Positions 1-38,213 of a stretch of DNA of 38,213 nt are shown here, piece by piece. The notes below the pieces were generated by a model. That model saw nothing but the letters and a program-made list of their open reading frames with translations. It did not search any database and was not told the DNA's origin. The stretch covers positions 1-38,213 of the IMG/VR virus record IMGVR_UViG_3300005747_001045; one strand, written 5' to 3'. The first letter of the stretch is position 1, and the number at the start of each line of letters is the position of its first letter. Both the position numbers and the translations under genes were made by a program. The stretch comes from a virus.

Positions 1-58
1 TTGGGAAGATACTGTAAAATACGATTTAAACAATGAAGATTTATTTAATGGAGCATAA
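1..58 (+). CDS. C-terminal end of an unidentified gene (partial)
   Basis: The window opens inside an open frame that reads 18 codons (ending ...NEDLFNGA) to a TAA at 56-58. It lies directly upstream of the small gene starting at 61, with the Shine-Dalgarno-like GGAG of that gene inside its last codons. Its place before a PAAR gene and gp25 suggests a baseplate hub or tail gene such as gp5 or gp53, but too little is visible to identify it. Confidence 0.5.
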   Translation, partial: WEDTVKYDLNNEDLFNGA

Positions 59-60
59 AA

Positions 61-318
61 ATGGCAAAAATGAGAATATTTAAGTTTTGGAATGAAGCAG
101 GTGATGAAAAAGAGAAAGAAGCGATGAGTTTGAAGAAGGCAATAATGTCAGTTCAAGGCGATTTTAAAGATAAATGGATAGGAGCTGAATATATTAGTAA
201 AAAAGGTAAAAATATTAGCACCTCTATACAAATACCAGTTGGTAGAAAAATTAGAGAAGCGGCCAGAGTAGAAAAAGCAAGAGCGGCTGCTAAAGCTTTA
301 AAAGAAATGGGGAGATAA
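61..318 (+). CDS. small basic hypothetical protein in the baseplate operon
   Basis: An 85-residue protein rich in Lys, Glu and Ala. The C-terminal third (about residues 60-85) is Ala/Lys/Arg-rich and likely helical. There are no Cys residues, signal peptide or membrane segment. A GGAG sits 7-10 bases before the ATG, and the next gene's ATG follows directly after the stop at 318, so the two are probably translated together. I do not recognise the family. The position between a probable tail gene and the PAAR spike tip suggests a small late virion or assembly protein. Function unknown. Confidence 0.75.
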   Translation: MAKMRIFKFWNEAGDEKEKEAMSLKKAIMSVQGDFKDKWIGAEYISKKGKNISTSIQIPVGRKIREAARVEKARAAAKALKEMGR

Positions 319-618
319 ATGCCGTCAATTTGTAGGAAAGGCGATAGTTTAAGTACCGGTCATATATGTACTGGTACAACAACACTAGATACGCCTGGCC
401 AAAGTACAGTTCGGGCAAATAGTATATTAATCGCAAGAGTGGGTGACCCAACAGTAAGTCACCCTTTCCCACCGGCACCTCCTTGTGCCCCTCACGTTGC
501 AAACGTTAATGTAGGCAGTTCAACAGTTTCAGTTTGTGGTAGTCCAATAGCTAGAATAGGGGATAGTACAGACGCTGGAGCAATGACTTCAGGTTCTTCA
601 AATATCTTTGCTGGTTAA
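319..618 (+). CDS. PAAR-motif tail spike tip protein (gp5.4-like)
   Basis: A 99-residue protein with the features of PAAR-repeat proteins: an N-terminal MPSICRKGDSLSTGH segment, a short-strand Gly/Thr/Ser pattern with Cys and His (residues about 5-20 and 55-60), and two ARxGD-type turns (ARVGDPTVSHP near 39-49, ARIGDSTD near 78-85). PAAR proteins fold into a sharpened metal-binding cone at the tip of the phage or T6SS spike. In T4 the equivalent is gp5.4 on the gp5 needle. The length fits the family. It has its own GGGGAG ribosome site and sits directly before gp25, as expected for a baseplate operon. Confidence 0.9.
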   Translation: MPSICRKGDSLSTGHICTGTTTLDTPGQSTVRANSILIARVGDPTVSHPFPPAPPCAPHVANVNVGSSTVSVCGSPIARIGDSTDAGAMTSGSSNIFAG

Positions 619-620
619 CG

Positions 621-628
621 TATAAATA
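621..628 (+). promoter_or_regulatory. T4-type late promoter (TATAAATA) before gp25
   Basis: An exact TATAAATA lies between the PAAR stop (618) and the gp25 ATG (637). With T4 late-promoter geometry (octamer at -13 to -6) transcription would start near 634, leaving a leader of about 3 bases. No Shine-Dalgarno sequence fits between promoter and start. Confidence 0.6.
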
Positions 629-636
629 TATACGTA

Positions 637-1062
637 ATGCCAAATTTTGATAGTAGTAACACTAACAACAGTAAACGAGCAAATAGAATCTATAAAGACT
701 TGGATTTGAATTTTGGTCGTAATGTAGTAACAGGTGATGTAAATAAGTTAACCGATGTAGAGGCCGTTAAAAGAAGTGTTAGAAATTTAATTAATACTTC
801 TCATTTTGAGAGACCTTTTCACCCAGAAATTGGCAGTGATGTTAGAAGAATGTTATTTGAACCAATGACACCTCTTACAGCACTTAACTTACAAAGAAAA
901 GTTGGCGAAGTTCTAAATAATTTTGAACCTAGAATAAAATTAGTACAAATTTTAGCTAGTCCAAATTTAGATAGAAATAGTTATCATTTAACAATTATGT
1001 TCTATGTTATAGGTTCATCGGAGCCAATAACAGTAGAAACATTTTTAGAAAGATTAAGATAA
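637..1062 (+). CDS. 25: baseplate wedge protein gp25
   Basis: A 141-residue protein of the gp25 / GPW-gp25 family (T4 gp25 is 132 residues). The N-terminal ~25 residues are polar. The core has the family pattern: RNVVTGDVNKLTDVEAVKRSVRNLI, then the conserved ERPFHPEIGSDVRRMLFEP stretch (about residues 69-87, with the family EPR-type wedge residues), then FEPRI and a C-terminal strand. gp25 is the small wedge protein that links gp6 and gp53 and is related to T6SS TssE. gp6 follows after one base, and a late promoter lies just upstream. The ATG has no ribosome site. Confidence 0.93.
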   Translation: MPNFDSSNTNNSKRANRIYKDLDLNFGRNVVTGDVNKLTDVEAVKRSVRNLINTSHFERPFHPEIGSDVRRMLFEPMTPLTALNLQRKVGEVLNNFEPRIKLVQILASPNLDRNSYHLTIMFYVIGSSEPITVETFLERLR

Positions 1063-1063
1063 A

Positions 1064-2905
1064 ATGGCAAGCAATAAACTAGTAGTATCTGATTTTGACT
1101 TTGATAACATAAAATCAAATTTAAAAACATTTTTACAAAATCAACCAGAATTTTCAGACTATAATTTTGAAGGATCAGGCTTTGCCGTTCTTTTAGATAC
1201 ATTAGCATACAATACACACTATCTTGGCTTCAATGCTAATATGTTGGTTAACGAAACTTATTTAAATAGTGCAGATATAAGAAAAAATATAGTTGCATTA
1301 GCAAAGATGATAGGATATACACCATCATCTGTTAGAGCGCCAGTATCAACTATTGACATAACAGTAAACAACGCTTCAGGTTCAAGTATCTTAATGAACA
1401 AAGGTACAACGTTTACAAGTTCAGTAGATGGTACAAGTTATAACTTTTTAACTAACGAAGATATTACAATTACGCCTTTAAATGGTGTTTATAAATTTTC
1501 AAACGTTAATTTATATGAAGGTACTTTAGTTACTTTTAAATATACAGTTGATAGTACAGATACAGATCAAAAGTATATAATACAAAATTTAAATGCTGAT
1601 ACTTCTACTTTAAAAGTAACAGTTCAAAACTCTGTATCAGATTCAACATTAAACACTTACACATTAGCTACAGGTTTAAGAAATATAACAGATACATCTA
1701 AAATTTACTTCTTACAAGAAACAGATAACGGTAAATTTGAAGTTTATTTTGGTGATGGCGTTATTGGTAAAAAATTAGAAGATGGTAACATAGTTATATT
1801 AGAATATATTGTTACAAACAAAGATGAGGCTAATGGAGCTAAAACTTTTGAGTTAGCTGGTAGTATTGGTACTTTTAATAATGTAACTATATCTACTAAA
1901 GCAAATGCTCAAGGCGGATCAGAGGCTGAAACAAAAGAGTCTATAAGATTTAATGCACCTTTACAATATACATCACAAGACAGAGCAGTTACAGCTACAG
2001 ATTATGAATCAATAGTTAAGACATTATATCCTAATGCGTTATCTGTTAGTGCTTGGGGAGGAGAAGACGATGAAACACCGGTTTATGGTGTTGTGAATAT
2101 CGCTATCAAAGCAGCTTCAGGTTCTACTTTAACAGAAACAACAAAAGCCTCTATTGTAAAAGAATTAATACCTTACAACGTAGCTTCAGTTAGACCAATA
2201 ATAGTTGATCCAGAAACAACATCAATTGTATTATCAAGTGTTGCTAAGTATGATAAAAAAGGTACTAGTAAGTCTGCCGACACTATTAAGTCAGAAATAG
2301 TTACGGCTGTTACAAACTATAACACAACTACTTTACAAAAATTTGATGGTGTGTTTAGATTTTCTAAATTAACAGGTTTAATAGATGATGTTGATACAAA
2401 TATACTATCTAACATAACAACTATTAATATGAGAAAGAATTTTACACCAACTATAGGGTCTTCAACAAAATACGATGTGTATTTTAGAAATGCAATTTAT
2501 AATCCTCATTCAGGTCATTCAAGTGTTTTATCATCAACTGGTTTTAAAGTTACAGGCAGTGATAACGAAATGTTTTTAGATGATGATAGTAATGGTAACG
2601 TTAGAAGATATTATCTAGTGAGTGGTGTTAAAACTTATGCTAATAATACACAAGGTACTATTAATTATGAAACAGGTCAAGTTACTTTAAATTCATTAAA
2701 TGTAGCTTCAATATCAAATATAAGAAATGCTGTTTCCACCGTTATTGAAATTACAGTTAAACCAAATTCAAACGATATTGTGCCTGTTAGAAATCAAGTG
2801 GTAGAAATAGACGTTACAAACTCAAATATAACTGTAGAGGAAGATACATTTGTTGGTGGTTCATCTGAAGCCGGCGTAGGCTACAATACTACAACAAGTT
2901 ACTAA
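1064..2905 (+). CDS. 6: baseplate wedge protein gp6 (baseplate J-like)
   Basis: A 613-residue protein (T4 gp6 is 660). The N-terminus (SDFDFDNIKSNLKTFLQNQ, followed by a FxGSGFAVLLDTLAYNTHYLG segment near residues 36-57 and an ETYLNSADIRKNIV segment) is the typical gp6/baseplate_J start in T4-like phages. A central FGDGVIGKKLEDG motif near residue 230 and a TATDYESIVKTLYPN motif near 312-326 are also diagnostic of the baseplate J fold. gp6 forms the continuous ring around the hub that drives sheath contraction. The ATG lies two bases after the gp25 stop, suggesting translational coupling. No frameshift or truncation is apparent. Confidence 0.93.
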   Translation: MASNKLVVSDFDFDNIKSNLKTFLQNQPEFSDYNFEGSGFAVLLDTLAYNTHYLGFNANMLVNETYLNSADIRKNIVALAKMIGYTPSSVRAPVSTIDITVNNASGSSILMNKGTTFTSSVDGTSYNFLTNEDITITPLNGVYKFSNVNLYEGTLVTFKYTVDSTDTDQKYIIQNLNADTSTLKVTVQNSVSDSTLNTYTLATGLRNITDTSKIYFLQETDNGKFEVYFGDGVIGKKLEDGNIVILEYIVTNKDEANGAKTFELAGSIGTFNNVTISTKANAQGGSEAETKESIRFNAPLQYTSQDRAVTATDYESIVKTLYPNALSVSAWGGEDDETPVYGVVNIAIKAASGSTLTETTKASIVKELIPYNVASVRPIIVDPETTSIVLSSVAKYDKKGTSKSADTIKSEIVTAVTNYNTTTLQKFDGVFRFSKLTGLIDDVDTNILSNITTINMRKNFTPTIGSSTKYDVYFRNAIYNPHSGHSSVLSSTGFKVTGSDNEMFLDDDSNGNVRRYYLVSGVKTYANNTQGTINYETGQVTLNSLNVASISNIRNAVSTVIEITVKPNSNDIVPVRNQVVEIDVTNSNITVEEDTFVGGSSEAGVGYNTTTSY

Positions 2906-2913
2906 TTTAGCCA

Positions 2914-5529
2914 ATGGCAAAATTTGATAATAAAATATCCAACTTAATAAACACTCAATTACCAGATTTTGTTGTTGACGATCACCCAAAATTTGTAGAA
3001 TTTCTAAAAACTTATTATCAATTTATGGAAGCTGCCGAGTTAGGCGTAACTTCTATTGAATCTACAGACGGAATTAATTTAGAAAATCAAACAGGCGTAC
3101 AAAACAATTTAGTATTAAATGGTGGTTCACTTGGTGCTGAAAATACTCAATTAGACCTTGGTGATAAGATAATATTAGAAGATAGTAGTTTTGGTAAATT
3201 TACATATAGAGAAACTATAACAGGACAAACTTCTAAAGCAACAGCTATAATATTAGCTGAAGATTTAGATTTAAATAGACTATTCATAACATCACAAGAC
3301 AAATTTATAACAGGTGAAATTATTAAAGGAGAAAGTTCTAACGCTGAAGCAATTGTTAATACATACAGACCTAATCCTGTTCAAAGTATTCAACAATTAA
3401 CAAATTTTAGAGATCCAGATAAAGTTATTTCTCAATTTTTAGATAATTTTAGAAATGAGTTTTTTAAAACTATTCCAGACAATTTATCTTCAGGAATAAA
3501 CAAAAGAAATTTAATAAAAAATATAAAATCTTTATATAAGTTAAAAGGTACACAAAAAGGTCACGAAGTATTTTTTAGAATACTTTTTAACAATCAATCT
3601 GAAACATTTTATCCTAGAGAACAAATGTTAAAAGTATCAGATGGTAAATGGAATACACAAACAGTTTTAAGAGTATTAAGTACACAAGGAGAAACTTTAA
3701 GTTTAATAGGAAGACAAATAAAAGGAAGAACATCAAATGCAACGGCAATAGTAGAAAATGTTGGAAAATTTTATGTTGGCGCTGATGAAGTTTCTGAAAT
3801 TACTATAAACAAAAAAAGTCTTGTAGGTACTTTTGCTGTAAGTGAAACTATAGAGGGTACTGAAAGTGATCAGTCAGATTATTACATTCTAGCTACTATT
3901 ACAGGTGTACCAGGAACAAAAACAATTAATAATGATGGTAATCTTTATACTACAAACGATTTAATAACAATTTCAGGAGGAGGTCAACAAGCCTCTATGC
4001 AAATTAGTGATGTTGGTTCTGGTAAAATAACTGAAATAGTTGTTGATAATGGTGGATCAGGATACGAAATAGGAGATACTTTATCTTTTAATAATACAGG
4101 TACTTTTGGTAGCAATGCTTCAGGTGTTGTTACAGTTGTTAACGGTGCAGTTTCTAATGAAGATACTGATCATATTGTACTAGAAGAAGAAACATCTGCC
4201 GGTGATCATCTTACAGGAGATAAAATTGTTTTTGAATCAGGAACAGGTATAGGAGATATTACAGATATTTATTTAACAAATGGTGGTGACGGTTATAAAT
4301 CTTTACCAACTGTTACTGTAACGTCTGATTCAGGTACAGCTTCGGAAATATTAGCATATGGTGATAACGTAGGAAGAATTTTGGGAATAACAACATCAAA
4401 TTTAGGTATTAAATACGAAAACTCTCCTTCTCCATCTTTAGCATTCATAAACAACTTATTTTGTACTACAGTTACAGGTACATTTACTAATGGAGATACA
4501 GTTACAGGTGGTAATTCAAGTGCTACAGGATTAGTTTCAGGTTGGGATTCTTCTAGAAACATATTAAAATTAAAAGAGGTTTCAGGAACCTTTCAAGCAA
4601 ACGAAACAATAACATCTGTATCAGCTAGTGCAGTGCTTAAAAATATAGATGTAGCTTCAATAAGTTTAGATGTAACTGCTGTAGTAGACACAGACGGAAA
4701 ATTCTTAAATGAAAAAGGTCATATTTCAGAAACTACAATGAAAGTACAAGATAGTTTATATTATCAAGATTTTTCTTATGTATTAAAAGTAGGTAACTCA
4801 ATTAATTCATGGAGAGACGCATTTAAAAAAACAATGCATACTTCAGGTTTTTATTTTACAGGACAAGTTAATTTAGAAAGTAGATTAGATTTAAAAAATA
4901 GAATAGCGCAGGCTGTTAATACAGGTGTAGACGGAACGCCTATAAAACAAATGTTGAGTTTGTTGTTTAGTTCTATGTTTGGTAGAAAATTGGGAACAAT
5001 AGATGATAGTTCTAGTTTAAGATCAAATCCTCAACAAGACGTTTCTTCTTATGGCACCAATACAAGAGCTGTAACTTTAAGACGAGAACCTATTGGTGTT
5101 AAACTAAATTTAAGATTAAGAAGAAAAGTTGGAACAGGTATACTACCTGATTTAAACAGTATTAATATAAGTCAAGGATTTGCATATTGTGGACCAAGTT
5201 TTGGTTCAATAAACAAATATGCTAATACAGCATATGGTGTCACTGGTAATAGATCAGGTGGTATCAATGGTACAACTGGTATTACTTTTGCAGTTTTAAA
5301 TGATTTAAAAATAACTGGTACTAGATCAAGTCTAGACGGTACACCAGCATTATTAAAAACGATAACTAACAATGCCGGGGGTGGACCAAATGAAGATGAT
5401 TTTGCAAGGATGTTAAAGACCAACTTTACTTTTCCAGCAGATATTACATTCCCAGGAGAAGAATCGTTTAGTGGTACTACCAATAAATTTGATAGCACAA
5501 ATGAAAAATTTGATCAAACAAACGTATAA
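2914..5529 (+). CDS. large baseplate wedge structural protein, gp7 position
   Basis: An 871-residue virion protein. The N-terminus (LINTQLPDFVVDDHPKFVEF, residues 11-30, followed by a YYQFME motif) is a conserved module of large tail proteins next to gp6 in marine T4-like phages. The middle is rich in Gly, Thr and Ser beta repeats, including four copies of a GxTSxAxAIV-type unit (about residues 101-112, 138-148, 269-279 and 528-540) and GGxGYxxGD/GGDGYKSLP turns. The C-terminal region has an NPQQDVSSYGTNTRAV segment and ends in Phe-rich NKFDSTNEKFDQTNV. The position matches T4 gp7, but homology to gp7 cannot be shown by eye. It is co-oriented with gp6, with an eight-base gap. Confidence 0.7.
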   Translation: MAKFDNKISNLINTQLPDFVVDDHPKFVEFLKTYYQFMEAAELGVTSIESTDGINLENQTGVQNNLVLNGGSLGAENTQLDLGDKIILEDSSFGKFTYRETITGQTSKATAIILAEDLDLNRLFITSQDKFITGEIIKGESSNAEAIVNTYRPNPVQSIQQLTNFRDPDKVISQFLDNFRNEFFKTIPDNLSSGINKRNLIKNIKSLYKLKGTQKGHEVFFRILFNNQSETFYPREQMLKVSDGKWNTQTVLRVLSTQGETLSLIGRQIKGRTSNATAIVENVGKFYVGADEVSEITINKKSLVGTFAVSETIEGTESDQSDYYILATITGVPGTKTINNDGNLYTTNDLITISGGGQQASMQISDVGSGKITEIVVDNGGSGYEIGDTLSFNNTGTFGSNASGVVTVVNGAVSNEDTDHIVLEEETSAGDHLTGDKIVFESGTGIGDITDIYLTNGGDGYKSLPTVTVTSDSGTASEILAYGDNVGRILGITTSNLGIKYENSPSPSLAFINNLFCTTVTGTFTNGDTVTGGNSSATGLVSGWDSSRNILKLKEVSGTFQANETITSVSASAVLKNIDVASISLDVTAVVDTDGKFLNEKGHISETTMKVQDSLYYQDFSYVLKVGNSINSWRDAFKKTMHTSGFYFTGQVNLESRLDLKNRIAQAVNTGVDGTPIKQMLSLLFSSMFGRKLGTIDDSSSLRSNPQQDVSSYGTNTRAVTLRREPIGVKLNLRLRRKVGTGILPDLNSINISQGFAYCGPSFGSINKYANTAYGVTGNRSGGINGTTGITFAVLNDLKITGTRSSLDGTPALLKTITNNAGGGPNEDDFARMLKTNFTFPADITFPGEESFSGTTNKFDSTNEKFDQTNV

Positions 5530-5544
5530 ATATAACTATAAATA
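5525..5544 (+). promoter_or_regulatory. tandem T4-type late promoters before the fibre gene
   Basis: Two TATAAATA octamers, 5525-5532 and 5537-5544, lie just before the ATG at 5554. The first overlaps the stop codon of the preceding gene. With T4 spacing, starts near 5538 and 5550 give leaders of about 16 and 4 bases. The ribosome site is weak (AAGATAG). Confidence 0.55.
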
Positions 5545-5553
5545 AAGATAGAA

Positions 5554-6822
5554 ATGGCAAAACAAACAATATCAATCGGTTCAACTCCAAATGACGGCAC
5601 AGGCACTACTATTAGAGCTGGTGGAGATATAATCAACGATAACTTTAACGAAATTTATACTAATTTTGGAGACGGTACTAATTTAGTTTCTGGTATAATT
5701 ACTGGTAAAATTGAAGGTACAAATTTTTCTAATAGTATCATCGTTGGTCACTCTACAACAGGAACACTAAACGACGCTAATACAAATACTGCTATTGGTT
5801 TAGCAGCTATGGATGCCATAACTTCAGGAGATGGAAACACTGCCATAGGTTATGAATCGGCTACTAGTTTACAAGATGGTCAAGATAATATTTCTATAGG
5901 TAAAGCAACATTAGCGAGTGCAACATCGGCTACAAATAACGTAGCTGTTGGAAGATCAGCTTTAAATGCCAACTTAACATCAACAAATAATACTGCTGTA
6001 GGTCATGAAGCAGGTAAATTAGTAACAGGAAGAAATAATACTTTAATAGGTGCTGAAGCTGGAGATAATATTACAACAGGATCAGGAAATGTAATTATTG
6101 GAAATTCAGATGCAGATTCAGCTACAGGCGATAGACAAATGGAAATTGCAGGATTTGATGGATCAACACATACAGTTTGGTTAAAAGGAGATAGTACAGG
6201 TGAGGTTACTGTAACAATGGATCCGGTCTCAGTTTTAGGTGTTGCAACTAAGCAATACGTAGATAATACAGCAGCCGGTTTAAATGTACACGAATCAGTT
6301 GCAGTTGCAACTACACAAGATTTAGCTACCGAAACAGGTGGAACAGTTACATATGATAACGGAACATTAGGTGTTGGAGCAACTTTAACATTGAGTTCAG
6401 CTATGTCAACTTTAGACGGTTACAGTTTAGTAAATGCAGATAGAGTTTTGGTTAAAAATGAGGCAAATCAAGCACATAACGGAATATATGTAAGAACGAG
6501 TTCAACAGTTTTAACAAGATCAACAGACTATGATCAAGTTTCTGATGTTCAATCAGGAGATACTGTTTTTATAGTAAACGGAACAGTAAACGAAAACAGT
6601 ACTTTTGTTCAAACAAATGCAATGGTTACTATGGGTACCACTAATATTACTTGGTCACAATATGCTAAAGCAGGAACAGGTACTATGTCTACTCAAAATG
6701 CAAATAGTGTCAATATTACTGGTGGATCAATCAGTTTATCAGCCGTTTCAAATACTCAAAGTCTACTGATAAAAGACTCTAGTGGTTCAACATTAAAAAC
6801 AATTTATGGAACATCATCATAG
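5554..6822 (+). CDS. tail fibre / baseplate appendage protein with YadA-like head repeats
   Basis: A 422-residue protein. The N-terminus (ISIGSTPNDGTGTTIRAGGD, then INDNFNEIYTNFG, residues 6-39) is the recurring attachment module of fibre-like proteins in marine T4-like phages. Residues about 76-184 hold about six copies of an NTAIGxxA/NxAVGxxA unit like the trimeric autotransporter (YadA/Hep_Hag) head, so a trimeric left-handed beta roll is likely. An ATKQYVDN motif near 230 starts a further fibre module. The last ~20 residues, LLIKDSSGSTLKTIYGTSS, are nearly the same as the end of the protein at 14631-15167. Likely a virion surface protein; no receptor or enzyme function can be read. Confidence 0.72.
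   Translation: MAKQTISIGSTPNDGTGTTIRAGGDIINDNFNEIYTNFGDGTNLVSGIITGKIEGTNFSNSIIVGHSTTGTLNDANTNTAIGLAAMDAITSGDGNTAIGYESATSLQDGQDNISIGKATLASATSATNNVAVGRSALNANLTSTNNTAVGHEAGKLVTGRNNTLIGAEAGDNITTGSGNVIIGNSDADSATGDRQMEIAGFDGSTHTVWLKGDSTGEVTVTMDPVSVLGVATKQYVDNTAAGLNVHESVAVATTQDLATETGGTVTYDNGTLGVGATLTLSSAMSTLDGYSLVNADRVLVKNEANQAHNGIYVRTSSTVLTRSTDYDQVSDVQSGDTVFIVNGTVNENSTFVQTNAMVTMGTTNITWSQYAKAGTGTMSTQNANSVNITGGSISLSAVSNTQSLLIKDSSGSTLKTIYGTSS
5779..6105 (+). repeat. in-frame NTAIG / NxAVG head repeats
   Basis: About six degenerate repeats of 14-18 residues built on N-T-A-I-G or N-x-A-V-G followed by a variable loop (examples NTAIGLAAMDAITSGDG and NTAVGHEAGKLVTGR). At DNA level the copies differ, so the repeat is maintained as protein structure and is not a recent DNA duplication. 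Confidence 0.7.
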
Positions 6823-6829
6823 GAAGTAT

Positions 6830-6837
6830 TATAAATA
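6830..6837 (+). promoter_or_regulatory. T4-type late promoter before the gp8-like gene
   Basis: An exact TATAAATA in the 27-base gap between the fibre stop (6822) and the ATG at 6850. The predicted start is near 6843 and the leader about 7 bases. The only AGGA (6837-6840) overlaps the last promoter base and would lie upstream of that start site. Confidence 0.55.
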
Positions 6838-6849
6838 GGAATAACAATT

Positions 6850-8319
6850 ATGCCAGCGATAATAACAAATAAATTTAGAATTAATAATAGTGAGCAGTTT
6901 CACGAATCTTTCACAGAAGCTTCTCCAAATATTTACTATCTAGGTCTAGCAAGACCACAAGCTTATGGTACATTTACAAGAGGTGATGGCCGAACAGATT
7001 ATGAAGGAACAGACACAAATCCAGTAACACCAAGTGATACTGTAGTTACAGAATTTTCTGCTTTTGATGACTTATTAGCTGCTAAAAAAATTACAAGTTC
7101 AGATGTTAGTTTTGCAGTACCAAGAAGAAATTGGACAACTGGAACAACATACGATATTTACAGACACGACTATGGAGAATTTGTTACAGGTAGTACTTTA
7201 ACAAGAAATACAGCTAATAGTGGTGCAATAACTTTACATGACGCTAATTTTTATGTATTAACTACAGATAGAAATATCTACAAGTGTATTGACAATGACG
7301 GTAATACTGCTTCAACAATAGAACCAACAGGAACAGGTAATGCTGTTATAACAACTGCTGATGGTTACAAATGGAAATACATGTACACTATGTCAGCTTC
7401 TCAACAATCAAATTTTTTATCAACTGACTTTATGGCAGTTTCAACTAACTCAACTGTTAGTTCAGCCGCTATAGATGGTTCAATTGATTGTATTAGAATT
7501 AAATCAGCAGGTTCAGGTGGAACAGACGGAACACATTCAGTAACAATTAAAGGTGATGGATCAAGTGCAACAGCTAATGTTGTAGTTTCAGGTGGTATTA
7601 TTACAGAGGTAACTATGACTAACGTAGGATCAGGTTATACTTTTGGTACAGTTTCAAACGCAGAAATAGTAACTGCTGGTGCAACAAACTTAACAGGTGC
7701 AGAATTAGATGTGATTATATCTCCAAAAGGTGGTCACGGTTTTAATGCAGTACAAGAATTAGGTGGTTTCTTCGTAATGTTAAATATAAATTTAGAAGGA
7801 GCAGAATCAGCAAACTCTGGAGATTTTCATGCTGGTAATGACTTTAGAAAAATTTGTTTAATCAGAGATCCAAAAGCTTCAGGTTCAGCTGCAAGTGCTT
7901 CAACTTTAAGAGGTACTAAAGCAGTAAGACTAGCAGCTTCTCCTACACCAGGAACATTTACAGTTGACGAAGAAATTAATCAAGCAACTACAGGCGCTGT
8001 CGCTAAAGTTGTAGAGTGGGACGCAACAAACAGAATTTTATATTACATTCAATCAAGACATAATGACGCCGGCGTTGACGCTAATGGTAACTTGACAGCT
8101 ATTTCTAGTACTCATGTAATTACTGGTCAATCGTCTTCAGCAACAGGAACGCCAGACACAAGCGTTTCGGCAACAGTTAACAATGTTGTATTTTCAAGTG
8201 GGTATTCTGCTTCTGAAATAGATCATGACTCTGGCGATGTATTGTACATAGAAAACAGAGCACCTATTCAAAGAGCAACAGACCAAACAGAAAATATTAA
8301 ACTAGTTATTGAGTTTTAA
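6850..8319 (+). CDS. 8: gp8-like baseplate wedge structural protein
   Basis: A 489-residue protein whose N-terminus (MPAIITNKFRINNSEQFHESF, then NIYYLGLARPQ, to about residue 35) resembles the start of gp8-annotated wedge proteins of marine T4-like phages. T4 gp8 has 334 residues, so this one carries extra length: a Gly/Ser/Thr-rich insert near residues 215-290 and a TVDEEINQATTGAVAKVVEWD repeat unit near 370-390 shared with neighbouring structural proteins. gp8 is the wedge protein that binds gp7 and gp10 in T4. It follows the fibre gene and precedes the DUF4815 giant. The gp8 assignment is from N-terminal recall and position only. Confidence 0.62.
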   Translation: MPAIITNKFRINNSEQFHESFTEASPNIYYLGLARPQAYGTFTRGDGRTDYEGTDTNPVTPSDTVVTEFSAFDDLLAAKKITSSDVSFAVPRRNWTTGTTYDIYRHDYGEFVTGSTLTRNTANSGAITLHDANFYVLTTDRNIYKCIDNDGNTASTIEPTGTGNAVITTADGYKWKYMYTMSASQQSNFLSTDFMAVSTNSTVSSAAIDGSIDCIRIKSAGSGGTDGTHSVTIKGDGSSATANVVVSGGIITEVTMTNVGSGYTFGTVSNAEIVTAGATNLTGAELDVIISPKGGHGFNAVQELGGFFVMLNINLEGAESANSGDFHAGNDFRKICLIRDPKASGSAASASTLRGTKAVRLAASPTPGTFTVDEEINQATTGAVAKVVEWDATNRILYYIQSRHNDAGVDANGNLTAISSTHVITGQSSSATGTPDTSVSATVNNVVFSSGYSASEIDHDSGDVLYIENRAPIQRATDQTENIKLVIEF

Positions 8320-8330
8320 AGGGAGATATT

Positions 8331-11300
8331 ATGCCAAGTCCAACAGACTTTAATCTTTCACCTTACTACGATGACTTTAATGAAACAAAGAAGTTTCATA
8401 GAGTTCTTTTTAGACCTGCTTTTGCAGTACAAGGTAGAGAGTTAACACAATCACAATCTATTCTACAAAATCAGATTGAGAGATTATCAGATCACGTCTT
8501 TGAACAAGGCGCTATGGTTATACCTGGCGATATCAGTTATGACTTAAATTACTATGCAGTAAAATTAACTTCGTTTACAGACTCAGCTGGTGTAGGTGTT
8601 ACATTAAACGATTTTATTGGTTTAACATTAACAGGCGCTTCTTCAGGTGTAAAAGCAAGAGTTGTTAATGTTGTAGCAACAGATGGTACTGACCCCAATA
8701 CTTTATTTGTAAAATATTTAAATTCAGGTACTAATAATACATCAACTGCTTTTTCAGCAGAAACAATTTCAGTAAATACTACTTTACAATCTACATCAAC
8801 AACAGTTTCAGCAGTAGTATCTTCTACAGCAACAGGTAGTGCAGCTTCAGTTAAAGAAGGTGTTTACTATATAAATGGTTATCATGTTAAGGTAAGTGAT
8901 CAAAATTTAATACTAGACAAGTATACAAACACACCATCTTACAGAGTAGGTTTAACAGTAACAGAAAGTTTCGTAACTCAAAACGATGACGTAACTTTAA
9001 ATGATAATGCTCAAGGAGTTTCAAACACAAATGCTCCAGGTGCTCATAGATTTAAAATAGATTTAACATTAACTAAAAAATCATTAGCTGCTACAGATGA
9101 CGCAAACTTTGTAGAGTTGCTAAGATTAAAAAATGGTATTATTCAAAACCAAGTTAGAACAACTGAATATGCAGTATTAGAAGATACTTTAGCAAGAAGA
9201 ACATTTGATGAATCTGGTGATTATGTAGTAAAAGACTTTGATATAGATTTAAGAGAACATTTAATTTCAGGTACTAATAGAGGTATCTACACTTCAAGCG
9301 ATGGTGGATCAGAAAGTAAAATTGCTGCTGGTATGGAATCAGGTAAAGCATATGTAAAAGGTTATGAAATAGAAACTTTAGGTACTACTTTTGTTGATGT
9401 AAATAAAGCAAGATCATTTGATACACAAAATAATTCTACTACTAGATTTGATGTAGGTAACTTTGTAAATGTAAATAATGTTTACGGTTCTCCAGACATA
9501 GGATTTGTATCATCTGGACCTGTTGCAGCTTTTAAAGAAGTAAATTTATATAAAGAAAAAACAGCTGTAAGAGGAACAGAAAATGCAGGATCAGGTTCAA
9601 ATATAAAATCAGTAGGTCATGCTAAATCTAAAGGATTTCAATATGTTTCAGGTAATGCTGTTAGTGGTGCTTATTCTAGTTCAAGTGCAACAGAAAATGT
9701 ATTCAGACATTATCTATTTGATGTTGTTATGTTTACTCATATCAACGTTGCAAAAAATCAGGCATTTACAAATGGAGAAGAAATTACAGGTGGTACTTCA
9801 GGTGCCAAAGGTACTGTTGATCAATTATCAACAAGCAATCAATATTCAATTACAGGTGCAACAGCGGCTAATCCTGTAGTTATTACTGCTACAAACACTT
9901 TACAAGACGGTCAACAAGTGACAATCAACAGTGTTGGTGGTATGACAGAATTAAATGGTAACACTTATACAGTTAAAAATCCAACTAGTTCAAATTTTGA
10001 ATTAGATGTGGATGGTTCTTCTTTTACCACGTATACAAGTGGTGGTACAGCAGATCAATCAGTTGTAGTATTATATAATGTATCAGGAACATTTGTACCA
10101 GGAGAAACTATAACAGGTGGTATTTCATCTAACACTGCTACTATTCAAGCAGACGCTAGAGGCTTTAAAGGTGTCACTTCATATGATTTCTCATCTACAA
10201 AACAAATTGGTATGCCAGGTACTCCTACATACACAGCAGATACAATTTTAGATAGTACAAACGGAGAAAGTTTACAAATTACAGGTACATTATCTATTGC
10301 AAACAGTAGTACAACTGTTACAGGTTTCGGTACTAAATTTAATACAGAATTAAGATTAGGTGATTCAATTACATTTACTACAGACGCAGGTTCTTCAATA
10401 ACAAAAATTATTGAGGCAATTGTTTCAGATACTTCTTTAGAATTATCATCAGCTGTTGGTGGTTCAGACGTATCAACTAAATCAAATGCAACTAGAAATA
10501 GATCAACACTTAAAGATACAAATAAAAATATTTCTATATTTAAGTTACCATATGAAACAGTTAAAACATTAAAAACAGCTTCAAACTCTGGTGCTAGTGA
10601 TACAAGTTTTAAAGTTAGAAGACAATTTGTAAAAACATTAACTGGAAACGGTGACGAAACTATTTCAGCAGGAACAGACGAGACATTTGCTTCTTTATTA
10701 GATTCAGATTTTTCAGTTTCAATTATGTCAACTGGTTCTGGTGGATCAGGTGCAGTAGGAGATTTTTTATCTTTACAAGGAAACAACCACGAAGGAAACC
10801 CTATATTTACATTAAGTGGTTCTCCAACAGGAAAATCTTTAGTATTAGACTTTGGTGCTAATTATGCAGGACATAAAATTAAAATTTTAGCAACAGTTAA
10901 TAGAGCTGTTGTAGAAGAAAAATCAAAAGTTTTAGTACAAAATGCAACGAGAGCCCACACTTCATTAGCAGATATTAAAAAACAAGGTGGTATGAGATTA
11001 GGCAAAAGTGATATTTACAAATTAAATTCTGTTAAAATGGCAACTTCTTTTGGTACTTATTCATCTTCAGGAGAAATTGATATTACAGATAGATTTACTT
11101 TAGACAATGGACAAAGAGATAACTTCTATGATATAGGTAGAATAACTTTAAATAAAGGCGCAGTAGACCCAACAGGTTCTATTCAAATTGACTTTGATTA
11201 TTTTTCTCATGGTTCAGGAGATGTTTTCACTGTTGATAGTTATTCAGGAGTTGTTGACTATGCAGATATTCCTTCTCATACTTCGGATACGACAGGTGAA

Positions 11301-14300
11301 GTTTATGAATTAAGAGATTGTTTAGATTTTAGACCTAGAGTTGATGATAACTCTACAATCAATAAAGGAGAAGTTGACAGATATTATAACGGTGCTGGTG
11401 CTTCAACAGTTGATGTTGTTAAATTTGGTACTGATATAACTTCAGATTTAGAATACTATTTGCCAAGAATAGACAAGGTGTTTGTAGATAAAGATGGTAA
11501 ATTTAAAATATCTGAAGGATCAAGTGCATTAGTACCTCAATCTCCAAAAAATTTAGATGGTGCAATGCATTTATACACATTAGATATACCAGCATACACA
11601 CTTGACACAGCAGATATTACAATTACAAAAGTTGATAACAAACGTTACACTATGAGAGATATTGGTAGATTAGAAAATAGAATTGAAAACATTGAATACT
11701 ATACTCAACTTTCTTTATTGGAAATGCAAGCTCAAAACTTGCAAACACAAGACGCTCAAGGATTTGACAGATTTAAAAATGGCTTTATAGTAGACAATTT
11801 TACAGGACATAGTATAGGTGATGTAAGAAATTTAGACTACAAAGTATCAATGGATATGGCAAGAGGTGAAGTTAGACCTATGTTTAATGAGGATGCCGTA
11901 CAATTGATTGAAAGTGATAATGACGGAACTACGATTACTTCGGCTGATAGAACGGATGCCAAGTATGCAAAAACAGGAGATTTAATTACATTACCTTATA
12001 GTGAGGCAACTTTAATTGATCAACCATTTGCTAGTAAATTTGTTAACGTAAACCCATTTGATATTTTTAGTTGGACTGGTTCTATTGCGTTAACACCTCC
12101 GTCAGACGAATGGAAAGAAACAGAAAGAGCACCTGAATTAGTTGTTAATAGAACAGGTGGCTTTGACACGTTAGTACAAAATTTAGGAAATCCTAATCTT
12201 TCAAGTGTAGAGATAGGTACTATATGGAATGAATGGCAAGAACATTGGTCAGGAACACCAACAGTAACAAGTTCAAGAGTTTTAGGACAACATAGAGTGG
12301 GTAGAAGAATTGTACAAAGAACACAAGAAACTTTATCTGGTCAAATGTCTAACACTAGAACAGGTATTAGAACAAGAATAGTACCACAAGTAATAAGAAA
12401 TTCAATAGGCGACAGAGTTGTTAGTGTTGGTATTGTTCCTTTTTTAAGAAGTAGAACATTAACATTTAGTGCTACAAGAATGAAACCTGAAACAAGAGTT
12501 TATCCTTTCTTTGATAATATTGATATATCAAGCTATATTACACCAACAGGTGGTTCATTAGGTGGAAATTTAGTTACAGATATTAACGGTGCTGTATCAG
12601 GTACTTTTGCAATTCCTGACTCAAAAAATAATTCTAATCCTAGATGGAGAACAGGTACAAGAGTATTCAGATTAACTTCTTCATCAACAAATGTATTAAG
12701 TACAGCAGTTGAAACTTCAGGAGAAGCAGACTACTTAGCCAAAGGTGCTTTAGAAACAATACAAGAAACAATTATTTCTACAAGAGAGCCTTTGACATTA
12801 AGAGAAAGTACAGTTGAATCAGTTAGTTTAGGAAATAGAACAAGTACAAGAAATGTAGATACTACAATAGGTTGGACAGATCCATTAGCACAAACATTTA
12901 TGATAGATGATATTGGTGGTGTATTCTTAACTTCAATGGACTTATTCTTTAGTTCAAAAGATGACAATATTCCAGTAACAATACAAATTAGAGAAGTAGT
13001 AAATGGTTATCCAGGAAAAAGAATAGTTCCTTTTTCTGAAAAAACTTTAAATCCAAGTGCAGTGTCAACAAGTACAGACGCAACAACGGCTACTACATTT
13101 ACTTTTGATTCACCAATTTACTTACAAGAAAAAACAGAATATTGTTTTGTTGTGTTGTCTAACTGTAATGCTTACAACTGTTATGTTGGAAGATTGGGTG
13201 AAAAGGTAATAGGATCAGATAGAACAATTTCTCAACAACCATATGCTGGTGTTATGTTTAAATCACAAAACGGTTCTACATGGACAGCTGAACAAAACGA
13301 AGATATTAAATTTAAAATTAAAAGAGCAGAATTTGAAAATGTTACAGGTACAGTTACTTTATGTAATGATGATTTACCTGTTAGAACATTAAAAAATAAT
13401 GCATTAAGAACAACAAACAGTTCAGGTGTAATTAGAGTTTCGCATCCCAACCACGGTATGCATGGTACATCAAACAATGTCACAATTGCTGGAGTTCCAT
13501 CAGGTACCTACAATGGTATTGCTCATAATCTTATTAATGGAACATATACAAGTATTTCTAACGTAACTTTAGATAGTTATGATATAACTACTACAGGAAC
13601 GGCAAATGCTACTGGAGATATAGGTGGTGACGTTATAACAGCAACCCAGAATAGATTGTATGATGTACTAAACTTAAATCTACAAACAGTAAATGTTCCA
13701 GGTACAAATATCTCTTATGATATGAGACCTACTACAGGTAGATCAATACATGGCACAGAAACAGAATTTAGTTTAACGTCAGCTGATAGTCCAGTTGCTA
13801 CAATTTCAAATGACAATATTTACTTTACAGCTCCTCAAATGGTCGCTAGTACAATCAATGAAACAAATAAGATGGCAGGTAGTAAATCTTTATTTGTTAA
13901 CTTAACATTTACAACTACAAATACTAAACTTTCTCCTGTATTAGATATGCAAAGAGTTAGTGCATATGTAGTTCAAAACAGAATTAATAAAGCAACTACA
14001 AGTAATACACCTAATTATATTTCAGATATAGAAAGTTCAGGAACATCATCAGCGGCTGCTTATATAACTAAACCGGTTGTACTAGAAAACTTATCAACTG
14101 CTTTAGATGTTAGATTAACACAAAATGTAAGATCAACTTCAAATGTTAAATTATATTTCAGATTATCATCTTCGGAAGAATCTAGAAATATTTCAGACAT
14201 AGGCTGGACACCGTTCAACACAGCTGGAGAAGAAGACATAACTGTCACACCAGCAGAAAATGATGAAACGTATAACGAATACAAATATAGTGCAAGTGGC

Positions 14301-14405
14301 TTAACAGAATTTAATACTTTTCAAATTAAAATAGTTATGGAAGGAACAAACTCTGCTTATCCACCTATAATAAGAGATTTAAGAGGTATTGCATTGGCAG
14401 TATAA
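8331..14405 (+). CDS. giant DUF4815 virion structural protein (baseplate/tail fibre)
   Basis: A 2024-residue protein, the largest in the window. The N-terminus has the DUF4815 hallmark (LSPYYDDFNETKKFHRVLFR, then VQGRELTQSQSILQNQIER, residues about 9-51), found in large baseplate or fibre proteins of T4-like and other phages. Next come Gly/Thr-rich beta regions with GxTSGAKGTV-type units (around 8631-8672, 9772-9828 and 10099-10155), a conserved middle (YELRDCLDFRPRVDD near residue 1000, followed by a helical RDIGRLENRIENIEYYTQLS segment near 1110-1130) and a C-terminal beta-rich portion. A GGGAG ribosome site precedes the ATG. It may take the role of T4 gp10 or a long fibre, but this is inference from position and size. 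Confidence 0.82.
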   Translation: MPSPTDFNLSPYYDDFNETKKFHRVLFRPAFAVQGRELTQSQSILQNQIERLSDHVFEQGAMVIPGDISYDLNYYAVKLTSFTDSAGVGVTLNDFIGLTLTGASSGVKARVVNVVATDGTDPNTLFVKYLNSGTNNTSTAFSAETISVNTTLQSTSTTVSAVVSSTATGSAASVKEGVYYINGYHVKVSDQNLILDKYTNTPSYRVGLTVTESFVTQNDDVTLNDNAQGVSNTNAPGAHRFKIDLTLTKKSLAATDDANFVELLRLKNGIIQNQVRTTEYAVLEDTLARRTFDESGDYVVKDFDIDLREHLISGTNRGIYTSSDGGSESKIAAGMESGKAYVKGYEIETLGTTFVDVNKARSFDTQNNSTTRFDVGNFVNVNNVYGSPDIGFVSSGPVAAFKEVNLYKEKTAVRGTENAGSGSNIKSVGHAKSKGFQYVSGNAVSGAYSSSSATENVFRHYLFDVVMFTHINVAKNQAFTNGEEITGGTSGAKGTVDQLSTSNQYSITGATAANPVVITATNTLQDGQQVTINSVGGMTELNGNTYTVKNPTSSNFELDVDGSSFTTYTSGGTADQSVVVLYNVSGTFVPGETITGGISSNTATIQADARGFKGVTSYDFSSTKQIGMPGTPTYTADTILDSTNGESLQITGTLSIANSSTTVTGFGTKFNTELRLGDSITFTTDAGSSITKIIEAIVSDTSLELSSAVGGSDVSTKSNATRNRSTLKDTNKNISIFKLPYETVKTLKTASNSGASDTSFKVRRQFVKTLTGNGDETISAGTDETFASLLDSDFSVSIMSTGSGGSGAVGDFLSLQGNNHEGNPIFTLSGSPTGKSLVLDFGANYAGHKIKILATVNRAVVEEKSKVLVQNATRAHTSLADIKKQGGMRLGKSDIYKLNSVKMATSFGTYSSSGEIDITDRFTLDNGQRDNFYDIGRITLNKGAVDPTGSIQIDFDYFSHGSGDVFTVDSYSGVVDYADIPSHTSDTTGEVYELRDCLDFRPRVDDNSTINKGEVDRYYNGAGASTVDVVKFGTDITSDLEYYLPRIDKVFVDKDGKFKISEGSSALVPQSPKNLDGAMHLYTLDIPAYTLDTADITITKVDNKRYTMRDIGRLENRIENIEYYTQLSLLEMQAQNLQTQDAQGFDRFKNGFIVDNFTGHSIGDVRNLDYKVSMDMARGEVRPMFNEDAVQLIESDNDGTTITSADRTDAKYAKTGDLITLPYSEATLIDQPFASKFVNVNPFDIFSWTGSIALTPPSDEWKETERAPELVVNRTGGFDTLVQNLGNPNLSSVEIGTIWNEWQEHWSGTPTVTSSRVLGQHRVGRRIVQRTQETLSGQMSNTRTGIRTRIVPQVIRNSIGDRVVSVGIVPFLRSRTLTFSATRMKPETRVYPFFDNIDISSYITPTGGSLGGNLVTDINGAVSGTFAIPDSKNNSNPRWRTGTRVFRLTSSSTNVLSTAVETSGEADYLAKGALETIQETIISTREPLTLRESTVESVSLGNRTSTRNVDTTIGWTDPLAQTFMIDDIGGVFLTSMDLFFSSKDDNIPVTIQIREVVNGYPGKRIVPFSEKTLNPSAVSTSTDATTATTFTFDSPIYLQEKTEYCFVVLSNCNAYNCYVGRLGEKVIGSDRTISQQPYAGVMFKSQNGSTWTAEQNEDIKFKIKRAEFENVTGTVTLCNDDLPVRTLKNNALRTTNSSGVIRVSHPNHGMHGTSNNVTIAGVPSGTYNGIAHNLINGTYTSISNVTLDSYDITTTGTANATGDIGGDVITATQNRLYDVLNLNLQTVNVPGTNISYDMRPTTGRSIHGTETEFSLTSADSPVATISNDNIYFTAPQMVASTINETNKMAGSKSLFVNLTFTTTNTKLSPVLDMQRVSAYVVQNRINKATTSNTPNYISDIESSGTSSAAAYITKPVVLENLSTALDVRLTQNVRSTSNVKLYFRLSSSEESRNISDIGWTPFNTAGEEDITVTPAENDETYNEYKYSASGLTEFNTFQIKIVMEGTNSAYPPIIRDLRGIALAV

Positions 14406-14409
14406 AAAT

Positions 14410-14631
14410 ATGGCAGTTAAAACATTAAAAGTTGAAGGATTTGAAAGTTTAGTAAGAGACGTAAACACTAGTGCTATAATTAATACTAACAGAGCAGACT
14501 ATAACAACTATATGAAAAGAGTTAAGACTAGAGAAAATAATAGTGATATGGTAAGAGGTCTTTGTAAAGAGATAAATACTTTAAAGAAAGAATTATTTGA
14601 AATAAAAAAATTGATAAAGGATAAAAAATAA
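14410..14631 (+). CDS. small coiled-coil hypothetical protein
   Basis: A 73-residue protein starting MAVKTLKVEGFESLVRDV. An upstream in-frame ATG at 14389 lies inside the end of the preceding gene; the ATG at 14410, five bases after that gene's stop, is the more natural start. The C-terminal half (from about residue 45) is a heptad-like Leu/Ile/Lys/Glu helix ending IKKLIKDKK, a likely coiled coil. Its stop overlaps the next ATG by one base (TAATG). It probably belongs with the tail structural genes as an assembly or fibre accessory protein. Function unknown. Confidence 0.7.
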   Translation: MAVKTLKVEGFESLVRDVNTSAIINTNRADYNNYMKRVKTRENNSDMVRGLCKEINTLKKELFEIKKLIKDKK

Positions 14632-15167
14632 TGGCTGTAAAAAATATATCAACTACTGATACACTAGAAACATTTAGAACGACATTTAACGATTTAGCGG
14701 CTAATGATTTTGGTGACGCAGCTTTATTAGCACCCGCTGGTATTTCAGCAACCTCTGTTGTTGGTGCAGTAGTTGAGTTATCTTCTCAAATAGGTTCTGG
14801 AGAAGGACACTACATAAGAGACGCAAGTTCAACAGTTCAGTTGATTGCTCCAGGTAATACTATATCTTTTTTAGGTACAAGTAATCAAATAACTGCTACA
14901 GTTTCAAGTCCAGATACAGTGACGTTAGCTTTTCCAACTAACGTGACGGTTACTAACTTAACAGTTAGTGGTACATTGAACGGACAATCAATTACTTTTC
15001 CAAGTGCAACAGGAGAAATTATAACAACTGGATCAACTGATTTAGTTAGTGAAAGTATGATGGCTAATGACGCAATTAGTTCAACTGAATTGAAATCATT
15101 ATCTACACTATTAATTAAAGATAGTTCAGGTACTACATTAAAAACTATACACGCTGCTGGCGTGTAA
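14631..15167 (+). CDS. small fibre-like virion protein
   Basis: A 178-residue, Ser/Thr-rich beta protein. The N-terminus (TTDTLETFRTTFNDLAANDFG, residues 8-28) resembles attachment regions of phage fibre proteins, and the centre has VTVTNLTVSGTLNG-type strands found in many tail fibres. Its last residues, LLIKDSSGTTLKTIHAAGV, match the end of the fibre encoded at 5554-6822 with only conservative changes, so the two share a C-terminal module. A one-base overlap with the upstream gene and an AAAGG site suggest coupled translation. Probably a late virion protein; exact location unknown. Confidence 0.65.
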   Translation: MAVKNISTTDTLETFRTTFNDLAANDFGDAALLAPAGISATSVVGAVVELSSQIGSGEGHYIRDASSTVQLIAPGNTISFLGTSNQITATVSSPDTVTLAFPTNVTVTNLTVSGTLNGQSITFPSATGEIITTGSTDLVSESMMANDAISSTELKSLSTLLIKDSSGTTLKTIHAAGV

Positions 15168-15188
15168 AAACTAGTCACTTAACGGTGA

Positions 15189-15196
15189 CATAAATA
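15189..15196 (+). promoter_or_regulatory. variant late promoter (CATAAATA) before the epimerase gene
   Basis: CATAAATA, one base from the late consensus, lies in the short gap before the ATG at 15202. With T4 spacing the predicted start coincides with the A of that ATG. A 5-bp inverted repeat (GTCAC at 15174-15178 and GTGAC at 15185-15189) lies just upstream but lacks a T tract. Confidence 0.4.
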
Positions 15197-15201
15197 ACAT
15201 T

Positions 15202-15933
15202 ATGAATATATTATTAACAGGCAGTGAAGGATTTATAGGTAAACACCTTCATAAATTTTTAGAACAAAACAATCACAAAGTAATACCAATAGATAAATTA
15301 TCAGGTAACGATTTAATAAATTGTGACCTTAAATACGATGTAGATTTAGTCATACACTTGGCTGGTCTATCAGGAGTCAGAGATAGTTTAGATAGACCCA
15401 CAGAATACTGGAAAGAAAATGTAATTGCAGGCCAAAGACTATTTGATTATTTTCCAAACACAAGAATACTATATGCTAGTTCATCAACGGCTGTAGATCC
15501 TTGGAGAAATCCATATGCAATGAGTAAGAAGTCTTTAGAGAGTATAGCACCAAAGAATAGTGTAGGTATGAGATTTACAACTGTATACGGACCTGGTGCA
15601 AGAGAGCATATGTTAATACCAAGAATATTAAGAGACGATGTTCCTTTTATACATACAAATCATACAAGAGACTTTATTCATATAAATGATTTAATCATGG
15701 CCATTGATACATTAATGAAATCAGATTTTAAAGGAATATGTGATGTTGGTAGAGGAGAATCTTATAACTTAATAGAGTTATTAACTTACTTCGGAATTGA
15801 CGCTGAAAAAAGAATTGGGAACGAGTTTGAGAGAGAAGATAATAAAGCAGACAACAAAGTATTAAACAAATTAAACTGGTCAACTACAATTGACCTTTAC
15901 GATTATATAAAGGAGTATAAAAATGTCAACTGA
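15202..15933 (+). CDS. NAD-dependent nucleotide-sugar epimerase/dehydratase
   Basis: A 243-residue extended short-chain dehydrogenase/reductase. The Rossmann signature TGSEGFIG is at residues 6-13, a HLAG motif is near 52-56, SSST is at 93-96, and the catalytic pair Y105-x3-K109 is in NPYAMSKK. VYGPG and the RDFIHINDL substrate-side motif follow. The protein is shorter than GalE-type enzymes (about 310-340), mainly in the C-terminal sugar-binding part. Likely substrate is an NDP-sugar. It opens the sugar-related part of the window, is read in the same direction as the tail genes, and overlaps the next gene by 11 bases. Confidence 0.85.
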   Translation: MNILLTGSEGFIGKHLHKFLEQNNHKVIPIDKLSGNDLINCDLKYDVDLVIHLAGLSGVRDSLDRPTEYWKENVIAGQRLFDYFPNTRILYASSSTAVDPWRNPYAMSKKSLESIAPKNSVGMRFTTVYGPGAREHMLIPRILRDDVPFIHTNHTRDFIHINDLIMAIDTLMKSDFKGICDVGRGESYNLIELLTYFGIDAEKRIGNEFEREDNKADNKVLNKLNWSTTIDLYDYIKEYKNVN

Positions 15934-16459
15934 TATGAAAATAAATGTAGCTAGTGTAGAACATAAAGAAATAGGATTTGGTGAAGAATTACTAAAAAAT
16001 CATTTTGCAGGAGCTCACTTTACAAACAACGAAAGAACATGGATAGAAGTTTTAACTAATGAAAATGGAGATAGTCTTTCTTCACATCACATTGAATACG
16101 ATTTAGATCATCCTAATTGTCAAGCATTAATGAAATTTACTACGTTAGATGATATACATGAAGCTACGTATATTAAAGTGAATAAGGAAAGAAAAGAATT
16201 TGAAGAATTTGCAATTCAAATTGCTAAAAGAGACGGTCTTGTACAAACAGACGATACTTCTCCAAGTAGAATACTTGATTATATTTTTAGTGATAAAGAA
16301 GCAGATGAAGATGAAATGTTTGCTTTAAAAATTGCTTTATTTGAAGTAGACAAGATAAAAGATTCTAAAAATCTTGACGGTAAAAAAGCATTAAGAAAAA
16401 GTAAGACTAGAATAGAATTACTTAAAGGTGCTATTGATCTTTATAGTGAGGCAGAATAA
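15923..16459 (+). CDS. hypothetical acidic protein
   Basis: A 178-residue protein with a strong AAGGAG ribosome site eight bases before the ATG, overlapping the epimerase gene by 11 bases. The N-terminal half is mixed alpha/beta with a HHIEYDLDHPNCQAL stretch; the C-terminal half (about residues 85-178) is charged and helical, Lys/Glu/Asp-rich. No catalytic motif, signal peptide or membrane segment is visible. Its 3' end overlaps by 29 bases the convergent glycosyltransferase gene on the other strand. I do not recognise the family. The coupling to the epimerase may mean a related role, but that is weak inference. Confidence 0.65.
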   Translation: MSTDMKINVASVEHKEIGFGEELLKNHFAGAHFTNNERTWIEVLTNENGDSLSSHHIEYDLDHPNCQALMKFTTLDDIHEATYIKVNKERKEFEEFAIQIAKRDGLVQTDDTSPSRILDYIFSDKEADEDEMFALKIALFEVDKIKDSKNLDGKKALRKSKTRIELLKGAIDLYSEAE

Positions 16460-17018
16460 AATCTGACCACCAACCTTGCCAACCTGGTTCTAATAGGTGG
16501 TTCATTTGACCTAGAGTGCAAATACTAAATTCTTTTGGTGGTATTTCATATATATGGTTTTTAATAGAAGGACAAACTTTATCATAGTTTTTATAATCTA
16601 TTTCTCTATAGTAAAATTCATCACTACCTCTATCATATTTTTCTAGGTAAACATCTTCGTCTTCTTTAAATTTATCCCATATATGAGATACATCGCCTGT
16701 CCAAGAAACGATAGTTGAGTTAAGTGGTGTATGAGCTTCTTCTCTCCACCACAAATCATTCAATAAAGTAAAGTCTTTACGAAATAAATCTGGTAATTCT
16801 TTCCATATAATAACATCTAAATCAAAGTATAGATTTTCTCCGTCTCTAAATTTATCATACATTTGAAACTTGTTATACCAATTACCATAAATGTCATTTT
16901 CAATAACTTCAAAACTATCATAAGATATTCCAGAATGGAAATCTATCATATACTTTAAATTATCAACATGCCATTGAGTAAATTTGTTACCAAACCTACA
17001 AACTATTATTCTTCTCAT
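16431..17018 (-). CDS. small GT-A-type glycosyltransferase
   Basis: A 195-residue protein with an N-terminal strand (RRIIVCRFG) and a FDLD motif (D66-x-D68) following a hydrophobic strand. This is the usual position of the metal-binding DxD in GT-A (GT8-like) enzymes. A Trp-rich C-terminus (PGWQGWWSDF) could help bind acceptor sugar. It is shorter than typical GT8 enzymes (about 250-330). It is the last gene of the long minus-strand operon, its start overlaps the radical SAM gene by four bases, and its end runs 29 bases into the convergent gene. Donor and acceptor are unknown. Confidence 0.6.
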   Translation of the reverse strand: MRRIIVCRFGNKFTQWHVDNLKYMIDFHSGISYDSFEVIENDIYGNWYNKFQMYDKFRDGENLYFDLDVIIWKELPDLFRKDFTLLNDLWWREEAHTPLNSTIVSWTGDVSHIWDKFKEDEDVYLEKYDRGSDEFYYREIDYKNYDKVCPSIKNHIYEIPPKEFSICTLGQMNHLLEPGWQGWWSDFILPHYKDQ

Positions 17019-17941
17019 ATTACAACTTTATTTTCTTCAGGATTACTATTTGCTGGACCAGTACACATAGTTAAACATCTTTTAGGTTTATCTTTTGTTG
17101 GTCTTTTAATTATATTAAAAAATTTAATCCATTCTTTACTATTAATTATATCTTCAACTGTATCATTATTATCCATATGAAGACTATCATTAAATAAATC
17201 TTTTATTATTGGTTCGTTGTATCTGGTATTTAACCAACAACAAGGAAGTATTTTTCCTTTATTATTCCATGCCAAATCTCTTTTTGTTTTTAAACATTTA
17301 GGTTCAAAAACTTTTTTTTCTTCAGGTTTAGTTATTTTATATACTATTTTACCTAACTTTTCTTCTTTCACTTCTTTTATGCCGTTATCTGTTCTAGATG
17401 AATAAATTAATAAAAGAGGTATATTATGCAATTTTGCCAATTGTTCAACTTCTTTTATATCATTTTTATTATAATCAAATACAATACATTGCCATTGTAC
17501 TTTAAGTCCTTGCTTAACTGCTTTTAACATAATATTAAAAAGATATTCTCCTTTTTGATGTATTCTATACTTATGGCTATCTTTTGGAAGTCCATCAATA
17601 CCAAAAACCCAGGTTGTTTTTTCTGAAGAAGCTTTAAATGCTTCATCATACCATTTTTCAGGTCTTTGTGAAGCTGCTGTAGAAATTTCTGTTTTAATAT
17701 CTTTCTTCTTACACAACTTTAACATTTCTATAAAGTTTGGATTAAAGATAGGGTCTGAAAATGTTCCACAAAAACTAATTTTTTTGAAATAATCAGTTAA
17801 TTTGTCAAGTTGTTCTAATGTTAAATCTTTTCCTGGAATACTTTGGCCTTCTTGTTTATATTGTTGTCTAGCACAAGCAGCACATTCTAATGTACACTTA
17901 TTTCCAGAGTCAATATTAATAGCTCTATCTCTAAAATTCAT
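17015..17941 (-). CDS. radical SAM protein with intact SPASM-like C-terminus
   Basis: A 308-residue protein. The [4Fe-4S]/SAM motif CTLECAAC (C16, C20, C23) is near the N-terminus; FCGTFSDP near residue 58 and DGLPKDSHKYR near 136-146 are shared with the paralogue at 28914-29606. The C-terminal third holds Cys residues in PKCLKTKRDLAW, LPCCW and RCLTMCTG, as in SPASM/twitch domains that bind auxiliary Fe-S clusters. Such enzymes modify peptides, sugars or cofactors; the substrate here is unknown. It is the only one of the three related phage enzymes with radical SAM and SPASM parts in one chain, and it overlaps the GT gene by four bases. Confidence 0.85.
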   Translation of the reverse strand: MNFRDRAINIDSGNKCTLECAACARQQYKQEGQSIPGKDLTLEQLDKLTDYFKKISFCGTFSDPIFNPNFIEMLKLCKKKDIKTEISTAASQRPEKWYDEAFKASSEKTTWVFGIDGLPKDSHKYRIHQKGEYLFNIMLKAVKQGLKVQWQCIVFDYNKNDIKEVEQLAKLHNIPLLLIYSSRTDNGIKEVKEEKLGKIVYKITKPEEKKVFEPKCLKTKRDLAWNNKGKILPCCWLNTRYNEPIIKDLFNDSLHMDNNDTVEDIINSKEWIKFFNIIKRPTKDKPKRCLTMCTGPANSNPEENKVVI

Positions 17942-17955
17942 AACATAATTTAAAC

Positions 17956-18849
17956 TTATTTAATTTCTGTAACTTTTATATTTCTTTTATATGCTGAAGA
18001 ATTTATTTTTGTATCAGCAGTTTCGGGAATAATATGTTCAACACCATATGGATCAATCATTGTTTTATTTTCATTACCTTTTATATTAACTAGTTTTGCC
18101 TTTCTCATTTTCATTCCTGTACGAGGATGAACTTCTTGACCGGTTAAAGTAATTCTACTTCCATTACCTGCACCTATTAAAAGTTCAGTATCATCTTGTT
18201 CCCAACGTGGTCGGTTTTCATTTGGATAACCTACACCTAAACCATAGGCTACTTTCTTAATACCTTTATCTATATCATCTAAAATTCCTAATTTTTTTCC
18301 CCAAAAATCATTTCCGTTTACATCATTATGACTTTTATTTGGTCCAGTAACATATCCCATTTTAGCTGCAGCTCTCATAGTCAACCCTAAAGATATGCCA
18401 ATACTACAATAAGAATTTATCCATCTTTCATGGTGTGAATTTGGTTTTAAAGAACCATCAGCGTTACAGTTTAATTGTGTGTCAGGTTCTTTAGCTACCC
18501 ATATAATGTAAATACTAGCATTTGCTTGTGTGTTTCTCCATGTTGATGGTGGATTTCTTCTATGAGTATTACCCCAAGTATATCTAGATATTTCTTGAAT
18601 TACTTTTCTATCCCATGTATAATATAAATCAAAATGTGATTCATATTGTTTGCTAGGGGTATTTTGAGCAATATACAATAATTCTGCTACATGTCTTTCT
18701 TTATTTTCAATTTTATCATCTTCAAATTTTTTATAATCCCAGTTTCTTTGACATTTAGTAATTTGTTCTAATATTTTATGTTCTTCATCCCAATCATAAG
18801 TCTCATTCATGTATTTTCTCATACCTTTTTCGTATCTGTTTATTGCCAT
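17956..18849 (-). CDS. nitroreductase-fold-like protein (tentative)
   Basis: A 297-residue protein with an AAGGAAT ribosome site. The central part, YCSIGISLGLTMRAAAKMGYV (residues about 155-176), resembles the helix of FMN-dependent nitroreductases where flavin-contacting residues lie, and the following KKLGILDDI/VGYPNE pattern also fits. The N-terminal ~90 residues are charged and helical and the C-terminus is polar, ending KRNIKVTEIK. A clear nitroreductase (21153-21842) is in the same operon but is shorter and only weakly similar. The substrate is unknown; it could be a divergent oxidoreductase that serves the sugar-modification genes. Alternative: an unrelated phage family. Confidence 0.45.
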   Translation of the reverse strand: MAINRYEKGMRKYMNETYDWDEEHKILEQITKCQRNWDYKKFEDDKIENKERHVAELLYIAQNTPSKQYESHFDLYYTWDRKVIQEISRYTWGNTHRRNPPSTWRNTQANASIYIIWVAKEPDTQLNCNADGSLKPNSHHERWINSYCSIGISLGLTMRAAAKMGYVTGPNKSHNDVNGNDFWGKKLGILDDIDKGIKKVAYGLGVGYPNENRPRWEQDDTELLIGAGNGSRITLTGQEVHPRTGMKMRKAKLVNIKGNENKTMIDPYGVEHIIPETADTKINSSAYKRNIKVTEIK

Positions 18850-18874
18850 TTCTAATATTCCTTTCTAAATTTTT

Positions 18875-19483
18875 TTATATCTTACCCACTAATAAAAATC
18901 TTGTTCCTCTTTCGTCTGTGACTTCATCTTCAGCTAAGACTTTTGATGTAACTGGTAATTGTTTTTTAAATTGTTCTATATCATCAACACAATTATTATG
19001 TCCTTCTATATCCCACATATTATTTGAAGTAAAGGCAAAATGAGCTTTAGTATCTATTTTTAATTCGTTCATAGATGGCATATGCTCACAAGAAGTATTG
19101 ATAATTAAATCAGTTTTTTTAATTCTACTTGAATCGGGTGCCCAATCAAAAACATCTGCTATTATGAAATCTACATTTTTATAATGTGAAAACAATCTAT
19201 TTTTAGCTATACTTACAACTTCATTATCCAAATCTATTAATGTAATTCTTTTTACTTTTTTAAACGCTGGTATTAATATGCTACCATACCAACCACCAAA
19301 AATAACTATTTCACTATTAGAATTTATATCAATATTGTTGTATATCATATTTACTAATTTTTCTTTAGTTCTAAATTGATTAGGACTATATGAATCTAAA
19401 AGATCATCATTGTGTCTGGCCTCTGCCATTATATTTTTAAATAATTGTAAATCTATATCCATTTTATTGATTATTGTTTCCAA
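18875..19483 (-). CDS. SAM-dependent methyltransferase-like protein
   Basis: A 202-residue protein with a class I methyltransferase pattern: EIVIFGGWYGSILIPA (residues about 58-73, motif I position), ITLIDLDNEVVSIAKNRL (motif II acidic residue at the strand end), and VDFIIADVF followed by DLIINTSCEH (motif IV position). Motif I has FGGWYG where canonical enzymes have GxGxG. The first ATG overlaps the upstream gene by 13 bases; an internal Met at residue 8 is an alternative start. Target unknown; in this operon a sugar or peptide O/N-methylation would fit. Confidence in the fold is moderate. Confidence 0.6.
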   Translation of the reverse strand: METIINKMDIDLQLFKNIMAEARHNDDLLDSYSPNQFRTKEKLVNMIYNNIDINSNSEIVIFGGWYGSILIPAFKKVKRITLIDLDNEVVSIAKNRLFSHYKNVDFIIADVFDWAPDSSRIKKTDLIINTSCEHMPSMNELKIDTKAHFAFTSNNMWDIEGHNNCVDDIEQFKKQLPVTSKVLAEDEVTDERGTRFLLVGKI

Positions 19484-20259
19484 TATTTATACAAAGTGTT
19501 AGTGTTATTTTCATGTACAGTTCTACCTACACCTGTATAATGGAAAATTTTTAATTTTTCATCTGGTTCGTCTAGTAACATATAATCAGTATCAAATGTT
19601 TTTGAATATAACATGTTTAACTGTATCATATCTTCTTTATTTTCGGTGTATTTACCTAACCATTCTGGTGGTGTTAAAGTTAACTTACTTTCTTTTTCAA
19701 ATATTTTCCAATCAACATAATTCTGTTCTCCATAATACTTAAAATGTACCTTACCTATATTATAATAGTGTAATTGCCAATAAGACGGGTTGAGTGCAAA
19801 ATCGTCCCATACATGCTTTAATTGTCCTGATTTAAACTTGTAAAAGCCTCCGTTTAACGGTAGAATATTATGATCACGTAACTTTTCAGGATCTTTAATT
19901 TTTTTAGTATCATTATTCCACCAAACACCATAAGATACTAACTCATTATCTCCAACAGGAAAACCTATAAGATCGTCTACGTTACCTACAATAACTTGAT
20001 CTATATCCATTATTATTATATCATCACCTGGTTGTTGGCCACCAAATAAAGGACTAAAGAATTTTAATTTATGCCAGTGTTTTTTAATATCACTATGATG
20101 ATTATATGGTAGTACAATGTCAGCTTCAACATTAGGATCATCACTTATACATACTGATATAAAAGGTATGGTACTATTCTTTCTTAAAGCTTTATAAAAG
20201 TTACCAACATAATCTGGTGTATAACTACCTTTATAATATACAGTACATATTCTAAGCAT
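19471..20259 (-). CDS. GT-A-type glycosyltransferase (GT8-like)
   Basis: A 262-residue protein. The N-terminus ICTVYYKGSYTPDYVGNFY is typical of GT8-like enzymes. IIIMDIDQVIVGN (D85-x-D87) is the metal-binding DxD followed by the usual VGN. LPLNGGFYKFKSG gives the acceptor-side N-x-G motif. A C-terminal IFHYTGVGR holds the late His found in GT8 enzymes (HxxGxxKPW position). Length is near the family norm. It overlaps genes on both sides (8 bases with the upstream GT and 13 with the methyltransferase). It probably adds a hexose to a cell-surface or virion acceptor, or builds a sugar intermediate; the acceptor is not known. Confidence 0.72.
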   Translation of the reverse strand: MLRICTVYYKGSYTPDYVGNFYKALRKNSTIPFISVCISDDPNVEADIVLPYNHHSDIKKHWHKLKFFSPLFGGQQPGDDIIIMDIDQVIVGNVDDLIGFPVGDNELVSYGVWWNNDTKKIKDPEKLRDHNILPLNGGFYKFKSGQLKHVWDDFALNPSYWQLHYYNIGKVHFKYYGEQNYVDWKIFEKESKLTLTPPEWLGKYTENKEDMIQLNMLYSKTFDTDYMLLDEPDEKLKIFHYTGVGRTVHENNTNTLYKYWKQ

Positions 20260-21136
20260 TAATGTTTCTCCAAACTATATCAAACCTTTTGTTAATGGCA
20301 TGTATGAAGTTTGCAGTTGAAGGTATAAACATTTGTGTATCAAAGAAATAATGCCATTTTTGATCTAACCATTGTACCGGTACTTTATGTTCTTTTAATT
20401 TAACAGCAAATATTGTTTCATTATCATAACCAAAAAAATCAGCAATCTTTTTAGGAAATATATCTGTTTCTCCTATAAGACTTTTCATTAATTGTATTGT
20501 TTCTTTAAAATCTTTAAAATATTCTAATTGATCTAAATGTTTTTTACTAATGCCTACTATACCTGTATTGATAACATCATTTTCAGGACTTAATCCTTTT
20601 TCTATTAACATAGCCTGAGCATTATAGAATTTTGCATTAGGACTTCTTATAGTTTGTGTTTTATCAGTTATCTTTTGAATAGGAGATACTCTCTCGTTAT
20701 TATTTAAAACGCATACACCTTTTGATAAGTCCCACACTTCAAAAAAGTTTTCAGTAGTATTGGTAACTACATCAAAGTCTAGATATAAAACTTCATCATA
20801 CTCTTTACTAAATTCATATAATAAATGTATTTTGAAAAAATTAACTATGTTATAACTTGTGATTTCTGGATAAAATTCTCTCATCCACTTATAATAATCA
20901 ATATAACTAGTATCTAAAGAACCAAATTTTGTATCGTTTTCTACCATTACAAAATCTATACCTATTGATTTAGCATAGTTGACTTTATTTTCTACTAACT
21001 GTTTATAGTTTTTTTGAAACTCATTTTTAGTATTGTAGTTTGTAGGTATGGCTCCTTCTTTTTTTATATGTTTATCAAATATATCTAATTCTTCTTTAGG
21101 TATATCTATGAATAAACTGAATATTACTCTTTTCAT
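20252..21136 (-). CDS. GT-A-type glycosyltransferase
   Basis: A 294-residue protein with an AAAGGAG ribosome site before its ATG. The fold markers are the N-terminal strand RVIFSLFID, EVLYLDFDVV with D120-x-D122 after a hydrophobic strand (DxD), NTGIVGISKKHL near residues 190-200 (acceptor-side NTG), and a late HAINKRFDIVW. It is related in layout to the two other DxD transferases of this operon but shares little sequence with them. The donor sugar is unknown. It overlaps the next GT by eight bases, so the pair is probably translated together. Confidence 0.65.
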   Translation of the reverse strand: MKRVIFSLFIDIPKEELDIFDKHIKKEGAIPTNYNTKNEFQKNYKQLVENKVNYAKSIGIDFVMVENDTKFGSLDTSYIDYYKWMREFYPEITSYNIVNFFKIHLLYEFSKEYDEVLYLDFDVVTNTTENFFEVWDLSKGVCVLNNNERVSPIQKITDKTQTIRSPNAKFYNAQAMLIEKGLSPENDVINTGIVGISKKHLDQLEYFKDFKETIQLMKSLIGETDIFPKKIADFFGYDNETIFAVKLKEHKVPVQWLDQKWHYFFDTQMFIPSTANFIHAINKRFDIVWRNINA

Positions 21137-21152
21137 TTCACTCCTTTTCTTA

Positions 21153-21842
21153 TTATAACCAAGTAACTATTTCTTCTATTTCAGGTTTAATATCTTCACT
21201 AACACTTAAAGGTGTTAATGTTTGTCTTCTAGTTTTTTCAGCATAACCAATACTCATCATAGAAATTGGCATACGTGTACACCATTTTAATCCAGCGTCT
21301 TGCCATTGTTTTTGATCTCTAATGAAACATGAGTTATATGATATATCAATGTCTTTTTCTAACAAATAATTTGTTAAATTTTGCATAAAGAGTCCTACTT
21401 CTACAGCAAAAACAGAAACAAGCCTATCTGCCTTTTCCTCAATCATTTGTTCAGGATGATGTCCTTCAGCTATTTTTTTTTCATAAAATTTGTTTGCTTT
21501 TTTACATACTCTAGCAGTAATAACTACCAAATAAGGATTTAATTTTATATGTTCGTAGAAAGGATTTACTGCCCCACCTTGTGTATGATTTTGATATCCT
21601 GCTTTAACGGCATCGTCTTCGGCTCTAATATGATCCTTACGTACCATACTATAAACAGCGTCTTTGTCTTTCTGTTTTTCAGGACCTAAAACAAATACCT
21701 CATATGGATTAAAATTATTTTTAGATGGTGATGTTTTCCATGCCTTCCATAAAGCGTCCTTGACCTCATCTAACGGAGGTATTTTTTCACTATACTTTCT
21801 AACGTGTCTTCTTTTTGTTTCTAATAATTCAAATGTGTTCAT
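21153..21842 (-). CDS. nitroreductase family protein (FMN-dependent)
   Basis: A 229-residue protein close to the family size. The N-terminus RRHVRKYSEKIPP (residues about 11-23) is the classic RxSxRxF-type FMN-phosphate-binding start, followed by a WKTSPSKNNFNPYEVFVL segment (S/N flavin contacts and N-x-x-P/W core). VEVGLFMQNLTNYLLEKDID and a C-terminal MSIGY before a short tail complete the fold. Members use NAD(P)H and FMN to reduce nitro, quinone or enone groups, or dehalogenate; the phage substrate is unknown. Unlike many operon neighbours it leaves small gaps on both sides. Confidence 0.78.
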   Translation of the reverse strand: MNTFELLETKRRHVRKYSEKIPPLDEVKDALWKAWKTSPSKNNFNPYEVFVLGPEKQKDKDAVYSMVRKDHIRAEDDAVKAGYQNHTQGGAVNPFYEHIKLNPYLVVITARVCKKANKFYEKKIAEGHHPEQMIEEKADRLVSVFAVEVGLFMQNLTNYLLEKDIDISYNSCFIRDQKQWQDAGLKWCTRMPISMMSIGYAEKTRRQTLTPLSVSEDIKPEIEEIVTWL

Positions 21843-21843
21843 A

Positions 21844-23367
21844 TTATTTTCTTATTATATAGTCATTAATAACTAGTATATCTAATGCTGTCTTTTTAAA
21901 TGTTTTTAATGCATGTTCAGGACTTTCTACAATAGGTTCTTGACAATTAAAACTTGTATTAAGCAACATGGGTACGCCAGTAATTTCTCCAAACTCTCTT
22001 ATTAGTTCATAGAATTTACTATTGTCATTTTTGTTTACAGTTTGTATTCTAGCAGTACCATCAACGTGAGTAACACCAGGTATTACTGATTTTTTATATT
22101 CTTTAACCTTACATATTCTTGACATATAAGGACTAGGTAAATTAGTATCAAAATATTCTTTATAGTGTTCTTCTAAAACTGCTGGTGCAAATGGTCTAAA
22201 GTCTTCTCTCATTTTTATTGTGCCATTGATGATATCTTTGATATCAGGATTACGAGGGTCAGCTAATATACTTCTATTACCTAATGCTCTATTACCACTT
22301 TCTGATTTACCTTGAAACCAACCTACTATTTTACCATCAGCAATTGCCTGAGCAACTTCTTTGTATGAAATTAACTTTTCAGCACCTTTATAGTAATCAT
22401 ATGATTTACCAGCATAAACGTTAGACTTATGTACATTATTATTTATTGTATAATCGGCATGTTGATAAGCACCAATAGCTTGGCCTTCATCACCTATTGC
22501 AGGTGGAACAAATACATTATCCCATTTTTCGGTAAACATTTCATTACAATAACCGTTATATGCAACACCACCAGCAAGACATAAGTTATCTGAACTTTTT
22601 AAAGGATAAACATGTTCTTTAATTCTTTCCATAGTAATTTCTTGTAGTGTATATGCTAAATCATCTATACCATGTTTATCTATTTCTATGTGTTTCCATT
22701 CAGGATACTTTCTTTCTAAAATAGGTCCTTCTAATATAGTGGTTAATACATTATAATAGTAATCACTATGTTTACCATAACCAACTTTACCCATAAGTTT
22801 ACTTGCACCTAATGTTCCAAAACCTGTAAGATTAGACATATGATTCCACAACCAGCCAATAGGAAGTTGTGATGATAAATTAGTTGCTTTACCGTCTCTA
22901 TCAAAAAATAAACATCTATATCTTGAGCCAATACCATCTATTGCAAGTACATCACTTTGTTGATAACCTGAATTTAAAAATGCATAAGCGGCATGTGATT
23001 GATGATGATCAATATAATAGATACCGTCTTTATAATGATTTTGCCATAATGATTTAACTTCATAGTCTAAAATCTCATCGTGACCTTTGAATATAGTATT
23101 AAATAATTCTTCTTTTGATTTTCTTATACCACCATAAGTATATGTAAATGCTAAAACACCCTCCTCTGGCTTTTTAAGATATTCACTTAAAAATTCATCA
23201 TTTAAAGTATAATCACCAGGATTTAATATATCTGATTGATGATTGTAAGCTTCTGCTCTGTATGGTAGATTATGTTTAAATCTAGTGTGTCTTTCTCTTT
23301 GATTGTGATATACACCATCATAGGTATTGTGATCGTGTAAGTTAATTGCAACAGCATTTATTTTCAT
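21844..23367 (-). CDS. O-carbamoyltransferase (NodU/CmcH family)
   Basis: A 507-residue protein starting MKINAVAINLHDH. I prefer this ATG to the one 12 bases upstream because that upstream ATGGAG contains the GGAG ribosome site of this start. HHQSHAAYAF (residues 121-130) is the conserved carbamoyl-transfer motif. LAIDGIGSR, LAGGVAYN, ALGNRSILADPR, RPFAPAVL and NTSFN (470-474) complete the actin-like ATP-dependent domain and the YrdC-like C-terminal region. The family transfers carbamoyl from carbamoyl phosphate to hydroxyl groups of sugars or antibiotics. NodU/CmcH-like genes are known cargo in marine T4-like phages. A late-promoter octamer lies just upstream, at the DUF59 stop. Confidence 0.9.
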   Translation of the reverse strand: MKINAVAINLHDHNTYDGVYHNQRERHTRFKHNLPYRAEAYNHQSDILNPGDYTLNDEFLSEYLKKPEEGVLAFTYTYGGIRKSKEELFNTIFKGHDEILDYEVKSLWQNHYKDGIYYIDHHQSHAAYAFLNSGYQQSDVLAIDGIGSRYRCLFFDRDGKATNLSSQLPIGWLWNHMSNLTGFGTLGASKLMGKVGYGKHSDYYYNVLTTILEGPILERKYPEWKHIEIDKHGIDDLAYTLQEITMERIKEHVYPLKSSDNLCLAGGVAYNGYCNEMFTEKWDNVFVPPAIGDEGQAIGAYQHADYTINNNVHKSNVYAGKSYDYYKGAEKLISYKEVAQAIADGKIVGWFQGKSESGNRALGNRSILADPRNPDIKDIINGTIKMREDFRPFAPAVLEEHYKEYFDTNLPSPYMSRICKVKEYKKSVIPGVTHVDGTARIQTVNKNDNSKFYELIREFGEITGVPMLLNTSFNCQEPIVESPEHALKTFKKTALDILVINDYIIRK

Positions 23368-23391
23368 TTTATTCTCCATTCTTAATAAATT

Positions 23392-23399
23392 TATTTATA
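23392..23399 (-). promoter_or_regulatory. possible late promoter (TATAAATA) before the carbamoyltransferase
   Basis: TATAAATA on the minus strand overlaps the stop codon of the DUF59 gene. The predicted start near 23386 would give a leader of about 19 bases that includes the GGAG site of the carbamoyltransferase. In an AT-rich genome a single such octamer can arise by chance. Confidence 0.35.
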
Positions 23400-23763
23400 A
23401 TCCCATTAAATCTCTTATTTCGGGATCAATCATATCCCTAGACCACGTAGGTGTCATTGTAATTCTAACTTTGCATTTAAGTCCTGGTATACTTTCAACG
23501 GCTTGTCTTACTCCGTTAACTATTTCATCTACGGCAGGACAAAAAGCAGACGTTAAACTCATTAATACAAATACATATCTTTCAGAGGTAACTTTAACAT
23601 CATATATAAGTCCGAGTGTGTATATATCTGTAGAAATTTCAGGATCATAACAAGTTTTAAGTTTCTCTGTAATTTTATTAATAAACTCTAGACGCATTTC
23701 TTGATCGTCTTTAATATCTGATAAAGTAGCGTTTACTTGTGGATCAATTGATGGTTCATTCAT
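23395..23763 (-). CDS. DUF59/MIP18 (SufT/PaaD-like) Fe-S assembly protein
   Basis: A 122-residue protein. CYDPEISTDIYTLGLIYDVKV (residues about 38-58) matches the DPEI-x-N/D-I-x-x-LGLIYDI signature. MSLTSAFCPAVDEI holds the conserved Cys of the (M)T(x)C(P) loop. The C-terminus TMTPTWSRDMIDPEIRDLMGL corresponds to the WSPxMI/SEExRxxLG ending of the family. Such proteins act in maturation of Fe-S proteins. The operon encodes several radical SAM proteins that need [4Fe-4S] clusters, so a supporting role is plausible but inferred. An N-terminal extension of about 20 residues is unremarkable. Confidence 0.85.
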   Translation of the reverse strand: MNEPSIDPQVNATLSDIKDDQEMRLEFINKITEKLKTCYDPEISTDIYTLGLIYDVKVTSERYVFVLMSLTSAFCPAVDEIVNGVRQAVESIPGLKCKVRITMTPTWSRDMIDPEIRDLMGL

Positions 23764-23766
23764 AAT

Positions 23767-24081
23767 TTATTTTTTACTTTCTATTGTACAAACTCTTTTA
23801 CAAGGTTTAGGTGCCTTATCATAATCAATCAAACTATTTGGTAAAGTTTTTTTAAACCACTCTTTATTTAGTATATTTTTTAAAGAGTCATTTTTTATGT
23901 TATATTCTTCTTTTTTAGATAGATAGTCTTTTATAATAGGATGTGATCTACCATCAGTTTCTTTTTTGTTTTCATAATCTATAAAATGTAATTTTAAAAA
24001 ACAACATTGAAACACTTGTCCGTCAGGCTGTATTAAACACCTACTACTTTCTTTCCATTTACAAATAATACTTTTAGCCAT
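23767..24081 (-). CDS. stand-alone SPASM-like protein (split from radical SAM)
   Basis: A 104-residue protein that overlaps the preceding radical SAM gene by eight bases. It has Cys residues in ICKWKESSRC, FQCCF and PCKRVC, matching the spacing of the C-terminal part of the fused enzyme at 17015-17941 (PKCLK, LPCCW, RCLTMC). It reads as the auxiliary-cluster module detached from its radical SAM partner. Its frame is +1 to that of the upstream gene, and it has its own ATG inside the overlap, so separate translation by coupling is more likely than frameshifting. It may bind an auxiliary Fe-S cluster and associate with the 24074-24772 product. Confidence 0.7.
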   Translation of the reverse strand: MAKSIICKWKESSRCLIQPDGQVFQCCFLKLHFIDYENKKETDGRSHPIIKDYLSKKEEYNIKNDSLKNILNKEWFKKTLPNSLIDYDKAPKPCKRVCTIESKK

Positions 24082-24772
24082 TTTCTTTATTTTTTGGATA
24101 TTTGTCTACTGCTATCTGTACTGTTGTATCCGTAGCAGCTTCTAAATATTCATCTTCTCCTTTTTCATTGACAAAATGCCATTTTGATTTACCATCAAAT
24201 CTATCTGATAAACAAAATTCATGGTTATGTGATCCCCATTTCTTTGCTAAATCTAATATATCTTTTTTATAATCCTGGTTATGTTTAAATATAATTGTTT
24301 GAGATAACGGTATTGCTTTTGTTTTTGACAAAGCATACATATTATTTAAAGATTTTTTTAATGAAGCACCACGTCTATATTTGGTGTGCATTTCTTCATT
24401 AATACCATCTATATCAAAAACGATTGCTAATCTTTTATCACAATAATTACCTATTTCTTCATAAAACTTTTCTGACCTAATACTACCATTTGTTGTTATG
24501 GTTACTTTAGATTTTATTGAATTGTCTATTATGTAATATATAATCTTTTTTATATCTTTGGCCATCAAAGGATCTCCCCATAAACCACAAAAACTATATT
24601 CTTCCATGTCATCTAAATCATTTATTGGAAAAGCAGTTTGAAACTGTTCTAATGACCAAGTATCTAGAGGAAGTAATTCGTGAGTTTTTAATCCGTTAGG
24701 ATCAGTTCTTCTACATTGTGGGCATTTAATGTTACAAAGATTAGTAACAGAAATATCAACCGTTTTCATCAT
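24074..24772 (-). CDS. radical SAM core protein lacking its own SPASM part
   Basis: A 232-residue protein starting MMKTVDISVTNLC. C13-x3-C17-x2-C20 (CNIKCPQC) ligates the SAM [4Fe-4S] cluster. FCGLWGDPLMAKD (near 62-74), TTNGS and DIDGINEEMHTKYRRG are shared positions with the two paralogues (FCG-x3-DP and DGxxxxxHxKYR). The chain ends just where the SPASM region would start, and the next gene (23767-24081) supplies a SPASM-like Cys pattern. The start overlaps the upstream gene by four bases (ATGA). Substrate unknown. Confidence 0.82.
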   Translation of the reverse strand: MMKTVDISVTNLCNIKCPQCRRTDPNGLKTHELLPLDTWSLEQFQTAFPINDLDDMEEYSFCGLWGDPLMAKDIKKIIYYIIDNSIKSKVTITTNGSIRSEKFYEEIGNYCDKRLAIVFDIDGINEEMHTKYRRGASLKKSLNNMYALSKTKAIPLSQTIIFKHNQDYKKDILDLAKKWGSHNHEFCLSDRFDGKSKWHFVNEKGEDEYLEAATDTTVQIAVDKYPKNKENG

Positions 24773-25608
24773 AATTTTAATATATTACTATACTTTTCAA
24801 TAGGAAAATGTCCTTTCGGTTGTACATATTCTTTACATGTTACACAATACTTCTCATATTTGAATAACTGGAAGTTCATCATCTTATCAATGTTTTCTTT
24901 AGTCATAGGAAAAGACCTAGACAATTCGGTGTTATTTGCAAATTTTTTACTACAGTGTACTATATGTTTTTTTTCAAAATCTATAACAGGTACCATAGGA
25001 AAAGCAGCACACATTTTACGATCTATTTCAGCCGCCTGTGTGTGTACTTCTTCTACATCACCTTTAGATGGTGTTCTACCGTTAAATGCTTTGAACATAG
25101 TATTTTTATGTTCTAATTGTTTTTTAAATTCTGGATAGTTAGCTATATACTTAAAGTAATTAGGCGTTTTAAGTACTACATTATAATTATTCATATCATT
25201 AGGTGCTAGATAATCGTAGTTACCTAATTTTTTTATTTTATCTGGATAAAAATCCAGTGTTAAGTGTTCTACGTATAATATTTCAGGATCTTCTAATATT
25301 TCAGGATATCTTTTTCTTATAAAAGAATTAGATAAAACTTGAGGAATAAAATTAGGATATTCTTTTACCATTGCAATTACTTCACGAAGGTTTTTAATTA
25401 AACCTGGTTCACCACCAAGTAAACATATTCTAACTTTATATTCTTTTAACGCTTCTAAGGTTGATCTTAAAAAATCTAAATCTACTGTCAAGTTTCTCAT
25501 TTCTAGAGTATAACTTGTACAATAATGACAATCTTTATTACAAGACATAGATAAAAAGAAATCTATCGCTAAATAATTTTTTTGTGCGTATTCTAGATCA
25601 AATTTCAT
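24769..25608 (-). CDS. radical SAM enzyme of a different lineage
   Basis: A 279-residue protein. C23-x3-C27-x2-C30 (CNKDCHYC) and LLGGEPGL near residues 63-70 (the GGEP motif) show a radical SAM core. The C-terminal part has Cys residues in KMCAAFP, HCSKKF and YCVTCKEY, consistent with a SPASM or twitch-type auxiliary cluster. It lacks the FCG-x3-DP and DGLPKDSHKYR motifs of the other three, so it is not a close paralogue. It overlaps both neighbours by four bases (ATGA), so it is tightly coupled in the operon. Substrate unknown. Confidence 0.8.
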   Translation of the reverse strand: MKFDLEYAQKNYLAIDFFLSMSCNKDCHYCTSYTLEMRNLTVDLDFLRSTLEALKEYKVRICLLGGEPGLIKNLREVIAMVKEYPNFIPQVLSNSFIRKRYPEILEDPEILYVEHLTLDFYPDKIKKLGNYDYLAPNDMNNYNVVLKTPNYFKYIANYPEFKKQLEHKNTMFKAFNGRTPSKGDVEEVHTQAAEIDRKMCAAFPMVPVIDFEKKHIVHCSKKFANNTELSRSFPMTKENIDKMMNFQLFKYEKYCVTCKEYVQPKGHFPIEKYSNILKL

Positions 25609-26387
25609 ATAATTTTATATATTGAGAGTCTTTGTATAATATCATCTGCTATAAATTTGTGTCCTTTTTCGTTAGGGTGTTTATCTAAAGTAGATACCAT
25701 TCTATCTGTTATATAACCGTTTTTATACAATTTGTGCATAACGTCTAACATACTAAATTGAGTAAAATTAAGTTTATCTTGAGGTATATTATCAGTTAAA
25801 AAATTTTTTATCTTATATTTATATTTTGCAATACATCTTTTTATTTCTGTTTCATCTAATTCACGACTTCTTATTGCTTTATATGGTAGTATCGTATCGT
25901 CTTTTGTCAATTTAGGATTAATTAATATATCTCGTTCAGTAGGCTTTAATCCTTCAAACATACTTTCATAAATAGCTCCCAACATAAAATGGCAATAAGG
26001 TAAATTAAATCTTTCACATAGTATTTGAAAGCTCATAAATTGTCGCATTGATTTTTTTACACAATTTAATAAATCCATAGATTTGTGGACTCTGTTGGAT
26101 CTCCAACGACCAAACCATCCTTCTTGATAATCTTCTCTATGAGATTGTGTCCAAGCTGCTATAACTAATCCTATTTCTTCTTTTGGTGTGTTTAATATTT
26201 CATCTTGTAGAGTAGAATATATAAATTCATTACCTTGACCACCTTTACCTAAACAAACTAGTTCCATACCTAAATGTTTTGCAAGATGTTCGGGCCATTT
26301 TGGCCATGAAAAGTCCCATGTAGGATGGCACACTGATTCAAAATCTAAATCTGTACAACTATCTCCACTAACTATTAATTTTTTCAT
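25605..26387 (-). CDS. SGNH/GDSL hydrolase-like protein, copy A
   Basis: A 260-residue protein. The N-terminal strand LIVSGDSCTD carries the putative nucleophile S10 in a GDS block. GKGGQGNEFIYS supplies the oxyanion Gly/Asn region. DKHPNEKGH (D235, H237) gives the C-terminal catalytic Asp-x-x/His pair typical of SGNH enzymes. It is a tandem paralogue of the next gene upstream: both share a SWPKWPE motif after the N-terminus and a GxGNxxIY motif. SGNH enzymes deacetylate or acetylate sugars, or cleave esters; a carbohydrate esterase role fits the operon. Its start overlaps its paralogue by 20 bases. Confidence 0.72.
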   Translation of the reverse strand: MKKLIVSGDSCTDLDFESVCHPTWDFSWPKWPEHLAKHLGMELVCLGKGGQGNEFIYSTLQDEILNTPKEEIGLVIAAWTQSHREDYQEGWFGRWRSNRVHKSMDLLNCVKKSMRQFMSFQILCERFNLPYCHFMLGAIYESMFEGLKPTERDILINPKLTKDDTILPYKAIRSRELDETEIKRCIAKYKYKIKNFLTDNIPQDKLNFTQFSMLDVMHKLYKNGYITDRMVSTLDKHPNEKGHKFIADDIIQRLSIYKII

Positions 26388-27171
26388 ATAAAAACTCCAT
26401 CATTTTAATTTGTCCTTTTGCATTTGGATGACTGTCGTAATCTGATATTCTTAAATTTCTGACCGTTTCAAGACCTTCTTGTAAAGAATTACTTAGCTGT
26501 AGACTTTCTTCTATCGTAGTTTTATGTTCAAGACAATAACCATTTAGTTCATTTAGAGCTGGCCAACCTATAAAATTATTTATATCAATATGTTTCTCAA
26601 AATCCATAACCATATTTTCTAAAAATTCTTGATCTTCTTTTTTATTTCCAGGATATTTTATTCTAGGCATTTCCTCTGCAGGCTTTGATTGTTTCATATG
26701 GCTAATAATTTCATCATCATTGGGCCACGATCCTTCTAACCAACTCCAAAATAAAGGTATCATTTGAAAGTGTAAGTATTTTAAATTCCATCGTTGACAG
26801 ACATTTTGATAACTTAAATAGTACATTAATGATCTTTTTGTCCAACCAAAAATATCACCATCTGAATTAGGAACTTTAACTTCCCATTTTAATCTTCGTC
26901 CCTCTTGCCAAGTATATCTTTGTGCTTGTGACCAACCTGTTATAACTAATCCTATTCTTTCTTTATCTGTATTAGCTATTGTTTCAAGTACAGATTCATA
27001 AATATAATCATTTCCATAACCAGATTTTGCTACATTGATACATTTCATATCTAGTTTTTCTGCTAACAACTCTGGCCATTTTGGCCAAGATGTATCTATT
27101 TCAGGATGTATATGACTCTTATAATTTTTATCTGTAAAACTATCACCACCAGCTATTAATATTTTTTTCAT
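26368..27171 (-). CDS. SGNH/GDSL hydrolase-like protein, copy B
   Basis: A 267-residue protein. ILIAGGDSFTD gives S11 in GDS; SGYGNDYIYES gives the Gly/Asn block; DSHPNAKGQ (about 246-254, H248) gives the C-terminal Asp and His. It shares SWPKWPE and the general layout with copy A, but overall identity looks low, so the duplication is old or the copies were acquired separately. A Trp-rich middle (FWSWLEGSWPN) is not found in copy A. The different middle regions suggest different substrates. It overlaps copy A by 20 bases and the upstream gene by four. Confidence 0.72.
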   Translation of the reverse strand: MKKILIAGGDSFTDKNYKSHIHPEIDTSWPKWPELLAEKLDMKCINVAKSGYGNDYIYESVLETIANTDKERIGLVITGWSQAQRYTWQEGRRLKWEVKVPNSDGDIFGWTKRSLMYYLSYQNVCQRWNLKYLHFQMIPLFWSWLEGSWPNDDEIISHMKQSKPAEEMPRIKYPGNKKEDQEFLENMVMDFEKHIDINNFIGWPALNELNGYCLEHKTTIEESLQLSNSLQEGLETVRNLRISDYDSHPNAKGQIKMMEFLYEKINS

Positions 27172-27470
27172 ATTTTACTCCAGAATAATTTATTAAATGC
27201 TATTTTCATTTTTTGTTTAGGTCCTTCTTTAAAGTTTAATGGACCGTAGTCATACTCTGGTGTTATATAAGTTTTTTCAACTATATATTCATAAACCGGT
27301 TCATTGTACTCATTAATTAAACTCTCATCAAATATATCACTGGTGCCTAATGCTCTTTTTATCATTTGACAGGTCTTAATAAGATTTTGATCAGTTATAG
27401 CAACAGGATTACCATTACTATCAATGTAGCTGATTTGATCTAAAGTTTGATTTGCTATTATTTCTATCAC
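27168..27470 (-). CDS. hypothetical 100-residue protein
   Basis: A 100-residue acidic-to-neutral protein placed between the DegT aminotransferase (four-base overlap) and SGNH copy B (four-base overlap). It has a Tyr-rich stretch (PVYEYIVEKTYITPEYDYG, about residues 58-76) and a basic C-terminal tail (KQKMKIAFNKLFW). It has one Cys and no leader-like Gly or Cys motifs. Fully overlapping neighbours suggest it is a real operon member, not a chance frame. The family is not recognised and no function can be proposed. Confidence 0.65.
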   Translation of the reverse strand: MIEIIANQTLDQISYIDSNGNPVAITDQNLIKTCQMIKRALGTSDIFDESLINEYNEPVYEYIVEKTYITPEYDYGPLNFKEGPKQKMKIAFNKLFWSKI

Positions 27471-28519
27471 AGTGAGGCTAATATTGTATTACATGTGTTA
27501 TTTATTTCTTCATCTGTTAAAAAAGGATCAATTGGTAATGTTAAAATTGTATCACTGATATGTTTACAATTAATACAATCATCGCTTCTATGTGATATGT
27601 TTTTATACATAGGGCGTTCAGATATAGGTTTTTCATAGTGTACATTGGCATTTAATCTCTTTTTAACTCTGTTTCTTGTTTCTTTGTCTTCAAATCTTAC
27701 AATATATTTATGATACGTATGATTGACACCATTTGAGGTTGATTGTATAATTATGTCGTCCTTTAGTTGTTCATCATATTTTTTTGCTATTATTTGTTTA
27801 GCCTCAACATATTGATCTAGTTTTTTTAATCTATAATCAATAAACTTTGCATTAAAGAATAACATTTTAGAGTTGTATCCTAGTATCTCATGGTTACCAT
27901 GTTTTCTTAGCTTAATACACATATCAGCATAGTCTTTGTTATCTGTCAATACCACACCACCTCCGGCGATCCCACCTATCGTTTTGTTCGCATTAAAACT
28001 TATTGTACTTAATTCTCCTAGAGTACCTGCTTTAACACCGTTAAGACTAGAACCTATGGCCTGAGCTGCGTCTTCTATAAATGATATGTTTTTTTCTTTA
28101 CAAAATTTTAATATCTCTGTTATATCTGACATATTACCAAATAAATGTGGATAGACAATTGCTTTTACTTTGTCTGAATACATACGTTTGATACTGTCAA
28201 GTGATATATGATAAGTTTCTTTATCTATATCGCAAAATACAGGAGTTGCACCTACCATAGATATACAAGACGCTGTTGATATCCACGAAAAGTTGGTTGT
28301 CAATACTTCATCGCCTGGTTTTATATTTAAACATTTTAAAGAAAACATTAAAGCGTCTGTACCGTTTTGACAAGCAACAGCATATTTTCTTCCTATTGTA
28401 TCTGTAATTGTTTTTTCTAAAAACTCTATATTTTGTTCTTGTTTTTCTTGCATACACTCATCAAAAAGTTTAAGATATTCTTCTTTGTTTAGTGCATAAT
28501 CTTTATTCCATGAATCCAT
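27467..28519 (-). CDS. DegT/DnrJ/EryC1-type PLP-dependent sugar aminotransferase
   Basis: A 350-residue protein of the usual family size. NGTDALMFSLK near 52-62, KPGDEVLTTNFSWIST near 67-82, HLFGN near 125-129 and EDAAQAIGS (D150, Q153) are diagnostic. The PLP lysine is K179 in SFNANKTIGG, followed by GGGVVLT. The family aminates keto-sugar nucleotides for cell-surface sugars and antibiotics. With the epimerase (15202-15933) and the glycosyltransferases it supports synthesis of an amino sugar. The start overlaps the upstream SPASM-like gene by one base. Confidence 0.9.
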   Translation of the reverse strand: MDSWNKDYALNKEEYLKLFDECMQEKQEQNIEFLEKTITDTIGRKYAVACQNGTDALMFSLKCLNIKPGDEVLTTNFSWISTASCISMVGATPVFCDIDKETYHISLDSIKRMYSDKVKAIVYPHLFGNMSDITEILKFCKEKNISFIEDAAQAIGSSLNGVKAGTLGELSTISFNANKTIGGIAGGGVVLTDNKDYADMCIKLRKHGNHEILGYNSKMLFFNAKFIDYRLKKLDQYVEAKQIIAKKYDEQLKDDIIIQSTSNGVNHTYHKYIVRFEDKETRNRVKKRLNANVHYEKPISERPMYKNISHRSDDCINCKHISDTILTLPIDPFLTDEEINNTCNTILASL

Positions 28520-28938
28520 TATTTTATTTCCTCTACTACTTTTTTACCTTCAGCTGAAAAGTGAGTTTCTATTTTTATTTTATCTTCTTTTTCTCTTACT
28601 TTACAGTGATGTATACAAACTGATTGTACTTTTTTTAAACTGTCTTCATCTCCTATATCTCTAGCATTAATTAAATCATTTTCAAACTCAACCCATTCTT
28701 TTGTTTCAAGTATTTCATTTATACTATTATAGTCTTCAAGTTTACTTACATCATACAAAGGTTTAAATTCTTTTGAATTTATTATATTTTTTTCGTCACA
28801 CCAACAACATGGTAATAAATAACCTCTATTATTAACTGCCATAGGCATAACATGTTTTCTACCATGCCATTCGTAATTTCCTTGTCTATCTTTATCCGGT
28901 AAACAGAGAGGACTTAATTTAATTCTTTGTTTTGCCAT
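28519..28938 (-). CDS. stand-alone SPASM-like protein (second split pair)
   Basis: A 139-residue protein overlapping the radical SAM gene upstream by 25 bases in the -1 frame. Cys residues occur in SPLCLPDKDRQG, LLPCCWCDEKN and VCIHHCKVRE, matching the auxiliary-cluster pattern of the fused enzyme at 17015-17941 (LPCCW, CLTMC). The ATG lies inside the end of the radical SAM gene. A DRQGNYEWHGRK segment near residues 16-27 looks like the DKDGNYKWQNK end of that gene, so part of the linker may be present in both chains. Probably binds an auxiliary Fe-S cluster and pairs with the 28914-29606 product. Confidence 0.7.
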   Translation of the reverse strand: MAKQRIKLSPLCLPDKDRQGNYEWHGRKHVMPMAVNNRGYLLPCCWCDEKNIINSKEFKPLYDVSKLEDYNSINEILETKEWVEFENDLINARDIGDEDSLKKVQSVCIHHCKVREKEDKIKIETHFSAEGKKVVEEIK

Positions 28939-29606
28939 TTGTAATTTCCATCTTTATCTTTTTCAGTTTGTTTTGTTAATAGTGTTTTAATTCCGGAAGA
29001 ACCTGTTGGTCTTAAAGGATCTGGTTTACCATTATCATCCCTCCATCTAGAAGATTGAACCAATATAAATTCAAGTCCGTTGTCCGAAGCCATTTTTTTG
29101 GCTTCTTCTATATTATTTTCATTGTAATTAAATATTATGTATTGCCATTGTGGTGTGGTATTTAAATGTTGTTTTGCTATTTTCATTATCTCAAACATCT
29201 TTTCTCCGTCTTGATTTTTTCTATACTTATGACTATCTTTCGGTAAGCCGTCACAGGCAAATACCCACCTTGCATTTGGATTTGCTTTAAATGATTTAAT
29301 AAACCATGATATAGGTTTAGCCGTGGCTGCGCTGTGAACTGTAGCTCCAATATTTTTTTTATTAAATAGTTCTAGTATTTCATTAAATCTAGGGTGATGT
29401 ACAGGATCCGATAATTGTCCACAAAAGCCAACTGATTTAAAATGATCTGTTATCATATCTATTTCATGCAATGTTAGATCACGCCCATGTGGTATTAAGC
29501 CTTTATTTGTAAAGGCCGTTTGTCTTTGACAATTAGGACATTCTAAAGGACATCTATGAGATAAATCCAAATTCAGTGCGTGTAATCTTTTTTTAAAATA
29601 TGACAT
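28914..29606 (-). CDS. radical SAM core protein lacking its own SPASM part (second split pair)
   Basis: A 230-residue protein. C19-x3-C23-x2-C26 (CPLECPNC) is the radical SAM motif. FCGQLSDPVHHPRF (near 62-75) and DGLPKDSHKYR (about 127-137) are nearly identical in position and sequence to the fused enzyme at 17015-17941, which is 308 residues. This chain stops before the SPASM region, carried by the next gene. The C-terminal linker is charged and ends QNKELN. It overlaps the upstream GT-B-like gene by one base. A TATAAATA octamer lies 29-36 bases upstream inside that gene. Substrate unknown. Confidence 0.82.
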   Translation of the reverse strand: MSYFKKRLHALNLDLSHRCPLECPNCQRQTAFTNKGLIPHGRDLTLHEIDMITDHFKSVGFCGQLSDPVHHPRFNEILELFNKKNIGATVHSAATAKPISWFIKSFKANPNARWVFACDGLPKDSHKYRKNQDGEKMFEIMKIAKQHLNTTPQWQYIIFNYNENNIEEAKKMASDNGLEFILVQSSRWRDDNGKPDPLRPTGSSGIKTLLTKQTEKDKDGNYKWQNKELN

Positions 29607-30472
29607 TATAATTGATTTATAGCTTCTATAAGTGTATTTATATTACTTTTATTTATCGGGTCCGTTAAACAGTTTGCTGGCCTTTTATAATAAACAGGTC
29701 CTGCGTCTTTAATATTTTTATCTCTTGCATATATAAAATTCATTCCAAAAAAACGACACTCCTGCATTAATCTTGGTGCCGGATCAAATGTGTGTTTAGT
29801 ATAAACGTAAGTGTCAAACATACCTAATAAATTTTTTACAGGTACAAATACATGATTTAAATTATGGTCTATGTACTTATCTTTGTATGCCAAGATACCA
29901 TGATTTTGGTATTTGTGAATATGTTTTTTTAGTTCAGTATAATAACTTTCGTTTGTACCTAAAAATAGATACTTAAACTTAACGTCTTTAACTATAGGTT
30001 TATATACACTGTAATTAATAATCTTTTCAAATTGTCTACCTATACCATTAACATATACCTCGTGATCGCATAAGTCAATTACTTTTTCTGGTTTAAAAAA
30101 TTCTAGTGCTAAAGGATATTCTTTAGGGTGGTTTTCTGAATATACTGATATAAGAGGTTTCTTAAATAACAAACGTAAAGTCAATTGTGTATCTTTATCA
30201 TAGTCTCTAATACTTTTATATGCCAAAGTTAACATACTTCTACCCATAATTAAATTTACATCAGCTTCTTCATAATCAAAATATACATTTTTCATATGTA
30301 TATACTTTTCTGTTAAGGCCTCTATATAAGTTTCTTTGGTAAATCTGTAGTGAGGTATGATTATAAGTTTTGCATTAATACCTAAATCGTTTAGATATTG
30401 TACTTGTTCAAAACTATAATGCATTAAACCATCGCCTGGTTTAGAAGTCACTATTACGTTTAATCTAGTCAT
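29606..30472 (-). CDS. putative GT-B-fold glycosyltransferase
   Basis: A 288-residue protein, first gene of the 14-kb minus operon. The N-terminus LNVIVTSKPGDGLMHYSFEQ and later YLFLGTNESYYTEL suggest two Rossmann-like domains, and the C-terminal block FDTYVYTKHTFDPAPRLMQECRFFG (about 216-240) is the place where GT-B enzymes bind the donor nucleotide (E-x7-E-like region). No DxD is seen. The assignment is by fold pattern only. The first ATG is kept because the first strand starts directly after it. A consensus sigma70 promoter places the transcription start at or next to this ATG. Target unknown. Confidence 0.55.
   Translation of the reverse strand: MTRLNVIVTSKPGDGLMHYSFEQVQYLNDLGINAKLIIIPHYRFTKETYIEALTEKYIHMKNVYFDYEEADVNLIMGRSMLTLAYKSIRDYDKDTQLTLRLLFKKPLISVYSENHPKEYPLALEFFKPEKVIDLCDHEVYVNGIGRQFEKIINYSVYKPIVKDVKFKYLFLGTNESYYTELKKHIHKYQNHGILAYKDKYIDHNLNHVFVPVKNLLGMFDTYVYTKHTFDPAPRLMQECRFFGMNFIYARDKNIKDAGPVYYKRPANCLTDPINKSNINTLIEAINQL
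29635..29642 (-). promoter_or_regulatory. possible late promoter (TATAAATA) inside the GT-B-like gene
   Basis: TATAAATA on the minus strand lies in the 3' part of the upstream gene. The predicted start is near 29629, 23 bases before the radical SAM ATG (29606). Because it is within coding sequence, a chance match is quite possible. Confidence 0.25.
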
Positions 30473-30477
30473 ATATT

Positions 30478-30506
30478 ATTATAACATTTTTTGATTAATT
30501 TGTCAA
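30478..30506 (-). promoter_or_regulatory. consensus sigma70 promoter for the 14-kb minus operon
   Basis: On the minus strand TTGACA (30506-30501), a 17-base spacer and TATAAT (30483-30478) form an exact sigma70 consensus. Only five bases separate the -10 box from the ATG at 30472, so the transcript would start at or beside the A of the ATG (leaderless), unless the real start codon is further in. Host sigma70 recognition implies early expression of the minus operon. Confidence 0.8.
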
Positions 30507-30515
30507 TGTTGTACA

Positions 30516-30523
30516 TATTTATA
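30516..30523 (-). promoter_or_regulatory. possible minus-strand late promoter octamer
   Basis: TATAAATA on the minus strand lies just upstream of the sigma70 -35 box. The predicted start is near 30510, about 38 bases before the ATG at 30472. It could add late transcription of the minus operon, or be a chance match in an AT-rich gap. Confidence 0.35.
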
Positions 30524-30528
30524 ACACT

Positions 30529-30536
30529 TATAAATA
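30529..30536 (+). promoter_or_regulatory. T4-type late promoter before the YdcH-like gene
   Basis: TATAAATA on the plus strand, 21 bases before the ATG at 30558. The predicted start near 30542 leaves a 16-base leader with GGAGG (30549-30553) well placed as ribosome site. Confidence 0.6.
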
Positions 30537-30557
30537 GTTATATAACATGGAGGCTAT

Positions 30558-30728
30558 ATGACTATAAAAGCAAAACACAAAGATTTAAAAAAGCAAGTTA
30601 AAGAAGCTGAAGTAAAAAGAGAAACTAGACGTGGTTCAAGAAGTTGGACAGATTTACGTACATTAAAAAAATTAAAACTAAAAATGAAAGATAAGTTAAG
30701 ATTATCTAAAAAAAGAATGAGTTTATGA
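30558..30728 (+). CDS. YdcH/DUF465-like small basic protein
   Basis: A 56-residue protein with a GGAGG ribosome site. The pattern KDLKKQVKEAEVKRE followed by WTDLRTLKKLKLKMKDKLR resembles the DUF465/YdcH family, whose second helix reads LKKxKLxLKDxI. It is Lys-rich and wholly helical. Its stop codon overlaps the next ATG (ATGA at 30725-30728), so the 2OG-oxygenase gene is likely translated by coupling. Its function in phage is unknown; it may be a small RNA- or protein-binding factor. Confidence 0.65.
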   Translation: MTIKAKHKDLKKQVKEAEVKRETRRGSRSWTDLRTLKKLKLKMKDKLRLSKKRMSL

Positions 30729-31180
30729 AGACTTACCAGTACGATTTAGAAAAGATTAAAAAAGAGTTAGAAACTTTACCAGATTATAATAAACAATTAT
30801 ATCTACAAGGTTATTCTAAAGACATGGATCCTGAAGAAGGAGCTGGTAAAGGTTATGACGTAGATAAAGTAGAACACACATATACTGTTCCTTTATTTGA
30901 TATACCTTATATTAATAGTATAATGGAAGAACACAAACTTACTAGAACAAGATTGATGAGAATGAAACCTAAAGCATGTTATCTTTGGCATAATGACTTG
31001 ACACAAAGATTACATATACCAATAGTAACAAATGAACACTGTTTCTTATTACTAGATAATGATAGAATACACATACCAGCCACAGGAGAGGCGTATGTAA
31101 TAGACACTAGAAAAAAACATACAGCACTAAATTGTTCAAAAGAAGATCGTACTCATATTGTTGGAGGACTACCTTATTAA
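30725..31180 (+). CDS. 2OG-Fe(II) oxygenase, aspartyl/asparaginyl hydroxylase-like
   Basis: A 151-residue protein. CYLWHNDLTQRLHIPI gives the iron-binding H89-x-D91 and the adjacent R95/H97 region. GEAYVIDTRKKHTALN supplies the distal H132, and DRTHIVGG the R142 that would bind 2-oxoglutarate. This layout matches small Asp/Asn beta-hydroxylase-type cupins seen in T4-like phages. The substrate is unknown; a peptide or protein Asp/Asn/Pro, or a small molecule, is possible. It is cotranscribed with the YdcH-like gene and overlaps the next radical SAM gene by one base. Confidence 0.8.
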   Translation: MKTYQYDLEKIKKELETLPDYNKQLYLQGYSKDMDPEEGAGKGYDVDKVEHTYTVPLFDIPYINSIMEEHKLTRTRLMRMKPKACYLWHNDLTQRLHIPIVTNEHCFLLLDNDRIHIPATGEAYVIDTRKKHTALNCSKEDRTHIVGGLPY

Positions 31181-32481
31181 TGGATAATACATTATATGAC
31201 GCCGTTATTACATCACTGCCAGGAATGGATAAGGGTAAACCTGCACCTGGTCCTTCTTTTTTAAAAGGATATTTAGAACCATTAGGATTTAAAATTAAAG
31301 TTATAGATGGTAATCAATTAGATACTTTAGAAAATATACACAAAGAAATTGCAAAATATAAATTTAGATGGTTAGGTATATCTGTATTTTCTTTTATGCA
31401 AAAAGAAGATGGTTTAAAATTAGGAGAAAAATATGATAATGCTTTTTACGGAGGATCAGGTGTTGATATAAAATGGCCTTCTAAAAATTTTATAGTAGGA
31501 GAAGGAGAATATGCTGTACAAGAATTTTTAAAAGGAAATTTTGATTATCCTGGTATTAACGGAAGACTACCAAAACAGATAGAAAACATAGAAGATTTGC
31601 CACCACCAGATTATTCAGACGTAATAAAAGAACACAAATATGGCAGATTTATAATATCTGGTTCTAGAGGTTGTGTTAGAAATTGTACTTTCTGTGATGT
31701 TGCAAGTATCTGGCCAAAATTTAGATGGAAATCAGGTAAAAAAATTGCTGACGAAATACATAGTGTTGCTGAACATACTAAATCTGAAAAGATAGCATTT
31801 TCCGATTCATTGGTTAATGGTTCAATGAAACATTTTAGAGATATGGTTTACGAATTATCTATAAAAAAGAAAAAGGTAAAATGGGAAGGACAGTTTATTG
31901 TCAGAGCTGAAAAGACTTTTTCGCAAGAAGATTTTGATAATTTGGCAAACTCTGGTTGTAATGGTTTGGAAATGGGTATAGAATCAGGTAATGAAAGTGT
32001 TAGAAATCATATGAAAAAAAAGTTTACTAATGATGATATAAAATACTTTGTTACCAATTTAGGAGAAAGAAAAATTAAAATGAAGTTCTTACTGATTGTA
32101 GGATATCCTACGGAAACGGAAGAAATGTTTGAAGATACTATGCAACTATTAAGAGACTATGCAAAGTATTCACATTTAATCAGTGTATCTCACCACGTTA
32201 TGATGACTTTTGAAAATACACCTTTAGATTTTGAACATAGAGAATTGTTTGGTGGAGAATTTGGCTTCAAATGGAAAAATCAAAACTCCGATTTTGATAT
32301 AAGATTTCAAAGATTTATAAAACTTTATGAATTAGGAAACCAATTAGGTTATCAGTTTCAACAACATTGTATTGACAAAATAGAAAGATACAAATCTGAT
32401 AAACTTAATGAAAATAGAAAGTCTATAGGAATTGATCACCCTAGAAAGAAAAAAGTTAATTCTTTACATGTACAATCTTAA
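31180..32481 (+). CDS. B12-binding-type radical SAM enzyme
   Basis: A 433-residue protein starting MDNTLYDAVITSLPG. A GGAGG lies 12-16 bases before the ATG, which overlaps the upstream stop (TAATG). The N-terminal ~125 residues resemble a B12-binding domain (PGPSFLKGYLEPLGFKIKV, FRWLGISVFSF, then the FIVGEGEYAVQEFLKG element). The radical SAM motif CVRNCTFC (C165, C169, C172) is preceded by SGSRG, and GLEMGIESGNESV, MKFLLIVGYPTET follow. BchE/P-methylase-type enzymes use cobalamin for methyl transfer or ring formation. I see no DxHxxG motif, as in many base-off B12 radical SAM enzymes, so cobalamin binding needs proof. It converges with the BtuB-like gene, sharing TTAA. Confidence 0.8.
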   Translation: MDNTLYDAVITSLPGMDKGKPAPGPSFLKGYLEPLGFKIKVIDGNQLDTLENIHKEIAKYKFRWLGISVFSFMQKEDGLKLGEKYDNAFYGGSGVDIKWPSKNFIVGEGEYAVQEFLKGNFDYPGINGRLPKQIENIEDLPPPDYSDVIKEHKYGRFIISGSRGCVRNCTFCDVASIWPKFRWKSGKKIADEIHSVAEHTKSEKIAFSDSLVNGSMKHFRDMVYELSIKKKKVKWEGQFIVRAEKTFSQEDFDNLANSGCNGLEMGIESGNESVRNHMKKKFTNDDIKYFVTNLGERKIKMKFLLIVGYPTETEEMFEDTMQLLRDYAKYSHLISVSHHVMMTFENTPLDFEHRELFGGEFGFKWKNQNSDFDIRFQRFIKLYELGNQLGYQFQQHCIDKIERYKSDKLNENRKSIGIDHPRKKKVNSLHVQS

Positions 32482-34085
32482 AAAGATTTATTAAAACCTA
32501 AAGTAAATTTTCTTCCTTCTTGACTAAACCCATGAGGTGATTCATAATTTTCATCAAATAGATTTAACAAACTAACACCAAAGTCTATACCATAATAATT
32601 ATATCCAAGATTTAAATCTAACAAATGTGTTTCAGGCATTGTTATAGTTGACCAATTAGAATTATGCACATCTAAATGTCTGCCTTTATATTTGTAATTA
32701 GTAGTTATAGAAAAGTTATTTTTTAAATCTTTTGTATTCATAAATCCAACAGACCAATTAGGTCTTCTTAATTGTACTACATCAATCTTTTTACTATTTA
32801 AATGACTAATAAAAAATTTAGAATTTTCTTGATTATAACTAAACTCTATACCGTCAGTATTTAAATCACCAATATCATTTTTAAATATAGTTGTTGCAAA
32901 ATTATTTTTAGTTAATGTTAACTCTTGTGATTCTCCATATTCAATAGCAGTCCATGTTGTCTTATCTTTATAACTTGTTGATGTACTACCACTTATACTT
33001 AAACCATCTTCTACCTCTTTAAAGAAACCTAATTTATATGTTTCGTGTTCTTCATCAAACCTATGATGATATGAAAATATATTGTGTGAAAAATTAAAGA
33101 AGTATCCTAGATTATGATGTTGACTTGCTAAAGATTCATTATGTTTATAATCAAAGCCAAAACCATATTTTTCTTTTTGATGTGTTCCTCTTATTGTATA
33201 GTTTTCACTTTCATAATGAGAGTCGTCATAGTCTCTATCATATTCATGTGTATGAAAAGTTAAACTATTATTTAAATAATCAACACCTGTTTGTAAGGCA
33301 AAGAAAGTATTATCTGCCCATTTACCGTCTTGTATGGAAACACTATGACCATCTATATCAGAGAAAGTGTTTCTTGCAAACCAAGATGTTCGCCAATGTA
33401 TTTGATCATACCATTTACTTACGTTAACACCTATTGTTTTATTATTTGTTCCATCTTTTTCGTCAGCTCCTGATAAAACAGAAACGTTTTGCGACTTATG
33501 TTCGCCAGCTGAAAAAGATATATCAAAGTCATTTAATTTAGTATAGTAATTACCACTAATAGTTTTATCATTACCATTACCACCAATACTTAATTTTTTA
33601 TCATAATCTACAGTTGTTCTAAAATTAATTGCACCACCAACAGCGTCTGCTCCCCAATGAGCACCTTGTGACCCTTTGTATACATCTATTTGTACAACAT
33701 TAAACATAAAGTCTTGACCAACATCGTGGGCGCCTGTAGGTGTAGAGTAATCATTGATTGATATTCCATTTAATAATACTAATGTATGATTAGAATTAGT
33801 GCCTCTTAAAAACACCGATGATTGTTGACCTGTAGGACCTGATTGAGTTATGTCTAAACCTTGAACATAGTTTAATACTTTAGGTAAATCAATTAGATTA
33901 TACTTTTGAATTTCAGATTTTTTAATTGTAAGTGTAGGTGTTATCTTATCACCTAATGCGTTTGAGTTGTTTATGTTTGGATATATTGTAAGACAAGGAA
34001 TATCGTCATCCCATTTACAATCATCTTCCTTGGAATAGGCAACATTAGCCCATACCAAGATTAATATAAGAATTAATCTTATCAT
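32478..34085 (-). CDS. btuB-like: BtuB-like TonB-dependent outer-membrane receptor
   Basis: A 535-residue protein, slightly shorter than E. coli BtuB (about 594 mature). A signal peptide (MIRLILILILVWANVAYS, cut near residue 18) leads to a plug domain: LPKVLNYVQGLDI, SSVFLRGTNSNHTLVLLNG and VYKGSQGAHWGADAVGGAI (about 145-165), the last being the strongly conserved plug end of this family. A beta-barrel follows, with alternating aromatic strands, ending in LNLFDENYESPHGF and a terminal Phe (FNKSF), as outer-membrane proteins do. The gene is preceded by a cobalamin riboswitch, so B12 is the probable ligand. A clear TonB box is not seen. Uptake by the host of phage-supplied receptor is inferred. 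Confidence 0.9.
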   Translation of the reverse strand: MIRLILILILVWANVAYSKEDDCKWDDDIPCLTIYPNINNSNALGDKITPTLTIKKSEIQKYNLIDLPKVLNYVQGLDITQSGPTGQQSSVFLRGTNSNHTLVLLNGISINDYSTPTGAHDVGQDFMFNVVQIDVYKGSQGAHWGADAVGGAINFRTTVDYDKKLSIGGNGNDKTISGNYYTKLNDFDISFSAGEHKSQNVSVLSGADEKDGTNNKTIGVNVSKWYDQIHWRTSWFARNTFSDIDGHSVSIQDGKWADNTFFALQTGVDYLNNSLTFHTHEYDRDYDDSHYESENYTIRGTHQKEKYGFGFDYKHNESLASQHHNLGYFFNFSHNIFSYHHRFDEEHETYKLGFFKEVEDGLSISGSTSTSYKDKTTWTAIEYGESQELTLTKNNFATTIFKNDIGDLNTDGIEFSYNQENSKFFISHLNSKKIDVVQLRRPNWSVGFMNTKDLKNNFSITTNYKYKGRHLDVHNSNWSTITMPETHLLDLNLGYNYYGIDFGVSLLNLFDENYESPHGFSQEGRKFTLGFNKSF

Positions 34086-34192
34086 GTTGAGTTTCCTTGC
34101 TCGTTGTATGGCCTAGGTGGCATTCGGAGTATAACCGTATCAAGTAATCTGGACGAATTTCACGTCACTTTCCCACTACACTTTTAGGCCAT
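34086..34192 (-). ncRNA. cobalamin (env8/Cbl-II-type) riboswitch in the btuB-like leader
   Basis: Read on the minus strand: P1 is an 8-bp stem (34185-34192 with 34108-34115, AUGGCCUA/UAGGCCAU). GUGGGAA and a GACG-UGAAAUU-CGUC hairpin (P4-like) follow, then GAAUGCCACC (34116-34125, the J6/3-side element). Downstream, a GAG/CUC hairpin (34089-34102) has a loop with CAAG (34096-34099) that can kiss CUUG (34141-34144) in L5. The Shine-Dalgarno AAGGAA (34093-34098) lies in that loop, and the ATG is at 34085. From memory the sequence is close to the env8 hydroxocobalamin riboswitch whose structure is known. Binding would hide the ribosome site and turn the gene off when cobalamin is abundant. Confidence 0.88.
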
Positions 34193-34207
34193 TGTTATAT
34201 ACTATAT

Positions 34208-34236
34208 AGTATATAATATTTTATCTAAAATGGCAA
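34208..34236 (-). promoter_or_regulatory. sigma70-type promoter for the riboswitch-btuB unit
   Basis: On the minus strand TTGCCA (34236-34231), a 17-base spacer and TATACT (34213-34208) form a good sigma70 promoter. Transcription from about 34201 would include the complete riboswitch, with its P1 beginning at 34192. Confidence 0.7.
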
Positions 34237-34245
34237 CTTTCCGAA

Positions 34246-34253
34246 TATAAATA
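34246..34253 (+). promoter_or_regulatory. T4-type late promoter for the 34259 gene
   Basis: TATAAATA six bases before the ATG at 34259. With T4 spacing the transcript starts exactly at the A of that ATG. There is no Shine-Dalgarno sequence. It lies back-to-back with the minus-strand sigma70 promoter. Confidence 0.6.
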
Positions 34254-34258
34254 ACTGT

Positions 34259-34600
34259 ATGGCTGGAATAGCAAACTTAACGATAGACCAAGGGTCCAAT
34301 TTTACATACGATTTAGAAGTCACTAATACCGATGGTACAGATTTTGATCTTACTGGATTTACGATGGTTGCTAAAATGTCTAAAGGTTATTCCTCTACAT
34401 ATCCTAGAACATCATTTACTTGTACAGTAACAAATCCTACAGAGGGTGTGGTAACTATAAGTTTAACTGCCGATCAAACAAAAGCTTTAAAGGCAGGTCG
34501 TCACGTATTTGATGTTGTAGCTACTCACGCTGATAGTACTGTTACTCGTTTATTAGAGGGTATTGTTATCGTAACTCCATCTGTAGTCAAATCTTTTTAA
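34259..34600 (+). CDS. small virion structural protein (Ig-like/BppU-like)
   Basis: A 113-residue beta-rich protein: IDQGSNFTYDLEVTNTDGT, FDLTGFTMVAKMSKGY, TCTVTNPTEGVVTISLTADQ, then an AGRHVFDVVAT strand and a hydrophobic C-terminus. The pattern D-L-T-G-F/Y-x-x-x-A-K is typical of small Ig-like or BppU-N-like phage tail/baseplate proteins. It stands alone between minus-strand cargo genes, with its own late promoter. The 3' end shares a TTAA with the convergent glycosyltransferase gene. Exact location in the virion unknown. Confidence 0.65.
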   Translation: MAGIANLTIDQGSNFTYDLEVTNTDGTDFDLTGFTMVAKMSKGYSSTYPRTSFTCTVTNPTEGVVTISLTADQTKALKAGRHVFDVVATHADSTVTRLLEGIVIVTPSVVKSF

Positions 34601-35973
34601 GCAAGATATTCAAATACTGCTTTGTTCATACCTTTGTTAACAAGTTTAAACTGTGCTTTAGTCATAAAGCTTTCTAGAGTAGCCCAATTTAAACCACTTA
34701 TATCGTCAAAAACCCATACAGTTTGATCTGCTTTTCTTTGATTAAAGAATACTGCTTCTTTTAAAACACTTTTTGTATCATGTGGACCGTCAAAGTGTAT
34801 CATTTCATATTTGTCTATCATTCTTTTATATTCATCATAGACAGGATAACCATTAGCAAAACTATTCATAAATTCTGAATCTTCTAGATTTACAAGATGA
34901 AACTCTGGATAATCTTCAGCAAAATTTATTAGCGTAGTTTTTCTCATTAAATTATCATAGTTAAATTTTCTGGCTAATACACTATCAGAAGCTGCATAGT
35001 CAATATTACCATATGGATCAACACCTAAATGAACAAGACTAGTATTAGGATGATAATGTCTGTATGCGTCTATAATAGTTTTACTTCCTAGACCTAATCT
35101 AACACCAATCTCCATACTTTGACCAATAGGATTTTTTAATCTTTGTACTGCTTCTGCTAATGAAGTATATTCTACACTATCACCAGTAAATTTTTCTCCT
35201 TCATTTACTTCTAGTGAATATTTTCCAGTTTTAGGATCAATACCTGGATAAACTCTACTAACATCTTTTGCAGTCTTATCAATAAATCTAGTATCTTTTT
35301 CACCTTTGCCTTCAACTTCTTGAACATAAGTTTTTTCAATAGGTGGTTTTTCTTCAAACATATTACGATTATCCATAATTTGTCCTACTTCAAATGTACT
35401 GTTACCTGTGTGTCTACAACGTATTGTAGTATCTGCCCATATTTTAAAACCTTTTGCTCTTGCTTTTCTACAAAAGTCAACATCTTCAGATAATGTATTA
35501 TTATGATCAAGTGCTGAATGATATGTGTATTGAGGATAACCAACTTCTCTAAATACTTTTCCTTTAATAAGGGCACAACCCATACCACAACCAACTATTT
35601 CTAAAAACGGAGTATCTTTAACTTTTACCCAAGGAATACGTCTAGAACCACCGTTATTAGAAGCTTCATAAATTTCTAATGAGTGTGTTCCTGGTATTCT
35701 TTGAATATAAAGACCTGATACAATATCTACATCATGTGCTAACATTTTAACTAGTGTATCTTTATCAAAAGATATATCACTATCTACTGAAAACAAATAA
35801 TCATAATGTTCTCCCCATTTAGCAATTAGATTTCTAATTTGATCTACTTGATAACCAAAAAAGAATTGAAATTCAACTTTGTATCCTTCTGGTATTGTAA
35901 GATCATATATCGCTTTGTATGTTTCTGGTTCTATATACTTGTTTGTTGGTATTGCTATTAATACTTTTTTCAT
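34597..35973 (-). CDS. GT2-like glycosyltransferase fused to a methyltransferase-like domain
   Basis: A 458-residue protein. The N-terminal part (1-200) is GT-A-like: VLIAIPTNKYIEPETYKAI, DYLFSVDSDISFD with D64-x-D66, VGCGMGCALIKGKVF and LSEDVDFCRKA (161-171, the GT2 ED motif). A linker (200-275) leads to a domain with SMEIGVRLGLGSKTIIDAY (286-304, SAM-site-like), VHLGVDPYG and MIHFDGPHDTKSVLKEA followed by WVFDDI, a class I methyltransferase pattern of sugar or cephalosporin-hydroxylase type (Methyltransf_24-like). The start overlaps the upstream gene by four bases (ATGA). Probably a bifunctional surface-glycan enzyme; the acceptor is unknown. Confidence 0.78.
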   Translation of the reverse strand: MKKVLIAIPTNKYIEPETYKAIYDLTIPEGYKVEFQFFFGYQVDQIRNLIAKWGEHYDYLFSVDSDISFDKDTLVKMLAHDVDIVSGLYIQRIPGTHSLEIYEASNNGGSRRIPWVKVKDTPFLEIVGCGMGCALIKGKVFREVGYPQYTYHSALDHNNTLSEDVDFCRKARAKGFKIWADTTIRCRHTGNSTFEVGQIMDNRNMFEEKPPIEKTYVQEVEGKGEKDTRFIDKTAKDVSRVYPGIDPKTGKYSLEVNEGEKFTGDSVEYTSLAEAVQRLKNPIGQSMEIGVRLGLGSKTIIDAYRHYHPNTSLVHLGVDPYGNIDYAASDSVLARKFNYDNLMRKTTLINFAEDYPEFHLVNLEDSEFMNSFANGYPVYDEYKRMIDKYEMIHFDGPHDTKSVLKEAVFFNQRKADQTVWVFDDISGLNWATLESFMTKAQFKLVNKGMNKAVFEYLA

Positions 35974-38000
35974 TGTTTCATTATCCTATTCGCATTTTTG
36001 GTTTGTTCGTCTCCGTTAATTTTATAATCGTTTAAAGGATTTATATCATTATAATTATATATTATATCTGATACAACTTTTACCTTATCTGGATCAGCTT
36101 GTTCTATGAGTGAATAAAATATAGAACCGTCTCCGCCAGCTTTGTACCAGTTTTTGTTTTCGTCTTGGAAATTACTGTCATCAATATCATTTAAAAGTCC
36201 TGCTTTAAATGTTCTCAAATGTGTGTATGGCATGTTCCAATTAAATTTGTATTTTCTATATTCTTTCTTTTGTTTTATTTCCTCTGGATAGTTTTGTGCT
36301 ATCAAAGGTATTCTATCAACCATTGAGTAACAAGACCCATAGGTAAATTCTGTAGTGCCGTCATAAAGATTATTGTAAAAGTGAAGTATCTCATTATCAT
36401 TTATAAAAGAATCATCACCATCTAAAAACATAACAATGTCATCTTCTTTACAATATTTTCTTATAGACTCTATTTGATTTCTAACAGCGCCTTTATTTTC
36501 TTCATTACGAATCACTTTTATTTTATCACTTTCCCATTGTTTGGCAATGTTGTAAGTATTATCTGTAGAGGCGTCATCAATTACAATCATTTCATAGTTA
36601 TCATAATCTTGTGAGACAACTGATTCAATACAGTTGCTAATATATTTTTCAGAGTTGTAAGTAGGAGATATTATAACTATCTTTTGTTCTACTTTTCTTG
36701 GTAAATAATTTTCTTCTATATTAGTAAATCTTCTACCAAAAACTTTTCTAACTCTAGAATTTATATGACATACTTTTCTATATTCTTCTTTTGATAAGTA
36801 ATTTCCTAATTGTCTATATAGATGTTGTTTCCATTGTAAGGCTACAGAGTCCCAACCTACAATACCTTTAATTTGATTACAAGCATATTGTTTTTGTTGA
36901 TGTAAATATCTATTATGATGAGCCATTAATACAGTGTTGACAAATTTATCTACTTGTTTATTTTTTGGTATCCATGGAAATAAACCATTAGGTTCTATTG
37001 CATAATCTATTAAGTAACAAGCTTCGTTTACTGCTGTTTCTTCTAAAGCACCAAAACGTGTAGTGATTAAAGGAGTGTTATATGCTATTGCTTCTAAAGA
37101 TGATATACCAAATGTTTCAGGAAAAGCACCTGGAAATAATTTATAACTTGCTCTTTCTAATATATCTGCTATTTCAGATTGTTTTATAACACCTGTAAAT
37201 TCTATACCTAAATTTTTATTTTTAGGATCATTTGACATTTTAGTCCATTCTTTTCCTTGAGCGTCTAACTCTTGTCCTGGAAAAACATAAAAACCACCAA
37301 TACATATTAGTTTAGCTTCAGGTATTTTTTCTTTTATTTTTGGCCATATATCGTTAACTAAAGGTGCCATACCTTTTGTGAAAGCTGCATTGAAAACATA
37401 TAAGTGTGGGTCTTTCTTTCTTATATCAACATCATTTTTATAAGTTACTATTCCATTTCTAGTTTGAAAAAATTTATGTTTTAATACTTCCATGTTTCTT
37501 CTTTTACCATGGTCACAATTCATCACATAAGTTGAATGAAAATCTGATAAAGTAAATACTTCATCTATATGCCCTTGTATTAAAAGGTCTTCTAATATAA
37601 GATCGCCGTTTGCAAATGTGTCATGCATCCAAACTGCTTTATGTCTAGCATTAGCTGTGATTGCTGAATATCTTTGAGGATTATATCCTTCAAACTGTTT
37701 ATATAAGTTAGGTGTTATGAAAGGAATTATAGTTCTTAATGAAATTACAATATCAAATTTGAAATCACTTTTATAATCTAAAATAGTATTGTCAAAATAT
37801 TGTACACCATCATAAGTGCCTTCTCTTGCGAGTTTTGAGTCTTTATTACAGTTGTTGAAAATAGTTACTTTGAAACCTAACTTTGTTAGTTCTTTGGCCA
37901 TCAAGATAGTCGCAGACTCGCTACCACCAAGGCCTCTTTTCTTTAATGTATCTCCGTCATACGGAAGACCAATTATATCTAAAAATGCAATAGAAATCAT
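35970..38000 (-). CDS. bifunctional GT4-GT2 fusion glycosyltransferase
   Basis: A 676-residue protein. The N-terminal ~410 residues are a GT-B/GT4 enzyme: RGLGGSESATILMAKELTK (family Gly-rich start near residue 22), LICIGGFYVFPGQEL, LFPGAFPETFGISSLEAIAY (donor-binding E-x7-E block, about 295-315) and NTPLITTRFGALEE. Residues from about 455 are GT2: IVIISPTYNSEKYISNCIES, VIDDASTDNTYN (first acidic motif) and FLDGDD (DxD). The two transferases in one chain could add successive sugars. A sigma70-type promoter lies upstream and the next GT overlaps by four bases. Acceptor unknown; host envelope or phage virion are candidates. Confidence 0.85.
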   Translation of the reverse strand: MISIAFLDIIGLPYDGDTLKKRGLGGSESATILMAKELTKLGFKVTIFNNCNKDSKLAREGTYDGVQYFDNTILDYKSDFKFDIVISLRTIIPFITPNLYKQFEGYNPQRYSAITANARHKAVWMHDTFANGDLILEDLLIQGHIDEVFTLSDFHSTYVMNCDHGKRRNMEVLKHKFFQTRNGIVTYKNDVDIRKKDPHLYVFNAAFTKGMAPLVNDIWPKIKEKIPEAKLICIGGFYVFPGQELDAQGKEWTKMSNDPKNKNLGIEFTGVIKQSEIADILERASYKLFPGAFPETFGISSLEAIAYNTPLITTRFGALEETAVNEACYLIDYAIEPNGLFPWIPKNKQVDKFVNTVLMAHHNRYLHQQKQYACNQIKGIVGWDSVALQWKQHLYRQLGNYLSKEEYRKVCHINSRVRKVFGRRFTNIEENYLPRKVEQKIVIISPTYNSEKYISNCIESVVSQDYDNYEMIVIDDASTDNTYNIAKQWESDKIKVIRNEENKGAVRNQIESIRKYCKEDDIVMFLDGDDSFINDNEILHFYNNLYDGTTEFTYGSCYSMVDRIPLIAQNYPEEIKQKKEYRKYKFNWNMPYTHLRTFKAGLLNDIDDSNFQDENKNWYKAGGDGSIFYSLIEQADPDKVKVVSDIIYNYNDINPLNDYKINGDEQTKNANRIMKQ

Positions 38001-38028
38001 TTATTTAAATTATCAACTCACTACAGTT

Positions 38029-38040
38029 TATTTATAAATA
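38029..38040. promoter_or_regulatory. overlapping bidirectional late promoter (TATTTATAAATA)
   Basis: The palindrome-like TATTTATAAATA contains TATAAATA on the plus strand (38033-38040) and on the minus strand (38036-38029). The plus copy lies 76 bases before the collagen-like gene; the minus copy would start about 23 bases before the ATG at 38000. Confidence 0.45.
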
Positions 38041-38041
38041 T

Positions 38042-38070
38042 ACTATAACAGAATATTAAAAAAATGTCAA
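38042..38070 (-). promoter_or_regulatory. sigma70-type promoter for the large glycosyltransferases
   Basis: On the minus strand TTGACA (38070-38065), a 17-base spacer and TATAGT (38047-38042) lie before the gene starting at 38000. The predicted start is near 38035, giving a leader of about 35 bases. The rest of the 38001-38116 gap is AT-rich with no further feature I can support. Confidence 0.7.
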
Positions 38071-38116
38071 TGCTTGGACATTAAAATAAAAATATGAGGG
38101 AAATAAGTATCGCAAT

Positions 38117-38213
38117 ATGCCAGTAATTCAAAACGCTAGTGTTCGTGTCGGCCTAGGACGTATAGGTTATACAGGATCAGGAGGTCCAACAGGTTTTACA
38201 GGTTCCAAAGGGG
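38117..38213 (+). CDS. collagen-like virion protein, N-terminus only (runs off window)
   Basis: Thirty-two codons are visible: MPVIQNASVRVGLGRIGYTG followed by SGGPTGFTGSKG. The GxxGxxG steps with Thr, Ser and Pro are the start of collagen-like repeats seen in tail fibre or virion proteins of marine T4-like phages, where MPVIQNAS-type starts are common. A GAGGGA is present but 18 bases before the ATG, so the ribosome site is weak. A late promoter octamer lies at 38033-38040. The 3' end is outside the window, so length and other domains are unknown. Confidence 0.7.
   Translation, partial: MPVIQNASVRVGLGRIGYTGSGGPTGFTGSKG

Follow-up and report, generated by a model that had tools for sequence, protein, structure and literature searches.

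The stretch of DNA analysed here (the window) is a virus record of 38,213 bases, classed as linear, which carries on its minus strand a short riboswitch aptamer and its expression platform in the leader of a gene for a TonB-dependent receptor, together with a neighbouring radical SAM gene and, beyond the riboswitch, a gene resembling those for tail-fibre assembly (Table 1). The latter falls just under the cut-off of the LtfC family (24 against 27 bits) and matches the PHROG for L-shaped tail fibre assembly with an E-value of 3.6e-19. Within the T4-like baseplate block, gp6, the head-closure gene and gp8 were recognised by family matches, while the gp25-like and VrlC-like genes were named by position according to the gene order of Pelagibacter phage Mosig. 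The gp6 protein of the window is 70% identical to that of Mosig (over 100%) and 54% identical to those of HTVC008M and of the OM43 phage Melnitz, and window and Mosig have a common order of baseplate genes, VrlC, an epimerase and then a variable island. The record thus combines T4-type baseplate genes with the gene order of a known T4-like pelagimyophage and is a fragment of a T4-like myovirus collinear with the SAR11 phage Mosig. From this kinship, together with the receptor homology described below, SAR11 or a bacterium ecologically close to it is the most probable host.

Table 1. Features of the window, with positions counted from its first base.
Feature	Position	Strand	Remarks
T4-like baseplate block (gp25-like, gp6, head-closure/baseplate, gp8, VrlC-like)	637..14405	+	marks the record as a myovirus
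Radical SAM enzyme, N-terminal Rossmann domain	31180..32481	+	runs towards the receptor gene, with a 4-nt overlap of the stops
btuB-like TonB-dependent receptor, 535 aa	32478..34085	-	Pfam Plug 64.9 bits; predicted fold nearest BtuB
P13 hairpin, expression platform	34089..34102	-	loop with CAAG and Shine-Dalgarno sequence
P1 closing helix	34108..34192	-	8 perfect pairs, 34192-34185 with 34115-34108 (from sequence)
AdoCbl-II (Cbl-II) riboswitch aptamer	34110..34190	-	RF01689, full model 1-81
L5 kissing-loop strand CUUG	34141..34144	-	nt 47-50; invariant in 9 distinct relatives
Sigma-70-like promoter (TTGCCA, 17 nt, TATACT)	34208..34236	-	expected transcript start near 34201
LtfC-like / tail-fibre-assembly-like gene	34259..34600	+	on the far side of the riboswitch from the receptor

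The variable island of Mosig is annotated with a nitroreductase, a MoaA-like (radical SAM) protein, a carbamoyltransferase, an aminotransferase and an Asp/Arg hydroxylase. That of the window (15202-30472) is similarly rich in radical SAM, NodU-like carbamoyltransferase and PseC/LegC-like aminotransferase genes, the NCBIfam scores of which fall under their cut-offs, and it probably serves surface-sugar modification. A nitroreductase-like ORF in this region (21153-21842, minus strand), named by its place in the Mosig order, has a very weak match (15.2 against 150 bits) to BluB, the lower-ligand synthase.

The original prediction, made from the letters of the sequence, had assigned the receptor leader to the Cbl-II riboswitches and had proposed an Infernal search of Rfam models as a check. 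When the whole window was scanned (cmscan) with all 4227 Rfam families, RF01689 was the sole match over its gathering threshold (75.2 against 36.5 bits, E 3.6e-17) and covered the full model, bearing out the proposed class. With RNA nucleotides numbered such that nt n corresponds to window position 34191-n, P1 pairs nt -1 to 6 with nt 76-83, GGGAA lies at nt 17-21, UGAAAUU at nt 29-35 and GAAUGCCACC at nt 66-75; these elements and the CUUG/CAAG partners were all found on the minus strand at the place predicted for them. The model for class I cobalamin riboswitches, RF00174, had no match in the window record; across 20 records tested it yielded none over its cut-off and four below it, none of these being the window. 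Plain minimum free energy folding misses the aptamer (z -0.14) and is uninformative, because nested, ligand-free folding cannot represent tertiary contacts. By its Rfam match the element is an AdoCbl-II (Cbl-II) riboswitch, for which cobalamin is the predicted ligand.

Downstream of the aptamer, the three base pairs of the P13 stem (GAG/CUC, nt 89-91/100-102) present the loop CAAGGAAA, in which CAAG (nt 92-95, 34099-34096) is complementary to the CUUG of L5 and overlaps the Shine-Dalgarno sequence AAGGA (nt 93-97, 34098-34094), located 8 nt before the ATG at 34085. The kissing partners envisaged by the original prediction, the second of which overlaps the Shine-Dalgarno sequence, can thus be read directly from the leader, and the env8-type arrangement of a P13 hairpin with the ribosome binding site in a loop complementary to L5 is kept in nine distinct relatives. 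Pairing was assessed for 26 proposed pairs in 13 related viral leaders (9 distinct): all 234 of 234 cells are paired, three P1 pairs and one P13 pair show changes on both sides, and pairings shifted by 1-3 columns form in 28-46% of cells. The P13 change is a compensated one, from GAG/CUC to AAG/CUU, in the divergent relative L049. The conserved pairs of the RF01689 helices are accordingly maintained among relatives, four of them with two-sided changes. As the four kissing-loop pairs are invariant across these leaders, covariation neither supports nor contradicts the kissing loop of this architecture. The promoter upstream agrees with the consensus at 10 of 12 positions and may have arisen by chance, as three such sites were found against 2.1 expected in shuffled sequences; its TTGCCA and TATACT boxes are also kept in the riboswitch-less relatives L072 and L073. 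In another relative, L066 (980-1056; also in L067 and L068), an extra structured element with an 8-bp stem is inserted between promoter and riboswitch; by eye it may form a pseudoknot, its folding z is about -2.4, and a comparison with Rfam gave a chance-level MS2 match only.

The kinship of this RNA with the env8 riboswitch was assessed at residues published for the latter, namely A9, G12, U13 and U69 (4FRN RNA; PMC12138973) and G19, A20 and A68 (PMC11838749; A20 and A68 also in PMC7689651). The window RNA is identical to env8 at all seven in the same numbering, a comparison that covers seven published positions rather than a full alignment and includes some bases conserved throughout the class. 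The relatives L007 and L066 likewise match at 7/7, and L018 and L049 at 6/7. These identities fit an RNA of the same subtype as env8 with the same spacing, support the kinship indirectly and are consistent with the original suggestion that the two RNAs may differ at only a few bases. The original prediction had also proposed that the natural context of env8 may be a phage, and had suggested a search of viral contigs; a 27-base signature of this form (type A) was found in 29 viral contigs and in none of 397 genomes of the SAR11 order.

The known RNA and that of the window (Cbl-II; PDB 4FRG and 4FRN for env8) are alike in aptamer, L5, P13 with the ribosome binding site in its loop and, as described for env8 and predicted for the window, translational repression, the L5-P13 kissing loop of env8 hiding the ribosome binding site (PMC10907184). 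They differ in that env8 is a marine-metagenome sequence of unstated host, whereas the window places the element before a btuB-like gene of a phage. Both A20 and A68 are present in the ligand pocket of the window RNA; since these residues block adenosylcobalamin in env8 (PMC7689651; their role also in PMC11838749), selectivity for methyl- or hydroxocobalamin is predicted for the phage switch. It could be argued that the switch is instead tuned to adenosylcobalamin, as the Rfam family name AdoCbl-II would have it, or that it is decayed and unresponsive, given that one loop base of the common CAAGGAGA is changed in the window to give the loop described above. This appears very improbable in view of the two blocking residues, the intact helices in all 13 leaders examined and the preserved AAGGA.

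The TonB receptor named as the target of the switch by the original prediction was confirmed by a Plug domain and a BtuB-like fold. Its AlphaFold2 model (pLDDT 82) comprises a plug and about 22 strands, and BtuB is the structure nearest to this predicted TonB-dependent receptor fold (Z 40.7, rmsd 2.0 over 474 residues), the best non-BtuB structure reaching Z 35.0; six of seven PDB sequence matches are also BtuB, the seventh being a TonB-dependent receptor. The best NCBIfam family is TIGR01779 (TonB-B12) at 95.3 bits, far below its equivalog cut-off of 599.7, and the BtuB equivalog NF007926 scores 86.8 against 836; heme-receptor families match as well, at lower scores. The divergent riboswitch-bearing relatives L018 and L049 score 173 and 167 bits for the TIGR01779 family, above the window receptor and still below the cut-off. 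On the basis of the model the protein is BtuB-like, though not to be named BtuB, and cobalamin import is its putative function. The locus resembles btuB of Escherichia coli in that a cobalamin riboswitch occupies the leader of a gene for a TonB-dependent receptor of this fold, but the E. coli switch belongs to class I (RF00174) and the window switch to Cbl-II, and the phage-encoded receptor is 22-23% identical to BtuB in the structure alignment.

Among the best 80 of 460 relatives of the receptor, the 19 best cellular matches are all from SAR11 (Pelagibacteraceae single-cell or MAG records, HIMB114 and SAG-MED05), mostly full-length and 30-35% identical. In a quick maximum likelihood tree of 87 receptors these 19 form one clade (support value 99) beside the main phage clade of 48 rows (100 for both jointly), and generic BtuB rows are remote from this pair. 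Outside the pair, but still on its side of the tree, are the five rows of the L209-214 type and the long-branched L049. Of the 19 SAR11 loci, 16 have RF01689 ahead of the receptor gene (3/6 and 13/13). A sample of 247 SAR11-order genomes contained it over the cut-off in 20. In 36 more (G161, G133, G110 and others) the match was weaker, at 24.8-35.9 bits, and these may hold a diverged group of cobalamin riboswitches. Most SAR11 are likely to be without RF01689, a statement limited to likelihood because many of the genomes are incomplete and the search filters were stricter.

Two architectures can be distinguished, the env8 form (type A) and a form with a conserved 3' extension (type B), which occurs in SAR11 and in the phages L075, L082 and L209-214. 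A type-B pattern scan returned nine matches, all of which hold the element, eight with a DUF6580-like frame downstream (by eye) and the ninth, L258, too close to the stored end to show one. The L5 strand and the 3' extension of type B are complementary, and one of the kissing pairs occurs as U-A (11), A-U (5) and C-G (1) in 17 sequences, which supports an L5-L13 contact in a way that the invariant type-A loop cannot. In P1 and the kissing pairs together, two-sided changes affect six pairs, and only 24-52% of cells remain paired after sliding; 10 of 17 sequences cannot form another of the proposed kissing pairs, and the count of pair types is not above that of shuffles (85 of 500 reach it). Examples of these extended SAR11-type elements are L209:5315-5448, L075:5829-5960 and L085:4800-4934. 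In some of them (L075 and L209, by eye) the CAGUGG-like end of the extension is complementary to bases just before the start codon, a hint of an alternative pairing. A reading by eye of the SAR11 and type-B elements as class I riboswitches was ruled out, as Rfam assigns them to AdoCbl-II and the RF00174 search described above gave nothing over its cut-off. The SAR11 switches (16 of L084-L102) are therefore like that of the window in having an RF01689 aptamer upstream of homologous receptors, yet they differ from its short env8 platform by the 3' extension and by an L13 far from the start codon, as do those of type-B phages. They also differ at pocket position 68 (window 34123), which is A in 13 of 13 aligned type-A phage rows and G in 17 SAR11/type-B rows; this suggests that host and phage switches differ in ligand preference.

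A relative of DUF6580 (PF20221) directly follows the receptor gene in 17 of the 19 SAR11 loci, and precedes the receptor in the phage loci L209-L211, L213, L214 and L049. It was detected in 18 of 20 SAR11 genomes with the riboswitch against 6 of the 20 first listed without it. In 40 SAR11 genomes FecCD (BtuC-type) matches are weak: 31 genomes have one, with scores of 18-31 bits that exceed the cut-off of 26.5 in 14 genomes and there by a narrow margin. Nearly all of these matches fall in frames of 267-279 aa, which we take to be another type of ABC permease, although a BtuC may be present. Given this adjacency, its co-occurrence with the riboswitch and the weak FecCD matches, DUF6580 is a candidate for the inner-membrane B12 transporter in SAR11; it is not mentioned in the open-licence literature searched. 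The same combination of receptor and DUF6580 relative, together with a convergent radical SAM gene from the family found in the window and an LtfC-like frame (by eye), was observed in L103, which is filed as the Flavobacteriaceae MAG NAT163 and is probably a phage contig in that bin.

TonB-dependent receptors commonly serve as phage receptors, and the phage-encoded protein might accordingly act in superinfection exclusion, in surface remodelling or on another ligand such as heme or a siderophore, with the B12 switch reflecting ancestry only. A TonB-receptor gene of the pelagiphage Skadi has indeed been read as adsorption-related (PMC10504331), and the missed TonB-B12 equivalog cut-off as well as the lower-scoring heme-receptor matches would suit such a role. 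We consider it quite improbable nonetheless, since BtuB is nearest in both fold and sequence, two different Cbl-II architectures control members of this gene family in phages, and in some phages DUF6580, whose gene comes after that of the receptor in SAR11, is present as well.

The distribution of the switch among viral relatives was examined from a protein scan, which gave 27 viral loci close to the window receptor, and from a scan with nine aligned receptors, which gave 134 matches, 80 of them kept as 79 loci. On whole records RF01689 exceeded its gathering threshold in 7 of 50 and 28 of 31, while control genomes showed a match in 4 of 14 and one over the cut-off in a single case. Counting the window and leaving out L045, where the gene is cut after few codons, 35 of 81 receptor-bearing viral records have RF01689 upstream of the BtuB-like gene (28 type A, 7 type B) and 46 have none, so that regulation by it is dispensable. 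Clustering at 95% receptor identity yields 27 clusters, of which five hold type A, four type B and 18 neither; switch-less members also turn up in two of the clusters that have a switch, one such member being L212, which begins only 175 nt upstream of the gene and therefore cannot show a riboswitch. A pattern scan returned 56 stretches, of which 22 are leaders with riboswitch and receptor and 34 were judged by downstream context to be chance; the type-A elements found lie in btuB-like leaders.

The L049 receptor is only 26-28% identical to that of the window, yet its aptamer is identical at 71 of 81 positions, and that of L018 at 72 of 81. The leaders of L164 and L167 agree through the promoter region and part at a single base, beyond which one runs into the riboswitch and ATG and the other has its ATG five bases past the -10 box; the picture is similar for L071 and the window against L072 and L073. 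Near relatives thus occur with and without the riboswitch behind the same promoter, which suggests that the riboswitch cassette was gained or lost recently among them. In the riboswitch-less leaders L072, L073, L166, L167, L171 and L176 the ATG follows the -10 box by a few bases, and the mRNAs of these receptor genes look leaderless. Among isolate phages five records (three Salmonella, two Acinetobacter) match the receptor with 34-39% identity over 19-21% of it, while the 161-nt leader is matched only by two records of Campylobacter phage CP21, over a 36-nt piece that precedes the aptamer.

The protein encoded convergently to the receptor is a radical SAM enzyme (Pfam Radical_SAM, 71.6 bits), and its score for the B12-binding domain PF02310 is below the cut-off (13.4 against 32.1 bits, E 0.069). 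Homologues that neighbour other receptors score 33.1 bits in G052 (a narrow pass), 46.2 bits for a 581-aa protein of G021, G023, G041 and G042 (a pass), which sits 2.7 kb away, and 17-31 bits in G036, G039, G032, G033, G054 and G080. The NCBIfam relatives of the window protein, all under their cut-offs, comprise many B12-binding radical SAM families, others being of MiaB/RimO types. Its structural model (pLDDT 83) has the N-terminal Rossmann domain and radical SAM core of the B12-dependent enzymes and aligns in both domains with MgmA (Foldseek E 3.7e-18), TsrM and OxsB, although a second aligner placed AprD4, MgmA and OxsB level (Z 26.4-25.7). AprD4 and MiaB share the radical SAM fold and are not known to use cobalamin, and therefore B12 use by the window enzyme is putative: it has the whole fold of the cobalamin-dependent MgmA, TsrM and OxsB, but differs from them in falling below the PF02310 cut-off and in being equally close to AprD4.

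Of 52 testable records, i.e. those with at least 2.5 kb on both sides of the receptor, 37 have a homologue of this enzyme no more than 4 kb away, 30 of them at a distance of up to 1.2 kb, and the other 15 have none in that 4-kb range; these counts do not represent independent events, since neighbours of this kind went into the profile and many of the records are closely related. The arrangement relative to the receptor varies between convergent, downstream, upstream and divergent, and 13 of the 19 SAR11 loci hold such a gene. Clustering of genes in a hypervariable island could unite receptor and radical SAM enzyme without a functional link. As another possible consumer of B12, a cobalamin-dependent ribonucleotide reductase was considered and rejected: NrdJ_Z matches 20 of 37 records, none over the cut-off, and class I NrdB is carried by all 10 phage records with an NrdJ_Z match and by 9 of 10 SAR11 genomes. 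The MetH activation domain was found in 0 of 37 (27 viral records and 10 SAR11 genomes). The viral records in these searches are mostly fragments.

These distributions bear on whether the receptor and its riboswitch are host-derived cargo in a hypervariable island, the switch working but its control being irrelevant to infection and of no benefit to the phage. Host-like sugar and radical SAM genes abound in the island, the riboswitch is missing from many relatives, and Mosig has no TonB receptor in the matching annotated stretch (46-92 kb) and gave no match when the window receptor was compared by tblastn with all phage records. Against this, the receptor clade is large and has been kept open over deep divergence, compensated changes preserve the RNA fold, and the radical SAM partner is retained in several arrangements; the absence of the env8-type signature from 397 SAR11-order genomes also argues against a fresh copy from SAR11. 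On balance such passenger status seems unlikely.

The literature searched (open-licence full texts) yielded no phage-encoded cobalamin riboswitch, and within it the original remark that such switches are rarely described holds. A riboswitch search in pelagimyophages found none (PMC7029224), and phage riboswitches are called rare, glutamine riboswitches and one cyanophage psbA case being named (PMC9004378). The latter source reports a glutamine riboswitch in Melnitz and, in the OM43 host of that phage, a single cobalamin riboswitch located before btuB, and cobS and cobT are mentioned in pelagimyophages elsewhere (PMC9599517). The glutamine riboswitches of pelagimyophages and Melnitz resemble the present case as riboswitches of related marine T4-like phages (PMC9004378), but differ in ligand class and in target, which is the tmRNA region, with no import gene named. 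The RNA class itself is known; what is new is its setting, a predicted B12-responsive importer module spread among SAR11-like phages.

We favour, with a probability of roughly 0.85, the reading that an env8-type Cbl-II switch of a phage translationally represses a BtuB-like receptor within a SAR11-related module for B12 supply. In an infected SAR11 or related cell, the leader would be transcribed from a host-type promoter. Where cobalamin is scarce the P13 loop would be free and the receptor translated, while binding of cobalamin, in the methyl or hydroxo form predicted from A20 and A68, would dock L5 on the P13 loop and hide the Shine-Dalgarno sequence, upon which synthesis of the importer would stop. 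Less surely, the imported B12 may feed the adjacent phage radical SAM enzymes of cobalamin-dependent fold, which probably act in the surface-polysaccharide gene island.

A broader reading, which taken as a whole we put at somewhat under even odds, is that env8 is natively an RNA of marine phages and that pelagimyophages carry a transferable, SAR11-related B12 module consisting of a Cbl-II switch of either architecture, a BtuB-like receptor, sometimes DUF6580, and a radical SAM enzyme of cobalamin type. The hosts would mostly be without this uptake gene, and the phage would draw B12 in on demand for its own enzymes; the short switch would be a mobile cassette, moving between, and being lost from, receptor genes that are otherwise leaderless. 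If this is true, a widely used model riboswitch would gain a natural host context and a phage would offer an instance of gene control that responds to a vitamin, linking an RNA switch to an importer of the outer membrane, to the DUF6580 membrane protein and to a radical SAM family. It would also allow one to ask by experiment, in the most abundant marine bacteria, whether phages provide B12 uptake of their own, and for which enzyme.
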